From Rhizobium leguminosarum (GTDB lineage Bacteria; Pseudomonadota; Alphaproteobacteria; Rhizobiales; Rhizobiaceae), in the NCBI RefSeq assembly GCF_017876795.1, contig NZ_JAGIOR010000001.1, positions 653,501 through 717,500 on the forward strand: 64,000 nt of DNA, in the 5' to 3' direction. The notes beneath the pieces were generated by a model. The model searched no databases, was not told where the DNA came from, and was given only the letters and a program-made list of their open reading frames with translations. Shown piece by piece: positions 1 to 64,000 of the stretch. Both the position numbers and the translations under genes were made by a program. How positions within the stretch are numbered: position 1 is the stretch's first letter; each line of letters begins with the position of its first letter.

Positions 1-207
1 GGCGGCGATCGCTTCGCCGATCTCCACGTCGAAGCCGACGAGCTTGCCGCTTTCGTCATGAAAGGTGAAGGGCGCGTAAGTGCCTTCGGTGCCGATCTTG
101 AAGACGCCGGCCGATTTGATGGCGGCGAGGTTTTCGCCGGCATGGGCAGGCAGGAGGGCCGCGGCCTGAATGAGGGCGGCGGCGGCAACGGTTTTCAACC
201 AGTTCAT
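1..207 (-). CDS. Amino-acid-type ABC transporter substrate-binding protein (N-terminal part)
   Basis: The gene runs off the left edge, so only the first 69 residues are visible. They begin MNWLKTVAAAALIQAAALL, a signal peptide probably cleaved after AHA, followed by a lobe-1 start (VFKIGTEGTYAPFTFHD, then GKLVGFDVEIGEAIA) typical of periplasmic solute-binding family 3 proteins that deliver polar or basic amino acids to an inner-membrane permease. The ATG at 205-207 is preceded on the minus strand by a modest AAGGATGG ribosome-binding site. It diverges from the DeoR gene across a 297-bp AT-rich gap. The exact ligand cannot be read from this fragment. Confidence 0.85.
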   Translation of the reverse strand, partial: MNWLKTVAAAALIQAAALLPAHAGENLAAIKSAGVFKIGTEGTYAPFTFHDESGKLVGFDVEIGEAIAA

Positions 208-431
208 TGTTTTATCCATCCTTGGGAGGTTGTCATCGGATGAGGGATAGTTCGCAGAAAATTAGGGCGCCGGAAGCGTAAAAAACCGCGAATAAAAGCA
301 GCAACTGCAAATATTTTTCTCAAACGGCCGGTTGATCTGTGAATTCTTCAGAAACAGGCTCATCCGCCACGGCTTTCCGGATTTCGCACTGGTGGTAGAA
401 CTTTGTTTCACAACGTCAGGAAACGTGTGTT

Positions 432-470
432 CGTGCATATTGCGCGCATGATCGTAAGTGTTTATGCACG
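432..470. promoter_or_regulatory. Candidate operator upstream of the DeoR gene
   Basis: A perfect inverted repeat CGTGCATA/TATGCACG (432-439 and 463-470, 23 bp apart) lies 35 bp before the DeoR start codon in the AT-rich divergent gap (208-504). It could be the autoregulatory site of the DeoR protein; this is inferred from position and symmetry only. Confidence 0.35.
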
Positions 471-504
471 TTTATGGTCTTTGAGATTTTGATCCGGTAA
501 AAAC

Positions 505-1281
505 ATGCAGGATTTTTTATTGCGCGAGCGCCAGGGCGTGATTTCCGACAGGCTGCGGATGAACGGCCGCGTGCTGGCGACGGAACTTGCCCTCGAATTC
601 GGCGTCTCCGAGGATACGGTGCGGCGCGATCTGCGCGAGATGGCCGCGGCCGGGCTCTGCGAGCGAGTCTATGGCGGCGCACTGCCGGTCTCGCCGGCGC
701 ACGGGAACCTGACGCAACGGATGGGTTTTGCCGCTGACCGGAAACAGGCACTGGCGCGCGCTGCGGCACAGCAGATTACCGCCGGTTCGACGGTATTCTT
801 CGATGCCGGCAGCACCAATCTGGCGATTGCCAACGCATTGCCGGCCGAACTGGCACTGACGGCTGCGACGAATGCGCCGGCGATCGCCGCCGCGCTGATC
901 GATAAGCCTGCCGTCAACGTCATCCTGATCGGTGGAATGGTGGACCGGCAGACCGGCGGTTCGCTCGGCGCCAAAGCCTTGCGGGACATGGAACAGATTT
1001 CGCCCGATCTCTGCATTCTCGGTGCCTGCGGCGTCGATCTTGAGGCCGGCATCACGGTGTTCGGTTTCGAAGATGCCGAGTTCAAGCGGTATGCGGCGTC
1101 AAGAAGCAGAAAAGTGCTGGTGGCGGCAACCTCGGAGAAGTTCGGCACGGCTGCCCCGCACAGCATTCTGCCGGTCGCCCATTGTGAATGGCTGGTCGTC
1201 GAGCACGATGCCGATCCGGCCATACTTGCCGGTTATCGCGAGCGCGGATGCAGGACCGTTGTCGCCGAGAAAACGAACTAG
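505..1281 (+). CDS. DeoR/GlpR-family transcriptional regulator
   Basis: 258 residues, the normal DeoR length. The N-terminus carries the winged helix-turn-helix (about residues 5-60, with ATELALEFGVSEDTVRRDLREM, recognition part VSEDTVRRD). The rest is the sugar-phosphate-sensing DeoRC domain, with FFDAGSTNLAIANAL near residue 92 and IGGMVDRQTGGSLG near residue 145. Proteins of this family usually repress a carbohydrate or nucleoside operon until a phosphorylated sugar binds. The next gene, 64 bp downstream on the same strand, is an MFS permease, its probable target partner. No sugar kinase is visible to name the substrate. Confidence 0.9.
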   Translation: MQDFLLRERQGVISDRLRMNGRVLATELALEFGVSEDTVRRDLREMAAAGLCERVYGGALPVSPAHGNLTQRMGFAADRKQALARAAAQQITAGSTVFFDAGSTNLAIANALPAELALTAATNAPAIAAALIDKPAVNVILIGGMVDRQTGGSLGAKALRDMEQISPDLCILGACGVDLEAGITVFGFEDAEFKRYAASRSRKVLVAATSEKFGTAAPHSILPVAHCEWLVVEHDADPAILAGYRERGCRTVVAEKTN

Positions 1282-1345
1282 GCAGTTGCCATAGAGTTTA
1301 GGGAAACCGGGCGCGGGTAAGCCCGGCAATGAGGAAAGACCGAGA

Positions 1346-2539
1346 ATGGATAGTCATGTGAATGCGCCGCCGGCAGCTCGGAGCGGCTTCGTTACGAAAA
1401 GCAGGGCGGCGGTTTCCCTGCTCTTTCTCATGAACGGCTTCGTCGTCGGCTGCTGGGCGCCGAAAATCCCCGATTTTGCCGAGCGGCTGGCGCTCTCCAA
1501 GTTCGAGCTTGGGCTGATGATCCTCGTCTTCGGCGTCGGCTCGCTGGTCATGATGCCGATCGCCGGGGCGCAAATCGCCAAACACGGCTCGCGTATCGTC
1601 GTTCAGTTGCTGGCTGTCTGCGTGCTGCCGCTGCTGCTGGCGTTGACGCTAGCGCCAAATGTGATCACCGGGGCAATCTCGCTCTTCCTGTTCGGCGGCT
1701 TCATCGGTGCCATGGATGTGGCAATGAATGCCAATGCGGTGTCGGTCGAGAAATCCATGCGCCGCTCCATTATGTCGTCCTGCCACGCTTTCTGGAGCCT
1801 TGGCGGGCTGATCGGCTCAGGCCTCGGCGGCATTGTGATCTCCAAGCTCGGCATTCTCGGTCATGCCGAACTGGCGACCGTGCTGGCGGCGATTTTCCTG
1901 GCCGTTGCCTGGCCGATGATCCTTGCGGATCCGCCGCATCCCGACACCAGGAAGGAAAAGACCAGACTGCCGATGGTGCCGCTGCCATGGCTGCTCGGAT
2001 TGATGGCCCTGTTCTCCATGGTGCCGGAAGGCGCGGTTCTGGACTGGGGTGCGCTCTATCTCCGGCAGGAAATGGATGCGTCCGTGGCGCTTTCCGGTCT
2101 GGGTTTTGCAGCCTTTTCGGCGACCATGGCAATCATGCGCTTTGCCGGCGACCTAGTGCGCGACCGTTTGGGCGGCGTCAAAACGCTGCGGATCTGCACC
2201 TTGTTTGCCATCGTCGGCATGCTGCTTGCCGGCCTGGCGCCCAATGCCGAGATCGCCATCCTGGGCTTTGCCTTTTGCGGCATCGGCATTTCCAACATGG
2301 TGCCGATCGCCTTCTCGGCGGCGGGCAACATTCCCGGGCTCAAGCCCGGAATCGGTATCTCTGTCGTCACCACCATGGGTTATTCCGGCATGCTGGTTGC
2401 GCCGTCCTTGATCGGTTTCGTCGCCGAGCATGTCGGCTTCGCGGCGGTCTTCATGGCGCTGCCGGTGCTGCTGCTCGTCGTTCTCTCGTTCTCCAAACTG
2501 GCCCATTACGCCGACGGGGTCTCCGGGGGCGGCCATTGA
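1346..2539 (+). CDS. MFS transporter (YbjJ/fucose-permease-like)
   Basis: A 397-residue inner-membrane protein with about 12 hydrophobic segments and no extra domains. The first loop reads FAERLALSKFELGLMILVFG, followed by GSLVMMPIAGAQIAKHGSR, the cytoplasmic loop 2-3 signature of the major facilitator superfamily. The overall pattern resembles YbjJ-type and sugar-permease members. ATG at 1346 follows GAGGAAAGACCGAGA, a good ribosome-binding site. It probably forms a unit with the DeoR gene upstream. The direction of transport and the substrate are not deducible from sequence. Confidence 0.88.
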   Translation: MDSHVNAPPAARSGFVTKSRAAVSLLFLMNGFVVGCWAPKIPDFAERLALSKFELGLMILVFGVGSLVMMPIAGAQIAKHGSRIVVQLLAVCVLPLLLALTLAPNVITGAISLFLFGGFIGAMDVAMNANAVSVEKSMRRSIMSSCHAFWSLGGLIGSGLGGIVISKLGILGHAELATVLAAIFLAVAWPMILADPPHPDTRKEKTRLPMVPLPWLLGLMALFSMVPEGAVLDWGALYLRQEMDASVALSGLGFAAFSATMAIMRFAGDLVRDRLGGVKTLRICTLFAIVGMLLAGLAPNAEIAILGFAFCGIGISNMVPIAFSAAGNIPGLKPGIGISVVTTMGYSGMLVAPSLIGFVAEHVGFAAVFMALPVLLLVVLSFSKLAHYADGVSGGGH

Positions 2540-2615
2540 GCCGCCTCCCAACAAAAGTGATATCAGGGGCGGTTGACAAGAAAGCGGCCATGATCCACCT
2601 GAAAGGCACTGTTTC

Positions 2616-2724
2616 TAAAGCGCGTCGCAATCTTTCAGATTTTCTCCTCGCGCTTTAGGTCTTATTTTTACGCATGTCGTTATGGCAAAACCGCTGCACA
2701 GTTTTGCGCGCGACATGCTTTAGG
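2616..2724. repeat. RIME-like intergenic mosaic repeat, copy A
   Basis: Two palindromes, one with AAGCGCG...CGCGCTTTAG arms and one with GCATGTCG...CGACATGC arms, separated by a T-rich linker. The same arrangement recurs at 21768-21872 and, inverted, at 51384-51491. This matches the layout of the Rhizobium-specific intergenic mosaic elements, non-coding repeats scattered through rhizobial chromosomes. Here it separates the MFS gene from ispG. Confidence 0.8.
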
Positions 2725-2740
2725 GGTGCAAGAGCTCTTT

Positions 2741-3991
2741 ATGTCTTCAGCCGCCGATTTTGATCCGAAACCGCGCCGCGCTTCCGTTGCCGTCGATGTC
2801 GGCGGCGTCATCGTCGGCGGCGGGGCGCCGGTCGTCGTGCAATCGATGACGAACACCGACACGGCCGATATCGATTCGACTGTCGCCCAGGTCGCTGCCC
2901 TTCACCGGGCGGGCTCGGAGCTGGTGCGCATCACCGTCGACCGTGACGAGAGTGCGGCCGCCGTGCCGAAGATCCGCGAGCGGCTGTTGCGGCTCGGCAT
3001 GGACGTGCCATTGATCGGCGACTTCCATTATATCGGCCACAAACTGCTTGCCGATCATCCTGATTGTGCCGCAGCGCTGGCGAAATACCGCATCAATCCC
3101 GGCAATGTCGGCTTCAAGGACAAGAAGGACAAGCAGTTCGCCGAGATCATCGAGATGGCGATCCGCTACGACAAGCCGGTGCGCATCGGCGTCAACTGGG
3201 GCTCGCTCGATCAGGATCTGCTGACCGCGTTGATGGACAGCAATGCCGCAGCCGGTTCGCCGCTTTCAGCCCGGCAGGTGACGCGCGAGGCGATCGTGCA
3301 ATCGGCGCTGCTTTCGGCAGCCCTTGCCGAGGAAATCGGCCTGCCCCGCAACCGCATCATCCTGTCGGCAAAGGTCAGCCAGGTTCAGGACCTGATCGCT
3401 GTCAATTCCATGCTCGCCGAACGCTCCAATCATGCTTTGCATCTCGGCCTGACCGAAGCCGGCATGGGCACCAAGGGTATCGTCGCCTCGTCGGCGGCGA
3501 TGGGATTTGTGCTGCAGCACGGCATCGGCGATACGATCCGCGTGTCGCTGACGCCGGAGCCGAACGGCGACCGCACGCGTGAGGTTCAGGTGGCGCAGGA
3601 AATCCTGCAGGTCATGGGCTTCCGCCAGTTCGTGCCCGTCGTTGCCGCCTGTCCGGGCTGCGGACGCACGACGTCGACGGTGTTCCAGGAACTCGCCCAG
3701 AACATCCAGAACGACATCCGCAAGAACATGCCGGTCTGGCGCGAAAAATATCCCGGTGTCGAGGCGCTGAACGTTGCGGTCATGGGCTGCATCGTCAATG
3801 GGCCGGGCGAAAGCAAACATGCCGATATCGGCATTTCGCTCCCGGGCACCGGCGAGACGCCGGCCGCCCCCGTCTTCATCGACGGCAGGAAGGCGTTGAC
3901 GCTGCGCGGCCCCAATATCGCAGCCGACTTCGAGGCGCTTGTCGTCGACTATATCGAGAAACGCTTCGGCCAGCGGACGGCGGCGGAATGA
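2741..3991 (+). CDS. ispG: 4-hydroxy-3-methylbut-2-en-1-yl diphosphate synthase (flavodoxin/ferredoxin)
   Basis: IspG (GcpE) carries out the reductive ring opening of methylerythritol cyclodiphosphate, the penultimate step of the MEP isoprenoid pathway in the cytosol. The N-terminal TIM barrel starts at [19 protein letters not shown], and the C-terminal [4Fe-4S] domain has CPGCGRTTS near residue 307 and [10 protein letters not shown] near residue 349. I chose ATG at 2741, giving 416 residues, over a GTG 15 bp upstream, because it matches the usual rhizobial length. hisC follows after 16 bp and is probably cotranscribed. The ispA gene 3.7 kb away belongs to the same overall pathway. Confidence 0.97.
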
Positions 3992-4007
3992 GCGACTGCA
4001 GGTTCCG

Positions 4008-5069
4008 ATGAGCCAGTACTGGTCGCCCATCGTCAGCAAGCTCCAGCCCTACGTCGCGGGGGAGCAGCCCCGTATTCCTGGCCTGGTCAAGCTCAACACC
4101 AATGAGAATCCCTATGGGCCGTCTCCAACGGCGCTCGAGGCGATCGGGCAAGCTGCGGACGATCGTCTGCGGCTCTATCCGGACCCCGCAACCACGGAAT
4201 TGCGCCAGACGATCGCCGACCGTCACGGTCTGACGGCGGAAGAAGTCTTCGTCGGCAACGGCTCCGACGAGGTTCTCGCCCACGTGTTTCAGGCGCTGTT
4301 GAAACACGAGCAGCCGCTTCTCTATCCGGATGTGACCTATAGCTTCTATCCGACCTATAGCCTGCTATACGATATCGAAGCGATCGAGGTTCCCGTCGAT
4401 GATCGGTTCCAGATCCGGCTGGCGGATTACGAGAGGCCGTGCGGCGCAATCATCATCGCCAATCCGAATGCGCCGACCGGCATCGGCCTGCCGCTTGCCG
4501 ACATCGAGGCGCTTGTCGCTGCCCATCCGGATGCGGCGGTGGTGATTGACGAGGCCTATGTCGATTTCGGCGGTGACAGCGCCATCCCGCTCATTCCCAA
4601 ATATCCCAATCTGCTGGTCGTTCAGACCTTGTCGAAATCCCGCTCTTTTGCGGGTCTGCGCGTCGGCTTCGCACTGGGGCAGCGGGAACTGATCGAGGCG
4701 CTGGAGCGTGTCAAGGACAGCTTCAATTCCTATCCGCTCGATCGCTTGGCGCAGGTCGCCGCGACGGCGGCAATCAAGGACGAGGCGTGGTTCGAGACAT
4801 GCCGGAGGAAAATCATCGCCAGCCGGGAAGGCCTTATCCCTGAACTCAAGGCCCTGGGTTTCGAGGTCCTACCATCCCAGGCAAATTTCGTCTTCGCCAG
4901 ACACGAACGACAATCGGGTGCGGCGCTTCAAGCAGGACTGCGCGAGCGGAACATTTTAGTCCGGCATTTCGCCAAGCCGCGTATTTCAGATTTCCTGCGC
5001 ATCAGCATCGGCACGGACGAGGAGTGTGCCCGTCTGGTTTCCGCGCTCAAAGACATGCTGGTGGCCTGA
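4008..5069 (+). CDS. hisC: Histidinol-phosphate aminotransferase
   Basis: A PLP-dependent class II aminotransferase of 353 residues that converts imidazole-acetol phosphate plus glutamate to histidinol phosphate in histidine synthesis. Family landmarks are [12 protein letters not shown] near residue 28, NPNAPTG near residue 155, DEAYVDF near residue 182 and the PLP-binding lysine in [15 protein letters not shown] near residue 212. The open frame extends upstream into ispG, but ATG at 4008 gives the standard [18 protein letters not shown] start. It lies 16 bp after ispG and converges on a TetR gene 22 bp away. Rhizobia often carry several HisC paralogues, so another aminotransfer role is possible. 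Confidence 0.93.
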
Positions 5070-5091
5070 GCGGCCAGCCAGGCTGATTTCC

Positions 5092-5691
5092 TCAGCTTTC
5101 GGCCATGGCGCCGGCAAACAATGTCTTTGCGGCCCAGCGCAGAACCTTCTCGGCTTCCTTGGGCTCCAGCTCGCAGATATCACGCATCACCACCAGTGCC
5201 TCTATGCCCACCACCAAGGACAGTGCGTGGACCAGGCGCTGAAAATTCTTCGGCGGCATTTTTGCCTGCAGCGGTGACATCGCCTCTTTCAGCCACGCGA
5301 TGCGGCGGCCACCCCGGCGAACCTGGGCCTGACCGACAGCAGAGCTGCCGAGAAGCGCGCGAAAGACACCCTCATTGTCGATGACCATCTTGAAGACCTG
5401 CGAGACGAGGTCGTCGAGCCGATGGCCGACCTCCATATCGCCCATGTCGTTCCGCGCCGGCGGGATTTTGATCACATCCGCCACGCCATCGAGCACCGCC
5501 TCGCGGATGATTTCATCCGGCGTCGAGAAATAGCGATAGGCCGTCGCGCGCGAAATGCCGGCGAGATCGGCCACTTCGGCGACCGAGGGATGGCCGCCCT
5601 TCTCTATGATCTCCCGCGCGGCACGCAGCAGCTCGACGCGCGTGCGACGCTTTTGATTGACCCTCTCGAACTTTTTCTCTTGACTGTCCAT
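5092..5691 (-). CDS. TetR/AcrR-family transcriptional regulator
   Basis: 199 residues. The N-terminal helix-turn-helix is clear (RTRVELLRAAREIIEKGG, then VAEVADLAGISRATAYRYFST, residues about 15-60); the C-terminal ligand domain is unassigned. It diverges from the cupin gene across 71 bp, and an imperfect TTGTTGT/ACAACCA repeat in that gap (about 5710-5744) could be the shared operator. By position it most likely represses itself and the cupin/DoxX pair. The ligand is unknown. Confidence 0.9.
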   Translation of the reverse strand: MDSQEKKFERVNQKRRTRVELLRAAREIIEKGGHPSVAEVADLAGISRATAYRYFSTPDEIIREAVLDGVADVIKIPPARNDMGDMEVGHRLDDLVSQVFKMVIDNEGVFRALLGSSAVGQAQVRRGGRRIAWLKEAMSPLQAKMPPKNFQRLVHALSLVVGIEALVVMRDICELEPKEAEKVLRWAAKTLFAGAMAES

Positions 5692-5762
5692 TTACGCCTC
5701 GTTAGGAGATTGTTGTCTCATTAAGGGTTTAGTGTATCACAACCAAATCAAGGTACAAGTCG

Positions 5763-6251
5763 ATGAATTCCGCTCCCCTTTCCGGCCGGTCCGACACCGA
5801 CACGCCGATGACCGTGCATTTTCTTGGCAATATCCTCACCTTTCGCGCCCGCTACGCAGATACCAAGGGGAGCTTCACCGTCATCGAGGCCTATACGGCT
5901 CCGAACGCCGGCCCGCCGCCGCACACGCAGACCGACCAGGAAGCCTTTCTCATCCTCGAAGGCCGTTACGAAATCGTGGTCGGCGACGAGATCAAGCATT
6001 GCGGCCCCGGCGATTTCGTCCACGTCTCTCCGGGCACGCTGCATTCCTTCCGCAATATTGCAGAGACGCCCTCGAAGCTGCTGTTGATCAATTTCCCTGG
6101 TGACCTGCATGAAGAGTTCTTCATGGCGATCGGCGAGCCGCTCGCACCGGGCACGACAGCCTTTCCACCGATGAGCGTGCCCGATGTTCCGAAAATAGTC
6201 GCGACCGCCGCCCGGTTCGGCATCGACATTCCACCGCCGCCGCAGGCGTGA
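5763..6251 (+). CDS. Cupin-domain protein
   Basis: 162 residues forming a single small beta-barrel. The two cupin motifs are visible: PPPHTQTDQEAFLILEGRYE (motif 1, residues about 45-65) and PGDFVHVSPGTLHSFRN (motif 2, residues about 80-97), including metal-binding histidines. Such proteins may be sugar or phenolic isomerases, dioxygenases or simple binding proteins. It is the first gene of a unit diverging from the TetR regulator and followed 65 bp later by a DoxX-family membrane gene, which suggests a small inducible stress or detoxification pair. The specific reaction is not recognisable. Confidence 0.85.
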   Translation: MNSAPLSGRSDTDTPMTVHFLGNILTFRARYADTKGSFTVIEAYTAPNAGPPPHTQTDQEAFLILEGRYEIVVGDEIKHCGPGDFVHVSPGTLHSFRNIAETPSKLLLINFPGDLHEEFFMAIGEPLAPGTTAFPPMSVPDVPKIVATAARFGIDIPPPPQA

Positions 6252-6316
6252 GTCTGCGGCCCCCGGGCAAGCGTTGCGCGCGGATCCCAATCATTTCGAC
6301 TATCGAGGAATCAACA

Positions 6317-6751
6317 ATGAGAATGCATCATGTCGATCGCCTGCTGGCATCGAGCAGCTTCCGGACCTTCGCCCGCATCCTGCTGACGCTGGTTTTCTGG
6401 TCGAGCGGGCTTGCGAAGCTCTTCGACTTCCCGACCGCGATGGCAGAGATGGAGCGCTACGGCCTTGCGCCTGCCGCGCCGATCGCAATTGCCGTGATCT
6501 TCGTTCAGCTTGCCGGCTCCGCCCTTGTCATCTCCGGTCGGCATATCTGGCTCGGGGCCGGTGCTCTTGGCGTCTTTACCGTACTGACGATCCCGATCGC
6601 CCATGCCTTCTGGTCGATGAGCGGCGAAGCAGCCTTCTTCGAGATGCTGTTTGCCATCGAGCATCTGAGCGTCGTCGGCGGACTGATGATCGTTGCGATC
6701 CTGGGGCGCCGAGCCGCTGCCGTTCAGGCGCCTGTCTTAGCCGGCGCCTAA
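6317..6751 (+). CDS. DoxX-family integral membrane protein
   Basis: 144 residues with four hydrophobic segments. The start RILLTLVFWSSGLAKLFDFPTA has the first-helix pattern of DoxX/DoxD-like proteins, small quinone-linked or redox-associated membrane proteins. I chose ATG at 6317 because GAGGAA lies 8-13 bp upstream; the open frame continues 23 codons further 5' without a comparable site. It follows the cupin gene and is probably under the same TetR control. Function beyond the family is unknown. Confidence 0.82.
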   Translation: MRMHHVDRLLASSSFRTFARILLTLVFWSSGLAKLFDFPTAMAEMERYGLAPAAPIAIAVIFVQLAGSALVISGRHIWLGAGALGVFTVLTIPIAHAFWSMSGEAAFFEMLFAIEHLSVVGGLMIVAILGRRAAAVQAPVLAGA

Positions 6752-6815
6752 ACGATCGGATCATGGCGTCGAGGAACGGTCAAAGCCCCCAACACCGGAG
6801 ACGGGTCTGGGGATG

Positions 6816-7730
6816 TCAGCTCTTGCGGTCGGCGATGAAATGCGCCGCGGCGATGAGGGTCGAGGCGCGGGCGCCGTAGGGGGCAAGCAACGTCTCGGCA
6901 TCGCGGACATGCTCTTGGAGTTGGGCCTCGGCCCATTCGATGCCGCGCAGCGCCACAAGCGTTCCCTTGCCGCGGGCTGCATCCTTGCCGGTCGCCTTGC
7001 CCATGGTCGCAGTGTCCGATGTCAGGTCGAGGATGTCGTCGGCCAGTTGGAAGGCAAGGCCGATCTTCTCGCCGAAAGCGCGCAGGCGGCGGCGATCTTC
7101 CGGCGGGCTTGCCGAGATGAGGGCGCCGGCTTCGCAGGCGAAGCGGATCAGCGCGCCGGTTTTCATCGCCTGCAGGCGGATGATGCCGGCCTCGTCAGGC
7201 GCCTGTTTTTCTGCCGCGAGATCGAGCGCCTGGCCACCGGCCATGCCGCCGAGACCGGCTGCGCGGGCAAGAGCCAGCACCAGCGATGCCTTGCTCGGAT
7301 CGGGAAGGGCGGTTTCCGGCGCGGCGATGATGTCGAAGGCGTAGGTCAGTAGGCTGTCGCCTGCGAGGATCGCCGTCGCTTCGTCGAATTTTTTGTGGAC
7401 CGTTGGTTTGCCGCGGCGAAGATCATCATCGTCCATGGCCGGCAGGTCGTCATGCACGAGCGAATAGCAGTGGACGCATTCGAGGGCGGCGCCGACGCGA
7501 AGTGCCGCCTCGGCGTCACCGCCGAGAAGGGCGGCACTTTCGACGACGAGGAACGGGCGCAGCCGCTTGCCGCCGTTCAGCACGGCATAATGCATGGCGT
7601 CGCGCAGCGTCTCGGGTCTGACGATTTCATCGGAAAGAGGGCTCGGTGACAGCAATGCGTCAAGCAGCGCCTCGATCTCGCGGGCGTTGTTCTTCAGCCT
7701 CGTCTCGAAAGTGTCCGGGTTCGCGTCCAT
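6816..7730 (-). CDS. ispA: Polyprenyl (geranyl/farnesyl) diphosphate synthase
   Basis: 304 residues, short-chain trans-prenyltransferase. The first aspartate-rich motif is in HDDLPAMDDDDLRRGKPT (near residue 90) and the second in FQLADDILD (near residue 225), both needed to bind the Mg-diphosphate of the allylic substrate. LNGGKRLRP near residue 50 binds isopentenyl diphosphate. It makes C15 (possibly C20) precursors for ubiquinone, bactoprenol and hopanoids. The frame stays open for 73 more codons upstream, but ATG at 7728-7730 gives the usual family N-terminus. mtgA diverges on the other side of a 133-bp gap. Confidence 0.93.
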   Translation of the reverse strand: MDANPDTFETRLKNNAREIEALLDALLSPSPLSDEIVRPETLRDAMHYAVLNGGKRLRPFLVVESAALLGGDAEAALRVGAALECVHCYSLVHDDLPAMDDDDLRRGKPTVHKKFDEATAILAGDSLLTYAFDIIAAPETALPDPSKASLVLALARAAGLGGMAGGQALDLAAEKQAPDEAGIIRLQAMKTGALIRFACEAGALISASPPEDRRRLRAFGEKIGLAFQLADDILDLTSDTATMGKATGKDAARGKGTLVALRGIEWAEAQLQEHVRDAETLLAPYGARASTLIAAAHFIADRKS

Positions 7731-7863
7731 GGGCGCTGTTTGGCATGAGCGCCCCCGGGCTTGCAACGGAATTGTCGATGGCGCAGCAAGATTCGCCACG
7801 CACTCTGGCATAAGCTCTGCACAGGCGCTATGAGACGACAGGAGCGAAATCGGACTGGGGACA

Positions 7864-8601
7864 TTGGATATAGCGCCGGAGATAGAGGACAGCGTCGACA
7901 TGCCGGCTCGTCGGCAATGGTTCGGAGACCGGCGTCTATTGAAACGCATTGTCCTTGCCGTGCTGATCGTGCTGATCCTTCCCTACGCGCTGATCTTTTT
8001 CTATCTGCTGCCGTTCATTCACCCGGTCTCGACGCTGATGCTGCGCGATCTCGTGCTGCTGCGCGGTTACGACAGGCAATGGGTGTCGCTTGATGACATC
8101 GCCCCGGTTCTGGTGCAGTCGGTGATGATGTCAGAGGACGGGCAATATTGCTTTCACGGCGGCGTCGACTGGGCGGAAATGCGGATGCTGGTCGAGGATA
8201 CGCTGAAAGGCCAGGCGACGCGCGGCGGCAGCACCATCCCGATGCAGACGGCGAAGAACCTCTTTCTCTGGAACGGCCGCTCCTTCGTGCGCAAGGCGAT
8301 GGAGCTTCCGCTCGCGGTCTCCACGGATTTCGTCCTGTCGAAACGGCGGCTGATGGAAATCTATCTGAACATCGCCGAATGGGGGCCCGGCATTTACGGC
8401 ATCGAGGCTGCGGCCCAGCATCATTTCAAGGTGCCGGCGTCGAAACTGACGCGACGCCAGGCATCGCTGCTTGCCGTTTCGTTACCGAACCCGATCGACC
8501 GCAATGCCGGCAAACCAGGACGAGGCCTTCGCCGGCTTGCCGGCGTGATCGAGAGGCGCGCACAGGGTTCGGGTGATTACATCAAGTGCATCTATCGGTG
8601 A
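7864..8601 (+). CDS. mtgA: Monofunctional biosynthetic peptidoglycan transglycosylase
   Basis: 245 residues, GT51 family, with one N-terminal membrane anchor (residues about 28-55). It polymerises lipid II into glycan strands at the periplasmic face of the inner membrane. The catalytic motif [17 protein letters not shown] near residue 91 contains the essential glutamate; [17 protein letters not shown] and [20 protein letters not shown] follow. The start may be TTG at 7864 (GGGGA upstream) or ATG at 7900 (GAGGA upstream); the sequence does not decide between them. No transpeptidase domain is present. Confidence 0.93.
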
Positions 8602-8697
8602 GATCAGAAGTTATGGTTGGAAGGGCCAAGCGTCATCTGACATTCTTGGTTCTGCCATATGGGCGAATGCAGTCCAACTGGAGCCTCTGAGTCGCCC

Positions 8698-9420
8698 ATG
8701 ACCATTACGACGCTTTCGCCCGAGCTTCTCTTCTACTCGAAGACGCATAATCCGAACCCGCCTGCGCATCTCGGCAGCCGCTATCGCAAGGTCGGCGGTT
8801 TTCTGCCGGAAGCCGGCAATACCATCGTCTGCCATCTCGACAAGGGCTCGCAGACGCAGGCGGCTTTGATCGAGGCACGTGAGAGATATCTGGCGATGCC
8901 CGAAGCTCCACAGTTCCTGTTCACGCCGATCTCAAGCCTTCACATGACGCTGTTCGAAGGCACCATCGAGACCAGGCGCCGGCAGGATTGCTGGCCGGAC
9001 GATCTCCCTCTCGAGACGCCGATCGACGACATGACCGAACTGATGGCGGCGCGGCTCGAGGGTTTCTCGATGGCCGAGCCATTTAAGGTCGCGATCGTCG
9101 AAGCTCGCCCGTCGGGCCTGCTCGTCGACGGGGCGACGGAGAATGACCGCCGGGTTATGCGCGCCTGGCGCAACGCGTTTGCCGATCTTCTGGGCTATCG
9201 CCAGCCGAACCACGAGGACTACAAGTTCCACGTGACCTTCGCCTATGCGATCGAACGGCTGGGGGATGAAGCCTTGCCGCGCTGGCAGGCAATGCTCGAC
9301 GAGGTCGCCGACGATATCCGCCGCAAGGCCCCTGTTTTAGAACTGGCACCGCCGGCATTCTGTGTGTTCGAGGACATGAACCATTTCAACGAATTGCTGA
9401 TTTTCGATTTCGACGCCTGA
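8698..9420 (+). CDS. DUF1868 / 2H phosphoesterase-like protein
   Basis: 240 residues. Two H-x-T motifs spaced as in the 2H phosphoesterase superfamily are present: SSLHMTLFEG (about residue 79) and YKFHVTFAYA (about residue 177). That superfamily includes RNA 2',3'-cyclic phosphodiesterases and ligases, so a cytosolic nucleotide or RNA phosphodiesterase role is plausible. I chose ATG at 8698; an in-frame ATG at 8659 lacks a better ribosome site. The glutathione transferase gene follows after 13 bp and may be cotranscribed. The substrate is unknown. Confidence 0.8.
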   Translation: MTITTLSPELLFYSKTHNPNPPAHLGSRYRKVGGFLPEAGNTIVCHLDKGSQTQAALIEARERYLAMPEAPQFLFTPISSLHMTLFEGTIETRRRQDCWPDDLPLETPIDDMTELMAARLEGFSMAEPFKVAIVEARPSGLLVDGATENDRRVMRAWRNAFADLLGYRQPNHEDYKFHVTFAYAIERLGDEALPRWQAMLDEVADDIRRKAPVLELAPPAFCVFEDMNHFNELLIFDFDA

Positions 9421-9433
9421 ACGGGAGAGGCCC

Positions 9434-10081
9434 ATGGCTAGACCGACGCTCTACATCGCCAACAAGAATTATTCCTCCTGGTCGTTCCGGCCCTGGATGG
9501 CGCTGACGGGCGTCGGCATCGATTTCGAGGAGGTGCTGATCCCTTTCGACGACGCGGGCGGCAATCCGAATATCAAGGCGGTCTCTCCGACCGGGCGCGT
9601 GCCGCTTCTGCAACATGGCGCATTGAAGGTCTGGGAATCGCTGGCGATCATCGAATATGCCGCCGAGCTTTATCCGGACGCCGGTCTTCTGCCCGCGGAT
9701 CGCGCCGCGCGGGCGCTCGCCCGTTCGGTTTCGATGGAAATGCTCTCAAGCTTCCGGGCTCTGCGCGGCGCCTGCCCGATGAATATCCGCCGGCCGAAGG
9801 CCAGGATCGTACTGCCGGACGGTGTCGAGGCCGATATCAGCCGCATCGAGATGATCTGGCGGGATCTGTTGCAGCAATCCGGTGGGCCGTTTCTCTTTGG
9901 CGCGTTCGGGGCCGCGGATGCGATGTTTGCGCCCGTCGTCAACCGGTTCGAGATCTATGACCTGGTCAGCGGGGACGATACGCTGGCCTATATGGCGACC
10001 ATGAAGGCGCATCCGGCCTGGCGGAAATGGGAAGAGGCAGCGCGCGCCGAGCCTTGGATCGTGCCGGGAGACGAAGTCTGA
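9434..10081 (+). CDS. Glutathione S-transferase family protein
   Basis: 215 residues with an N-terminal thioredoxin fold (LYIANKNYSSWSFRPWMAL, residues 5-23, a Ser/Tyr-rich active-site loop) and WESLAIIEYAAELYPDAGLLP, which binds the gamma-glutamyl group. The C-terminal half is all-helical. The SSWSFRPW pattern is common in a proteobacterial clade of GSTs. The enzyme conjugates or reduces electrophiles with glutathione in the cytosol; the actual substrate is unknown. A GGGAGAGG ribosome-binding site precedes the ATG. It may be cotranscribed with the DUF1868 gene. Confidence 0.88.
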   Translation: MARPTLYIANKNYSSWSFRPWMALTGVGIDFEEVLIPFDDAGGNPNIKAVSPTGRVPLLQHGALKVWESLAIIEYAAELYPDAGLLPADRAARALARSVSMEMLSSFRALRGACPMNIRRPKARIVLPDGVEADISRIEMIWRDLLQQSGGPFLFGAFGAADAMFAPVVNRFEIYDLVSGDDTLAYMATMKAHPAWRKWEEAARAEPWIVPGDEV

Positions 10082-10235
10082 AGATGAATCAGCGGCATCG
10101 CAAAAAATACGCATGGGGACTGGTCAAGGCCGCCCCTTGCATGTATAAGCGCGCGAAATTCCGAAATCGCGACATGTCCGTTTCGGCCGCCGGTGTGGCC
10201 GTGGGAATGTTTTGCCCGCAAGTGGAGTAAGAGAA

Positions 10236-10421
10236 ATGGCTGTACCGAAGAGAAAAACAAGCCCGTCCAAGCGCGGTATGCGCCGTTCGGCAGACGCCCT
10301 GAAGGCTCCGACCTACGTCGAAGACAAGAACTCTGGCGAACTGCGCCGCCCGCACCATATCGACCTGAAGACCGGCATGTATCGCGGCCGCCAGGTTCTG
10401 ACGCCGAAGGAAAGCGCATAA
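10236..10421 (+). CDS. rpmF: 50S ribosomal protein L32
   Basis: 61 residues. The sequence starts [18 protein letters not shown] and ends QVLTPKESA, the typical alphaproteobacterial bL32, a small basic component of the large ribosomal subunit. The zinc-ribbon cysteines of other bL32 proteins are absent, as usual in this class. ATG at 10236 follows GGAGTAAGAGAA; an upstream in-frame start would add eight unlikely residues. A clear terminator follows. Confidence 0.97.
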
Positions 10422-10452
10422 TTTCCGATCCGGCTTGTCCGATCGAAGTTGC

Positions 10453-10478
10453 AAGGCCGGCCTCAAGCCGGCCTTTTG
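10453..10478 (+). terminator. Intrinsic terminator after rpmF
   Basis: A perfect 9-bp stem AAGGCCGGC/GCCGGCCTT with a CTCAA loop is followed by a short T-run, 30 bp after the rpmF stop codon. Confidence 0.75.
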
Positions 10479-10562
10479 CATTCCGGCGATATAATATTTG
10501 CGGTGACTTGCAGTGGGGCGGCGGTTTGCGGCAGTATTCTTCCACTCGCAAGGAGATTGCCG

Positions 10563-10970
10563 ATGATAGCCGCAATGCCGCTTATGATTATCCCATTTAT
10601 TCTCTACAATCTGGCGATGCTGGGCCTGATGGGCGATGGCGGCATTCCGGCCCTGCAGCATGATATCATCGTGCTGTCGATGATCTCGGGCGCGATATGG
10701 AGCATGGCGCTCGGCGATCTCATTATCGTCATAGCGCTTGTCGTGCTGTTCTTCGAAATCCTGAAGGCAACCAGAACCGGGCCCGGCAATCTTATCAACC
10801 ACATGCTGTCGATGCTGGTTTTCATCGCCTTCCTGGTCGAGTTTCTACTCGTCCGGGACGCTGCGACGCAGGTATTCTTCATTTTGATGACGATCGCTCT
10901 GATCGATGTGATCGGCGGCTTTGCCGTCTCGATCCGGAGCGCCGGGCGGGATGTTTCTATCGGCTTATAG
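10563..10970 (+). CDS. Small four-helix inner-membrane protein of unknown function
   Basis: 135 residues with four strongly hydrophobic stretches (about 2-22, 42-65, 75-95 and 98-120) and few charged residues between them. No enzyme motif is visible. ATG at 10563 has AAGGAGATTGCCG directly upstream, an almost ideal ribosome-binding site; the open frame upstream of it is discarded. It lies between the rpmF terminator and the convergent phaR gene, overlapping the latter's 3' end by 6 bp. I do not recognise a named family. Confidence 0.75.
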   Translation: MIAAMPLMIIPFILYNLAMLGLMGDGGIPALQHDIIVLSMISGAIWSMALGDLIIVIALVVLFFEILKATRTGPGNLINHMLSMLVFIAFLVEFLLVRDAATQVFFILMTIALIDVIGGFAVSIRSAGRDVSIGL

Positions 10971-11537
10971 ATTGTCGAGCTTGTTCTGAAGGGCGCGGAG
11001 CTGTTCCTTCAATTCATCGATATCCTTGGCTTCGGCTTTGCGGCTTTCCTTGGCGGGCGGCGTCATGAAGGGTGAGAACATCTGCATGGCCTGCTGAAAC
11101 AGCTCGGTGTTGCGGCGAACCTGGTCCTCGACCATCTGCATCGGCAGCTGCAGGTTCTTGCCGAGCGGCGTTTCGCCCAAGGCACGGTTCACCTGCTCGC
11201 GCATCTGAGACTGCTGTTCGGCGAAGGCGCGCATCGAATGTTCGAGAAAGCTCGGCACGACCATCTGCATCTGGTCGCCGTAATAGGTGATGAGCTGGCG
11301 CAGGAAGGAGATCGGGAGAAGCGTGTTGCCGGTCTTTGATTCCTGTTCGAAGATGATCTGGGTCAACACCGAATGGGTGATGTCATCTCCGCTTTTTGCA
11401 TCCTGGACGGTAAAATCTTCGCCCTTCTTCACCATCTCCGCCAGGTCTTCCAGCGTGACGTAGGTGCTGGTGCCCGTGTTGTATAGCCGGCGATTGGCGT
11501 ATTTCTTGATTACGATCTGACCCTCATGCTTCGCCAT
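10965..11537 (-). CDS. phaR: Polyhydroxyalkanoate synthesis repressor
   Basis: 190 residues. The N-terminus IVIKKYANRRLYNTGTSTYV (residues about 7-26) begins the PHB/PHA accumulation-regulator DNA-binding domain, followed by two PHB_acc repeats (LPISFLRQLITYYGDQMQ and FLEHSMRAFAEQQSQMREQV) and a C-terminal coiled coil (DIDELKEQLRALQNKLDNL). PhaR binds both polyhydroxybutyrate granules and DNA, repressing phasin and synthesis genes until granules form. It diverges from phbA across 238 bp, the standard rhizobial arrangement. Confidence 0.95.
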   Translation of the reverse strand: MAKHEGQIVIKKYANRRLYNTGTSTYVTLEDLAEMVKKGEDFTVQDAKSGDDITHSVLTQIIFEQESKTGNTLLPISFLRQLITYYGDQMQMVVPSFLEHSMRAFAEQQSQMREQVNRALGETPLGKNLQLPMQMVEDQVRRNTELFQQAMQMFSPFMTPPAKESRKAEAKDIDELKEQLRALQNKLDNL

Positions 11538-11775
11538 ATCAGTCTCCTGGACCCCCGTCTGAATTATGGATATTCCTCCACTTCAGACTGTAAACGCAAA
11601 AGAAGGCCGGTGACAATCTCTTTGTGCGATGCGGCAAACCTTTAACAGAGCAGATGAATCGGGCTTTCGCAGGCTCTGCCGAAAAATGACCGCAGCCGGT
11701 CTTCGCGTTTGACTTGCGCTCCAAGCTTTGCCAGTTTCCTCTTATGTAAGTGAGACGAAAACGAGGAGCGTCCCC

Positions 11776-12957
11776 ATGAGCAATTCATCCATCGTCATCG
11801 CCAGCGCAGGTCGAACAGCAGTCGGCTCGTTCAACGGCGCTTTCGCAACGGTCCCTGCGCATGAGCTTGGGGCGGCCGTCATCAAGGGTGCACTCGCCCG
11901 CGCCGGCGTCGATGCCGGCGAAGTGGATGAGGTGATCCTCGGCCAGGTGCTCGCTGCCGGCGAGGGCCAGAACCCTGCCCGCCAGGCGGCGATTAAGGCC
12001 GGCATTCCGAATGAAGCGACGGCCTGGGGCGTCAATCAGCTCTGCGGTTCGGGTCTGCGCGCCGTTGCGCTCGGCATGCAACAGATCGCCAACGGCGACG
12101 CCAAGATCATCGTTGCAGGCGGCCAGGAATCGATGTCGATGGCGCCGCATGCCATGCATTTGCGCGGCGGCGTCAAGATGGGCGACGCGAAGATGATCGA
12201 CACGATGATCAAGGACGGCCTGACCGATGCCTTCCATGGCTACCACATGGGGATCACCGCCGAAAATGTCGCGCGTCAGTGGCAGCTTTCGCGCGATGAG
12301 CAGGATCGGTTCGCCGTCGCCTCGCAGAACAAGGCGGAGGCGGCGCAGAAGGCCGGCCGCTTTGCCGACGAGATCATCCCCTACATCATCCAGACGCGTA
12401 AGGGCGACGTTACGGTCGATGCCGACGAATATATCCGCCACGGCGCTACGCTGGAGGCGATGGGCAAGCTGCGCCCGGCCTTCGACAAGGAGGGCACCGT
12501 TACGGCCGCGAATGCGTCCGGCCTCAATGACGGTGCGGCCGCAGCAGTGCTGATGAGCGAAGCGGAGGCGGTCCGGCGCGGCATCCAGCCGCTCGCCCGC
12601 ATCGTTTCCTGGGCAACGGCGGGCGTCGATCCGCAGATCATGGGCACCGGCCCGATTCCGGCTTCCCGCAAGGCGCTCGAAAAGGCCGGCTGGTCGGTCG
12701 GCGATCTCGATCTCGTCGAAGCCAACGAGGCGTTTGCGGCGCAAGCCTGCGCCGTCACCAAGGATCTCGGATGGGATCCTGCGATCGTCAACGTCAACGG
12801 CGGGGCGATTGCCATCGGCCATCCGATCGGCGCTTCCGGCGCGCGCGTTCTCAATACGCTGTTGTTCGAAATGAAGCGCCGCGGCGCCAAGAAGGGCCTT
12901 GCCACGCTTTGCATCGGGGGCGGCATGGGTGTCGCCATGTGCTTCGAAGCACTTTAA
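11776..12957 (+). CDS. phbA: Acetyl-CoA acetyltransferase (beta-ketothiolase)
   Basis: 393 residues, thiolase. It condenses two acetyl-CoA to acetoacetyl-CoA, the first step of polyhydroxybutyrate synthesis. The nucleophilic cysteine is in [11 protein letters not shown] (near residue 89), the histidine in [17 protein letters not shown] (near residue 349) and the second cysteine in CIGGGMG near the C-terminus. ATG at 11776 follows AACGAGGAGCGTCCCC; an upstream in-frame start gives 16 extra residues with no support. phbB follows after 70 bp on the same strand. Confidence 0.96.
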
Positions 12958-13027
12958 AGTAGCATACGATCCGTCATTGATTGAAAATCTCGCCACAAGG
13001 CGGGGCGAAAACAAAAGGGAGCGGAAC

Positions 13028-13753
13028 ATGAGCAGAGTGGCTGTGGTCACCGGGGGTACGCGTGGCATTGGCGCGGCCATATCCATGGCGTTGAAAAATG
13101 CCGGATACAGGGTTGCTGCCAATTATGCCGGCAACGACGAGAAGGCCAAAGCCTTCCACGACGTTACCGGCGTCCCGGTGTTCAAATGGGATGTTTCGGA
13201 TTACCTCGCTTGCGGCGAGGGGATTGCCAGGATCGAAAGCGAGATCGGGCCGGTCGAAATCCTCGTCAACAATGCCGGCATCACCCGTGACGCGATGTTC
13301 CACAAGATGACGCAGCAGCAATGGCACGAGGTGATCAATACCAACCTCACCGGTCTGTTCAACATGACGCATCAGGTCTGGACCGGCATGCGCGACCGTA
13401 GCTTCGGCCGCATCGTCAATATCTCGTCGATCAACGGCCAGAAAGGCCAGATGGGTCAGGTGAATTATTCGGCAGCCAAGGCGGGCGATCTCGGCTTCAC
13501 CAAGGCGCTGGCCCAGGAAGGGGCGGCCAAGAACATCACCGTCAACGCCATCTGCCCCGGTTATATCGGAACGGAAATGGTGCTTGCCGTGCCGGAAAAG
13601 GTGCTGAACGAACGCATCATCCCGCAGATCCCCGTCGGCCGTCTCGGCGAGCCGGAAGAGATCGCGCGCTGCGTCACCTTCCTCGCCTCCGACGATGCCG
13701 GCTTCATCACCGGTTCGACGCTGACGGCCAATGGCGGGCAGTTCTTCGCCTAG
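13028..13753 (+). CDS. phbB: Acetoacetyl-CoA reductase (NADPH)
   Basis: 241 residues, short-chain dehydrogenase. The Rossmann motif TGGTRGIGAAI (residues 8-18) and the catalytic Ser-Tyr-Lys in NISSINGQKGQMGQ / VNYSAAKAG (near residues 137-155) are intact. It reduces acetoacetyl-CoA to (R)-3-hydroxybutyryl-CoA for PHB polymerase. AAGGGAGCGGAAC provides the ribosome-binding site for ATG at 13028. The TAG stop codon is the first three bases of an adjoining palindromic repeat. Confidence 0.96.
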   Translation: MSRVAVVTGGTRGIGAAISMALKNAGYRVAANYAGNDEKAKAFHDVTGVPVFKWDVSDYLACGEGIARIESEIGPVEILVNNAGITRDAMFHKMTQQQWHEVINTNLTGLFNMTHQVWTGMRDRSFGRIVNISSINGQKGQMGQVNYSAAKAGDLGFTKALAQEGAAKNITVNAICPGYIGTEMVLAVPEKVLNERIIPQIPVGRLGEPEEIARCVTFLASDDAGFITGSTLTANGGQFFA

Positions 13754-13911
13754 AGCATGATGCCGAAAAGTGTGAGCGGTTTTCGGGCGACATCATGCTC
13801 TAACTCTTTAATGTAGAACAGGATTCAGATTTTAGGCCGAGCGGGCCTAAAATCATCCTGTTCTGGAGTGCGTCTCGCAAAACTGTATTGTGGTTTTGCG
13901 ATAACGAGATA
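13751..13911. repeat. Cluster of three palindromic intergenic repeats
   Basis: Three hairpin-forming units follow one another. The first is 13751-13802 (TAGAGCATGATG...CATCATGCTCTA arms), the second 13815-13864 (AGAACAGGAT...ATCCTGTTCT arms with TTTTAGGCC/GGCCTAAAA inside), the third about 13871-13911 (CTCGCAAAAC.../GTTTTGCGATAACGAG). The first unit recurs at 26024-26076 and, inverted, at 48264-48317. These are RIME-type rhizobial elements. The phbB stop codon lies inside the first. Confidence 0.8.
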
Positions 13912-14067
13912 CGTAACTTTCCGAGTGGATCAGCGGTGGATTGAAGCAAGAGCGCGTCCGGTTGGATGCGCTCTTGCTTATTTCATGCCCCGATATACCC
14001 ATCGCCGCTTGTGCCTGGGCGTCAATAGGCGACCATCGTCAACGTCTTGTTCCGCGGGCGTGAGCAG

Positions 14068-14095
14068 CAAAAAAACGGGCGCCGAAGCGCCCGTT
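14068..14095 (-). terminator. Intrinsic terminator of the glycine-zipper gene
   Basis: Read on the minus strand, an 8-bp stem ACGGGCGC/GCGCCCGT with a TTCG loop is followed by a run of T, 27 bp after the stop codon at 14122. Confidence 0.75.
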
Positions 14096-14121
14096 GGGAG
14101 TCCGATATGCCTTTTTGCCGA

Positions 14122-14376
14122 TTAGCAACGGGCCTCGTAACGGCGGCCGTAACGGTCGCGATAGACGCAGTAGCCGCGGCGTTCGACCGAATGGCCGATG
14201 AGAGCGCCGGTCAGACCGCCGGCGACGGCGCCGACCGCGGCACCACCCCAGCTGTTGGTGACGACACCGCCGATAACCGCACCGGTGCCGGCGCCGATCG
14301 CGGTACCTTGTTCGGTCGCTGTGCAGGATGCAAGAGCGCCAACGAGCGCACCAATAAGAACAATCTTCTTCATCAT
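14122..14376 (-). CDS. Glycine-zipper outer-membrane lipoprotein
   Basis: 84 residues. MMKKIVLIGALVGALASC is a lipoprotein signal with the lipobox LASC (Cys18). The body is a glycine zipper (TAIGAGTGAVIGGVV, then GGAAVGAVAGGLTGALIG), which forms a membrane-associated helical hairpin, and the C-terminus GYCVYRDRYGRRYEARC is short and basic. Such small proteins are common in alphaproteobacteria and probably sit in the outer membrane; their role is unknown. Translation may start at either of two adjacent ATGs. It lies downstream of the DUF3309 gene on the same strand. Confidence 0.85.
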   Translation of the reverse strand: MMKKIVLIGALVGALASCTATEQGTAIGAGTGAVIGGVVTNSWGGAAVGAVAGGLTGALIGHSVERRGYCVYRDRYGRRYEARC

Positions 14377-14403
14377 GTCGTAACTCCCCAGGTTTGTTGG
14401 CCT

Positions 14404-14559
14404 TTAGACGCGGCCCATGAGTACAAGGATAATGATAATCACGAGAACTAGCCCCAAACCGCCGGAAGGTCCATAGCCCCAGCCACGGCTATAACCCCAA
14501 TTCGGCAAGGCTCCGATCAAGAGCAGAATGAGGATAACAAGTAGTATTGTGCCAAGCAT
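14404..14559 (-). CDS. DUF3309-type small membrane protein
   Basis: 51 residues, readable directly from the minus strand: two hydrophobic helices (MLGTILLVILILLLIGALP and GGLGLVLVIIIILVLMG) joined by a Tyr/Trp/Gly-rich linker, NWGYSRGWGYGPS. This is the layout of the DUF3309 family. The start codon at 14557-14559 is preceded on the minus strand by GAAGGAAA. An EcfG-type promoter lies 43 bp upstream (14602-14626), suggesting induction in the general stress response. The glycine-zipper lipoprotein gene follows 27 bp downstream and may share the transcript. The molecular role is unknown. Confidence 0.8.
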   Translation of the reverse strand: MLGTILLVILILLLIGALPNWGYSRGWGYGPSGGLGLVLVIIIILVLMGRV

Positions 14560-15285
14560 GGTGTGTTTCCTTCATTTCATCGGCAATTTGAATGGACGAG
14601 AAACACCTATTGGCGATTTTTGTTCCCGGTTTAGCCAGGAAATGTCACGCGTCTTGACCTCCAACTATCGGGAACTTGCTCGTATGGTTAAAAAGGCTTT
14701 TAAATACAACATGTTGCGGTGAACAAAGCGAGAAAGTCCCGATGTCGCCGATTCGTCAGCGATTCGTTCCGTTTTTGATCGGTGCGCCGCCACTGACCAT
14801 CACGACTTAATCGCATCTGAATCCGCCTTCCGAAAGATTAACGCCAAGACCATGAGGCTGAGGGGGGAATCCGCCACCGATCCGCATCTAGGGCGCCGAT
14901 TGAATTCCGACCACCAGATATTGCCGTGAACAAAAGGCGAAATCAATACAGTCGGCGATTCGTCGCCGATTCGTTCCGGCTTTGGTCGACAGGTTAATTT
15001 CGGGCGCAATTTTCGATTGTTCGCCGTCGGGCGAACTCGTCATCCATGACAGCGAAAAAACAAAAGGGGTGGGAGTCCAGCGATTCAGCATCTAGTGGGA
15101 AAAAGTGATTCAAAATCAATACTTAGCCGTGAACAAAAGCTGAATCAGCGGGAGTCACCGATTCGTCGCTGATTCGTTCTCACGCTGTTCCGAATCGGAA
15201 ATCCGGGTGTTCCCCAAGACTCGCAAAGGTCGTAATCCCCGAAGCATTTTGAAATCTGCCCTTGCGTTTGCGGCGACAGCTGTCC
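14560..15285. repeat. Gene-free region with three repeated modules and 15 GANTC sites
   Basis: No credible gene lies here. Three modules share the order GTGAACAAA, then GATTC, then GATTCGTTC: GAACAAA at 14721, 14928 and 15131; the first GATTC of each pair exactly 29 bp later (14750, 14957, 15160); the second 11 bp after that (14761, 14968, 15171). Module spacing is 207 and 203 bp, and weaker similarity extends between modules (GCATCTAG near 14884 and 15088). Module 3 forms GAATCAGCG/CGCTGATTC, and module 2 forms CGGCGA-TTCG-TCGCCG. Fifteen GANTC sites, the CcrM methylase target, occur between 14750 and 15222. The helicase gene follows. Confidence 0.8.
14602..14626 (-). promoter_or_regulatory. 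Candidate EcfG (RpoE2-type) stress promoter for the DUF3309 gene
   Basis: On the minus strand GGAAC is followed after 17 bp by GTT, close to the alphaproteobacterial general-stress sigma consensus GGAAC-N16/17-CGTT. The last element is TGTT instead of CGTT. It sits 43 bp before the start codon, a workable distance. Confidence 0.5.
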
Positions 15286-18200
15286 ATGTGTTCTCTAGCT
15301 TCTCTGAGGAGCCGAGATTTCCTGGGGGCGCTCGCCTCATTTGCATGGACCCATGATCTGACTTCGCAGCCGATTATTCTGAGTGGACGCGGTGTGACCG
15401 CGGTGCTCGGGCCAACCAATACCGGCAAGACCCATTATGCCATCGAGCGCATGGTCGCGCATGGGACCGGCGTGATCGGCCTGCCGCTCAGGCTGCTGGC
15501 GCGCGAGGTCTATACGCGGGTGGTAGAGAAGGTCGGCGCGCAGAATGTGGCGCTGGTCACCGGCGAGGAAAAGATTTCGCCGCCCAATGCGCGTTTTTCG
15601 GTCTGCACCGTCGAGGCGATGCCGCGCGAGACCAAGGCCGCCTTCGTTGCGATCGACGAGGTGCAGCTCGCCGGCGATCTCGAGCGCGGCCATATCTTCA
15701 CCGACCGCATCCTGCATCTTCGCGGCCGTGAGGAAACGCTGCTGCTCGGCGCGGCGACGATGCGCCCGATCCTGCAGCAGCTCCTGCCCGGCATCAATAT
15801 CGTCGAGCGGCCGCGGCTTTCGCATCTTTTCTATGCCGGGCAGAAGAAGATCGCCCGGCTGCCGCAGCGCTCGGCCATCGTCGCCTTCCCGGCCGATGAA
15901 GTCTATGCCATCGCCGAGCTCATCCGCCGGCAGCGCGGCGGCGCGGCTGTCGTGCTCGGCGCGCTCAGCCCGCGCACCCGCAACGCGCAGGTGGCACTTT
16001 ATCAGGCAGGCGATGTCGAATATCTGGTGGCGACCGATGCGATCGGCATGGGCCTCAACCTCGATGTCGATCACGTTGCCTTCGCCCAGGACCGGAAATT
16101 CGACGGCTACCAGTTCCGCAATCTCAATCCGGGTGAACTCGGTCAGGTCGCCGGGCGCGCCGGGCGGCACGTGCGCGACGGAACCTTCGGCGTCACCGGA
16201 CAGGTCTCGCCCCTCGACGAGGAGCTCGTGCAGCGCATCGAGGGGCACGAATTCGACAACGTCAAGGTTTTGCAGTGGCGCACGACCGAGATGGACTTCT
16301 CCTCGATCCCATCGTTGCGCGCCAGCTTCGAGGCAGGGCCGCGCGTGCCAGGGCTCACGCGGGCGCTGCCTGCGGTCGACCAGCAGGCGCTGGAACAGCT
16401 TTCGCGCTATCCCGAGATCGTTGCGCTTGCCGACAGGCCGGCCCGCGTCGAAAAACTCTGGGAGGCTTGCGCGCTTCCCGACTATCGGCGTATCACCCCG
16501 GCACAACATGCCGATCTTATCTCGACCCTCTTTTCCGATCTCGTCCGCTATGGCACGGTGAACGAGCAGTTTCTCGCGGAGCAGGTTCATCGCTCCGATC
16601 GGACAGATGGGGAAATTGACACGCTTTCGGCGCGAATCGCGCAGATAAGAACCTGGACCTACGTTTCGAATCGGCCTGGTTGGCTTGCCGATCCGACACA
16701 CTGGCAGGAAAAGACGCGGGAAATCGAAGATCGATTGTCCGACGCGTTACATGAAAGGTTGACGAAACGCTTTGTTGATCGCAGGACATCTGTGCTCATG
16801 AAGCGCCTGAGAGAGAATGCGATGCTGGAAGCTGAAATCAGTGTGAATGGCGATGTCTTCGTTGAAGGACATCATGTAGGGCAATTGAGCGGATTCCGTT
16901 TCACGCCGGTGACGGGAACGGACGGGCCGGATGCCAAGGCAGTTCAGGCTGCGTCGCAGAAAGCGCTGGCGCTCGAATTCGAGGCTCGTGCGGCTCGAAT
17001 CCATGCCGCCGGCAACAGCGACTTGGCGATCGGCTCGGATGGGTTGATCCGTTGGATCGGCGACCCGGTGGCGCGGCTTTCGGGCAGCGATCACATCATG
17101 CGTCCGCGCGTGATTCTGCTGGCCGACGAGCAGTTGACGGGCAATGCGCGCGATCACGTCGCCGCTCGTATCGAACGCTTCGTCAATCATCATATCAGCA
17201 CGGTGCTGAAGCCGCTCGATGATCTGTCGCGCGCCGAGGACCTGCAGGGTCTCGCCAAGGGGCTGGCCTTCCAGCTCGTGGAGAATCTCGGCGTGCTGTT
17301 CCGGCGCGACGTGACCGAGGAAGTGAAGTCGCTCGACCAGGAGGCGCGCGCCTCCATGCGCCGCTACGGCGTGCGTTTCGGGGCTTATCATATTTTCGTT
17401 CCGGCACTTCTGAAGCCGGCGCCGGCCGAGCTCATCACGCTGCTCTGGGCGCTTAAGAGCGACGGTTTGGACAAACCGGGCTACGGCGATCTCATCCCGG
17501 TGCTTGCCGCCGGCCGTACCTCCGTCGTCACCGATCCGAGTTTCGAGCGGATGTTCTACAAGCTCGCCGGCTTCCGGTTCCTCGGCAAACGTGCCGTGCG
17601 CATCGACATCCTCGAACGACTTGCCGATATCATCCGTCCGCTGCTGCAGTGGAAGCCCGGTCAGAACAACCGTCCGGAGGGCGCCTATGACGGCCGCCGC
17701 TTCACGACGACGACAGCGATGCTGTCGATCCTCGGTGCGACGCTCGAAGACATGGAAGAAATCCTCAAGGGCCTCGGTTATCGCGCCGATGCCGTGAAGG
17801 CGGAAGAGGCATCGGCGTATCTTGCGACGCAAGATACGGTTTCGGCGCCGGCTGCCAGCACGGAAGCGCCTGCGGACGAGACAGCCGAAAAGGCCGATCA
17901 CGACGATGCCGACGGGGCAGCGGAAGAGATCGCCGCCGAGCCATCCGCAACCGAGGCGGCTTCGGCTGACGTCGACACGCCCGTGGCAGAAGCGGTCGAA
18001 ACCCCCACTCCGGACGAAGCGGTCGAGACATCTGCTCTTGATGAAACCTCCGCTCCCACGGAAGCGGCATCCGCGTCTGAGGAAACGGTGTCGGCTCCCG
18101 AGGAAGCGGCATCCGCTTCCGGGGAAGCCGGCGAGCCTTCGGAACCGAAGCCGGTTCTTCTGTGGCGCCTCGGCGGTCGCAACGACAATCAGCGCCAGGC

Positions 18201-18618
18201 GCGCGGCGGGCATGGCGAACGCCGTGGCGGCCAGGGCCAGGAGCGCGGCCAGAACCAGGAACGCGGCGACCGCAATCGCCGGCCGGGCGGCGATGAAGGC
18301 GGCGAGGGCAATCGCGGCGGCGAGGGCCGCGACAATAATCGTCACAATCGCGGCAAGGACGGCGGCAATCGCGATGGCGGCCGGCCGCAGCAGGCCAGAG
18401 GCGACCGCAACAACCAGCCACGGGGCGACCAGCCGCGCGGCGACCGTCAGGACCGCAAGGATCGCGGCGAGCGAAATGACCGCAACGATCGCAACAACAA
18501 CCGCGGCGGTTCGCAGCCGTTGCGCTTCGAGGCCAAGCCGCCGCGCAAGGAGAAGCCGATCGATCCGGATTCACCTTTCGCCAAGCTCGCGGCTCTCAAG
18601 GAGCAGATGAAGAAGTAG
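15286..18618 (+). CDS. Suv3-like ATP-dependent RNA helicase with disordered C-terminal tail
   Basis: About 1110 residues. The N-terminal half is a Suv3-type superfamily 2 helicase: Walker A in LGPTNTGKTHYA (near residue 40), DEVQ Walker B variant near residue 123, then ATDAIGMGLNLDV and QVAGRAGRHVRDG (motifs V and VI). Suv3 enzymes unwind RNA for degradosome-like turnover. From about residue 845 the protein becomes acidic and Ala/Glu-rich, then (residues about 965-1085) basic, full of Arg, Gly, Asn and Asp, before a short conserved end, SPFAKLAALKEQMKK. The start is uncertain: ATG at 15286 or TTG at 15262. The S4-domain RNA-binding gene begins 2 bp after the stop, supporting an RNA role. Confidence 0.88.
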   Translation: MCSLASLRSRDFLGALASFAWTHDLTSQPIILSGRGVTAVLGPTNTGKTHYAIERMVAHGTGVIGLPLRLLAREVYTRVVEKVGAQNVALVTGEEKISPPNARFSVCTVEAMPRETKAAFVAIDEVQLAGDLERGHIFTDRILHLRGREETLLLGAATMRPILQQLLPGINIVERPRLSHLFYAGQKKIARLPQRSAIVAFPADEVYAIAELIRRQRGGAAVVLGALSPRTRNAQVALYQAGDVEYLVATDAIGMGLNLDVDHVAFAQDRKFDGYQFRNLNPGELGQVAGRAGRHVRDGTFGVTGQVSPLDEELVQRIEGHEFDNVKVLQWRTTEMDFSSIPSLRASFEAGPRVPGLTRALPAVDQQALEQLSRYPEIVALADRPARVEKLWEACALPDYRRITPAQHADLISTLFSDLVRYGTVNEQFLAEQVHRSDRTDGEIDTLSARIAQIRTWTYVSNRPGWLADPTHWQEKTREIEDRLSDALHERLTKRFVDRRTSVLMKRLRENAMLEAEISVNGDVFVEGHHVGQLSGFRFTPVTGTDGPDAKAVQAASQKALALEFEARAARIHAAGNSDLAIGSDGLIRWIGDPVARLSGSDHIMRPRVILLADEQLTGNARDHVAARIERFVNHHISTVLKPLDDLSRAEDLQGLAKGLAFQLVENLGVLFRRDVTEEVKSLDQEARASMRRYGVRFGAYHIFVPALLKPAPAELITLLWALKSDGLDKPGYGDLIPVLAAGRTSVVTDPSFERMFYKLAGFRFLGKRAVRIDILERLADIIRPLLQWKPGQNNRPEGAYDGRRFTTTTAMLSILGATLEDMEEILKGLGYRADAVKAEEASAYLATQDTVSAPAASTEAPADETAEKADHDDADGAAEEIAAEPSATEAASADVDTPVAEAVETPTPDEAVETSALDETSAPTEAASASEETVSAPEEAASASGEAGEPSEPKPVLLWRLGGRNDNQRQARGGHGERRGGQGQERGQNQERGDRNRRPGGDEGGEGNRGGEGRDNNRHNRGKDGGNRDGGRPQQARGDRNNQPRGDQPRGDRQDRKDRGERNDRNDRNNNRGGSQPLRFEAKPPRKEKPIDPDSPFAKLAALKEQMKK

Positions 18619-18620
18619 TC

Positions 18621-19025
18621 ATGAGCGAGGAGACACAGCCGACAAGCGGTTCGCGCCAGCGCATCGACAAGTGGCTGTTCTTCGCGCGCATGGTGAAGTC
18701 GCGGTCGTTGGCGCAGAGCCATGTCCAATCGGGTCATGTGCGCATCAACGGCGAGCGCTGCAATCATCCGAGCCAGATGGTCAAGCCGGGCGACCGTATC
18801 GCGCTGACGCTGGAGCGGCGCGATCTCGTTCTCCTCGTGCGTCTTGCCGGCGAGCGGCGAGGGCCCTACGAGGAGGCTCGCCTGCTTTACGAAGACCTGT
18901 CGCCGCCGACCGATGAGGCAAAACGTCTCACGCCCTACGAGCAGGCGATCCGGGCGACCGGCACCGGCCGTCCGACCAAAAAGGAAAGACGCGCAATCGA
19001 CAGGCTGATGTCGGACGAGGATTAG
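18621..19025 (+). CDS. S4-domain RNA-binding protein (HslR/Hsp15-like)
   Basis: 134 residues. The S4 RNA-binding fold is at the N-terminus (RIDKWLFFARMVKSRSLAQ, then VQSGHVRINGERCNHPSQMVKPGD, residues about 13-60), as in Hsp15, which binds stalled 50S subunits carrying peptidyl-tRNA. The C-terminus is charged and helical. It starts 2 bp after the helicase stop codon, so the two are almost certainly translated from one message. Hsp15 family membership is likely but not certain among S4 proteins. Confidence 0.88.
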   Translation: MSEETQPTSGSRQRIDKWLFFARMVKSRSLAQSHVQSGHVRINGERCNHPSQMVKPGDRIALTLERRDLVLLVRLAGERRGPYEEARLLYEDLSPPTDEAKRLTPYEQAIRATGTGRPTKKERRAIDRLMSDED

Positions 19026-19217
19026 AAAACTCTGTCTGCGGCGGCGGCTTTTGCAGATCGTTTGTCCTTGAAATCCGGCGTTAAAGCCGATACGTCACTG
19101 ACAACCTGCCGGAAGCGTGCTTGTCTCCCAAGCCTGCTCACGCTTTCCTCCGGCAAGGGGATAGGCGCGACGTTCCAGGTTGCCCGGCCCCATCTGCATG
19201 GAATCCTGGAGTTCTTC

Positions 19218-19556
19218 ATGACCTATGTCGTGACCGACAATTGCATCAAGTGCAAATACACCGATTGCGTGGAAGTCTGCCCTGTCGACTGCTTCTATGA
19301 GGGCGAGAATTTCCTCGTCATCCATCCTGACGAATGCATCGATTGCGGCGTCTGCGAACCTGAATGTCCCGCCGAGGCGATCAAGCCCGACACCGAGCCG
19401 GGCCTCGACAAATGGCTGAAGATCAATACCGAATATGCCACCATCTGGCCGAACATCACGGTCAAGAAAGACCCATTGCCTGAGGCCAAGGACATGGATG
19501 GCGAGACCGGAAAGTTCGAGAAATATTTCTCCGAGAAACCCGGTTCCGGCGATTGA
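19218..19556 (+). CDS. fdxA: Seven-iron ferredoxin FdxA
   Basis: 112 residues. Two clusters are encoded: a 3Fe-4S site with [17 protein letters not shown] (residues about 9-25) and a 4Fe-4S site with [12 protein letters not shown] (residues about 40-51), followed by the C-terminal helix region typical of Azotobacter-type 7Fe ferredoxins. It carries low-potential electrons in the cytosol; a dedicated partner is not visible nearby. ATG at 19218 follows CTGGAGTTCTTC; the frame is open 52 codons further upstream but that part is not ferredoxin-like. The gene stands alone between the S4 gene and carD. Confidence 0.94.
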
Positions 19557-19691
19557 GACGGCGGCCATATTCGGTCGCCGGATTCGGGCGGCCGCGGGGC
19601 GAAACGTTTTAAAAGCTGCGCGAGGCATATGGGTGACATGTGTTGCCCGCATGACTCAAGCGAAGCAAATTATTGATTTCCTCATATTTTT

Positions 19692-19898
19692 ATGATAGGT
19701 TTCGGCTACTGTTCCATTTGTGGCATGACGCATGCCCAAAACCATCACGAAAGCAAAACCAATCCGCACGCGGTTTCCGTGACATATCAACGCTTTGAGC
19801 GCCGGGTCCCAAGATCGTGCGCGAGAAGTTCTTTGCTTTTGCCCGATGGGACCAGAGTGAAGTCACCCGACGGATACTACCGTCTCACCCGGGCCTGA
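19692..19898 (+). CDS. Hypothetical short protein with a CxxC motif (doubtful)
   Basis: A 68-codon frame in the otherwise gene-free 394-bp gap between fdxA and carD. It begins MIGFGYCSICGMTHAQNHH, whose CxxC and clustered histidines could bind a metal. There is no convincing ribosome-binding site, and the upstream 60 bp are AT-rich and look more like a promoter. A GGCATG-ACG-CATGCC palindrome lies within the frame (about 19721-19735). It may be non-coding leader of carD. Confidence 0.3.
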   Translation: MIGFGYCSICGMTHAQNHHESKTNPHAVSVTYQRFERRVPRSCARSSLLLPDGTRVKSPDGYYRLTRA

Positions 19899-19950
19899 CT
19901 GACCCGACTCCGGCCGCCGCCGGAAGCGTAACAGGGAGTTTTTGAATAGA

Positions 19951-20523
19951 ATGACGACTCAGCAGAAAAAGCCTTCCACCGCACGCCATGGCTTCAAGAC
20001 CGGTGAATCGATCGTCTACCCCGCTCACGGCGTCGGTACCATCACCGCTATCGAAGAGCAAGAAGTTGCCGGCATGAAGCTCGAACTTTTCGTTATCGAT
20101 TTCGAAAAGGACAAGATGCGGCTGAAGGTTCCGGTCGCCAAGGCGATGAGCATCGGCATGCGCAAGCTTTCGGAAACGGATTTCGTCGAGCGTGCATTGA
20201 AGGTCGTGCAGGGCAAGGCGCGCGTCAAGCGCACCATGTGGTCCCGCCGCGCCCAGGAATATGATGCCAAGATCAATTCCGGCGACCTGATTTCCATCGC
20301 TGAAGTCGTGCGCGATCTCTATCGTGCCGAAAACCAGCCCGAACAGTCCTATTCCGAGCGGCAGCTTTATGAGGCTGCGCTCGACCGCATGGCGCGCGAA
20401 ATCGCCGCCGTCAACAAGATGTCGGAAACCGAAGCTGTCCGCCTCGTCGAGACCAATCTTAACAAGGGTCCGAAGCGCGGCAAGGCGATCGAAGAAGACG
20501 ACTCGCAGGACGAAGCCGCATAA
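19951..20523 (+). CDS. CarD/CdnL-family transcriptional regulator
   Basis: 190 residues. The N-terminal RNA-polymerase-interacting domain is clear (FKTGESIVYPAHGVGTITAI, residues about 13-32, shared with the TRCF RID domain) and is followed by the helical DNA-binding part (WSRRAQEYDAKINSGDLISIAEVVRDLYR). CdnL proteins bind the RNA polymerase beta subunit and stabilise open complexes at rRNA and growth genes. ATG at 19951 has AGGGAG upstream; a TTG nine bases earlier is less likely. A strong terminator follows. Confidence 0.92.
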   Translation: MTTQQKKPSTARHGFKTGESIVYPAHGVGTITAIEEQEVAGMKLELFVIDFEKDKMRLKVPVAKAMSIGMRKLSETDFVERALKVVQGKARVKRTMWSRRAQEYDAKINSGDLISIAEVVRDLYRAENQPEQSYSERQLYEAALDRMAREIAAVNKMSETEAVRLVETNLNKGPKRGKAIEEDDSQDEAA

Positions 20524-20545
20524 GCCGACCCTGATTTTCCCCTAT

Positions 20546-20576
20546 CAAAAAACCCGGCTCGCGCCGGGTTTTTTAT
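20546..20576 (+). terminator. Intrinsic terminator after the carD-type gene
   Basis: A-run, stem ACCCGGC/GCCGGGT with a TCGC loop, then six T residues, 23 bp after the stop codon. It immediately precedes the EcfG-type promoter of rpoH2. Confidence 0.9.
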
Positions 20577-20577
20577 T

Positions 20578-20603
20578 GGAACTTTTTCCCGACTGCCGCG
20601 TTT
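20578..20603 (+). promoter_or_regulatory. EcfG (RpoE2-type) general-stress promoter for rpoH2
   Basis: GGAAC at 20578-20582 and CGTT at 20599-20602 are separated by exactly 16 bp, an exact match to the consensus GGAAC-N16/17-CGTT of alphaproteobacterial general-stress sigma factors. rpoH2 is a known target of these factors in rhizobia. The start of rpoH2 is about 295 bp downstream, implying a long leader. Confidence 0.65.
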
Positions 20604-20898
20604 AACACACGTAATTGCGGACTGCTCGTGGGCAATGGGCCGGCGGGCGAACTGCTATTCCGTCAATGTTCGATGAGGAGCGGATCATGCCTTTTCAATC
20701 TTGCCCATCCGGCAACATGAAGAAACAGGTCCAGCCCAGCCGTCTTAACGGCACATGATGAGAAATAGGGCCTCCCCCTGAAAAGTCCAGGGGCGAGGCC
20801 TTCATGCATTCAGAACCCCATTCAGTCCGGACAGCGATGTTCCGGAAGGTGCGTTTTATTGTTCATTTAGGGCGAGACGCCTGTTTCAGGAGATCGAA
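20604..20898 (+). other. Long 5' leader of rpoH2 with hairpin and 23-codon ORF
   Basis: This stretch lies between the stress promoter and rpoH2. It contains a 23-codon frame (20687-20758, MPFQSCPSGNMKKQVQPSRL then NGT) with a strong ribosome site GATGAGGAG, and a near-perfect hairpin at 20769-20800 (GGCCTCCCCCTG against CAGGGGCGAGGCC), not followed by a T-run. It may regulate rpoH2 translation or encode a small transcript; both are inferences. Confidence 0.4.
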
Positions 20899-21762
<864 letters not shown>

Positions 21763-21767
21763 ACCTG

Positions 21768-21872
21768 AAGCGTGTCGCGATCTTTCAGATTCGCTTGTCA
21801 CGCTTTAGGTCTTTGTTTTTGTGCATGTCGTTATCCGGGAAACGCCGCACACTTCCCGGCGACATGCATTAA
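21768..21872. repeat. RIME-like intergenic mosaic repeat, copy B
   Basis: Same two-palindrome layout as 2616-2724: AAGCGTGTCGCGATC arms, T-rich linker, then GCATGTCG...CGACATGC. It begins 6 bp after the rpoH2 stop codon. Confidence 0.8.
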
Positions 21873-21898
21873 ATCATTCCCTTCAGCAGCACAGACTG

Positions 21899-21925
21899 GC
21901 CCGGCGCAAGCCGGGCTATTTTTTT
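21899..21925 (+). terminator. Intrinsic terminator downstream of rpoH2
   Basis: Stem GCCCGGC/GCCGGGC with a GCAA loop, then a T-run that touches the 3' end of the convergent M48 peptidase gene. Confidence 0.8.
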
Positions 21926-23468
21926 ACTCGGCGATGATCTTGACGCGATCGCCTGGTGAAATGGCTGCACCCGTGGGCAGGGCATTGATGAGTTTGAAGA
22001 GATCGAGCTTGCGGTCGGTGCCCATCATGCGGGCGGCGAGCGTCGAGATGTTTTCACCCGGACGGACCGTGACGACGCGGATGCGCAGCGGCTTGAGCGA
22101 GGCTGCCTCTGCCGGCGTCATGCGCCGGAAACTCGCGCGCAGGACATTGGCCGTTGGCTCAAGGGCGTCGCTGCCTTTCGGCACGGCGGTCAGGAAACGG
22201 AAGATCTGCGAATTGTTGCGGATCACGGTGACATCGAAATCCCAGCGGTCGGCGCTTGCCCGCGCTGTGGCTGCTTCCATTCCATTGATGGTGCCCGGCT
22301 GGATGGTCGACGGGTCGAGGCCGGTCACCCAGCCGCTGGAGATATAGTTGGTAAGGCTCTGGGTCTGATTGTCGGCGACGCCGTCGAAGCGGACGGCGAT
22401 GTCGTTCGGGCCGGTGGCCATCACGGCTTCGACCTTGTTGTCGATGTGGAAGTCCGGCGGCACGTCGAAGCGGATGCCGAGGCCGCCATGCAGGAAAGTC
22501 TGGCCGCGCACATAGCCTTCCTCAGGGCTGTCGCCATAGAGCAGGCCGTCTATGCCGTCGAGATAATAGTCGCGGCCCTTGTCCCCGACCGAGCCTTCCT
22601 GGCCGAAGGCCCGCGCGTGGGTGCGGGCAAGCTCGATGCGCTGCGCCGAATTCGGATGGCTCGACAGGAAGTCCAGGCTCTGGTCGGCTTCGGGATCGAC
22701 AGACATGAAGCGACTGTAAGCCGCCATGGAATCGAGGAAACGGGCAGCGGAATAGGGGTCGTAGCCTGCTTCGCCAAGCATGCGCACGCCGATGACATCG
22801 GCCTGCAGTTCCTGCTGGCGTGAGAAGGCGGCGAGCCGCAGCTTGCCGCGGGCCAACGCCTGCTTACCGGCGATATCGCTGGAAAGGACCTCGGCGACAA
22901 CGCGGCTGGCGATGACCTCAGCCTCCTCGCGCTTCTGCCGCTCGATGCCGTGGTTCGCCGTCACATGGCCCATCTCGTGCGACAGCACGGCGGCGACCTC
23001 CGAGGCGTCGTTGGCAAGGGCGAGCAGGCCGCGGGTGACGTAGAGATAACCGCCCGGCAGCGCAAACGCGTTGATCGCCGGAGAATTCAGGATGGTGATG
23101 CGGTAGGACTGGCTCGGATTTTCCGACACCGCCGTCAGCGCGCCGGCGATGCGGGCGACGAGGCGCTCGGTCTTGGCGTCCTTGTATTCGCCGCCGTAGC
23201 TTGCGACGATGCGCGGATGTTCACGGGCGCCCATCGCCGCACGCGGGTCGTTCTTCTGCACCTCGTCGACGATCTGCGGATTGGAAGAAGGCGAGACGCT
23301 CGGCTGATAGGATTGGTCGATCAGCGTTTGACAGCCATTCAGCGCGATTGCGACGGCCGAAAGCAGCATCAGGCGACGCGCGAAGCGCCGCGGCGCGGAG
23401 ATGGCATCACTGGAAAGCGCGGGCGATTTCCACGTCGTCAAGCTGTCCAGTCTGGTTCTCCGCATCAT
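21924..23468 (-). CDS. M48-family lipoprotein metalloprotease with C-terminal LysM-like domain
   Basis: 514 residues. After a basic leader comes a lipoprotein signal (RLMLLSAVAIALNGCQT, lipobox LNGC). The zinc site SHEMGHVTANHG (HEMGH) and downstream QQELQADVIGVRMLGEAG supply the M48 ligands. The C-terminus (VRPGENISTLAARMMGTDRK, then SPGDRVKII) is LysM-like and probably binds peptidoglycan. The design recalls periplasmic proteases such as BepA or LoiP that degrade misfolded outer-membrane proteins. Two adjacent ATGs (23463-23468) are possible starts; the open frame continues 34 codons upstream. Confidence 0.9.
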   Translation of the reverse strand: MMRRTRLDSLTTWKSPALSSDAISAPRRFARRLMLLSAVAIALNGCQTLIDQSYQPSVSPSSNPQIVDEVQKNDPRAAMGAREHPRIVASYGGEYKDAKTERLVARIAGALTAVSENPSQSYRITILNSPAINAFALPGGYLYVTRGLLALANDASEVAAVLSHEMGHVTANHGIERQKREEAEVIASRVVAEVLSSDIAGKQALARGKLRLAAFSRQQELQADVIGVRMLGEAGYDPYSAARFLDSMAAYSRFMSVDPEADQSLDFLSSHPNSAQRIELARTHARAFGQEGSVGDKGRDYYLDGIDGLLYGDSPEEGYVRGQTFLHGGLGIRFDVPPDFHIDNKVEAVMATGPNDIAVRFDGVADNQTQSLTNYISSGWVTGLDPSTIQPGTINGMEAATARASADRWDFDVTVIRNNSQIFRFLTAVPKGSDALEPTANVLRASFRRMTPAEAASLKPLRIRVVTVRPGENISTLAARMMGTDRKLDLFKLINALPTGAAISPGDRVKIIAE

Positions 23469-23855
23469 GTCGTTGTCTTGCCGGTTTGCCGCAGATTGGC
23501 ACCGACCGTGGCAAGGGGAATTCAACAGGTGCGCACCCCTGATCTCGCGCTGCACAATCGGCCGATACAAGTCCTTGCTGTAGCTGATTTACGCATCGGT
23601 TGCATAGCGAGACTCTGTTTAAATGTGGCGCCGTTGCATTTTAGCAAGCCTCGGGCGCGAGGCATTCCCTTCGCTCGGATGAAATTATGGCGAAAGTTCC
23701 GTCACAACCCGGAGATTCGTCGCCGGTGCAGAAAAAGAACGGGCCGATTGAAGTTACCGACCCCATAACGACAGCGATGCGAGAAAATTGCAACCGGCGA
23801 TAATGTCCCGCGGAAGGAACGCCTCCTGATGACGTATTCTGCGGGTCTGATTCGG
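23469..23855. other. 387-bp gap with no convincing gene
   Basis: Between the M48 peptidase and DHA2 exporter genes I see no terminator, RNA or convincing gene. A 38-codon frame (23687-23803, starting MAKVPSQPGDSSPVQKKNG) exists, but it lacks a clear ribosome-binding site. The stretch presumably holds the promoter of the peptidase gene. Confidence 0.4.
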
Positions 23856-25385
23856 TTACTCCGCCGCATTCGCTTGCGGCATCTTCGCCTCACCGGCGCG
23901 GGGCAGCTGCACAGGCTTCAGCATGATGGCGGCCACAAGGCCGATCAGCGCAATCGTGCAGGAGGTCATGAACAGCGGCGAGAAGGCGGCGGCATAGATA
24001 TCGGCGACAGCCTGCCGGCTTGCTTCGGGAAGGGAGGCCATCATCTTCGGGGTCAGCTGCTCGATATCGGTAACACCGGGAATGGAGACGCCGACCTTGT
24101 CGAGCTGAGAGGCGATGATGGCGCCATAGATGGAAATGGCGATCGATGCACCTCCCATGCGCGACAGCGTCACCGAGCCGGTGGCGGCGCCGACATCGCG
24201 GGTCGGCGCTGCATTCTGTACGCCGATGATGGGAACCTGCTGGGCAAGGCCGATGCCGATGCCATGCAGCATCATGATCGCCCCGATCAAGGCGATCGGC
24301 GTTCCCGCGTGGATCTGCGACATCAGCGCAAAGGCGATGGCGCTGCAGGTGAGGCTTGCGATGGCAAAGGGCTTGTAACGCCCAGTCTTCGAGATGATGC
24401 GGCCTGCGGACAGCGATCCGCAGACGAGGCCGCCCGTCAGAAGGATGAAGAGCGCGCCGGCGGCAGAGGGCGAAAGGCCGGTGGTGGTCTGCAGGAAGAG
24501 GGCGAGATAGTTGACCATGCCGATGGCGATTGCGCCGCCCATGATCGACATCACCAGGAGCAGGCTGAAGGTCGAATTGCGAAAGAGCTGTAGGGGAACG
24601 ATCGGTTCCGGCGCGCGGCGTTCGACGAGCACCCAAGCGACGGCGCAAACGATACCGAAGGCGATGATGACGATGCTCTGTGGCGAGACCAATGCGCCGA
24701 AGAGTTCGCTGCTGTCGGTGGCAAGCACGATGCTGGTCGTCGTCAGGGCGAGAAGCAGCGCACCGGCATAATCGATCTTAGGCCGGCGATGCGGTTTGCG
24801 ATAGGGCAGCATCACGGCAAGGCCGGCAAGTGCGATTAGGCCGATCGGCACGTTGACGAGGAAAATCGAGCGCCAGCCGAAAAGGTCGCTCATCGTGCCG
24901 CCTAGCACCGGCCCGATCGCACCTGACGCCATCAACACCAGGCTGGAATAGCTTTGGTAGCGGGCTCGCTCGCGCGGCTCGAACAGATCGGCATTGACGG
25001 CGAAGATCGACACCATGATGCCGCCACCGCCGAGACCCTGCAGCACGCGGGCGGCGATCAGCGTGTTCATGGAGACCGCAAGGCCGCAGACCGCCGAGCC
25101 GACGGTGAAGATCGTGATCGCCGTCATCATCACGTATTTGCGCCCGAAGAGATCGCCAAGCTTGCCATAAACCGGCATGACGGCGCTCAGCGACAGCAGA
25201 TAGGCCGAGCCGATCCAGCCGAAGCGCTCGAGATGGCCGAACTCGCCGACGATCGTCGGCAGCGCCGTGGAAACGATCTGATTGTCCAGCGTCGCCATGA
25301 ACATGGCCGTCATCAGGAAGAAGAAGAGGATGAGCCGGCGACGAGGATCGGTCACGAGCGGCGCAGGCGCGAGTTGCATGTCCAT
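23856..25385 (-). CDS. DHA2-family (EmrB/QacA-type) MFS drug exporter
   Basis: 509 residues with about 14 membrane segments. MFMATLDNQIVSTALPTIVGEF (motif D1 of the 14-TMS family) and GKLGDLFGRKYVMMTAI (motif A) are near the N-terminus, and RVLQGLGGGGIMVSIFAV follows. Such proteins expel lipophilic drugs by proton antiport. The frame is open upstream to 25448, but that start would lie inside the MarR operator, so I use the ATG ending at 25385. It diverges from a MarR regulator, the classic exporter-repressor pair. Confidence 0.92.
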   Translation of the reverse strand: MDMQLAPAPLVTDPRRRLILFFFLMTAMFMATLDNQIVSTALPTIVGEFGHLERFGWIGSAYLLSLSAVMPVYGKLGDLFGRKYVMMTAITIFTVGSAVCGLAVSMNTLIAARVLQGLGGGGIMVSIFAVNADLFEPRERARYQSYSSLVLMASGAIGPVLGGTMSDLFGWRSIFLVNVPIGLIALAGLAVMLPYRKPHRRPKIDYAGALLLALTTTSIVLATDSSELFGALVSPQSIVIIAFGIVCAVAWVLVERRAPEPIVPLQLFRNSTFSLLLVMSIMGGAIAIGMVNYLALFLQTTTGLSPSAAGALFILLTGGLVCGSLSAGRIISKTGRYKPFAIASLTCSAIAFALMSQIHAGTPIALIGAIMMLHGIGIGLAQQVPIIGVQNAAPTRDVGAATGSVTLSRMGGASIAISIYGAIIASQLDKVGVSIPGVTDIEQLTPKMMASLPEASRQAVADIYAAAFSPLFMTSCTIALIGLVAAIMLKPVQLPRAGEAKMPQANAAE

Positions 25386-25416
25386 GGGAGCATCATTCCG
25401 GGTTGGGCAGGTTTTT

Positions 25417-25450
25417 ATGTGCCAACAGCATATATTTGTCAATGGCACAT
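25417..25450. promoter_or_regulatory. Candidate MarR operator between exporter and regulator
   Basis: A perfect inverted repeat ATGTGCCA/TGGCACAT (25417-25424 and 25443-25450) encloses an AT-rich spacer in the 116-bp divergent gap. Its symmetry and position fit a MarR-family binding site controlling both genes. Confidence 0.55.
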
Positions 25451-25501
25451 TTATGACATCGGCATATTCAAATTCTGCAGCGGCTCTGCTATGGTCTCGT
25501 C

Positions 25502-26026
25502 ATGAACGAAGTGCTGACCAAGACCATTTCCACCGAGCCAGAGCCGGCTGAGGAAAACGTGCCCCGCATCGGCCGGAGCATGGGGCGTATGCGGTTGATG
25601 ACCGGGCGGCGATTGATCGGCCGGCTGGCGATCCAGAGTGCCGCACCGGGTCTTGAACTTTCGCATCTCGACGTGCTCGATGCTGTGCGGAGGGCGCAGC
25701 CTGCCGGCGAGGTCACCGTCGGTATGATCGCGGAGATGCTGCGCATCGATCCGTCACGGGCCAGCCGGGTGGTGGCCGACATGGTCGGCCGCAACGTGCT
25801 GCGTCGCGAGGCTTCGCAGGCCGATGCGCGACGGATTGTCGTTGTCATGACCGAGGTCGGCCAAGATCTGCTTGCCGAGATCGTTGCGCAGAATTTGGCG
25901 ATCATCTCTGAGATCGTCTCCGACTGGCCTGAGGAGGATGTCGATCGTTTCGCAATGCTCTTCGAGCGTTTCATCGGCGGTTACGAGGCGGTCTTCCAGT
26001 CGCGCGACAAGGATACGCCGGGCTAG
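25502..26026 (+). CDS. MarR-family transcriptional regulator
   Basis: 174 residues with a winged helix-turn-helix (VTVGMIAEMLRIDPSRASRVVADMVG, residues about 72-97, and the wing REASQADARRIVVVMTEVG). Its divergence from the DHA2 exporter and the inverted repeat between them suggest that it represses the pump until a toxic ligand binds. The stop codon TAG is the first part of a palindromic repeat (26024-26076). Confidence 0.9.
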   Translation: MNEVLTKTISTEPEPAEENVPRIGRSMGRMRLMTGRRLIGRLAIQSAAPGLELSHLDVLDAVRRAQPAGEVTVGMIAEMLRIDPSRASRVVADMVGRNVLRREASQADARRIVVVMTEVGQDLLAEIVAQNLAIISEIVSDWPEEDVDRFAMLFERFIGGYEAVFQSRDKDTPG

Positions 26027-26076
26027 AGCATGATGCCGAAAAGTGTGTGCGGTTTTCGGGCGACATCCTGTTCTAG
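26024..26076. repeat. Palindromic intergenic repeat (same unit as 13751-13802)
   Basis: TAGAGCATGATGCCGAAAAG on the left and GGTTTTCGGGCGACATC with CTGTTCTAG on the right form an imperfect hairpin of about 50 bp. The unit is almost identical to the one after phbB and, as there, contributes the stop codon of the preceding gene. Confidence 0.75.
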
Positions 26077-26154
26077 CGGCGCTCGAAGGCAAATGGCGCC
26101 GATCCGCCGGTGCCCCTTCCCCTCGACCCCCGGTTTGCGCTAAGGGCAATGCCC

Positions 26155-26805
26155 ATGAGCCCATCCACCTTCACCATTCTCCTCGGCGGCGAACTCAGCC
26201 TGACGGAGCGCCTGCGCCAGGCCATCGGCGGCAGTCGTTCCATCGCGGCCGATGGCGGCATGCGGCATGCGGTGGCACTCGGCATCGAGCCGGAGCTCTG
26301 GGTCGGCGATTTCGATTCGACGCCTGATGATCTCGAGGGTGCCTTTCCCCATGTGCCGAAACAGCCCTATCCCGCGGCAAAGGCGGCGACGGACGGCGAA
26401 ATCGCCGTGTCGGAAGCGATCGCGCGGGGTGCGCGGCGGCTGATTCTCGCCGGTGCGCTTGGCGGCGAACGCTCGGACCACGCGCTTCAGCATCTGCTGT
26501 CGGCCGTCAGTCTGGCGGAGGAGGGTTTCGACGTGTTCCTGACCTCGGGCAAGGAAGAGGCAGTGCCGCTGCTGGCCGGGACGATCGAACTGGATCTTCC
26601 CAAGGGCAGCCTGTTTTCCGTGCTCGGGTTCAGCGAGCTGACCGGGCTTTCCATCGAGAATGCGCGTTATCCGCTGGCCGATTTCCATCTGCCTTTCGGC
26701 TCGTCGCGCACCATTTCCAATGTTGCGGAAAGCAAGGTTCGCTTTTCGCTCCGAAGCGGCCGGGCGATCGTGCTCGCCAGGCCCTATGATCTTTCCGGAG
26801 TCTGA
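26155..26805 (+). CDS. thiN: Thiamine pyrophosphokinase
   Basis: 216 residues. ThiN transfers pyrophosphate from ATP to thiamine to give thiamine diphosphate. IAADGGMRHAV (near residue 30) and LWVGDFDSTPDD (near residue 47) are the Mg-ATP-binding signatures; ATDGEIAVSEAI and GGERSDHALQHL follow, as in the family, and GSSRTISNVAESKVRFSL near the C-terminus holds thiamine. ATG at 26155 follows an adjacent in-frame ATG at 26149. The ABC-F gene begins 3 bp after the stop codon. Confidence 0.92.
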   Translation: MSPSTFTILLGGELSLTERLRQAIGGSRSIAADGGMRHAVALGIEPELWVGDFDSTPDDLEGAFPHVPKQPYPAAKAATDGEIAVSEAIARGARRLILAGALGGERSDHALQHLLSAVSLAEEGFDVFLTSGKEEAVPLLAGTIELDLPKGSLFSVLGFSELTGLSIENARYPLADFHLPFGSSRTISNVAESKVRFSLRSGRAIVLARPYDLSGV

Positions 26806-26808
26806 TTT

Positions 26809-28629
26809 TTGGCCCCTCCCATTCTGAAACTCGACGATATCTTCCTGAGCTTCGGCGGCGCACCGCTGCTGGCGGGTGCTAGCCTACAGATCGAGCCCGG
26901 TGACAAAATCTGTCTCGTCGGGCGCAACGGCTCGGGAAAATCGACGCTGCTGAAGATCGCCGCCGGCCTGGTCGAGGCGCAATCCGGCGAGGTCTTCCGT
27001 CATCCGTCCTCGACGGTGCGTTATCTCGAACAGGCGCCGGATTTTGCCGGCTTCAACACCGTCCAGGCCTATGCCGAAGCCGGTCTCGGGCCGGGCGATG
27101 ACCCTTATCGCGTCACCTATCTGCTGTCGCATCTCGGGCTGACCGGCGAGGAAGATCCGAGCATGCTGTCCGGCGGCGAATCGCGGCGGGCCGCCCTTGC
27201 CCGCGTGCTGGCGCCGGAGCCCGATATTCTCCTGCTCGACGAGCCGACCAACCATCTCGACCTGCCGACCATCGAATGGCTGGAAGGCGAGCTGCAGAAG
27301 ACGCGCAGCGCCCTGGTGCTGATCTCGCACGACCGACGGTTTCTCGAAAAGGTCTCGACGGCAACCGTCTGGCTCGACCGCGGCACCTCGCGCCGGCTCG
27401 ACAGGGGATTCTCGCATTTCGAGGCCTGGCGCGACCAGGTGCTGGAGGCCGAGGAGCTGGAGCAGCATAAGCTCGGCAAGGCGATCGAGCGCGAGGAGCA
27501 CTGGCTGCGCTATGGCGTCACGGCGCGGCGCAAGCGCAACATGCGCCGCCTCGGCGAGTTGCAGACGATGCGCTCGAATTATCGCGGCCATAAGGGGCCG
27601 CAGGGCTCGGTGCAGGCGACGGCTTCGGACGCGCAGGAATCCGGCAAGCTGGTGATCGAAGCTCACAAGATCACCAAGAGCTTCGGCGACCGGGCGATCG
27701 TCACGCCCTTCTCGATCCGCGTACATCGCGGCGATTGCATCGGCCTGGTGGGGCCGAACGGCGCCGGCAAGACGACGCTCTTGAAGATGCTGACCGGTCA
27801 GCTTTCCCCGGATAGCGGCACGATAAAGCTCGGCACCAATCTGGAGATCGCCACACTCGACCAGAAACGCGAGGACCTCGATCGCGAAGATACGCTCGCC
27901 AACTACCTGACGGACGGGCGCGGCGAAAACCTGCTCGTCAACGGCGAACAGCGTCATGTCACCGGCTACATGAAGGAGTTCCTGTTCCAGCCGGAACAGG
28001 CGCGCACGCCGATCAGAAGCCTCTCCGGCGGCGAGCGCGCCCGGCTGATGCTGGCGCGTATTCTCTCGCGCCCTACGAACCTTTTGATCCTCGACGAACC
28101 GACCAACGATCTCGATATCGAGACACTCGACCTGCTGCAGGAAATCGTCGCCGGCTTTCCCGGGACCGTCATTCTCGTCAGCCACGACCGCGATTTCCTC
28201 GACCGCACCGTGACCTCGACGATCGCACCCACCGTTCCGGATGCACCTGACGGCCGCTGGATCGAATATGCCGGCGGCTATTCGGACATGCTTGCGCAGC
28301 GCAAGGGCGCGATCGAGGAGCGCAAGCGGGCCGAGAAGGCGGCAGAGAGGCCGAAGACCCAGGAGGCAGCGTCTTCTGCTGGAAGCTCGAGGGGCAAGCT
28401 TTCCTTCAAGCAGAAATTCGCGCTGGAAAACCTGCCGAAGGAAATGACGAAAGCCGAAGCCGAGATCGCCAAGCGCGAGCAGGTGATGACCGATCCCAAT
28501 CTTTTCACCCGCGATCCCGCAGCTTTCAACCGGCTTGCTAGCGAGATGGAGAAGCTGCGCGCCAGCCTGATGAAAATGGAGGAGGAGTGGCTGGAGCTTG
28601 AAATGCTGCGTGAAGAGCTGGAAGGCTGA
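26809..28629 (+). CDS. ABC-F family ATPase (Uup/Ettr-type ribosome-associated)
   Basis: 606 residues with two ABC domains and no membrane segments. Walker A motifs GRNGSGKST (near residue 38) and GPNGAGKTT (near residue 317), signatures LSGGESRRAALARVL and LSGGERARLMLARIL, and the inter-domain linker rich in Arg and Lys are all intact. ABC-F proteins act on the ribosomal E site or on unusual DNA structures (Uup). The C-terminal coiled coil (LPKEMTKAEAEIAKREQVM onward) resembles Uup. Translation starts at TTG 26809, three bases after the thiN stop. Confidence 0.9.
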   Translation: MAPPILKLDDIFLSFGGAPLLAGASLQIEPGDKICLVGRNGSGKSTLLKIAAGLVEAQSGEVFRHPSSTVRYLEQAPDFAGFNTVQAYAEAGLGPGDDPYRVTYLLSHLGLTGEEDPSMLSGGESRRAALARVLAPEPDILLLDEPTNHLDLPTIEWLEGELQKTRSALVLISHDRRFLEKVSTATVWLDRGTSRRLDRGFSHFEAWRDQVLEAEELEQHKLGKAIEREEHWLRYGVTARRKRNMRRLGELQTMRSNYRGHKGPQGSVQATASDAQESGKLVIEAHKITKSFGDRAIVTPFSIRVHRGDCIGLVGPNGAGKTTLLKMLTGQLSPDSGTIKLGTNLEIATLDQKREDLDREDTLANYLTDGRGENLLVNGEQRHVTGYMKEFLFQPEQARTPIRSLSGGERARLMLARILSRPTNLLILDEPTNDLDIETLDLLQEIVAGFPGTVILVSHDRDFLDRTVTSTIAPTVPDAPDGRWIEYAGGYSDMLAQRKGAIEERKRAEKAAERPKTQEAASSAGSSRGKLSFKQKFALENLPKEMTKAEAEIAKREQVMTDPNLFTRDPAAFNRLASEMEKLRASLMKMEEEWLELEMLREELEG

Positions 28630-28748
28630 GGCTTCCCAAACCTCATCGGCTCACCTTTCCTTGATTGGCCAGTGTATCGCCGCGCGGCATAAGGTGCGGT
28701 CCGGCAGCTGGGGATAGCGCCGATCGCAATGGCGACAAGGAAAGTCAT

Positions 28749-29378
28749 ATGTCTCTCAAGGCCTATTCCAAGATTTTCACGGCACTCGCCGCCGGCGGCC
28801 TTTTCGCGCTCGCCCTATCGCAGGCCGCACAAGCGCAGGACGGCAACCGCGTTCGCGTCCGCGGCGCCATCGAAAGCCTCAGCGGCGATAGTCTTGTCGT
28901 CAAGACGCGCGAAGGCAGCGATGCGACGATCACGCTGAAAGCCGGCTGGAAAGTCGGCGGAATCAAAAAAGCCTCGGTTGAGGATATCAAGCCCGGCGAC
29001 TTCGTCGGGGTCGCATCGCTTGCGAAGGGCGCCGGTCCTGACGGGGCGATCGAGGTACTGATCTTTCCGGCGTCAATGAAGGGGACCGGCGAGGGCAACC
29101 GCCCCTGGGATGCGCAGCCGAACAGCCAGATGACGAACGCCACCGTCCGCAATGCCGTTAAATCCGTCGACGGCCATACGATTACGCTGGCCTACCAGGG
29201 CAAGGAAAAGACCATCACGATCGCCGACGGCACGCCAATCGTGACGTTGGCGCCCGCGACCAAGGACGATCTGAAGGCCGGCGCCGGTGTCATCGTCACC
29301 GGCGAGAAGGCGGCGGACGGCAGCATTTCGGCCAGCCAGGTGGCCATCGGCCTGAATGGTATCACGCCGCCGATGTGA
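28749..29378 (+). CDS. Exported DUF5666-like protein
   Basis: 209 residues with a signal peptide (MSLKAYSKIFTALAAGGLFALALSQ, cut after AQA). The mature part consists of two similar beta-rich OB-like repeats: VRGAIESLSGDSLVVKTREG...ITLKAG and VRNAVKSVDGHTITLAYQGK...ITIADG, each followed by DIKPGDFVGV or DLKAGAGVIV. This pattern fits the DUF5666 family. A periplasmic location is expected. AAGGAAAGTCAT gives the ribosome site for ATG at 28749. The biochemical role is unknown. Confidence 0.78.
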   Translation: MSLKAYSKIFTALAAGGLFALALSQAAQAQDGNRVRVRGAIESLSGDSLVVKTREGSDATITLKAGWKVGGIKKASVEDIKPGDFVGVASLAKGAGPDGAIEVLIFPASMKGTGEGNRPWDAQPNSQMTNATVRNAVKSVDGHTITLAYQGKEKTITIADGTPIVTLAPATKDDLKAGAGVIVTGEKAADGSISASQVAIGLNGITPPM

Positions 29379-29438
29379 CCAGCGTGAAATTCAAAGTGGC
29401 CTTCAAAGTGACATAGCGTCTGTCGGACGCGCGGCGCT

Positions 29439-31298
29439 CTACAGCGCCGGCGCGGGCATGGCGGCAGCGCCCGTACTGGCGCTGGCGCCGGTCGGGGCGA
29501 CTTGCTGCTGCTGCGGTTCCTCAGATCTTGCCGGCAGCGCCTGCAGATGCAGCACGCGCGGCTTGAGGGCCTCGAGATAGGCCTCGGAGCGGCCGATGTA
29601 AATCATGCCGCTTTCGGGCATGGAAGTCAGCAGTTTGGCCATCATTTCCTGCCATTCCGGCTCCATGCCTTCCAACACTTCGTCGAAGATGATCCAGCGC
29701 GGGCGCACAAGCAGCAGGCGGGCAAAGCCGATCGCTTTCTGTTCGTCGCTATCGAGTAGCTTGTCCCAACGGGCGCGGGTATCGAGCCTTGCGATCAGCG
29801 AATGCAGGCCGGCTCTGTCGAGGGCCGTCTCGACAGCGGCTCGCTCGTAGGCATCAGGACTTGCGGGAAAGGCCAGCGCCTCGCGCAGCGTGCCGCCGGG
29901 GATATAAGCGATCTGCGGCACGAACAGCATGTCGTCGATCGGCGGCAGGCCCATCGTGCCGCTGCCGCACGGCCAGAGGCCGGCCATCGCCTGGAAGAGT
30001 AGCTTGCGGTTGACGCTGTGATCGCCGTTGATCATGATTTTTTCGCCGGCCTTGATCACGACATCGGTTTCACGCAGGCGGAAACCGCCGCATTCGTCGA
30101 TCTCTTCACCGATCTTGGCAACGATCACCACATCCTTCAACGTCAGCGTGTCGGGCGCGGTGTTTTCATAGGCGATGCCGTCCTTCTGGGCGAATTCCTC
30201 TTCCATGTCGAGAAGGGCCTGGCGGAAATCGGTGACGCGCATCAGTGTCGCGCGCCATTCGGCGATCGGGCCAAAATTGGCGACGTACCAGCGCAGCGCG
30301 GTGTTGACCTGATTGAAGGCGCCGACCGACATCATCAGCTGGCCGAGGGTGAGGCCGCCGGAGAAATAGGCAGGGGCGGCGACGATGATCGGGATGACGA
30401 TCACCAGCCAGCCGTAGCCGGCCGAAACCCAGGTGAGGTTGGTATTGGCCATGGCGAGCCGCTTGACGACCCTCAGTACCGAGCTGATGTCGGTGTTGAT
30501 GCGCCGGCGCTCATTCTCCTCGCCGCGGGCGACGGTAATTGCCGGCATGTTCTCGTTGGCGTGCATCAGCGTGAAGCGAAGCTCGGCCTCCTTCGAGAAG
30601 CGGTCGGCATTCAGCTTGACCAGTTTGCGGCCGACGACCTGGCTCAGCACCGAGGCGGAAGCGGCGTAGAAAATCGCCGCCCAGACCATGTAGCCGGGAA
30701 TGGAGAAGCTGTGGCCGCTGATGTGGAAGATGAAGCCGCTCGAAAGCTCCCAGAGCACGCCGATGAAGCTCACTAGAAGAATGGTCGACTGCAGCAGGCC
30801 GAGAACGAGCCCTGTCGTGCTTTCGGCGAGGTTGCGGGAATCCTCGTGCAGGCGCTGGTCCGGATTGACGCCGATCAGGCCGCTGGAAGCAAGCCGCAGC
30901 GCCCGCTTGCGCTTCAGCCACTGATCGACGAGGTCGCGCGACAGGCCCTCGCGCATATAGAGTGCGGTCATCTGATTCAGCCATGCCTGCAGCACGTTGA
31001 GCAGCAGCAGCGTGCCGGCGATCATCGCGAAGATTTCGAGCTGGTGGAAGAATTCTCCGAGATCGCGGCGCTCCAGCGAGTCGTAGAAGGGAGCATTCCA
31101 CTGATTGAGGATGACCTGGCCGTAGGACGTCAACAGGATGACAAGGATCAGCACGGTCGCCAGAAACAGCACCTTGCCACGCACTTGCGAATTCCAGAAT
31201 GCGGAGAACATCACCCCGAGGCGATTCGTCAGGCTGAGATCATACCCTACCCTATCCTGCCTTCGGATGCCCGGCCTCCCCTCGATCTTATCTGCCAT
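29439..31298 (-). CDS. BacA/YddA-like ABC transporter (fused permease and degenerate ATPase)
   Basis: 619 residues. The N-terminal part (residues about 30-380) has six membrane helices and the SbmA/BacA-type (ABC_membrane_2) sequence VILNQWNAPFYDSLERRD. The ATPase domain is eroded: Walker A should be GxxGxGKS/T but reads GDHSVNRK (residues 425-432), and the signature LSxGEQ reads LDSDEQ; only Walker B, WIIFDE (Asp539-Glu540), looks normal. A Gln/Ala/Pro-rich tail follows. The relative BacA works by proton motive force without an ATPase, so this protein may be ATP-independent. It diverges from metA. Confidence 0.85.
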   Translation of the reverse strand: MADKIEGRPGIRRQDRVGYDLSLTNRLGVMFSAFWNSQVRGKVLFLATVLILVILLTSYGQVILNQWNAPFYDSLERRDLGEFFHQLEIFAMIAGTLLLLNVLQAWLNQMTALYMREGLSRDLVDQWLKRKRALRLASSGLIGVNPDQRLHEDSRNLAESTTGLVLGLLQSTILLVSFIGVLWELSSGFIFHISGHSFSIPGYMVWAAIFYAASASVLSQVVGRKLVKLNADRFSKEAELRFTLMHANENMPAITVARGEENERRRINTDISSVLRVVKRLAMANTNLTWVSAGYGWLVIVIPIIVAAPAYFSGGLTLGQLMMSVGAFNQVNTALRWYVANFGPIAEWRATLMRVTDFRQALLDMEEEFAQKDGIAYENTAPDTLTLKDVVIVAKIGEEIDECGGFRLRETDVVIKAGEKIMINGDHSVNRKLLFQAMAGLWPCGSGTMGLPPIDDMLFVPQIAYIPGGTLREALAFPASPDAYERAAVETALDRAGLHSLIARLDTRARWDKLLDSDEQKAIGFARLLLVRPRWIIFDEVLEGMEPEWQEMMAKLLTSMPESGMIYIGRSEAYLEALKPRVLHLQALPARSEEPQQQQVAPTGASASTGAAAMPAPAL

Positions 31299-31461
31299 TA
31301 CGCTTTTCCAACATCGCCCATGCTTACCATTATTAACATGGTGGCGTTACCGGTCTATCAACAGATTCTATCAGTCATTAAACTGTGATGATGCTTGCAT
31401 GGATCGCTCCTGCATGCATTCGGCAGTTGATTCGCAGTCCGACTGGGGCTAATTAAAGCTC

Positions 31462-31513
31462 CGTGGTGATTTGGCCGGCCGGCTTGCAGCCACGTTAAAA
31501 AAGTCGCTAAAGG
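31462..31513 (+). ncRNA. SAM-II riboswitch upstream of metA
   Basis: The aptamer consensus is directly readable: P1 arms CGTGG (31462-31466) and CCACG (31490-31494), the conserved TGATTT and CTTGCAG in the loop, then TTAAAAAAG and GCTAAAGGG forming the pseudoknot. SAM-II aptamers in alphaproteobacteria sit in front of methionine genes and switch them off when S-adenosylmethionine is abundant. metA begins 66 bp downstream. Confidence 0.93.
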
Positions 31514-31525
31514 GCCGCGTGCGGA

Positions 31526-31557
31526 CCGGTAGCGATTTTTTTCGCCGCCGGTTTTTT
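31526..31557 (+). terminator. Possible terminator hairpin between riboswitch and metA
   Basis: CCGG-TA-GCGA pairs with TCGC-CG-CCGG around a T6 loop and is followed by six T residues. It could act as the riboswitch expression platform by transcription attenuation. Confidence 0.55.
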
Positions 31558-31579
31558 GTTTTTTGATCGAGTGACCGCA

Positions 31580-32503
31580 ATGCCCATCAAGATCCCCGAT
31601 ACGCTGCCCGCCTACGAAACCCTGGTTCAGGAGGGTGTGCGGGTGATGACCGAGACGTTGGCAATCCGTCAGGATATCCGACCGCTGCAGATCGGGCTGC
31701 TCAATCTTATGCCGAACAAGATCAAGACCGAACTGCAGATGGCCCGCCTCGTCGGCGCCTCGCCACTGCAGGTCGAGCTGTCGCTGATCCGCATCGGCGG
31801 CCACAAGGCGAAGAACACGTCCGAAGATCATCTGCTCGCCTTCTACCAGACCTGGGAGGAGGTGAAGCACCGCAAGTTCGACGGCTTCATCATCACCGGG
31901 GCGCCGATCGAGCTTTTGCCCTATGAAGACGTCACCTATTGGCCTGAGATGCAGCAGATTCTCGACTGGACGGAAACGAACGTGCATTCGACGATGAACG
32001 TCTGCTGGGGCGCGATGGCGGCGATCTATCATTTCCACGGCGTTCCGAAATACGAGCTGAAAGAGAAGGCCTTCGGCATCTACCGCCACCGGAACCTGAA
32101 ACCGTCCTCCATCTATCTCAACGGCTTTTCCGACAATTTCGAAGTGCCGGTGTCGCGCTGGACCGAAGTGCGCCGTACCGATATCGAGACATCCGAAAGC
32201 CTGGAGATCCTGATGGAATCAAGCGAGATGGGCGTCTGCCTCGTGCACGAGAAGAGGGGACGGCGGCTCTACATGTTTAATCATGTCGAATATGATTCCA
32301 CCTCGCTTTCCGACGAGTATTTCCGCGACGTCAACGCCGGCGTGCCGATCAAGATGCCGCACAACTACTTCCCGCATAATGATTCGGCGCTGACGCCGCA
32401 GAACCGCTGGCGCAGCCACGCGCATCTCCTGTTTGGCAACTGGATCAACGAGATCTACCAGACGACGCCCTTTGATGTGGAGGAGATCGGCACGGACCTC
32501 TGA
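31580..32503 (+). CDS. metA: Homoserine O-acyltransferase (MetA type)
   Basis: 307 residues. It acylates the hydroxyl of homoserine (succinyl- or acetyl-CoA donor) at the entry to methionine synthesis. The catalytic cysteine is in [14 protein letters not shown] (near residue 142) and the His/Glu pair in [19 protein letters not shown] (near residue 235). [17 protein letters not shown] near residue 36 is typical. ATG at 31580 is chosen over an in-frame codon 24 bp upstream that lies just after the terminator T-run. Expression is presumably controlled by the SAM-II riboswitch. Donor choice cannot be settled by eye. Confidence 0.95.
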
Positions 32504-32603
32504 AACGTCGGACCGCGCCTCGGCCGATGCCTGGGCGCTTCTTCTGATCCGACCGGTTGCGGTTTGGAGCAAATGCGGGCAGGTTCCGCTCCTGAAACCG
32601 AAA

Positions 32604-32631
32604 GCGTTGCGGTCTGTATGACGCGCAACGC
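32604..32631. repeat. Short inverted repeat between metA and galM
   Basis: GCGTTGCG (32604-32611) and CGCAACGC (32624-32631) are perfect 8-bp arms. No T-run follows. It resembles other short palindromic repeats in the window rather than a terminator. Confidence 0.5.
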
Positions 32632-32664
32632 TGTAGAACTTTGAACTAGAATGGACGGTCGATC

Positions 32665-33687
32665 ATGTCGGATAAGTTGGAGCGGGAAGTTTTCGGGCAG
32701 ACGAAGGCAGGCGAGACCGTCTATCGCGTCGAGATCAAGGGCGGCGGGCTGACGGCCAAGATCATCACCTGGGGCGCGGTCATCCAGGATCTGCGCCTTA
32801 AGGGACATGAGGCCCCACTGCAGCTCGGTTTCGACGATTTCGACAGCTACCCGCTCTATTCGGCCTATTTCGGTGCGACGCCCGGCCGCTGCGCCAACCG
32901 TGTCGGTGGCGGCGCCTTCACGCTCGACGGCAACGACTACCAGCTCGAGCTCAACGAAAATGGCGTCACCCATCTGCATGGCGGCAGCGACAATATCGCC
33001 AAACGCAACTGGACGGTCGTCGAGCATGATGTCGACCGGGTGGTGCTGAAGATCGTCGATCCCGATGGCCGCGCCGGCTATCCCGGTAACTGCACCATCC
33101 AGGCAACCTTCCGGGTGCACGGCAACGGCGAACTGTCGGCGACCTACGAATCGACCAGTGATCAGCCAACGCTCGCCAATGTCTGCCAGCACGCCTATTT
33201 CAATCTCGATGGCCGTGAGGATGCGCTCGGCCACGACATCATGATTGCGGCCGATCACTATTTGCCGACCGACGAGAAACAGGTGCCGACCGGTGAGATC
33301 CGTTCCGTCGAGGGTACGGAATACGATTTCCGCGAGATGGCGCCGATGAAGCGTTTCGTCGGCAGCGAACAGGTTTTGTACGACCATAATTTCTGCCTGT
33401 CCGGCGAGCGCACCGCCAAGCGCAGCGTCGCGCTCGCCCGCAGCCTGTATTCCGGTGTGTCGCTGGAGGTGCGCAGCACCGAGCCGGGCGTGCAGTTCTA
33501 TGCCGGTTTCAAACTGGATACCGGCGCTCCCGGCATCGGCGGGCGCAAATACGGCCCGTTTGCCGGCTTCTGCCTGGAGACGCAGGTCTGGCCGGATGCC
33601 ATCAATCACCAGGGTTTCCCAAATGCGGTGCTGCGTCCCGGCGAAGTGCTGCGCCAGGAGACGGACTACATCTTCACCAAGAGCTGA
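32665..33687 (+). CDS. galM: Aldose 1-epimerase (mutarotase)
   Basis: 340 residues, a beta-sandwich enzyme that interconverts alpha and beta anomers of galactose or glucose. Family landmarks are GATPGRCANRVGGGAF (near residue 71), THLHGGSDNIAKRNW (catalytic histidine near residue 106), NVCQHAYFNLDG (second histidine near residue 176) and the C-terminal GFCLETQVWPDAINHQGFPN, holding the catalytic glutamate near residue 304. The ATG is at 32665. A terminator follows. It is separate from the amino-sugar operon beyond. Confidence 0.94.
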   Translation: MSDKLEREVFGQTKAGETVYRVEIKGGGLTAKIITWGAVIQDLRLKGHEAPLQLGFDDFDSYPLYSAYFGATPGRCANRVGGGAFTLDGNDYQLELNENGVTHLHGGSDNIAKRNWTVVEHDVDRVVLKIVDPDGRAGYPGNCTIQATFRVHGNGELSATYESTSDQPTLANVCQHAYFNLDGREDALGHDIMIAADHYLPTDEKQVPTGEIRSVEGTEYDFREMAPMKRFVGSEQVLYDHNFCLSGERTAKRSVALARSLYSGVSLEVRSTEPGVQFYAGFKLDTGAPGIGGRKYGPFAGFCLETQVWPDAINHQGFPNAVLRPGEVLRQETDYIFTKS

Positions 33688-33741
33688 CTCTTTCAGACGC
33701 GCGGCGCTGTGGACGCACGGCTGTCAAATTTTATCGCTATG

Positions 33742-33771
33742 AACCTCTACGGTCCCCGGGGAGGTTTTTTC
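33742..33771 (+). terminator. Intrinsic terminator after galM
   Basis: Stem AACCTC/GAGGTT around a CG-rich loop that can pair further (CCCCGGGG), followed by T6. It lies 55 bp after the galM stop codon. Confidence 0.8.
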
Positions 33772-33800
33772 TTGGCCGTGTGCGATTCCGCCTTGTGGAT

Positions 33801-33842
33801 TGGTTCTAGATAGGTTCTATTGTGTGCCTATGGATAGAACCA
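33801..33842. promoter_or_regulatory. GntR operator overlapping the regulator start codon
   Basis: Perfect inverted repeat GGTTCTAT (33813-33820) and ATAGAACC (33834-33841), plus a third half-site TGGTTCTA at 33801-33808. The downstream arm lies just inside the coding sequence of the GntR regulator, as expected for autorepression. Confidence 0.6.
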
Positions 33843-34383
33843 GTCTGATAGCGGAGCTGAACAACCGCGGCCTGCGTGACGAGGCGTTGACCGGCCCGCT
33901 CTACAAGCGGCTGGCGCAGGCGCTGACCGGCCTTATTCAGGAAGGCCTGCTGAAGCCTGGCACGGCGCTGCCGGGGGAGCGCGACCTTGCCGAGGCCTTG
34001 AAGCTCGGCCGTGTCACCGTGCGCACCGCCTATCGCGATCTGATGGCATCCGGCGCACTGGAATCGCGCCACGGAAGCGGTACTTTCGTATCGAGCAGAG
34101 TGGAGCGCATGGAACAGTCGCTCTGGCGGCTCTCCTCCTTCTCCGCCGACATGCGTTCGCGTGGGCGTCTGCCAGCCGCGCGGATCTTATCACGGGCGGT
34201 CAATACGCCGTCGCCGGAGGAATCCTTCCTGCTCGGCCTTGGCGGCGACGAGCCGGTGCTAAGGGCCTGAGACGGAACAAACGATTCGTTAGATCTTGGT
34301 AGATTACTTGGTGTAGAGATGAGCGATGCTGGACGGAGGTTAAACTTTCTGATTCAGTGGGCGAATGAATTTGAGCGACCTGG

Positions 34384-35631
34384 ATGATTGATATCGCGGC
34401 GATCAAAGCTCGCTTTGAGACGCTTGCGCCTTATCTCGATGAGCGGGCACGGCGTTTGTTGGCGGCAACCGAGGCTCGCGCGGCGGGCCGGGGTGGAGTG
34501 ACGGCGGTTTCGGCGGCGACCGGCGTTGCGCGCAGTACGATCGGGCGCGGTCTTACGGAGTTGCGGACCGCAGATGCACGACTGGAACGCCGGGTTCGGC
34601 GGCCGGGCGGCGGCCGCAGGCCAAAGATCGAGACTGAGCCGGGCCTCTTGGCTGCACTTGAAGAATTGGTTCAATCGGCGATCCGTGGCGATCCTGAAGC
34701 AGCATTGTTGTGGGTGAGCAGAAGCCAGCGCCACCTTGCCGGCGCATTGGCACAACGCGGCTTTACGGCCAGCCAGAAGTTGGTTGGTCGGCTGCTGCGC
34801 AAGCTTGGCTTCAGCCTCCAGGCCAACAAGAAGACCTTGGAGGGGGCGTCTCATCCTGACCGCGACACCCAGTTCGAACACATCAACGAGAAGATCAAGC
34901 AGTTCCAGGCGGCCGGCCAGGCCGCCATTTCGGTCGACACAAAGAAAAAGGAGCTGGTTGGCGATTTCAAGAACGGCGGGCGTGAGCTGCGTCCCAAAGG
35001 CGGCCCCGAACCCGTGCGCGTTCACGACTTCAAGATACCCGAACTCGGCAAGGTCGCACCTTACGGCGTCTACGACATCACCAACAACTCGGGTTGGGTG
35101 AATGTCGGCATCGATCATGACACCGCCGCCTTTGCCGTAGAGAGCATTCGACGGTGGTGGAATGTCTTGGGAAAGAGCCGCTATCCTGGTTCAACCGGTC
35201 TACTCATTACCGCCGATTGCGGTGGCAGCAACGGGGCCCGTGTGCGACTGTGGAAGCGCGAGCTTCAATCATTCGCCAATGAAACTGGGTTAGCTATCAC
35301 GGTCGCTCACCACCCGCCGGGGACCAGCAAATGGAACCGCATAGAACACCGGCTATTTGCATTCATCACACAGAATTGGCGCGGCAAGCCCCTCGTCAGT
35401 CATGAGGTCATCGTTCAACTGATCGGGGCCACGACGACGGCCAACGGGCTCGACGTTCAATGTTGCCTCGACGAAAATGACTATCCCAAGGCCATCAAGA
35501 TCACCGATGCTGAAATGAATGCAATCAATATTGATCGTGATCCCTTCCACGGTGAGTGGAACTACACGATTTCGCCCACCTCCGTTGTGTCCGATAGCGC
35601 TATCGCCGAGAGTGTTGCCGATGATCGATGA
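34384..35631 (+). CDS. ISAzo13-family DDE transposase (copy 1)
   Basis: 415 residues. An N-terminal helix-turn-helix (VTAVSAATGVARSTIGRGL, residues about 40-58) is followed by the catalytic domain. The likely DDE triad is Asp185 in SVDTKKKELVG, Asp278 in ITADCGGSNGAR and Glu321 in KWNRIEHRLFAFI. This arrangement, with VDTKKKE and HHPPGTSKWNRIEH, is characteristic of the ISAzo13 (Rhodopirellula-type) group. The gene overlaps the following small gene by 11 bp. The reading frame is intact, so the element may be active. Confidence 0.92.
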   Translation: MIDIAAIKARFETLAPYLDERARRLLAATEARAAGRGGVTAVSAATGVARSTIGRGLTELRTADARLERRVRRPGGGRRPKIETEPGLLAALEELVQSAIRGDPEAALLWVSRSQRHLAGALAQRGFTASQKLVGRLLRKLGFSLQANKKTLEGASHPDRDTQFEHINEKIKQFQAAGQAAISVDTKKKELVGDFKNGGRELRPKGGPEPVRVHDFKIPELGKVAPYGVYDITNNSGWVNVGIDHDTAAFAVESIRRWWNVLGKSRYPGSTGLLITADCGGSNGARVRLWKRELQSFANETGLAITVAHHPPGTSKWNRIEHRLFAFITQNWRGKPLVSHEVIVQLIGATTTANGLDVQCCLDENDYPKAIKITDAEMNAINIDRDPFHGEWNYTISPTSVVSDSAIAESVADDR

Positions 35632-35962
35632 TCCTGAGAAAACCGATCACCTTGTTCGTGAACTCGAGGCGTCACTTCCCCTCGAAACGAGGCTGTCTCA
35701 AACGCTTAAAATAACGCTGACCAAGCAATCCCCGGATCTCGAGATCCCCGATGGTTGCAACGTGACAAGCCTTTTCTACATGGGAGAAGAGGGCGGGATT
35801 GTGTGCGCGTTGGACATCGGCGGACCGGAAACCAAAACCCCCTGCATCGTCTCCATCACGCATCTCATCTTTAACAAACGGATGCCGCCGTTCCGGCAAA
35901 TCGACGCCTATCAACGGCACCGTATCAAGAAGCTCAAACAGCAAAACGGTCGCAACTACTGA
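35621..35962 (+). CDS. Accessory protein of unknown function carried by the IS (copy 1)
   Basis: 113 residues starting MIDDPEKTDHLVRELEASLP; ATG at 35621 overlaps the transposase stop codon, so translation is probably coupled. The sequence SPDLEIPDGCNVTSLFYMGE and IVCALDIGGPE suggests a small beta-rich fold; the C-terminus (QRHRIKKLKQQNGRNY) is basic. Preservation in both identical IS copies shows that it is part of the element. I do not recognise a family. It could assist or regulate transposition or be a passenger. Confidence 0.7.
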   Translation: MIDDPEKTDHLVRELEASLPLETRLSQTLKITLTKQSPDLEIPDGCNVTSLFYMGEEGGIVCALDIGGPETKTPCIVSITHLIFNKRMPPFRQIDAYQRHRIKKLKQQNGRNY

Positions 35963-36370
35963 CCTTCAATCCGGACATAAGCCAGACACCGGTTTGTCAA
36001 AATATGCAGTGCTTATATGGCGTCAGATCCTAAGGCTTGACCGGTTGCGTCTCGCCGACGGCCTGCCGCTGGCGATCGAACGCGCCGTGGTGCCGATCAA
36101 ATTCTTAGGCGGCGATCCCGGCGGCGAGGGATCGCTCTATGATGCGCTGGCGGCCAACGGCCACAAGCCCGTACGGGCGCTGCAGCGGCTGACCGCGGTT
36201 ACGCTCGATCCGTCCTCCGCGGCGATCCTGAACGTCAAATCAGGCGCGCCGGCGCTTCTGATCGAACGCGTCTCGCGCCTGGAAGACCAGCGCGTCGTTG
36301 AATACACCCGCTCGCACTATCGCGGCGATGCCTATGATTTCGTTGCCGAATTGAGAATCGGAGATGACCT

Positions 36371-37402
36371 ATGAATGAGAACCATTCGCTGATGCTGCAG
36401 GAAGCCGGCCAATCCCCCGAGGTGGTGGCCACGCTTCTCGAAAAGGAAAAGCCGGCCTTTGCCGAGATTGCCCGGCTGTTTTCGTCCGCCCGACCGAGCG
36501 TGGTGACGACGGCGGCGCGTGGCTCCTCCGACCATGCCGCCACCTTCTTCAAATACCTCTTCGAGATCACCTGTGGCGTCCCCGTCGCCTCGGTCGGCCC
36601 GTCGATCGCTTCGGTCTACGGTGCCGCGCTGCATCTGAAGGGGGGTGTGCATTTCACCGTCTCGCAGTCGGGTGCAAGCCCCGATATCGTCGCATTGCAG
36701 GATGCGGCAAAAAGGGGCGGAGCGACGACGATTGCCGTTGTCAACGTCACCGACAGTCCGCTGGCCAAGCAAGCCGATATCGTTCTCGGGCTTAATGCCG
36801 GCGCGGAAAAGAGCGTCGCGGCGACCAAATCCTTTATCGCTTCCGTCGCCGCCCTTGCCGGCGTGACGGCTGCGGTCGGCGGCGCGTCCGACCTGCAGGC
36901 TGCGCTTGGCAAGCTGCCGGAGGCGCTTTCGGCAACCGCCGGGATCGACACGGCGGCAGCCGAGGAGGTGCTTTTCAATGCGACCTCGCTCTACACGGCC
37001 GGCCGCGGCCCGGCCTTCGCAATCGCGCTCGAAGCGGCGCTGAAGGCCAAGGAAACCTCCGGCCTGCATGCCGAGGCCTTCTCGCTGGCGGAACTGATGC
37101 ATGGCCCGATGCGCTTGGTGCAACCGGGCTTTCCGATCGTCGCCTTTGCGCCAGACGATGCAGCCTTCGTCAACAACGTCCAGGCGCTGGAGCGCCTGCA
37201 GAAGCTCGGCGCCACCACTGTCGGTTTCTCCACGCAGCCGCTTTCCGGCGTCAATCTGCGCGTGCCGACGACGGGCAATGGCCTTGTCGATCCGCTTGTG
37301 TCGCTGCTCGTCTATTACCGGCTGATCGAGTCGGTGACGCGCCGCAAGGGCTTTGATCCCGACAAGCCGGCAAACCTGCTCAAGGTGACGGAGACGGTGT
37401 GA
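36371..37402 (+). CDS. SIS-domain sugar isomerase/deaminase (GlmS C-terminal-like, NagB-II type)
   Basis: 343 residues with two SIS domains and no glutaminase domain. VTTAARGSSDHAATFFKYLF (residues about 45-64) and FTVSQSGASPDIVALQDAA (residues about 95-113) bind the sugar phosphate; HAEAFSLAELMHGPMRLV near residue 237 corresponds to the GlmS isomerase active site. With nagA next, it probably acts as a glucosamine-6-phosphate deaminase giving fructose-6-phosphate. Its ATG overlaps the stop of the split GntR gene, and nagA's ATG overlaps its own stop. The IS upstream may cut it off from its native promoter. Confidence 0.88.
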   Translation: MNENHSLMLQEAGQSPEVVATLLEKEKPAFAEIARLFSSARPSVVTTAARGSSDHAATFFKYLFEITCGVPVASVGPSIASVYGAALHLKGGVHFTVSQSGASPDIVALQDAAKRGGATTIAVVNVTDSPLAKQADIVLGLNAGAEKSVAATKSFIASVAALAGVTAAVGGASDLQAALGKLPEALSATAGIDTAAAEEVLFNATSLYTAGRGPAFAIALEAALKAKETSGLHAEAFSLAELMHGPMRLVQPGFPIVAFAPDDAAFVNNVQALERLQKLGATTVGFSTQPLSGVNLRVPTTGNGLVDPLVSLLVYYRLIESVTRRKGFDPDKPANLLKVTETV

Positions 37403-38553
37403 TGGTCCGCAAGATCTTCATCGGCGCTCGCATCTTCGATGGCGAGCGCTTCCATGACGGGAAAGCACTGATCGTTGCCGACGGTCGCGTCGAAGCGATC
37501 GCTGCTGGAAACAATCTGCCGGATGGCGAGACCCTGACACTTGCCGGCGGCGTCCTGTCGGCCGGCTTCATCGATGCGCAGGTCAATGGCGGCGCCGGGC
37601 GGATGCTGAACGACGAGCCTTCCGTCACCTCGATGGAGATCATCGCTGCTGGACACCGGCCCTATGGCACGACATCGCTCTTGCCGACGCTGATCACCGA
37701 TACATCCGAGGCATCCATTGCCGCAATCGAGGCCGCCAAGCAGGCGGTGAAGGCGAACCGTGGCGTCGCCGGCCTGCATCTCGAAGGCCCGCATCTGGCG
37801 CCTACGCGTAAGGGTGCGCATCTGGCCGAACTGATGCGGCCGGTCGCGGACCGCGACGTCAAGGCCTTCATCCGGGCACGCGAGGCGATCGGCACGCTGC
37901 TCGTCACTATGGCCGCTGAGCAAGTGACGGTTGCCCAGGTGCGCGAGCTTGCCGAAGCCGGCGTCACCGTCAGCATCGGTCATTCCGATTGTTCGAGCGA
38001 GGCAGCGGAAGAACGTTTCGATGCCGGAGCGCGCGGAGTCACGCATCTCTTCAACGCCATGAGCCAGCTCGGACACCGCACGCCCGGTCTCGTCGGCGCG
38101 GCGATCGATCATCCCTCGACCTGGTGCGGTATCATTGCCGACGGCCATCATGTCGATCCGAAGGCTTTGCGCACGGCGCTGCGCGCCAAGCGCGGCGAAG
38201 GCAAGCTGTTTTTCGTCACCGATGCGATGTCGCTCGTCGGGTCGGAGAAGGATTCGTTCACGCTGAACGGGCGCGCCGTCCGGCGCGAACGGGGCGGGTT
38301 CTGCTCGAAGCTGGTACTGTCCGACGGTACGCTGGCCGGTTCCGACGTCGACATGATCTCGACGATCCGCTACGGCGTCACCTATCTCGATCTGACGCTG
38401 GCCGAGGCTTTGCGCATGGCAACGCTTTATCCCGCCCGCTTTCTCAGGCTGGGCGATCGCGGCCATCTCGCACCAGGCGCGCGCGCCGATCTCGTGCATC
38501 TCACCGATGCGCTCACCGTCACTGCCACCTGGCTCAGCGGCGAAGCGGCCTGA
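37402..38553 (+). CDS. nagA: N-acetylglucosamine-6-phosphate deacetylase
   Basis: 383 residues, amidohydrolase superfamily. It removes acetate from GlcNAc-6-phosphate in the cytosol. Metal and substrate motifs are [17 protein letters not shown] (near residue 127), [16 protein letters not shown] (histidine near residue 195), [15 protein letters not shown] (near residue 213) and the catalytic aspartate in [11 protein letters not shown] (near residue 273). ATG at 37402 overlaps the upstream TGA. The next gene starts 16 bp downstream. The operon order fits amino-sugar catabolism. Confidence 0.95.
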
Positions 38554-38569
38554 CTCAAGGAGACGTGGG

Positions 38570-39298
38570 ATGACTGACATCACCAATGCCTATTTCTCCC
38601 ACCTGATCGGCCGGCTGGAAGAACTGAAGCAGACGCTTGCCGAGCCGATGGCGCAGGCAGCGGCGGTCATCCTCGATGCTGCCCACGGCGACAAGCGCGT
38701 CTATGTCTTCGGCACCGGCCATTCGCATATGCTGGCGGAGGAGGTGCACTATCGTGCCGGCGGGCTCGCCTTCACCGTGCCGGTGCTCGTCGGCTCGGCG
38801 ATGCTGCATGAGGGTGCGGTCATCAGTTCGGTCTATGAACGCACGCAGGGCCTGGTGCGGCCGATGTTGGAGCGTTACGGCATGCAGCCGGGTGATGTCA
38901 TCATCATCGCCTCCAATTCGGGCGTCAACGCTGCGCCGATCGAAGCGGCCGACTATGCGCGAGAAATCGGCGCAAAGGTCATTGCCATCACTTCGATCGC
39001 CTATTCCTCGGCGATCGCCAATGGCCGCCGGCGGCTCGCCGACGCGGCCGATGTGGTGCTCGACAATGGGCTGCCGCCGGGTGACGCCGTTCTCGATCTC
39101 GAAGGCACGGGGCTGCGGGTTGGGCCGGTCTCGACGGCGGTCGGCGTGACGGTCATCAATGCGATCTTCGCCGAGGTCGCCTCGGAGCTTTCGAAATCCG
39201 GCGATGCGCCGGTTTATCTGAGCGCCAACATGCCGGGTGCGACCGAGATCAACCAGAAGCTTGTGCAGAAATACCGGCCGCGCAACCCGCATCTCTGA
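38570..39298 (+). CDS. SIS-domain protein (UPF0309 type)
   Basis: 242 residues with one SIS domain: [20 protein letters not shown] (residues about 44-63) and [19 protein letters not shown] (residues about 110-128). It resembles the UPF0309/MurQ-like group that handles phosphorylated amino sugars. As the last gene of the gntR-SIS-nagA operon it may be a second isomerase or a sugar-phosphate-binding regulator. AAGGAGACGTGGG gives the ribosome-binding site for ATG at 38570. The exact activity is unassigned. Confidence 0.85.
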
Positions 39299-39306
39299 AG
39301 AGGGAA

Positions 39307-39336
39307 TAAAAAAGGCCGGCGTGAGCCGGCCTCTTC
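39307..39336 (-). terminator. Terminator between the SIS gene and efp
   Basis: Perfect 8-bp stem AGGCCGGC/GCCGGCCT. Read on the minus strand it ends in a T-run, so it serves efp best and may also stop the convergent operon. Confidence 0.8.
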
Positions 39337-39355
39337 GATAGGCTGAAACCAGGGA

Positions 39356-39925
39356 TCAGTCCTTGGCGCGTTCGACGTAGGAATTGTCTTCCGTTGCGAT
39401 AACGACGCGGGTGCCGGCATTGATGTGCGGCGGCACCATGGCGCGCACGCCGTTCGACAGGATGGCCGGCTTGTAGGAGGACGATGCCGTCTGGCCCTTG
39501 ACGACCGGTTCCGTCTCGGTGATCTCAAGCGTGACGTGGCGAGGCAGCTCGAGTGCCAGCGGAAGGCCTTCATAGATCGAGAGGATGCAGGACATGCCTT
39601 CCTGCAGATAGACCTTCTGATCGCCCATAGTGTCGACATCAACCACGACCTGATCGTAGTTGCTCGGGTTCATGAAGTGGAAGCCTTCGCCGTCTTGATA
39701 GAGATACTGGAAGGACACATCCTCAACGAAGGCGCGCTCGACCTGTTCGGTGGTGCGCCAACGCTCGGAAACCTTCACGCCGTCAACGATTCGGCGCATG
39801 TCGACCTGGGTGACCGGCGTACCCTTGCCCGGATGAAAGTTCTGAGCGGTGAGAACGACGTAAAGCTTGCCGTCGACGTCGAGAACGTTGCCCTTGCGGA
39901 CCGAAGAGGCGATGACCTTGACCAT
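39356..39925 (-). CDS. efp: Translation elongation factor P
   Basis: 189 residues with three beta-barrel domains. EF-P rescues ribosomes stalled at polyproline stretches. The modified lysine is in the loop [17 protein letters not shown] (PGKG, near residue 34), and the C-terminal signature [21 protein letters not shown] is typical. The start at 39923-39925 ([12 protein letters not shown]) follows GGAAGTC; a longer upstream frame is not credible. It diverges from epmA-epmB, whose products attach beta-lysine to that lysine. Confidence 0.97.
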
Positions 39926-40073
39926 AAGACTTCCTTGTAACTCGGCTTTCGGCGTCGTAGAGAACTGCCGAGACGCCTCGAAGACGCAAATATTTTTCTT
40001 TGGGGGCGCAACTAACCTAAAATCCGGGAAATAGCCATCCCCATACCGGCTTCTCCGGCGAAGAAAGCTTGGA

Positions 40074-41135
40074 ATGAACTTTTCGGCGAAAGTGTCCCCC
40101 TGGTGGACCCCGTCCGTACACGCTGATCGCCGTCCGTTCCTGATCGGGCGCAATGCGATCCAGGCGGCGCTGCGCGGGTTTTTCGCGCGCGAGGATTTCA
40201 TCGAGGTGGATACGGCGGTGCTGCAAATCTCGCCGGGCAACGAGGCGCATCTGCATGCCTTCGCCACGGAAGCGCTGACGACGGACGGGCAGAAGGCGCC
40301 GTTCTACCTGCACACCTCGCCGGAATTCGCCTGCAAGAAGCTGCTTGCGGCCGGCGAAGAACGCATCTCGTGTTTTGCCCATGTCTATCGTAACCGCGAG
40401 CGCGGGCCGCTGCATCATCCTGAATTCACCATGCTCGAATGGTATCGGGCCGGCGAAAGCTACGAGAGCCTGATGATGGATTGTGTGCGGATCCTGGCGC
40501 TCGCGGCCGAAACGGTAAAGACCGAAAAACTTGCCTATCGCGGCGGCGGAAGCGATCCCTTCGCCGGTCCGGAGCGGATCAGTGTTGCCGAAGCGTTCGA
40601 GCGTCATGCCGGCATCGATCTTCTCGCCTCGGTCGCCGCCGACGGGTCGACCGATCGCGATCATCTGGCCGCCGAGATGAAACGCGTCGGCATGCGTGTT
40701 GCCGATGACGACGGCTGGGCCGATCTGTTCAGCCGGGTGCTGGTCGAAAAGATCGAGCCGCATCTCGGCTTCGGCCGCATCACCATCCTCGACGAATATC
40801 CAATCTCGGAGGCGGCCCTTGCGCGTCCCTCGCCACGCGATCCCAGGGTTGCCGAGCGGTTCGAGCTTTACGCCTGCGGTGTCGAGCTTGCGAACGGTTT
40901 CGGCGAGCTCACCAATGCTACCGAACAGCGGCGACGATTCGAGATCGAAATGGCCGAGAAGGCGCGTGTCTACGGCGAGACCTATCCGGTCGACGAGGAT
41001 TTCCTCGCCGCAGTTTCGCTGATGCCCGAGGCAAGCGGCATCGCGCTCGGCTTCGACCGGCTGGTGATGCTGGCGACGGGAGCGTCGCGCATCGACCAGG
41101 TGCTCTGGGCGCCGGTTGCGGAGTATGGAAGATGA
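40074..41135 (+). CDS. epmA: EF-P lysine--lysine ligase (GenX/PoxA/YjeA)
   Basis: 353 residues, a class II lysyl-tRNA-synthetase-like catalytic core without the anticodon-binding domain. Motif 2 is visible in [26 protein letters not shown] (near residue 110) and motif 3 in [18 protein letters not shown] (near residue 325). It loads (R)-beta-lysine onto EF-P. It diverges from efp and overlaps epmB by 4 bp. The tight efp/epmA/epmB linkage confirms the role. Confidence 0.95.
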
Positions 41136-42184
41136 ATGCCGTCAAACCGCTCAAGAGCGTCGACGATCTGGTGATGGCAGGACTGGTCGCGCTCGCCGAT
41201 CGCCCAACGCTCGAGCAGGTTGCGGCGCATTACGCGATCGCGCTGACGCCTGTGATCAGTGAGCTCATCGACCGCACCGATCCTGATGATCCGATCGCAC
41301 GGCAATTCGTGCCTGATATAGCCGAACTCACGATCGCCCGAGAAGAACGCGCCGATCCGATCGGCGATCATGCCCATAGCCCGGTCGAAGGCATCGTTCA
41401 CCGCTATCCCGATCGGGTGTTGCTCAAGGCCGTGCATGTCTGCCCGGTTTATTGCCGCTTCTGCTTCCGGCGCGAAATGGTCGGGCCGCAGGGTCTCGGC
41501 ACGCTCGATGCGGCGGCGATGCGGGCAGCCTTCGATTACATCAGAGGTCACGAGGAGATCTGGGAGGTCATCCTGACCGGTGGCGATCCGCTGGTGCTTT
41601 CTCCGCGCCGCCTCCATGACATCATGGAGGCGCTTGCCGGGGTCGCCCATGTCAAGATCGTGCGATTCCACACCCGTGTTCCTGTTGTCGAACCGCAGAA
41701 GATCGATGCGGCGATGATCGCCGCGCTGAAGGCGAGCGGCAAGACGGTCTATGTGGCGCTTCATGCTAATCATGTCAGAGAACTGACGGCGGAAGCGCGT
41801 GCTGCCTGCGCCCGCCTCGTCGATGCCGGTATCGCCATGGTCAGCCAGTCGGTGCTGCTCAAGGGCGTCAACGACGATCCCGACGTGCTTGCGGCGCTGA
41901 TGAAGGCCTTCGTCGAAATCCGCGTCAAACCCTATTACCTGCATCATCCTGATCTGGCGCCCGGCACCGGTCATTTCAGAGTGACGATCGAGGAGGGACA
42001 GAGGATCGTCGCCGCGCTGCGCGGGCAGATTTCCGGTCTCTGTCAGCCGACCTACATCCTCGATATCCCGGGCGGTCACGGCAAGGCCGTCGTCAGTGGA
42101 AGCGCCATCCGGGCTAGCGGTGACGGATGTTATTCCGTCTCGGATCATCGCGGCGGCGAACATTCCTATCCGCCCGCGGATTGA
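41132..42184 (+). CDS. epmB: EF-P beta-lysylation protein, lysine 2,3-aminomutase family
   Basis: 350 residues, radical SAM enzyme. The [4Fe-4S] cysteines are in VHVCPVYCRFCFRREMVG (CxxxCxxC, near residue 107), followed by ILTGGDPLVLSPRRL (near residue 150) and RFHTRVPVVEPQKI. It converts (S)-alpha-lysine to (R)-beta-lysine, which EpmA transfers to EF-P. Translation is probably coupled to epmA through a 4-bp overlap. The hydroxylase EpmC of enterobacteria is not present here. Confidence 0.94.
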   Translation: MNAVKPLKSVDDLVMAGLVALADRPTLEQVAAHYAIALTPVISELIDRTDPDDPIARQFVPDIAELTIAREERADPIGDHAHSPVEGIVHRYPDRVLLKAVHVCPVYCRFCFRREMVGPQGLGTLDAAAMRAAFDYIRGHEEIWEVILTGGDPLVLSPRRLHDIMEALAGVAHVKIVRFHTRVPVVEPQKIDAAMIAALKASGKTVYVALHANHVRELTAEARAACARLVDAGIAMVSQSVLLKGVNDDPDVLAALMKAFVEIRVKPYYLHHPDLAPGTGHFRVTIEEGQRIVAALRGQISGLCQPTYILDIPGGHGKAVVSGSAIRASGDGCYSVSDHRGGEHSYPPAD

Positions 42185-42312
42185 CGCAAACGGGTGCTTT
42201 TCGTGTCATTTCTGTACTCGCCGCGCTGCAGGTTGCGGCGATCATCGTTATCGAAAATAGTTTAAACGATTGATATTAAAGCATTATGTTAGCCAGTACC
42301 GAAATTGTCGCT

Positions 42313-42367
42313 AAAATTCTAACTGTGAGCGCTAATCATATTTAACCCAATAAATTAGCGGAATTTT
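42313..42367. promoter_or_regulatory. Nested inverted repeat before the carrier-protein operon
   Basis: Outer arms AAAATTC (42313-42319) and GAATTTT (42361-42367), inner arms CGCTAAT (42330-42336) and ATTAGCG (42354-42360), all perfect. It lies 80 bp before the carrier-protein start codon within an AT-rich 262-bp gap, unusual for this genome. It may be an operator or an RNA structure. Confidence 0.4.
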
Positions 42368-42446
42368 CTGTTTTCCGCACTAAAAGAACGCTCATGACAA
42401 GGCGATGAACGCCGGTTCGGGATCATGAGAATCTTGGAGTGATGGG

Positions 42447-42698
42447 ATGCATAAGACAATCCGCGACCTCGTAGCCAAATACGGCAAACTTCCTGCGTCG
42501 ATCGACCAGGTCGCCGACGATGCCGATCTTTATGCGGCCGGTCTGACATCCTTTGCTTCAGTGCAGCTGATGCTTGGTATCGAAGAGGCGTTCGACATCG
42601 AATTTCCCGACAATCTCCTGAACCGCAAATCCTTCGCGAGCATCTCGGCCATCGCCAGGACCGTCGATCTCATCCGGGACAGCCGGAAGGTCGCCTGA
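42447..42698 (+). CDS. Stand-alone carrier protein (ACP/PCP-like)
   Basis: 83 residues with the acyl-carrier fold. The 4'-phosphopantetheine attachment serine is Ser35 in DLYAAGLTSFASVQLMLGIE, where LTS replaces the usual DSL of fatty-acid ACP. AFDIEFPDNLLNRKSFASI is the helix 2-3 region. It is the first gene of a compact operon and is followed, with overlap, by an acyl-CoA-dehydrogenase-like gene and then by an amino acid:[carrier protein] ligase. By analogy with characterised Bradyrhizobium and Agrobacterium systems, it is the acceptor of the activated amino acid rather than a fatty-acid carrier. The ribosome site is TTGGAGTGATGGG. Confidence 0.9.
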   Translation: MHKTIRDLVAKYGKLPASIDQVADDADLYAAGLTSFASVQLMLGIEEAFDIEFPDNLLNRKSFASISAIARTVDLIRDSRKVA

Positions 42699-43879
42699 TG
42701 AACTTCCCCGTCAAGATCATGCAGGACGGTCTTGTCGCTCGGGTCGCCCGCGTCGCCGAAATCGCAGCGAAACACGCCGATGCGGTCGACGTCGAAGCCC
42801 GCTTTCCGCGCGAAGCCGTGGATGCAATGAAGGCCGAAAGGCTGCTCGGCATCCACGTGCCGCGCCAATTCGGCGGCGAATCCGCCTCGATCACCGAGAT
42901 CGCCGAATTGTGCTCGATGCTCGGCCAGGCCTGCGCTGCAAGCGCCATGGTCTTCGCCATGCATCACATCAAGCTGTCGAGCCTTGTTGAACACGGCCCC
43001 GACAGCGAATGGCATTGCGGCTTCATGCGCCGCATTGCCGCCGAGCAGTTGCTGATCGCATCGGCCACCACAGAAGGTGGTATCGGCGGAAACTTGCGCA
43101 ACAGCATTTGCGCGGTCGAGGTCGATGGTGACGCCTGCCGTCTGGAAAAGGATGCGACCGTCATTTCCTATGGCTCGCATGCCGACGCCATTCTCATCAC
43201 CTCGCGTGCCCACGCGCAGGCGGCTTCCTCCGATCAGGTGCTGACGGCCTTCCTCAAGGACCAGTATACGCTCCAGAAAACGCACGTCTGGAACACGCTC
43301 GGCATGCGCGGCACCTGCTCCGACGGATTCCTCTTCAAGGGGCAAGCGCCCGCGCATCAGATCTTGCCGAAGCCTTTCGCGGAGATCGCCGCGCAATCCA
43401 TGCTCGCCTCCTCGCACCTGTTGTGGAGCGGCGTCTGGTACGGCATCGCGGTCGACGCCGTCGCGCGCGCCCAGACCTTCGTGCGCGCCGCCGCCCGCAA
43501 GGCGCCGGATTCCCAGCCGCCGGGCGCGCTGCGCTTGGCCGAGGTTTCGAACCTGCTGCAAATGGTGAAATCCAATGTGGTTGCCGGCCTCAAGGCCTAT
43601 GAGGATGCCAAGACCGATGTCGACAGGCTGTCTTCGATGGGATTTGCGGTGGCGATGAACAACGTCAAGGTCGCTTCGTCCGAGACGATCCTGGAGATCG
43701 TCAACCATGCCATGCTGATCTGCGGCATCATGGGTTACAAGAACGGCACGCCCTTCAGCCTCGGACGCCATCTGCGCGACGCGCATTCCGCACAGCTGAT
43801 GATTTCGAACGACCGCATCCTCGGCAATACGTCGAGCATGCTTCTTGTCCATAAGCAGGACACTAGCCTACTGGGGTGA
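42698..43879 (+). CDS. Acyl-CoA-dehydrogenase-like flavoprotein of the carrier-protein operon
   Basis: 393 residues with the N-terminal helical ([25 protein letters not shown]), middle beta (near [11 protein letters not shown]) and C-terminal helical domains of acyl-CoA dehydrogenases. At the C-terminal active-site loop, where many family members have Glu in a FNTEYPVEKLMRDA-type segment, this protein has [19 protein letters not shown] with no obvious Glu. It overlaps the carrier gene (TGATG) and just precedes the ligase. It probably acts on a carrier-bound aminoacyl thioester, as prolyl-carrier dehydrogenases do, rather than in beta-oxidation; this is inferred. Confidence 0.85.
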
Positions 43880-43884
43880 CAGTC

Positions 43885-44793
43885 ATGGATATGCAGACCT
43901 CGTTTCTGGACCGGCTTTTCGAAGCCGGCCTGCTGATCGATACCGGCATCGACGGGCTCTATGGCCGCAGCGGTCAGTTCGAAGAGGTGATCGCCGCCTT
44001 CGAGCGCCTCATCGACACGGTCGGCGGCGCCGACGGCGCTGAGGCCATGCGCTTTCCGCCCGGCATGAACCGCGCCTTCTTCGAGAAGAGCGGCTACATG
44101 AAGAGCTTTCCGCAGCTCGCCGGCACGGTGCACAGCTTCTGCGGCAGCGAACTCGATCATGTCAGCCTGCTGCAATGCATGGAGGTCGGCGACGACTGGA
44201 CCGCGGGGCAGGAGGCGACCGACATTGTGTTGACGCCGGCTGCCTGCTATCCGCTCTATCCGACGATCGCCAAGCGCGGCAACCTGCCGAAGACGGGCGG
44301 CCTCTTCGACCTGCAATCCTATTGCTTCCGCCACGAGCCGTCGAAAGATCCGGCCCGCCAGCAGCTGTTCCGCATGCGTGAATATGTCTGCATGGGCACC
44401 GAAGAGCACGTTACCGATTTCCGCCAGCGCTGGATGGATCGCGGCGTCGAGATGATGAAGGCCGTCGGCCTCGACGTGACGATCGACGTCGCCAATGATC
44501 CGTTCTTCGGCCGCGCCGGCAAGATGCTCGCCAACAATCAGCGCGACCAGAACCTGAAATTCGAACTGCTGATCCCAATCACCTCGACCGCCCATCCCAC
44601 CGCCTGCATGAGCTTCAACTACCATCAGGATGCTTTCGGGACGAAGTGGGGTCTCAATCTGGAAGACGGCAGTGTCGCCCACACCGCCTGCGTTGGCTTC
44701 GGACTGGAGCGGATCGCGCTGGCTCTCTTCCATCATCACGGGCTCGACGTGAAGGAATGGCCGGCCAGCGTACGGAAAGCGCTGTGGGGCTGA
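43885..44793 (+). CDS. Amino acid--[carrier protein] ligase (class II aaRS homologue)
   Basis: 302 residues. It is a truncated seryl-tRNA-synthetase-like catalytic core with no tRNA-binding arm: motif 2 in [15 protein letters not shown] and motif 3 in [17 protein letters not shown]. Cys121 (PAACYPLY), Glu166 (RMREYV) and Cys269 (HTACVG) fall at the spacing of the zinc-binding Cys-Glu-Cys set of the characterised Bradyrhizobium Gly:[carrier protein] ligase. Such enzymes adenylate a small amino acid (Gly or Ala) and attach it to the phosphopantetheine of the neighbouring carrier. ATG at 43885 or GTG at 43876 could be the start. The amino acid is not determined. Confidence 0.92.
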
Positions 44794-44801
44794 GCCGGTC
44801 G

Positions 44802-45764
44802 ATGACATCGGTATTTTCGGGAATCGACCCGGGAACCTACCGGGCGCACGCGCTGCATTCCGGCGAGCGCGCCTGGCCGGAAACCAATTGCTACGTCGAT
44901 CTTTGGATCGAGGTGCTGGCGACCTCAGGCGTTGCGCCTGAGGCCATGCTCGGCTTCACCCTGACGCAGGATTTCGAGGGCGACCAGTTCACCTTCTTCA
45001 AGGCGCCGCTCGAGGACCTCGAGGCGCTCTACGGCATCCGCGCGACCGAGCTTGCCATCTACGACCGCGTCGAACGGCATGTCGAAGTGCAGATCGCGCG
45101 GGGCCGTCTCTGCCTGATCGAGATGGATTCCTTCTACATGCCGGATACGCGCGGCACCGCCTACCGGCAGGAGCACGGCAAAACGACGGTCGCGATCAAC
45201 CGGCTGGACGTTGCGGCCAGGCGCGTCGATTATTTCCACAATGCCGGCTATTTCCGCCTCGAAGGCGAGGATTTCGACGGGCTGTTCCAGTTGCAGCTGA
45301 CGGAAGGTAGCCCGCCGTTCCTGCCCTACACGGAATTTGCCCGCTTCCCGGAAAAGCCCGCGGATGAGGCGCATCTGCGTTCGACCGCACGGCGGCTTGC
45401 GGGTTTTCATTTCGCCAGGCGTCCCGCCGTAAATCCGATCCGCGCCTTCGCGGCCGTCTTTCCCCAGCAGGTGGAAGCGGTGGCGGAACGGCCGTTCGGC
45501 TTCTTCCACAAATACGCCTTCAACACGCTTCGCCAGGTGGGCGCCAATTTCGAGCTTGCGGCCGATTACCTGACCTGGCTTTCGCCCGGTGATTTCGCGG
45601 CGGCAGCCGAGCATGCGCGGCGCATTTCGGAAGTGGCGAAATCGGTGCAGTTCCAGCTTGCCCGCGCTGTCACCCGCAGGAAGTTCGAGCCGTTGCAGGC
45701 AGCCCTTGATCCGGCTGCCGATGCATGGGATTCCATGATGGCGTCGCTTGCGGGGCGAATCTGA
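44802..45764 (+). CDS. DUF1839-family protein
   Basis: 320 residues. TNCYVDLWIEVLATSGVAPEAM (residues about 30-51), QDFEGDQFTFFKAPLEDLE and LIEMDSFYMPDTRGTAYRQEHGKT (near residue 105) are the conserved blocks. The family is a regular neighbour of amino acid:[carrier protein] ligases. The conserved Cys, Asp and His residues in these blocks could form an acyl-transfer site, so it may move the aminoacyl group from the carrier to its final acceptor. That is inference; no activity is established. It starts 8 bp after the ligase and ends 16 bp before the GH2 gene. Confidence 0.88.
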   Translation: MTSVFSGIDPGTYRAHALHSGERAWPETNCYVDLWIEVLATSGVAPEAMLGFTLTQDFEGDQFTFFKAPLEDLEALYGIRATELAIYDRVERHVEVQIARGRLCLIEMDSFYMPDTRGTAYRQEHGKTTVAINRLDVAARRVDYFHNAGYFRLEGEDFDGLFQLQLTEGSPPFLPYTEFARFPEKPADEAHLRSTARRLAGFHFARRPAVNPIRAFAAVFPQQVEAVAERPFGFFHKYAFNTLRQVGANFELAADYLTWLSPGDFAAAAEHARRISEVAKSVQFQLARAVTRRKFEPLQAALDPAADAWDSMMASLAGRI

Positions 45765-45780
45765 GGCCGGAGATCTGACC

Positions 45781-48255
45781 ATGCGGGGGCGTTTGGCAAG
45801 CATCGGTGCGGAGGAAAGTCTACTTTCCGAAGGCTGGAACCTGATCCTGACGGAGCCGGGCGCCTGCGCCGTGCCGCACGACATCCCGCTCTCCGCCCGG
45901 TTCATCCCAGCGCCCGTTCCCGGAACCGTCGCCGCAGCGCTCGAAAAGGCCGGTCTCTTCGATCGGGAAAATCCCGAACCGTTGAACACGAGAGATGCCT
46001 GGTATCTCTGCCGGCTCTTCGATGCCGAGCCCGGCGCGGCAATCCTGCGTTTTGCAGGGCTCGCGACGCTTTGCCATGTCTTCCTGAACGGCCAGGAAAT
46101 CCTGTTTTCCGAGAGCATGTTCACGGCCCACGAGATTCCGGTGACGCTTTCGGGCGGCGACGAACTGGCGCTCTGCTTCCGCGCGCTCGGCCCCCGCCTG
46201 TCGGAGCCGGGCCCGCGCGCACGCTGGCGGCCGCAGATGATCACGCCGGCGGGCCTAAAGAATTTCCGCACGACGCTGCTCGGTCATATGCCGGGCTGGT
46301 GCCCCGATATCCATGCCGTCGGCCCATGGCGACCGATTTCGATGGTGCGGCGCAATCCCGTCTCGATCGACAATGTCTCCATCCGCGCGGTGTTGGAGGA
46401 AAGTGGCGTCGGCCGTCTCAGCGTTTCGCTGCACAGCAATGCCGAGCATCCCGTGATGCTGCTGCGCTGCGGCGGGATGGAGCAGCCCTTCGAGAAGATC
46501 GGCGACAATCATTATTCGGCTATCCTCAAGCTTTCCGACATCGAGCCCTGGTGGCCGCATACCCACGGCGCTCCGCGCCTCTATGAGCCGACGCTGATTT
46601 CCGACGGTGTGGAATATCCGCTCGGCACCACCGGCTTCCGGCGTATCGACGTCGACCACGGCGCCGATGGCGATGACTTCGCGCTCACCGTCAATGGCGA
46701 ACGCATCTTCTGCCGCGGCGCGGTTTGGACGACGGCCGATATCGTCCGATTGCCGGGCGGGCGGACAGATTATGAGCCGTTTCTGCGGCTTGCCGCTGGC
46801 GCCGGCATGAACATGATCCGCATCGGCGGCACCATGGCCTACGAGACGCCTGATTTCTTTGCGCTCTGCGACGAACTCGGCCTGCTGGTCTGGCAGGATT
46901 TCATGTTCGCCAATTTCGACTATCCGCGCAACGACAAGGCTTTTCTCGGCCATGTGCATGCCGAGGTCGAGGAATTCCTGCATGGCGTCCAGGCGTCGCC
47001 TTCCCTCGCCGTGCTCTGCGGCGGCAGCGAAATCCACCAGCAGGCGGCGATGCTCGGTCTGCCCATGGAATTCTGGAGCGGGCCGGTCACCGATGAAATC
47101 ATCCCGGCCATCGTCGCCCGTATGCGTCCCGACGTGCCCTATGTCCCGAACTCGCCCTATGGCGGAGCGATGCCGTTTTCACCCAGTGCTGGTATTGCCC
47201 ATTATTACGGCGTCGGCGCCTATATGCTACCGATTGCCGATGCGCGTCGCGCCGACGTTCGTTTTGCCTCCGAAAGCCTCGCCTTCGCTCATGTGCCGCA
47301 GCAAAGGACGCTGCAACGGCACCTCGATGTGCCGGCTGTGCACAGCCCGCTGTGGAAGGCCCGTGTGCCGCGCGACCGCAGCGCATCGTGGGATTTCGAG
47401 GATGTTCGCGATTTCTACCTGCAGCTTCTCTACGACCTCGATCCGGCCCAGCTGCGCCGCGAAGATCCGGGGCATTATCTCGATCTCTCCCGCGCCGTCA
47501 CCGGCGAGGTGATAGAAGAGACCTTTGCCGAATGGCGGTGCAAGGGCTCCTCCTGTAACGGCGCGCTCGTCTGGACGTTGCAGGATCTGCTGCCCGGTCC
47601 CGGCTGGGGCGTGATCGATTCCACGGGTGAGCCAAAGCCGGCCTGGTATGCGATGCGCCGTGCATTCCGGCCGGTTCAGGTGGTTTTCACCGACGAGGGG
47701 ACCAACGGTCTCGACGTGCACATCATCAACGAGACGGATGCCGCCCTCGATGTGGAACTCGAAGTCATCTGCCTGCGTGACGGAAAACAGCAGGTGCTCA
47801 GCGGCAGCAGGGCCTTCAAGCTGGCGGCAAGGGATACGGAACGTATTGCCTGCACCGCGCTGTTTGGCGCCTTTTTCGATACGACCTATGCCTTCCGTTT
47901 CGGGCCGCCGTCGCATGATGTGAGTGTCGCGCGCCTGCGTTCGCTGGCAGATGGCGCCATCCTCGCGGAAGGCTTCCATTTCCCGTGCGGACGGGGGAAG
48001 GCACTGCATGATGCCGGCATTGAAGCATCGCTCGGCAGGGATGACGACAACTGGTTCGTCGATCTGAGGACCGACCGGCTGGCGCAATCGGTGCATATCG
48101 ACGTCGAAGGCTACCGGGCCGGCGACGACTGGTTCCACCTTGCTCCCGGCACGACGCGGCGCGTGACGCTCTCGGCGCTGCCCGGAACCGAAAGCGATAT
48201 CGCGCCTGCAGGCGAGATCAGAAGCCTGGGAAGTTCGCATCGTGTCGCGCTGTAG
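45781..48255 (+). CDS. Glycoside hydrolase family 2 protein (beta-mannosidase-like)
   Basis: 824 residues with the GH2 order: sugar-binding jelly roll, immunoglobulin-like domain, then a TIM barrel. FCRGAVWTTADIVRLPGGR and MNMIRIGGTMAYETPDFFALCDELGLLVWQDF correspond to beta-mannosidase blocks. The probable acid/base is Glu in LAVLCGGSEIHQQ (CGNNE in mannosidases), the nucleophile Glu in VRFASESLAF. No signal peptide is seen, so it may act in the cytosol on an intermediate or need another route out. It is the fifth gene of the carrier-protein operon, joining amino acid activation to glycan metabolism. Confidence 0.88.
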   Translation: MRGRLASIGAEESLLSEGWNLILTEPGACAVPHDIPLSARFIPAPVPGTVAAALEKAGLFDRENPEPLNTRDAWYLCRLFDAEPGAAILRFAGLATLCHVFLNGQEILFSESMFTAHEIPVTLSGGDELALCFRALGPRLSEPGPRARWRPQMITPAGLKNFRTTLLGHMPGWCPDIHAVGPWRPISMVRRNPVSIDNVSIRAVLEESGVGRLSVSLHSNAEHPVMLLRCGGMEQPFEKIGDNHYSAILKLSDIEPWWPHTHGAPRLYEPTLISDGVEYPLGTTGFRRIDVDHGADGDDFALTVNGERIFCRGAVWTTADIVRLPGGRTDYEPFLRLAAGAGMNMIRIGGTMAYETPDFFALCDELGLLVWQDFMFANFDYPRNDKAFLGHVHAEVEEFLHGVQASPSLAVLCGGSEIHQQAAMLGLPMEFWSGPVTDEIIPAIVARMRPDVPYVPNSPYGGAMPFSPSAGIAHYYGVGAYMLPIADARRADVRFASESLAFAHVPQQRTLQRHLDVPAVHSPLWKARVPRDRSASWDFEDVRDFYLQLLYDLDPAQLRREDPGHYLDLSRAVTGEVIEETFAEWRCKGSSCNGALVWTLQDLLPGPGWGVIDSTGEPKPAWYAMRRAFRPVQVVFTDEGTNGLDVHIINETDAALDVELEVICLRDGKQQVLSGSRAFKLAARDTERIACTALFGAFFDTTYAFRFGPPSHDVSVARLRSLADGAILAEGFHFPCGRGKALHDAGIEASLGRDDDNWFVDLRTDRLAQSVHIDVEGYRAGDDWFHLAPGTTRRVTLSALPGTESDIAPAGEIRSLGSSHRVAL

Positions 48256-48263
48256 ATCAAAGA

Positions 48264-48317
48264 GATAGAACATGATGTCGTCCGAAAACCGCTCGCACTT
48301 TTCGGCATCATGCTCTC
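48264..48317. repeat. Palindromic intergenic repeat, inverted relative to 13751-13802
   Basis: AGAACATGATGTCGTCCGAA on the left and TTTTCGGCATCATGCTCT on the right pair as a long imperfect hairpin between the GH2 and glycosyltransferase genes. Confidence 0.75.
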
Positions 48318-48370
48318 GGCCTGACGCTCCCCGCGAAAAATGATGCCGATCCATTGAGAAAGACCGTGAT

Positions 48371-49549
48371 TTGAGAACGACATACCGCTTTTTGCGTGCC
48401 CATGTGCTGCAGCGGCTGATCCCGCGGTCGCGTCTGGCCTTCAATCCGCGCAAGCCGGTGAAAATCGTCGGCTATCTCTCGATGGCTGTCGGCATTGGCG
48501 AATCGGCAAGGCTCTGCGCCGGCGCCCTCTCCGAAGCAGGAAGGGCGATTTCGCTTTCCGACGTCAGCACGCATCCCGACGAGAAGTCCTTTGCCGGATG
48601 GACGCCGTCGCCTCTCTCGACCGAGGCGCCGGGAAGCCGTATCTGGCATCTCAATCCGCCGATGCTGCCACGCGCCATCCTGAAGAAGGGTGTCGCGAAT
48701 TTCACCCGCGCCTTCAATATCGGCTATTTCGCCTGGGAGCTCGAAGTCGTGCCGGCGGAATGGCGCAATGCGATGCACTACATGAACGCGGTCTTCGTGC
48801 CGTCGGAATTCACCCGACGGGCGATCGCGCCGCTCACCAAGGCACCCGTCATCGTCGTTCCGCATCCCGTCACCACGGCGCCGGCAACGGAAGGCATGCG
48901 GGAGAAGTTCGGCATCGAGAAGGACGCCTTTCTCGTCAGCTTCATTTTCAGCGCCGGCTCGTCGATCAACCGGAAGAATCCGCAGGCGGTGATCGAAGCC
49001 TTCAGGATATTCGCCGCCGAAGCCCCAAGCGCTTTCCTGTTGATGAAGGCCAGCGGCGATGTGAACAAGGATGAAGGCCTGCGCGCGCTGGTCGCTTCGG
49101 TTAAGGGCGACGCCCGGATCAGGATCATCACCGGCAGGCTGTCGAACGCAGATATCAACGGTCTCATCCGTTCTTCCGACGCCTATCTTTCGCTGCATCG
49201 TTCCGAGGGTTTCGGCCTGACGGTTGCCGAAGCGATCATGCAGGGCACGCCCGTCATCTCTACCGCCTGGTCGGGCACGGTGGACTTCTGCGACCCCGAC
49301 AATACATGGCTGGTCGACTCTTCCCTCATTCCTGTTGTCGATACCCATCCCGAATTTGCCGGGCTTGCGGGTGCGGTCTGGGCGGATCCCTCTGCGCAAG
49401 CGGCGGCGGCGCACCTTGGGGACATCTTCCGCGCGCCCGAGCTTGCGCGGGAGAAGGCTGAGAAGGCGCGGGCCTTCCTGCTGCGCTACCTCGCTGAGAA
49501 CAGCTATGAGAAAGCGCTTCAGGCGCTGGCGGCGATGCAGGCGAGCTAA
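48371..49549 (+). CDS. Glycosyltransferase, GT-B fold (GT4-like)
   Basis: 392 residues. The N-terminal Rossmann-like part begins KIVGYLSMAVGIGESARLCA; the C-terminal donor-binding half has the GT4 signature HRSEGFGLTVAEAIMQGTPVISTAWSG (near residue 277), with the two glutamates spaced as EGFGLTVAE. It transfers a sugar from a nucleotide donor, probably in cell-surface glycan assembly. Translation starts at TTG 48371 behind GAGAAAGACCG. The stop codon TAA lies inside the CTAAG target of IS copy 2, so the coding sequence survives the insertion. Confidence 0.87.
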   Translation: MRTTYRFLRAHVLQRLIPRSRLAFNPRKPVKIVGYLSMAVGIGESARLCAGALSEAGRAISLSDVSTHPDEKSFAGWTPSPLSTEAPGSRIWHLNPPMLPRAILKKGVANFTRAFNIGYFAWELEVVPAEWRNAMHYMNAVFVPSEFTRRAIAPLTKAPVIVVPHPVTTAPATEGMREKFGIEKDAFLVSFIFSAGSSINRKNPQAVIEAFRIFAAEAPSAFLLMKASGDVNKDEGLRALVASVKGDARIRIITGRLSNADINGLIRSSDAYLSLHRSEGFGLTVAEAIMQGTPVISTAWSGTVDFCDPDNTWLVDSSLIPVVDTHPEFAGLAGAVWADPSAQAAAAHLGDIFRAPELAREKAEKARAFLLRYLAENSYEKALQALAAMQAS

Positions 49550-49617
49550 GGATCTGACGCCATATAAGCACTGCATATTTTGACAAACCGGTGTCTGGCT
49601 TATGTCCGGATTGAAGG

Positions 49618-49959
49618 TCAGTAGTTGCGACCGTTTTGCTGTTTGAGCTTCTTGATACGGTGCCGTTGATAGGCGTCGATTTGCCGGAACGGCGGCATCC
49701 GTTTGTTAAAGATGAGATGCGTGATGGAGACGATGCAGGGGGTTTTGGTTTCCGGTCCGCCGATGTCCAACGCGCACACAATCCCGCCCTCTTCTCCCAT
49801 GTAGAAAAGGCTTGTCACGTTGCAACCATCGGGGATCTCGAGATCCGGGGATTGCTTGGTCAGCGTTATTTTAAGCGTTTGAGACAGCCTCGTTTCGAGG
49901 GGAAGTGACGCCTCGAGTTCACGAACAAGGTGATCGGTTTTCTCAGGATCATCGATCAT
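49618..49959 (-). CDS. Accessory protein of unknown function carried by the IS (copy 2)
   Basis: 113 residues, identical to the product at 35621-35962, starting MIDDPEKTDHLVRE inside the 3' end of the transposase gene. Same doubts as for copy 1: no recognised family, probably translated by coupling. The identity of the two copies points to a very recent duplication. Confidence 0.7.
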   Translation of the reverse strand: MIDDPEKTDHLVRELEASLPLETRLSQTLKITLTKQSPDLEIPDGCNVTSLFYMGEEGGIVCALDIGGPETKTPCIVSITHLIFNKRMPPFRQIDAYQRHRIKKLKQQNGRNY

Positions 49960-51196
49960 CGGCAACACTCTCGGCGATAGCGCTATCGGACACAACGGAG
50001 GTGGGCGAAATCGTGTAGTTCCACTCACCGTGGAAGGGATCACGATCAATATTGATTGCATTCATTTCAGCATCGGTGATCTTGATGGCCTTGGGATAGT
50101 CATTTTCGTCGAGGCAACATTGAACGTCGAGCCCGTTGGCCGTCGTCGTGGCCCCGATCAGTTGAACGATGACCTCATGACTGACGAGGGGCTTGCCGCG
50201 CCAATTCTGTGTGATGAATGCAAATAGCCGGTGTTCTATGCGGTTCCATTTGCTGGTCCCCGGCGGGTGGTGAGCGACCGTGATAGCTAACCCAGTTTCA
50301 TTGGCGAATGATTGAAGCTCGCGCTTCCACAGTCGCACACGGGCCCCGTTGCTGCCACCGCAATCGGCGGTAATGAGTAGACCGGTTGAACCAGGATAGC
50401 GGCTCTTTCCCAAGACATTCCACCACCGTCGAATGCTCTCTACGGCAAAGGCGGCGGTGTCATGATCGATGCCGACATTCACCCAACCCGAGTTGTTGGT
50501 GATGTCGTAGACGCCGTAAGGTGCGACCTTGCCGAGTTCGGGTATCTTGAAGTCGTGAACGCGCACGGGTTCGGGGCCGCCTTTGGGACGCAGCTCACGC
50601 CCGCCGTTCTTGAAATCGCCAACCAGCTCCTTTTTCTTTGTGTCGACCGAAATGGCGGCCTGGCCGGCCGCCTGGAACTGCTTGATCTTCTCGTTGATGT
50701 GTTCGAACTGGGTGTCGCGGTCAGGATGAGACGCCCCCTCCAAGGTCTTCTTGTTGGCCTGGAGGCTGAAGCCAAGCTTGCGCAGCAGCCGACCAACCAA
50801 CTTCTGGCTGGCCGTAAAGCCGCGTTGTGCCAATGCGCCGGCAAGGTGGCGCTGGCTTCTGCTCACCCACAACAATGCTGCTTCAGGATCGCCACGGATC
50901 GCCGATTGAACCAATTCTTCAAGTGCAGCCAAGAGGCCCGGCTCAGTCTCGATCTTTGGCCTGCGGCCGCCGCCCGGCCGCCGAACCCGGCGTTCCAGTC
51001 GTGCATCTGCGGTCCGCAACTCCGTAAGACCGCGCCCGATCGTACTGCGCGCAACGCCGGTCGCCGCCGAAACCGCCGTCACTCCACCCCGGCCCGCCGC
51101 GCGAGCCTCGGTTGCCGCCAACAAACGCCGTGCCCGCTCATCGAGATAAGGCGCAAGCGTCTCAAAGCGAGCTTTGATCGCCGCGATATCAATCAT
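49949..51196 (-). CDS. ISAzo13-family DDE transposase (copy 2)
   Basis: 415 residues, identical to the transposase of copy 1, with the same N-terminal helix-turn-helix and DDE residues (Asp185, Asp278, Glu321) and an uninterrupted frame. Both copies are therefore potentially active and could supply transposase in trans. Confidence 0.92.
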   Translation of the reverse strand: MIDIAAIKARFETLAPYLDERARRLLAATEARAAGRGGVTAVSAATGVARSTIGRGLTELRTADARLERRVRRPGGGRRPKIETEPGLLAALEELVQSAIRGDPEAALLWVSRSQRHLAGALAQRGFTASQKLVGRLLRKLGFSLQANKKTLEGASHPDRDTQFEHINEKIKQFQAAGQAAISVDTKKKELVGDFKNGGRELRPKGGPEPVRVHDFKIPELGKVAPYGVYDITNNSGWVNVGIDHDTAAFAVESIRRWWNVLGKSRYPGSTGLLITADCGGSNGARVRLWKRELQSFANETGLAITVAHHPPGTSKWNRIEHRLFAFITQNWRGKPLVSHEVIVQLIGATTTANGLDVQCCLDENDYPKAIKITDAEMNAINIDRDPFHGEWNYTISPTSVVSDSAIAESVADDR

Positions 51197-51383
51197 CCAG
51201 GTCGCTCAAATTCATTCGCCCACTGAATCAGAAAGTTTAACCTCCGTCCAGCATCGCTCATCTCTACACCAAGTAATCTACCAAGATCTAACGAATCGTT
51301 TGTTCCGTCTCAGGCCCTAAGGTGAGGTCGTCACTCCGCTTTATTTTAACATTTTCGCATTAGAGATGACGGGTATGCGGCTT

Positions 51384-51491
51384 TAGAGCATGTCGCGCAA
51401 AAGTGTGCAGCGGTTTTGCGATAACGACATGCGTAAAAACAAAGGCCCAAAGCGCGAGGAGCGAATCTGAAAGATCGCGACGCGCTTTGGA
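51384..51491. repeat. RIME-like intergenic mosaic repeat, copy C (inverted)
   Basis: Inverted version of 21768-21872: GCATGTCGCG...CGACATGC, T-poor linker, then AAGCGCGAGGAGCGAATC...GCGCTTTGG. It ends about 20 bp before the start of the flippase-fusion gene, so the repeat may shape its leader. Confidence 0.8.
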
Positions 51492-51512
51492 CCGATCCTG
51501 GCGGATGGACAG

Positions 51513-54500
51513 ATGTCGAAGGGTATTATCGCAAATTCGGTGATGAACGCGGCAGCAGGCATGCTGCTGCTTCTGACGGGCTTCGTCTCGTCGATCATAA
51601 CCGCACGGCTGCTCGGGCCGGAAGCCAACGGCATCGTCGCCTTCTCGCTCTGGCTGGTGGTCACGGGCGCCTCGATCGCCGAACTCGGCTCCAGCATCAC
51701 GCTGTTGAAGACCCTGCCGCAACTTTCGGCGGAAGGATACGACGCGCGCCGCCGGCGCGGTTTCGCCGCCATCCTCGTCAGCTTCATGATGTTCTCGACG
51801 GTCGTGCTGCTGGCGCTCTACGCTCTGTTTTTCCTGACCTCCGAGGAGATGCACTGGGCCGATACCGCGCCCTCCGTCGCTCTGGTCACCGGCGTGCTGT
51901 TCTTCGTCCAGGCGATCGGATCCTTCGTCAAATTTTACCTGATCGGCGAAAAAAAGCTTGGTGCCTTCTTCCGGCTGACGGTCGCCGTCTCGATCTTGCA
52001 GCTCGCCGGTGTTGCTGTCGGTGCCGTTTTCTATGGCGTCGAGGGTGTTCTCGTTGGTTATGCGCTCGGCCAACTCGTGCTGTTTTTCGCCACGCTGCCG
52101 ATCCTTCTTGCGCGGCGCGACTGGTGCGGGGTCTCGCTGAAATCGCTCGCCTCCTCCTCCGTCATCCTGTCGATCCAGTTCATCATCGATTCCATCTTCC
52201 TCAACCGGCTCGAACTGCTCTTCCTGCAGCAGTTCTGGTCGGTGGAGATGGTCGGCTACTACGCCGTCGGCCTGTCGATCGCCAATATCGCCCTTCAACT
52301 GCCGATCCAGATGACCGGTAGCCTGCTGCCCTATTATTCCGAGCGGCGACACAACAGCGACGATTCGACCTTGCCGGTCGAAGTCTTCGCCGCCGTTACC
52401 CGCAGCATGGCCTATATCGTCTTGCCGATGAGCCTCGGGCTTGCAGCGATCTCCAGCGAACTGGTGCTTGTGGTGTTCGGCGAGGCGTTCCGCCGCAGCG
52501 GCACGGTGGTGGCGCTGCTGGCGCTCGTCGCGCCCGCCTATACCTTCATGCAGATCCTCAGCCTCTACCTGTTGTCGATGGACCGGGCCCGCTCCCGTCT
52601 GAACATCAGTGTGATAGGTGGCCTTCTGATGGTAGTCGGTTGTTTACTGATCGTACCTAGGCTTGCTGCCGAGGGTGCCGCACTCGTGCGCATCCTCGTC
52701 TTCGTTGCGATGTCGGTGATGATGATCAGACAGACAGGATTCGGCTCCCAGCTTTCAGGTCTCTACACGAGCCTGACGAAGGTGACGCTCGCCGCCGCGC
52801 TCTGCGCTTGCGGAGCGATTTCCGTGCTGGAATTCCTGCATGGCCCGGCCGGACTGCTGGCTGCGATCATCGCCGGTACGTTCTGCTATTTCGCGGCGTT
52901 GCGTGTGCTGCGCGCCGTGCCGGGCGAGGATGTCGACGTCATGCGCTCCATTCTCGACAAGATGCCATCGCTGCTACGCCGGCCTGTGGGGCACGCGATC
53001 AATTTCATTGCGCCGCGGCTGCCCGGCGATCCCGATCGCGCCAAGGTCGCGCCCGGTGAATTCTCGCTGGAGCCGGCCGAGGGCGCGGGACGCAGCGCCG
53101 CCCTGCCTGTCGTTTTCGACGGCACGGTCGGGCTGTTCATGCCCGAGAACCCTCTAGCGAAGATGCGATCGGCGGCCGTGCTCTTTGTCAGCCCGTGGGG
53201 TTTCGAGGAGATGTGCAGCCGCAAGTTTTTCCGCGTCGCGGCCGAGCATTTTTCCGACATCGGCGTGCCGAGCCTGCGCTTCGACTATCGCGGCACCGGC
53301 GATGCGCTCGATTTCGGCGCGCTGCCGGCAAGGCTGGAAACCTGGGAAAATTCGATCCGCGCGGCAGCCGCAAAGCTGAAGTCGCTGAGCGGCTGCGACC
53401 GCGTCATCCTCATCGCCCAGGGCCTCGGCGCAACACTTTCCCAGCGCATCGGCTCCTCGATCGAGGGCGTCGACAGCTTGGTCATGCTGGCCCCGGTGCT
53501 GAGCGGCCGGGCCTATCTGCGTGAACTCAACATGTGGTCCAGGATTATCGATGCCGATCTCGGCCTCGGCAAGGAGCACGTCCAGACGGCGAAGGTGCAG
53601 ATCGCCGGGTTGGTCATGCCTGAGGAGATCGCTGCCGAGCTCGGCAAGCTCAGCATCGCTTCACCCCAGGGGCTTGCTGCCTCGCGCTATCTGATCCTTG
53701 AACGTCCCGCCAAGGCCGAGGATACCGGCTTTGCCGATGCGCTGAGGGCGCTGGGCGCCGATGTCGAGCAGAGGGCTTTCGAAGGCTATGACGAGCTCGC
53801 CACCAATCCGCTGTTTGCCAAGACGCCGAATGATGTCATCGCGCTGTTGACGACGTGGCTTGAGGCAACGACGACGGAGACGTCCGCGGCCCATTCATTT
53901 GCAGCGATCGAGAACCCGCCGCTTGCGGGTGACGGCTTTATGGAAACGCCGGTCCGTTTCGGAAGCCATGATCACTTGGTCGGCGTTGTCAGCCGGCCGC
54001 TGGGCGAGATCAAGGGCAATGCCGTGCTGTTCCTGTCGACGGCCTATGACCGGCATGCCGGCTGGGGACGGACGACGGTTGATATGGCCCGCGAGCTCGC
54101 GCGGCAAGGCGTCGTTTCGCTGCGCTTCGATTCCGCCAATGTCGGCGACAGCCCGCCGCGGCCGGATGCACCGGAACAGGTGCTTTATTCGGATACGCAG
54201 ACCGCGGACGCGGTCGCCTCGCTCGATCTGCTCGAAAGCATCGTCACCGGTCCGGTCATGGTCGCCGGCCGATGCAGCGGCGGTTATCTCGCCTTCCGCG
54301 CCGGGGTCGCCGATGAACGTCTGAAGGCTGTCGTCTCGATCAATCCCTTTGTCTATTACTGGGACCCGAAGATGCCGGTGCGCAAGGAGCATATCGTTTC
54401 CGTTCCCCGCAGCCTGGATGACTACGGCCAGCGCCTGGCGCGGCTCGATACGCTGAAGCGGCTGTTGCGCGGCCAGGTGGATGTGGTTTCGGCGCTGCAG

Positions 54501-54824
54501 AATGTCGTCATCGCCGCCGGCCGCCGGCTGTCGCCGTGGATCGCGCCGCTGCTCGAGCAGCTTCCCGACCGACGCCATATCGCCCGCGAGGTCCGGCATT
54601 CCTTCGCGCTGTTCGGCAAACGCAAGGTGCCGCTGACGCTGATCTACAGCGAGGGCGATGTCGGGCTCGACCACGTTTATTTCCATTTCGGGCCGCGCGG
54701 TGCCAGGCTTTCCCGCTATCCGAACGTCCGGCTGCTGATGCTGCCGGATGCCGACCACAATCTGACGCCGCCGCAGTCGCGCAAATTCGTACTGGACGAG
54801 ATCATTCGTCTAGCGAGAGCGTGA
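51513..54824 (+). CDS. Polysaccharide flippase fused to two alpha/beta-hydrolase domains
   Basis: 1103 residues. Residues about 1-480 are a Wzx/MATE-like lipid-linked oligosaccharide flippase with 12-14 helices (start ANSVMNAAAGMLLLLTGFVSS). Two alpha/beta-hydrolase domains follow (about 540-790 and 810-1100). The first has IAQGLGA where a GxSxG nucleophile elbow is expected (Gly637 for Ser), so it may be non-catalytic. The second has VAGRCSGGYLAF, with Cys921 as nucleophile, plus YSEGDVGLDH and LPDADHNLTPP for the acid and histidine. Glycan export with acyl transfer or hydrolysis is implied. It stands directly after IS copy 2 and completes the glycan cluster. Confidence 0.87.
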   Translation: MSKGIIANSVMNAAAGMLLLLTGFVSSIITARLLGPEANGIVAFSLWLVVTGASIAELGSSITLLKTLPQLSAEGYDARRRRGFAAILVSFMMFSTVVLLALYALFFLTSEEMHWADTAPSVALVTGVLFFVQAIGSFVKFYLIGEKKLGAFFRLTVAVSILQLAGVAVGAVFYGVEGVLVGYALGQLVLFFATLPILLARRDWCGVSLKSLASSSVILSIQFIIDSIFLNRLELLFLQQFWSVEMVGYYAVGLSIANIALQLPIQMTGSLLPYYSERRHNSDDSTLPVEVFAAVTRSMAYIVLPMSLGLAAISSELVLVVFGEAFRRSGTVVALLALVAPAYTFMQILSLYLLSMDRARSRLNISVIGGLLMVVGCLLIVPRLAAEGAALVRILVFVAMSVMMIRQTGFGSQLSGLYTSLTKVTLAAALCACGAISVLEFLHGPAGLLAAIIAGTFCYFAALRVLRAVPGEDVDVMRSILDKMPSLLRRPVGHAINFIAPRLPGDPDRAKVAPGEFSLEPAEGAGRSAALPVVFDGTVGLFMPENPLAKMRSAAVLFVSPWGFEEMCSRKFFRVAAEHFSDIGVPSLRFDYRGTGDALDFGALPARLETWENSIRAAAAKLKSLSGCDRVILIAQGLGATLSQRIGSSIEGVDSLVMLAPVLSGRAYLRELNMWSRIIDADLGLGKEHVQTAKVQIAGLVMPEEIAAELGKLSIASPQGLAASRYLILERPAKAEDTGFADALRALGADVEQRAFEGYDELATNPLFAKTPNDVIALLTTWLEATTTETSAAHSFAAIENPPLAGDGFMETPVRFGSHDHLVGVVSRPLGEIKGNAVLFLSTAYDRHAGWGRTTVDMARELARQGVVSLRFDSANVGDSPPRPDAPEQVLYSDTQTADAVASLDLLESIVTGPVMVAGRCSGGYLAFRAGVADERLKAVVSINPFVYYWDPKMPVRKEHIVSVPRSLDDYGQRLARLDTLKRLLRGQVDVVSALQNVVIAAGRRLSPWIAPLLEQLPDRRHIAREVRHSFALFGKRKVPLTLIYSEGDVGLDHVYFHFGPRGARLSRYPNVRLLMLPDADHNLTPPQSRKFVLDEIIRLARA

Positions 54825-54845
54825 CCAGAATTTCAGCAAGCTGGA

Positions 54846-56024
54846 TCAGATGCCTTCGACGGCGACGATATCCAACGATCTGTAGAGATCGATATAGTGT
54901 CCGGCGACGATATCCCAGGAATAGCCGCGCGCGGCGTCGAGAAGCCCAGCGCGAACGGTCTCCGGTTGGCGCGAAAGATCTTGATAGGCCGCTTCGATCG
55001 CGGTGGCGGCAGCCTCAGGACGGGTGAAATCGGCAAGCATGATAACAGGATGCCGGTCGGCAAGCCTCGCAAAGGCATCGTTGGCGTTCAGCACCGGCAG
55101 CAGCCCGGCGCTCATCGCCTCCAGCGCCACCAGGCCGAAACCTTCATATTCCGAGGCGGAGGCAAAGAGCGAGGCATCCGTAATGATCCGCCGAATGGCG
55201 CCGTTGTCGGGTGAGACGTGCAGGGTGACGTAACCGGTAAGTTTCCGGCTTTCGATCGCGGCTTCGACATCCGCCTGGTTCAGATCGGATTCGGCGCCGA
55301 CGATGTCGAGATGCCATTCCGGGTCGCGGGTCTTCAGCATGACCATCGCATCGAGCAGATAGTCCAGCCGCTTGTTCACCGAGAACCGGCCGATGGTGAC
55401 GATACGGCGCTTTGCCCGGCGCGAAGCGGTGTCGGCGAACTTGCCGATATCGGCGCCGTTTTCGATCAGCTTGCTGTCGGGCACGATTTCCGAAAACTGT
55501 TTGAGGTCGGAGGCGCTGCAGCAGACGACACGGCGATAGGCCATCGCCGAAGCGCGGGTCAGCGTCCGGAACCAGATCTTCTTGATCGCCGCGTATTTTC
55601 GCGTGTGGAAGAAGCCGCCATGGGTGGTGACGATCATCGGCTTGCGATGCAGCAGCCGGCCCCAGGCGAGCGCGTCGAAGAAGAAGTCGATGGCATGGAC
55701 GTGCACGAGATCGGCATCGGCGAGATGACGGAAAATCTCAGGCGCCAGCGGATAACGGCTGCTACCAGACCAGGGAATGCGCACCACCTCGATGCCGTCG
55801 AGGTTTTCGCGCGGCGGCAGCTTGTCCTCAGGTGCGGTGAACAGTGAATTGAGCGTGACGACGCGGACGCGATAACCGCGCCGGACAGTCTGGCGAGCGA
55901 GATTGGCGACCACGTCTTCCAGGCCGCCGCGGTTAGGCAGGAACTGGCGCACGACATGGACGATCAGCGGCGCCGTTTCCGGCTGCGACTTTTCGCGCAC
56001 CCTATCTGCCTCGACGATCGCCAT
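54846..56024 (-). CDS. Glycosyltransferase family 4 protein
   Basis: 392 residues. IVHVVRQFLPNRGGLEDVVANLA is the acceptor-domain glycine loop, and IRRIITDASLFASASEYEGF then GLVALEAMSAGLLPVLNAND is the GT4 nucleotide-sugar signature near residue 285. It probably adds a hexose to a membrane-linked glycan. I chose the ATG at 56022-56024, preceded by AGGTGG, over one 21 bp upstream. It converges on the flippase fusion gene with 21 bp between stop codons, so it is adjacent to but transcribed separately from the carrier-protein cluster. Confidence 0.88.
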   Translation of the reverse strand: MAIVEADRVREKSQPETAPLIVHVVRQFLPNRGGLEDVVANLARQTVRRGYRVRVVTLNSLFTAPEDKLPPRENLDGIEVVRIPWSGSSRYPLAPEIFRHLADADLVHVHAIDFFFDALAWGRLLHRKPMIVTTHGGFFHTRKYAAIKKIWFRTLTRASAMAYRRVVCCSASDLKQFSEIVPDSKLIENGADIGKFADTASRRAKRRIVTIGRFSVNKRLDYLLDAMVMLKTRDPEWHLDIVGAESDLNQADVEAAIESRKLTGYVTLHVSPDNGAIRRIITDASLFASASEYEGFGLVALEAMSAGLLPVLNANDAFARLADRHPVIMLADFTRPEAAATAIEAAYQDLSRQPETVRAGLLDAARGYSWDIVAGHYIDLYRSLDIVAVEGI

Positions 56025-56169
56025 TTTCCACCTATCGCTGCGCATGTCGCCCCGAGTTGAGGCGGCACTCTTATAGCAACGACCAGATCTCTCCGGCGTT
56101 AAGCCGCGGTTTAAGCGACGTCCCGAAAGGCGATTCTTCGTGAAAAAGGTTAATCGTATCTGATTGCTT

Positions 56170-56234
56170 CAGAGCATCTCTGTTTTCACGCAATTCCGGA
56201 CGTAAGACCGCTGCGCACTTTTGCTGGAATTGCT
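56170..56234. repeat. Palindromic repeat of a third type
   Basis: AGAGCATCT with CACGCAATTCCGGACG on the left and TGGAATTGCTTCAGA on the right; CAATTCC/GGAATTG are the central arms. It ends at the stop codon of the RAM-domain gene, for which it may act as a 3' structure. Confidence 0.55.
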
Positions 56235-56471
56235 TCAGAAGGCTTTGAAAGTCAGCGTCGTCAGCGAGCGAACGATGCCGGGAATATTGGCGATGTTGTC
56301 GTTGATGAACTTGCCGATATCCTGGCCTTCCTCGATGTAGACCTTCAGCAGCAGGTCGTAGTCGCCGCTTGTGGAATAGAGCTCCGAGACCAGTTCGGTC
56401 TGGTAGATGGCGTCGGCGACCTCATAGGTCTTGCCGGGGGCGCATTGGAGCTGGACGAAGATCGGCTTCAT
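56235..56471 (-). CDS. Stand-alone Lrp/AsnC ligand-binding (RAM) domain protein
   Basis: 78 residues: MKPIFVQLQCAPGKTYEVAD then ELVSELYSTSGDYDLLLKVY and IPGIVRSLTTLTFKAF. This is the alpha/beta amino-acid-binding RAM domain of Lrp-type regulators without the helix-turn-helix. Such proteins can bind amino acids and assemble with full-length Lrp proteins. AGGAAATCCCC precedes the start at 56469-56471. It lies next to an amino acid catabolic set, so lysine or related compounds are plausible ligands, but this is inferred. Confidence 0.85.
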   Translation of the reverse strand: MKPIFVQLQCAPGKTYEVADAIYQTELVSELYSTSGDYDLLLKVYIEEGQDIGKFINDNIANIPGIVRSLTTLTFKAF

Positions 56472-56541
56472 GGGGATTTCCTGCAAAGGGTTGTTTGGCT
56501 GATATAATGGTCGAAAGCGCCATGCCGATGCAAGCCGTTCG

Positions 56542-57444
56542 TCACGCGGCCGGGTCGGCGGCCGCTTCCGCGACGATCCAGTCGCGGAAGGCAGCAAGCG
56601 GCGGATAGTCGGCGCGCTCGGGCGGAAAGGCGAGATAATAGCGCTCGCGGCTTTCCATTTCGCGGTCGACGGCGGCGACGAGATCGCCGCGGCTAATCTC
56701 CTCCTGTATCAGAAATGTCGGCAGGAGGGCGATGCCGAGGCCGGCGATCGCCGCTTGCGCGGCGGTGGCGAACTGGTCGAAGAGCATGCCGTGCACGCTT
56801 TCGAAGGATACGCCGTTGCCGGCGAACCATTGCTCCCAGGCGTCGGGCCGCGTCGTCAGATGCAGCAGCGGAACGGAGAGCAGATCCTGTGGCCCGGAAA
56901 TTGCGTATCGCTTCAGAAACTCAGGGCTGCAGGCCGGCACCGTGCGCTCCGACATCAGAAAGGCAAGTTCGGCGCCCGGCCAGTGCGGATGGCCGAAGTG
57001 GATGGCGGCGTCGATCGAATCGAGGCGGAAATCGAAGGGCGAAAGCCGGGTCACCAGATTGATGGTCACGCCGGGATTTGCCGCGAGGAAGCGCCCGAGG
57101 CGCGGCGCCAGCCAGCGCGTGCCAAAGGTCGGCAGGATGGCGAGATTGAGCGTGCCGCCATGCGGATTGGCACGCAGGTTCAGTGAGGCACTGGATATGC
57201 GCCGCAGCGCCTCGCGGATTTCGCGGGCATAACTGTCGCCCGCAAGCGTCAGCCGCATGGTCTGGCGTTCGCGCAGGAATAGCTCGACGCCAAGCTGCTC
57301 CTCCAGCGCACTCACCTGGCGACTGACGGCGCTCTGGGTCAGATCGAGTTCGCGCGCGGCTGCCGTCACGCTGCCGGTGCGGGCGACCGCCTCAAAGGCG
57401 GCGAGATGTGAAATCGACGGCAGAAAACGTCTTGAAGCAAACAT
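56542..57444 (-). CDS. LysR-family transcriptional regulator (GcvA-like)
   Basis: 300 residues from the second ATG. The helix-turn-helix ISHLAAFEAVARTGSVTAAA with LDLTQSAVSRQVSALEEQLG is followed by the effector domain (LAILPTFGTRWLAPRLGRFL, typical of the GcvA/AmpR-like group). It diverges from hglS across about 100 bp containing two symmetrical sites (57449-57463 and 57476-57489). I infer that it controls lysine/pipecolate breakdown. A start at 57450 would add two residues and overlap the first site. Confidence 0.9.
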   Translation of the reverse strand: MFASRRFLPSISHLAAFEAVARTGSVTAAARELDLTQSAVSRQVSALEEQLGVELFLRERQTMRLTLAGDSYAREIREALRRISSASLNLRANPHGGTLNLAILPTFGTRWLAPRLGRFLAANPGVTINLVTRLSPFDFRLDSIDAAIHFGHPHWPGAELAFLMSERTVPACSPEFLKRYAISGPQDLLSVPLLHLTTRPDAWEQWFAGNGVSFESVHGMLFDQFATAAQAAIAGLGIALLPTFLIQEEISRGDLVAAVDREMESRERYYLAFPPERADYPPLAAFRDWIVAEAAADPAA

Positions 57445-57448
57445 GATC

Positions 57449-57489
57449 ATTCCGTTTCAGAATGAGCTATTTCCAAAATATCGATATTT
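57449..57489. promoter_or_regulatory. LysR-type binding sites in the hglS divergent promoter
   Basis: ATTC-N7-GAAT at 57449-57463 fits the T-N11-A pattern of LysR regulators. A perfect 14-bp palindrome AAATATCGATATTT follows at 57476-57489. Together they resemble the recognition and activation sites of a divergent LysR promoter. Confidence 0.5.
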
Positions 57490-57552
57490 CCGGCTTTGGG
57501 GCTGAAGTAAAGAGGTTCATCCTGCAAAAACGGAATGAGTCGGAGTTCCCCG

Positions 57553-58965
57553 ATGCCGAAAACCTTCGTTTCCACAGACCGTATCCGTTCGCTCTTCACC
57601 GAAGCGATGTCGCAGATGTACCGGGCGGAGGTGCCGCAATACGGCGCGCTGATCGAACTGGTGGCGGATGTGAATGCCGGCTGCCTGGAAAACGACCCCG
57701 AACTGCGGGAGCGCCTGGCCAGCGCCGGCGAGCTGGAGCGCATCGATGTCGAGCGCCACGGCGCCATCCGGCTCGGCACGGCAGAAGAGCTTTTCACCAT
57801 TCGCCGGCTGTTCGCGGTCATGGGCATGCAGGCCGTCGGCTATTATGATCTTTCGGTTGCCGGCGTGCCTGTTCATTCCACCAGCTTCCGGCCGGTCGAC
57901 GAGGCGGCGCTCAACGTCAATCCGTTCCGCGTCTTCACCTCGCTGTTACGGCTGGAGCTGATCGCGGACGAGGGGCTGCGCGGCGAAGCGGCGGCCATTC
58001 TGGCGGTGCGGCGCATCTATACGCCGCGGGCCATCGCGCTGATCGAGCGTCATGAGCGGAACGGCGGCCTGACTGCGCCGGAAGCGACGGAATTCGTCGC
58101 CGAGGCTCTCGAAACCTTCCGCTGGCACGGCGAGGCGACCGTCAGCGCCGAAACCTACAAGCGCCTGCACGATGCGCACCGGTTGATCGCCGACGTCGTC
58201 AGCTTCAAGGGGCCGCACATCAACCACTTGACGCCGCGCACGCTGGATATCGATGCGGTCCAGGCCCGCATGCCGGAACGCGGCATCACGCCGAAGGCCG
58301 TCATCGAAGGGCCGCCGCCCCGTCATTGCGATATCCTCTTGCGGCAGACGAGTTTCAAGGCGCTGGAGGAAAGGATCGGCTTTTCCGGTGACGACGGTGC
58401 GACACGGGGTACGCATACCGCCCGCTTCGGCGAGATTGAACAGCGCGGTGTGGCGCTGACGGCCAAGGGCCGGGCACTCTACGACCGGCTGCTCGCCTCG
58501 GTGCGCGGCGAGGTGCAGGTCGGCGCCGGCGGCGCCAAGGCCGGCGCCTACGACAGCGAACTCGCCGAGCGTTTCAAGGCGCTGCCGGACGGCTGGGATG
58601 AGCTGCGCAGGCAGGATCTGGCCTTCTTCCGCTATTCCGCCACAGCAGGTGGCATTGCCGCCGCCGTCCGCGGTACGCTGCCCGGCGATCCCGAGGCGCT
58701 GATCGCCAAGGGTTACCTCGTGTTCGCCCCGATCGTCTATGAAGACTTCCTGCCGGTCAGCGCAGCCGGCATATTTCAGTCGAACCTCGGCACCGACCAG
58801 CAGCAGAATTATGCGACCCGCTCGAACCGCGACGCCTTCGAGGCAGCGCTTGGCGCGACCGTCCAGGACGAGCTGGCGCTTTATGCCGAACGCCAGACGG
58901 CATCGCTTGATGCGGCGATGGAGGCGCTCGGTCTTGCGGGCCTGCAACTGAAGACCGTCGCGTAA
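57553..58965 (+). CDS. hglS: 2-oxoadipate dioxygenase/decarboxylase (DUF1338)
   Basis: 470 residues of the DUF1338/VOC-like fold. The enzyme turns 2-oxoadipate into (R)-2-hydroxyglutarate with O2 and a non-haem metal, late in lysine breakdown. Probable metal ligands are His69 (DVERHGAIR), His225 (HINHLTPRT) and Glu294 (RFGEIEQRG), matching the positions known for Pseudomonas HglS within one residue. ATG at 57553 follows GTCGGAGTTCCCCG. Next on the same strand are genes for a DAO-type oxidase and an ALDH7-type dehydrogenase, which support the lysine pathway assignment. Confidence 0.9.
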   Translation: MPKTFVSTDRIRSLFTEAMSQMYRAEVPQYGALIELVADVNAGCLENDPELRERLASAGELERIDVERHGAIRLGTAEELFTIRRLFAVMGMQAVGYYDLSVAGVPVHSTSFRPVDEAALNVNPFRVFTSLLRLELIADEGLRGEAAAILAVRRIYTPRAIALIERHERNGGLTAPEATEFVAEALETFRWHGEATVSAETYKRLHDAHRLIADVVSFKGPHINHLTPRTLDIDAVQARMPERGITPKAVIEGPPPRHCDILLRQTSFKALEERIGFSGDDGATRGTHTARFGEIEQRGVALTAKGRALYDRLLASVRGEVQVGAGGAKAGAYDSELAERFKALPDGWDELRRQDLAFFRYSATAGGIAAAVRGTLPGDPEALIAKGYLVFAPIVYEDFLPVSAAGIFQSNLGTDQQQNYATRSNRDAFEAALGATVQDELALYAERQTASLDAAMEALGLAGLQLKTVA

Positions 58966-59032
58966 AATGGTGGCTTCAACCCTTCATCATATGCGTTAGA
59001 GTACCGCGATTTCGTTCCGATCGGACTGAGCC

Positions 59033-60316
59033 ATGCTGAATGATCCGCGCTCCCACGGCCTCTGGGAAAAGACCGCAGCCGAACCGCCGGCCACCTCGCC
59101 GCTTGCAGGCGCGGTATCGGCCGATGTCGTCATCGTCGGCGGCGGTTACACCGGCCTGTCGTCTGCCCTGCATCTTGCCGAAGCCGGGTCGAAGGTACTG
59201 CTACTGGAAGCCAAGGAGATCGGCTTCGGCGGGGCGGGGCGCAATGTCGGCCTGATCAATGCCGGCATGTGGGTGATGCCTGACGATCTGCCCGGCGTGC
59301 TCGGCCCGGTGCATGGCGAACGTCTGCTCGAGCTGCTCGGCAATGCGCCGAAGCTGGTCATGGAACTGATCGACAGGCACGGGATTGCCTGCGAACTCGT
59401 GCGCAACGGCACGCTGCATTGCGCCGTCGGTGCGGACGGGCTGAAGGAGATCGAGGAACGCGCGGCGCAATGGTCCGCCCGCGGCGCTGCCGTGACCCTG
59501 CTTGATGCGGCGGAGACGGCCAGACGCATCGGCAGCGATGCCTATACCGGTTCGCTGCTCGACATGCGCGCCGGAACGCTGCAGCCGCTGGCTTATGCGC
59601 GCGGTCTTGCCCATGCCGCCGTCAAATCAGGCGTCGTCATTCACACATCCAGCCCGGTCGTTGCAACGGAGCGTCGCGGCAGCCGCTGGACCGTGAAGAC
59701 CGAAAGCGGCGAAGTCAGCGCCGAATGGATCATCGTCGCGATGGATGCCTATAGCACCGGGCCGTGGGAGCAGGTGCGCAGCGAACAGGTGCATCTGCCC
59801 TATTTCAATTTCGCCACCGCACCGCTCGGCCACAATCTGCGCCAGTCGATCCTGCCGGGCCGGGAAGGCGCGTGGGATACCAACGAAATCCTCTCCTCCT
59901 TCCGGATGGATCAGGCCGGGCGTCTGGTGTTCGGCAGTGTCGGGGCGCTGCGCAATACCGGGCTCACCGTGCATAAGGGCTGGGCCAAGCGCGCCCTGAA
60001 GCGGCTGTTTCCGGTTATCGGCGATGTCGAATTCGAGTGCGAATGGTATGGCCAGATCGGCATGACCGACAATGCGCTGCCGCGCTTTCACAAATTCGCG
60101 CCGAATGTCGTCGGCTTTTCGGGTTACAATGGCCGCGGCATTGCGCCAGGCACGGTCTTCGGCCGGACGCTGGCGGAGCATATCCTCGGCCGGCTTGCCG
60201 AAACTGACCTGCCGCTGCCGCTGACTTCGCCGACCGAACCGAGCTTCCGCGCGCTGAAGGAACTATGGTACGAAGCGGGCGCCCAAGTCGCCCATTTCGC
60301 CGATGCCCGCTTCTGA
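59033..60316 (+). CDS. amaA: FAD-dependent amine oxidoreductase (L-pipecolate oxidase-like)
   Basis: 427 residues, D-amino-acid-oxidase superfamily. The FAD Rossmann motif is VVIVGGGYTGLSSALHLAEAG (GxGxxG, residues about 27-47); the C-terminal FSGYNGRGIAPGTVFGRTLAEHI closes the FAD site. With an aminoadipate-semialdehyde dehydrogenase gene next, the best guess is oxidation of L-pipecolate to piperideine-6-carboxylate. The symbol rests on context; other amino acids or amines are possible. It starts 67 bp after hglS. Confidence 0.8.
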   Translation: MLNDPRSHGLWEKTAAEPPATSPLAGAVSADVVIVGGGYTGLSSALHLAEAGSKVLLLEAKEIGFGGAGRNVGLINAGMWVMPDDLPGVLGPVHGERLLELLGNAPKLVMELIDRHGIACELVRNGTLHCAVGADGLKEIEERAAQWSARGAAVTLLDAAETARRIGSDAYTGSLLDMRAGTLQPLAYARGLAHAAVKSGVVIHTSSPVVATERRGSRWTVKTESGEVSAEWIIVAMDAYSTGPWEQVRSEQVHLPYFNFATAPLGHNLRQSILPGREGAWDTNEILSSFRMDQAGRLVFGSVGALRNTGLTVHKGWAKRALKRLFPVIGDVEFECEWYGQIGMTDNALPRFHKFAPNVVGFSGYNGRGIAPGTVFGRTLAEHILGRLAETDLPLPLTSPTEPSFRALKELWYEAGAQVAHFADARF

Positions 60317-60381
60317 GAACCGGTAAACGCTTCCGGGAAGCGAAACTCGCTACTGAGAATAATAAGATTGGAACCACGACA

Positions 60382-61920
<1,539 letters not shown>

Positions 61921-61931
61921 GCCGGCTGCAT

Positions 61932-61963
61932 AGAGGCGACGCTCGAGGAGCGTCGCCTCTTTG
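61932..61963 (+). terminator. Intrinsic terminator after amaB
   Basis: Perfect 13-bp stem AGAGGCGACGCTC/GAGCGTCGCCTCT with a GAG loop, then TTT. It marks the end of the lysine catabolic unit. Confidence 0.85.
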
Positions 61964-62118
61964 GCCAATCGAGATTTATTCCACTGTAATATGAAACATT
62001 TAGTCAAGATATTGTGATGGCTTTTCCGGCCAGGCCAAACTTGAAATCTTCAGTCAGGAAAAATATACGCCTCTCATCGCCCGTGGAGACCTCGGGTGAC
62101 ATCGCCACGGAGGCCATC

Positions 62119-63141
62119 ATGAACATTGCTCTTAGCCGTTTTTCCCTTACGCTTTCGCTTGTCGCTTCGCTTTTCTCCGCCACCGCGCTCGCCGGCAGCG
62201 CCAATGCGCAGGACGAAAGTCTCGTCGTCTACAATGCCCAGCATGAAAGCCTGGGCCGCGAATGGATCGATGCCTTTACCAAGGAGACCGGCATCAAGGT
62301 CACCATGCGGCAGGGCGGCGACATGCAATTCGCCAACCAGATCATCCAGGAAGGCGACGCCTCTCCGGCCGACGTGTTCCTGACCGAGAATTCGCCGGCG
62401 ATGACGCTGGTCGATGGCGCGGGCCTCTTTGCCCCCATCGAAAAGGACACTCTGGATCAGGTTCCCGATCAATATCGCCCGGCTGACGGCATGTGGACCG
62501 GCATTGCCGCCCGCACGACCGTTTTTGCCTATGACAAGACGAAGCTCACCGAAGACAAGCTGCCGAAGTCGATGCTCGACCTTGCTGATCCGGCCTGGAA
62601 GGGTCGCTGGGGTGCGTCACCTGCCGGCGCCGATTTCCAGGCCATCGTCGCTGCGTTGCTGCAGCTCAAGGGCGAGCAGGCGACTGCCGACTGGCTGAAG
62701 GCTCTCAAGGAAAACGCCACGCCCTACAAGGGCAACAGCGTCGCCATGAAGGCCGTCAACGCAGGCGAAGTCGAAGGCGCGATCATCTATCACTATTATT
62801 GGTTCGGCGATCAGGCGAAGACCGGCGAGAACAGCAAGAATGTCGGCCTGCACTACTTCAAGAACCAGGATCCCGGTGCTTTCGTCAGCGTTTCGGGCGG
62901 TGGCATCCTGAAGTCGACACAGCACATGAAGGAAGCCCAGGCGTTCCTGAAGTTCTTGACCAGCAAGGTCGGCCAGGCGGTTCTCAAGGATGGCGACTCC
63001 TACGAATATGCCGTCGCCAAGGATGCGGCCTCCAACGACAAGCTCACTCCGCTCGCCGATCTCGACGCGCCGAAAGTCGAAGCTTCGACGCTGGACAGCA
63101 AGAAGGTCGTCGAGCTGATGACGGCCGCCGGCCTGATCTGA
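62119..63141 (+). CDS. Iron(III) ABC transporter substrate-binding protein
   Basis: 340 residues. Signal peptide MNIALSRFSLTLSLVASLFS, cleaved after ANA. The mature protein resembles FbpA/AfuA: SLVVYNAQHESLGREWIDAF at the start and the tyrosine-rich GAIIYHYYWFGDQAK (near residue 220), whose adjacent tyrosines bind ferric iron in this family. It captures iron in the periplasm for the permease encoded next. ATG at 62119 follows GGAGGCCATC; upstream codons in frame are not signal-like. No clear Fur, Irr or RirA site was identified upstream. Confidence 0.92.
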   Translation: MNIALSRFSLTLSLVASLFSATALAGSANAQDESLVVYNAQHESLGREWIDAFTKETGIKVTMRQGGDMQFANQIIQEGDASPADVFLTENSPAMTLVDGAGLFAPIEKDTLDQVPDQYRPADGMWTGIAARTTVFAYDKTKLTEDKLPKSMLDLADPAWKGRWGASPAGADFQAIVAALLQLKGEQATADWLKALKENATPYKGNSVAMKAVNAGEVEGAIIYHYYWFGDQAKTGENSKNVGLHYFKNQDPGAFVSVSGGGILKSTQHMKEAQAFLKFLTSKVGQAVLKDGDSYEYAVAKDAASNDKLTPLADLDAPKVEASTLDSKKVVELMTAAGLI

Positions 63142-63203
63142 CCTTCTGCCGCAGGCGACTTCCGGGCAAAACTATTGCTTTTGGCTCAAGAAAACCTTAG
63201 GGC

Positions 63204-64000
63204 ATGACGAAATCCGGCAACCGCTCCTCAAAAGCGGTTGCCTTCCTTTTTCAGCGTGTAAAGGCATCGGCCTTGCTGCAGGACAACAGATTGCTCGCAT
63301 CCGGCAACGCGGCGCCGGTCGCGCCGAAGGCGCGGATGGGTTTGCCGCGCCGGCCCATGCCGCACGCTTCCGTGGTGCTGCTGGCAACCATCGTCGCGAT
63401 CTTCAGCCTGGTGCCGCTCGGCTTCATCGGCTGGGTCACCTATGATGTCGGCTGGGAAACGGTAAAGGCCATGGTCTTCCGGCCGCGCGTCGGCGAACTC
63501 CTCGTCAATACGGTTCTGCTGGAATCGCTGACCATTCCGCTATCGATCGCGCTTGCGGTGACGCTTGCCTGGTTGACCGAGCGGACCGACATTCCTTTCG
63601 CCCGGCTCTGGGCCTGGCTTGCGATTGCTCCGCTCGCCGTGCCTGCCTTCGTGCACAGCTATGCCTGGGTCAGCCTCGTCCCCGGCATGCACGGCCTGCA
63701 GAGCGGTGTCTTCGTCTCGGTGATCGCCTATTATCCCTTTCTCTACCTGCCGGTCGCCGCGGCGTTGCGCCGTCTCGATCCGGCCATCGAGGATGCCGCG
63801 GCCTCGCTGGGTCTCAATCCCTGGCGGGTCTTCTTCCGGGCGGTGCTGCCGCAGCTCCGACTCGCCATCTGCGGCGGCTCGCTGCTGATCGGGCTGCATC
63901 TGCTTTCGGAGTACGGCCTGTTTGTGATGATCCGGTTCGACACTTTCGCGACGGCGATCGTCGACCAGTTCCAGTCCTCCTACAACAGCCCAGCCTCCAA
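63204..64000 (+). CDS. Iron(III) ABC transporter permease (N-terminal part)
   Basis: The gene runs off the right edge; 265 residues are visible. Membrane helices begin at [23 protein letters not shown], and the cytoplasmic EAA loop, [24 protein letters not shown], which docks the ATPase, is intact (near residue 206). Family members are FbpB/SfuB-like with duplicated halves. ATG at 63204 opens the frame but has no good ribosome site and overlaps a hairpin; ATG at 63336 ([12 protein letters not shown]) is an alternative. It pairs with the binding protein gene upstream. Confidence 0.88.
63216..63251 (+). terminator. Attenuator-like hairpin between binding protein and permease genes
   Basis: Perfect 10-bp stem GGCAACCGCT/AGCGGTTGCC with a 7-nt loop, then TTCCTTTTTC. 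It could lower permease expression relative to the binding protein. It overlaps the proposed 5' end of the permease frame, which casts doubt on that start. Confidence 0.55.

Follow-up and report, generated by a model that had tools for sequence, protein, structure and literature searches.

Mocibob reportedly found in 2010 and 2013 that enzymes of the amino acid:[carrier protein] ligase family adenylate Gly or Ala and load it onto a carrier protein (ACP). In the D-alanylation of teichoic acids (Dlt), an amino acid bound for a surface polymer is likewise activated on a small carrier protein; the adenylating enzyme there, DltA, belongs to the ANL type, and transfer occurs outside the membrane. 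BtrH, the ACP:aminoglycoside acyltransferase of butirosin biosynthesis, is described in PMC10318531, and the accessible part of that paper also reports, from modelling, a papain-like fold for DUF1839. For the ligase neighbourhood itself, the note in proof of PMC2922099 (Biol Direct 2010), in the portion available, lists an ACP, a redox enzyme, a conserved uncharacterised protein (Atu2574), a glycosidase and liposaccharide genes, and proposes an amide link from the amino acid to a cell-surface sugar; the same portion makes no mention of the hydrolase HYD, the flippase fusion, the pairing of a dead with a Cys-nucleophile hydrolase domain, the exosortase-A parallel or the Bep locus. The first-pass annotation of the present locus had called the end product unassigned, and indeed no experimental assignment was found, nor was there a paper assigning the module's product among the matches listed in our literature search, but its idea of a glycan had already been in print since 2010 (PMC2922099).

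We examined a window of 64,000 nucleotides, the whole stretch of Rhizobium leguminosarum DNA that was analysed, and the features of interest are collected in Table 1.

Table 1. Coordinates of the module and adjoining features in the window
Feature	Position	Strand	Basis
ACP, stand-alone carrier protein, phosphopantetheine Ser35	42447..42698	+	NF005480 123 bits, cut-off 72
ACAD-like flavoprotein (FAD)	42698..43879	+	PF02771, PF00441
Amino acid:[carrier protein] ligase (LIG), aaRS class II-like	43876..44793	+	NF005479 524 bits, cut-off 357
DUF1839, predicted papain-like Cys enzyme and acyltransferase	44802..45764	+	PF08893 448 bits
GH2, beta-mannosidase-like	45781..48255	+	PF22666, PF17753; best PDB matches are beta-mannosidases
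GT4 glycosyltransferase (GT4a), accessory	48371..49549	+	Family search
ISAzo13-family insertion	49551..51311, ends approximate	.	Alignment to relatives; NF033519 567 bits
ISAzo13-family transposase inside insertion	49949-51196	-	NF033519 567 bits
Flippase::HYD fusion ORF, whole, 1103 aa	51513-54824	+	MOP flippase and alpha/beta hydrolase regions
MOP/Wzx-type flippase part of 1103-aa fusion	51513..53010	+	PF13440
HYD part of 1103-aa fusion: hydrolase-2-like and hydrolase-1-like	53025..54824	+	TIGR03101, TIGR03100, both sub-cut-off
GT4 glycosyltransferase (GT4b), convergent, accessory	54846..56045	-	Family search

The tight ACP-to-GH2 operon described by the first-pass annotation was borne out, with intergenic gaps of -1, -4, +8 and +16 nt (taking ATG 45781 as the GH2 start) and a further +115 nt before GT4a, and the GT4 gene after GH2, the flippase-hydrolase fusion and the second GT4 just beyond are present as it had placed them. 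The ISAzo13-family insertion had been overlooked; it splits GT4a, and with it the core, from the flippase::HYD fusion, a point against the reading proposed below. This insertion is absent from all five relatives compared, its transposase was matched in none of the 80 related loci, and no terminal inverted repeats of at least 12 bases, two mismatches allowed, were detected at its inferred ends. Gene order, which the first-pass annotation had proposed to compare across genomes, proved conserved: ACP-FAD-LIG-DUF1839-GH2 was kept in 78 of 80 named loci, so that the arrangement is not one of chance, and of the two exceptions L099 is a contig cut within the module and L070 a contig of 6.5 kb that holds part of a ligase. 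From this linkage we infer, and on balance consider likely, that the module uses its carrier protein to put an acyl group derived from an amino acid on a lipid-linked, probably mannose-containing glycan at the cytoplasmic face of the inner membrane, before export by a Wzx/MOP flippase.

The front end of the module would activate the amino acid. Ser35 of the ACP is invariant in 45/45 dereplicated homologues. The ligase starts at GTG 43876, with an in-frame ATG at 43885 from which the previously claimed zinc triad C121/E166/C269 is numbered; these residues (C124/E169/C272 from the GTG) were confirmed, being invariant in 45/45 dereplicated ligases and lining up with identical residues in the solved Bll0957 chains 3mey and 4h2w in an alignment spanning residues 19-303. 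An 11-residue segment that differs between the two chains is that of 4h2w in the window ligase, and the PF00587 score falls just below the cut-off (26.7 vs 29.3). Judging from its family, the ligase would adenylate Gly or Ala and load the ACP as the first step. Ligases were also present in four genomes without HYD (G098, G345, G160 and G039), in three of which they lie beside homoserine O-succinyltransferase and Cys/Met-type PLP genes, or beside AMP-ligase, SDR and TPP-enzyme genes, and the ligase, ACP and flavoprotein are therefore not tied to glycans alone. Both ACAD fold domains of the flavoprotein score over cut-off, while a Glu is missing in 45/45 rows at residues 366-371, where we take the MCAD-type catalytic site to lie (by counting from the RD motif, not from a structure); across residues 359-376, two rows have a Glu, at 372 and 375. 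Because of this missing Glu, and because the PDB relatives include nitrososynthase-type enzymes, the flavoprotein would, as a second step, more likely carry out N- or alpha-oxidation of the carrier-bound aminoacyl group than its alpha,beta-desaturation.

In DUF1839 we assigned a putative triad, C31-T129-H147 (numbered from 44799), of which C31 is kept in 60 of 63 rows, T/S129 in 62/63 and H147 in 63/63, the T/S and His partners being our own putative assignment. In Cupriavidus-type loci the in-operon DUF1839 lacks the Cys and a second DUF1839 copy retains it. Like BtrH, DUF1839 is predicted to be a papain-like Cys enzyme that would carry an acyl group from an ACP over to an amino sugar; it differs from BtrH in that a search of the window protein against Pfam (E up to 0.001) matched DUF1839 alone, with no PF14399 (BtrH-type) match. 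Profile comparison by hhalign gave probabilities of 3.8-9.3% and a score of 26.7, which none of 60 column shuffles reached (mean 15.8, maximum 25.2); the BtrH profile had started with seven rows, from which L275 and L276 were later left out as they looked mis-framed. In the third step, DUF1839 would transfer the acyl group to an amino sugar, an amide-forming role already predicted in print in 2010.

GH2 belongs to the module core. By profile it was found in 80/80 named loci (79/80 by tblastn) and in 27/29 DUF1839 loci, the two others being L159, where the genome's GH2 adjoins HYD on another contig, and L188, a contig holding only a second DUF1839 copy. Its ORF is also open from a TTG at 45748; numbered from there, E428 and E509 are conserved in 71/71 rows and align with Glu residues of 2vjx, and we take them to be the acid/base and nucleophile pair. 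Inspection of GH2 N-termini revealed no signal-peptide-like start. Since the Glu pair is conserved and a signal peptide is lacking, GH2 would trim or rebuild a beta-linked sugar of the acceptor as the fourth step. The co-occurrence of GT and flippase genes with the ligase elsewhere, also raised by the first-pass annotation, was found at lower frequency (flippase in 55, GT4a in 34 and GT4b in 54 of the 80 named loci), and all three were rejected as core parts on these counts. In L246, GT4b sits with the flippase and HYD, apart from the core.

A new finding is that HYD travels with the core as if it were its sixth member. Among 397 genomes of the phylum, DUF1839 was present in 20, HYD in 21 and both in 20 (Fisher P = 8.8e-33, uncorrected for phylogeny); in the window's own family, 11 of the genomes listed had both and 12 had neither. 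On the other side, one genome (G658) had HYD with neither ligase nor DUF1839, and the co-occurrence is not phylogenetically independent. Across 387 genomes of the class, DUF1839 occurred in 8, all of them among the 13 with a ligase over cut-off (same draw). Mirror-tree correlations (0.84-0.92) were set aside as evidence, since orthologues from a single genome correlate in any case. The link to glycans, earlier described as one of neighbourhood only, turned out stronger: GH2 is core, HYD (the hydrolase fused to the flippase in the window) is found in 20/20 DUF1839 genomes, and in two species the module lies among export-type genes, as described below. The GT4s and the flippase, however, are accessory.

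HYD is a double alpha/beta-hydrolase whose N-domain has lost its nucleophile (dead) and whose C-domain has a Cys nucleophile, Cys417, in 45 of 46 rows, the remaining row being a gap. A Cys at the nucleophile elbow favours acyl transfer over hydrolysis, as in PHA synthases and Cys-type thioesterases. With 72.8 vs 168.45 bits for TIGR03100 and 67.4 vs 202.75 bits for TIGR03101, both below cut-off, HYD was not filed under the exosortase-A hydrolase families. Flippase and HYD form one ORF in 50/80 named loci, that is, in 50 of the 55 bearing a flippase. HYD was found in 59 named loci, four of them without a flippase-profile match, and such a match was seen in only two of 19 further HYD loci. A separate HYD adjoins a flippase in L134, L179, L181, L246, L247 and L252, and in nine detached-HYD stretches the flippase was adjacent in three and within ~5 kb in one, the others having none or lying outside the Pfam scan. 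As a fifth step, the flippase-held HYD may complete, pass on or proofread the acyl group through its Cys nucleophile, while carrier or glycan might be bound by the dead N-domain, and the local export machinery would, to judge from gene linkage, flip and polymerise the product as the sixth.

The surroundings of the module bear on the nature of this product. In Cupriavidus metallidurans and Burkholderia cenocepacia the module lies amid Wza/Wzc/ManC-type genes, and in one genome (G660) an export-type locus surrounds HYD. In the B. cenocepacia locus L281, a Crp-type regulator and a sigma54 activator flank the five-gene core, which adjoins genes resembling those of the published Bep exopolysaccharide locus (bepA-L, BerA, BerB): ManC, GT4s, Wzx, Wzc, Wza and HYD are present, and Bcam1334, the presumed HYD counterpart, is listed as TIGR03100. 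It differs from Bep in that its order follows Bcam1330-1341 only partly (Wza adjoins HYD, and Wzc lies between GT4 and Wzx), and since L281 comes from another strain, the match to Bcam numbers is itself inferred. In the window, no Wza, Wzc, ManC or Ber regulators were found near the module among the families scanned. Inheritance of the module with a flippase-linked Cys-hydrolase, beside c-di-GMP-controlled biofilm polysaccharide genes in B. cenocepacia, offers a concrete target polymer and named catalytic residues.

That the product is instead a diffusible metabolite or a small glycoconjugate for export (an oxidised, aminoacylated amino acid borne by a mono- or oligosaccharide), with GH2 acting as a transglycosidase and the flippase exporting a lipid-linked product, appears unlikely. 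Small-molecule clusters such as that of butirosin typically combine a stand-alone ACP, an oxidase and a papain-like Cys enzyme. Core copies also occur beside nif genes on symbiotic plasmids, and for several core stretches the gene tables, which are incomplete, list no export-type genes apart from GH2 and HYD; for Mycetohabitans and Caballeronia they list no Wza/Wzc-type genes up to 14 kb from the core. Such a product, however, sits poorly with a HYD that adjoins flippase or Wza/Wzc genes in several lineages and shares one ORF with the flippase in 50 loci. Transfer of the acyl group to another envelope acceptor, an LPS core or a lipid, with the adjoining glycan genes merely co-located, is distinctly improbable: amino acids are known on LPS cores, yet the C. 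metallidurans and B. cenocepacia neighbours are Wza/Wzc/Wzx-type export genes. The accessible text of PMC2922099 does speak of 'liposaccharide biosynthesis' and a 'cell-surface sugar derivative', whereas bcam1330, 1331 and 1332 mutants of the Bep locus are reported, in the part of PMC3584217 available, to have wild-type-like LPS profiles. A turnover or quality-control module, in which DUF1839 and HYD hydrolytically remove mischarged aminoacyl-ACP or trim glycans, is very improbable. In its favour, both the alpha/beta hydrolase and the GH fold belong to hydrolases, many papain-like enzymes are peptidases, and a quality-control role was suggested for Bcam1334 by the authors of PMC3584217. Against it, a dedicated ligase that spends ATP, together with a carrier and an oxidase, points to synthesis, and the Cys at the HYD elbow (45/45 rows with a letter) suits acyl transfer better. 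Aminoacylation of a lipid-linked glycan before flipping is also supported by the retention of catalytic residues in DUF1839 (Cys), GH2 (Glu pair) and HYD (Cys). If this reading is right, Gram-negative exopolysaccharides would be decorated with amino acids more widely than is known, which would bear on the charge of biofilms, on attachment to plants and on nodulation.

Compared with known systems, the module shares with exosortase A (PEP-CTERM/XrtA) exopolysaccharide loci a hydrolase 2 without a Ser nucleophile followed by a hydrolase 1 with a Cys nucleophile. In those loci, hydrolase 1 had Cys in 7/7 cases (six over the TIGR03100 cut-off) and hydrolase 2 had Arg in 4/4 (two over the TIGR03101 cut-off, two weak matches); HYD shows the same combination, which is a pattern seen in this analysis and not a published definition. 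An AMP-forming ligase was present in 3/4 loci, and one locus has a carrier-protein ORF between ligase and hydrolases. Their ligase (ligase_PEP_1), however, is an adenylation-domain relative accompanied by a PLP decarboxylase (dCO2ase_PEP1), whereas the window module has an aaRS-like ligase with DUF1839, a flavoprotein and GH2, and hydrolase domains below the family cut-offs. It differs from Dlt in its aaRS-like ligase and cytoplasmic Cys enzymes, and its ACP falls short of the cut-off for the DltC-type carrier profile (28 vs 68 bits). We tentatively suggest, as a possibility of rather modest weight, that Gram-negative bacteria share a general system of carrier-protein-dependent exopolysaccharide aminoacylation, in which a flippase-associated pair of dead and Cys-nucleophile hydrolase domains would be the acceptor-side enzyme throughout. 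Its front ends would differ between the present module and exosortase-A loci, and, unlike in Dlt, the amino acid, possibly oxidised first, would be added inside the cell before flipping.

Every gene that the first-pass annotation had listed in the window was recovered, namely ACP, ACAD-like flavoprotein, amino acid:carrier protein ligase, DUF1839, GH2, GT4 (GT4a), a MOP flippase-hydrolase fusion and a convergent GT4 (GT4b), with intergenic gaps of -1, -4, +8, +16 and +115 nt from ACP through the first GT4. The genome is 7.58 Mb in size, and among the named matches listed the closest loci come from Rhizobium of the leguminosarum/etli group. An ISAzo13-family insertion separates the first GT4 from the fusion; it was absent from all five aligned relatives, and its transposase was matched in none of the best 80 of 587 named DUF1839 loci. 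In Rhizobium sp. NLR16a, a relative with annotation, GH2 is followed on its own strand by the GT4 after 42 nt and then by the fusion after 192 nt, so a single transcription unit was probably cut by the insertion in the window. A stretch of about 110 bases upstream of the fusion matches other sites in the relatives' loci and is possibly an interspersed repeat. Genes for elongation factor P, an EpmA-like protein and an aminomutase-like radical-SAM protein lie just upstream of the module, EpmA being matched in 71 of the same best 80 loci, and the window also holds a SAM_alpha riboswitch (81.7 bits).

Searches for the ligase were positive for every one of 25 genomes from the genus of the window (G000-G024) and for 2 of 16 genomes outside it; across 387 genomes of the class its family occurred in 21, 13 of them over the family cut-off, and DUF1839 in 8, all among these 13. 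We then considered the best 80 of the 587 named DUF1839 loci together with 29 further DUF1839 loci, in which profiles matched GH2 (80/80 and 27/29), ACP (78/80 and 28/29), flavoprotein (79/80 and 28/29) and ligase (80/80 and 28/29). Missing core genes were confined to four loci: L070, a 6.5-kb contig with a partial ligase; L099, truncated by a contig end; L188, where the DUF1839 gene is a second copy lying apart from the core; and L159 of genome G195, where GH2 is not next to DUF1839 and lies together with the hydrolase described below on another contig. Core gene order was conserved in annotated Mycetohabitans, Azospirillum, Caballeronia, Phyllobacterium and Shinella records. Flippase, GT4a and GT4b were found in 55, 34 and 54 of the best 80 named loci, respectively, and are therefore accessory to the core. 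Second core copies were observed directly downstream of nifHDKENX-fdxB on two symbiotic plasmids. The ACP start in L266 is overlapped by a small ORF with the annotation "exopolysaccharide production repressor"; GH2 is split between reading frames in L266 and annotated as a single gene in L268.

A sixth part travels with the core. In two Azospirillum records and in Mycetohabitans, GH2 overlaps by 4 nt a gene for an alpha/beta hydrolase of about 600 residues (HYD); this protein forms the hydrolase half of the flippase fusion in the window. Among the best 80 of 587 named loci, HYD and flippase formed a single ORF in 50 and separate genes in 5 more, and HYD stood without a flippase-profile match in 4. 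HYD was present in 18 genomes of a set of 22, the four misses falling among the six with a ligase and no adjoining DUF1839. In a draw of 397 genomes, DUF1839 occurred in 20, HYD in 21 and both in 20 (Fisher P = 8.8e-33, uncorrected for phylogeny), the sole exception being G658, which has HYD and lacks DUF1839 and ligase; within the window's own family, 11 of the genomes listed had both and 12 had neither. Nine stretches with detached HYD were fetched: a flippase was adjacent in L246 (also with GT4b), L247 and L252, it ended 7.4 kb from the HYD start in L248 with a GT4b-like gene in between, and no flippase was matched in those of the remainder whose genes were scanned. A reduced ACP-ligase-HYD set with no flavoprotein, DUF1839 or GH2 nearby was also found (genome G152; locus L166).

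Putative active sites were counted over dereplicated homologues from these loci. Ser35 of ACP and C124/E169/C272 of the ligase were invariant (45/45 each), as were E428 and E509 of GH2 (71/71). No Glu was found in any of 45 rows at flavoprotein residues 366-371, where we take the catalytic Glu of MCAD to fall. In DUF1839, H147 was present in 63/63 and C31 in 60/63; the three Cys-less proteins are those encoded within the operon in Cupriavidus-type loci, and the second copies found with this type of locus (L188, L190, L193) retain the triad. A study that followed the 2010 outline assigned DUF1839 to the papain-like fold, gave its triad as C-(T/S)-H and guessed at a glycan role (PMC10318531). 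The G-x-C-x-G Cys and His578 of the HYD C-domain were found in 45 of 46 rows, the other row being a gap, and the N-domain nucleophile position, placed by its elbow motif, held Gly in 31, Arg in 14 and Ser in 1. None of the seven GH2 N-termini inspected had a strongly hydrophobic stretch resembling a signal peptide, which makes a cytoplasmic location of GH2 probable. The genes are linked; for the chemistry, building on this earlier work, we infer that ACP would carry a charged, probably oxidised aminoacyl group, that DUF1839 and/or HYD may transfer it through a Cys to a lipid-linked glycan, and that GH2 might remodel the glycan before flipping.

Coordinates of features in the window and in related loci
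Feature	Source	Position
SAM_alpha riboswitch	window	31453-31530
Elongation factor P, EpmA-like and radical-SAM genes	window	39356-42184
GT4a	window	48371-49549 (+)
Possible repeat	window	51383-51491
GT4b	window	54846-56045 (-)
Two DUF1839 genes, Cupriavidus-type	L193	15713-16960 and 20741-21721
Two DUF1839 genes, Cupriavidus-type	L190	
Two DUF1839 genes, Cupriavidus-type	L187/L188	
Reduced ACP-ligase-HYD set	L166	5958-10916 (-)
620-aa open frame	L216	442-2301
Second core copy	L266, R. acidisoli FH23 plasmid	9335-15484
Second core copy	L268, R. gallicum IE4872 plasmid	9640-15499

The best named relatives of HYD were hydrolase 2 followed by hydrolase 1 of exosortase-A exopolysaccharide loci, with scores below the cut-off. 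Like the HYD C-domain, hydrolase 1 carried Cys at the elbow in 7/7 fetched loci (six over the family cut-off), and hydrolase 2 had Arg at the nucleophile position in 4/4 (two over cut-off). Scanning ten neighbour genes in four exosortase-A loci revealed ligase_PEP_1 in three and a PLP decarboxylase in two; of two small ORFs beside the hydrolases, one was a carrier protein (PF00550) and the other had no match. The word "hydrolase" is absent from the accessible main text of a 2006 exosortase-A paper (PMC1569441). In L216, a 620-aa open frame that scores 166 bits against the TIGR03100 cut-off of 168.45 has an elbow Cys and is possibly a further fusion of two such hydrolases.

The first-pass proposal that the activated amino acid decorates an exported polysaccharide is supported in part. 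Among loci with ligase and no DUF1839, L167 and L168 adjoin homoserine O-succinyltransferase and Cys/Met PLP genes, and L167 and L176 adjoin AMP-ligase (AMP-binding), SDR and TPP-enzyme genes, hinting at a different end product; moreover, in neither Mycetohabitans nor Caballeronia do the genes listed up to 14 kb from the core include one of Wza/Wzc type. These other ligase settings, and the core loci near which no export genes are visible, count against the glycan reading. Export genes surround the module elsewhere: in Cupriavidus metallidurans it lies amid Poly_export/SLBB, LMW phosphatase, Wzc, ManC, GT4 and sugar-transferase genes, and in genome G660, from a relative that falls outside the class, HYD has Wzx, Wza, Wzc, acyltransferase and GT4 genes around it and is separated from DUF1839 by about 20 kb.

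The B. cenocepacia locus (L281) runs through sugar transferase, Crp-type regulator, ACP, flavoprotein, ligase, DUF1839, GH2, a sigma54 activator with VpsR domain, ManC, two GT4, Wzc, two ORFs without Pfam match, Wzx, GT4, HYD and Wza. According to the accessible text of the 2012 Bep paper, biofilm requires the Bep locus (Bcam1330-1341), which comprises Wza, Wzc, acyltransferase, a TIGR03100 hydrolase (Bcam1334), GTs, Wzx and ManC (PMC3584217); the same text makes no mention of Bcam 1343, 1344, 1345, 1346 and 1348. As far as these sources describe it, the L281 order agrees only partly with Bep, where Wza is separated from the hydrolase by Wzc and two more genes. The Bep regulators are described as BerA, the CRP/FNR protein Bcam1349 (PMC3584217, PMC5552954), and BerB, the RpoN activator Bcam1342 (PMC5552954), and since regulators of these same types flank the core in L281, the five core genes would be placed among Bcam1343-1348. 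The idea of an amino-acid/glycan module has been known in outline since 2010; new here are the co-inherited part, the active-site parallel and the anchor in a studied polysaccharide locus.
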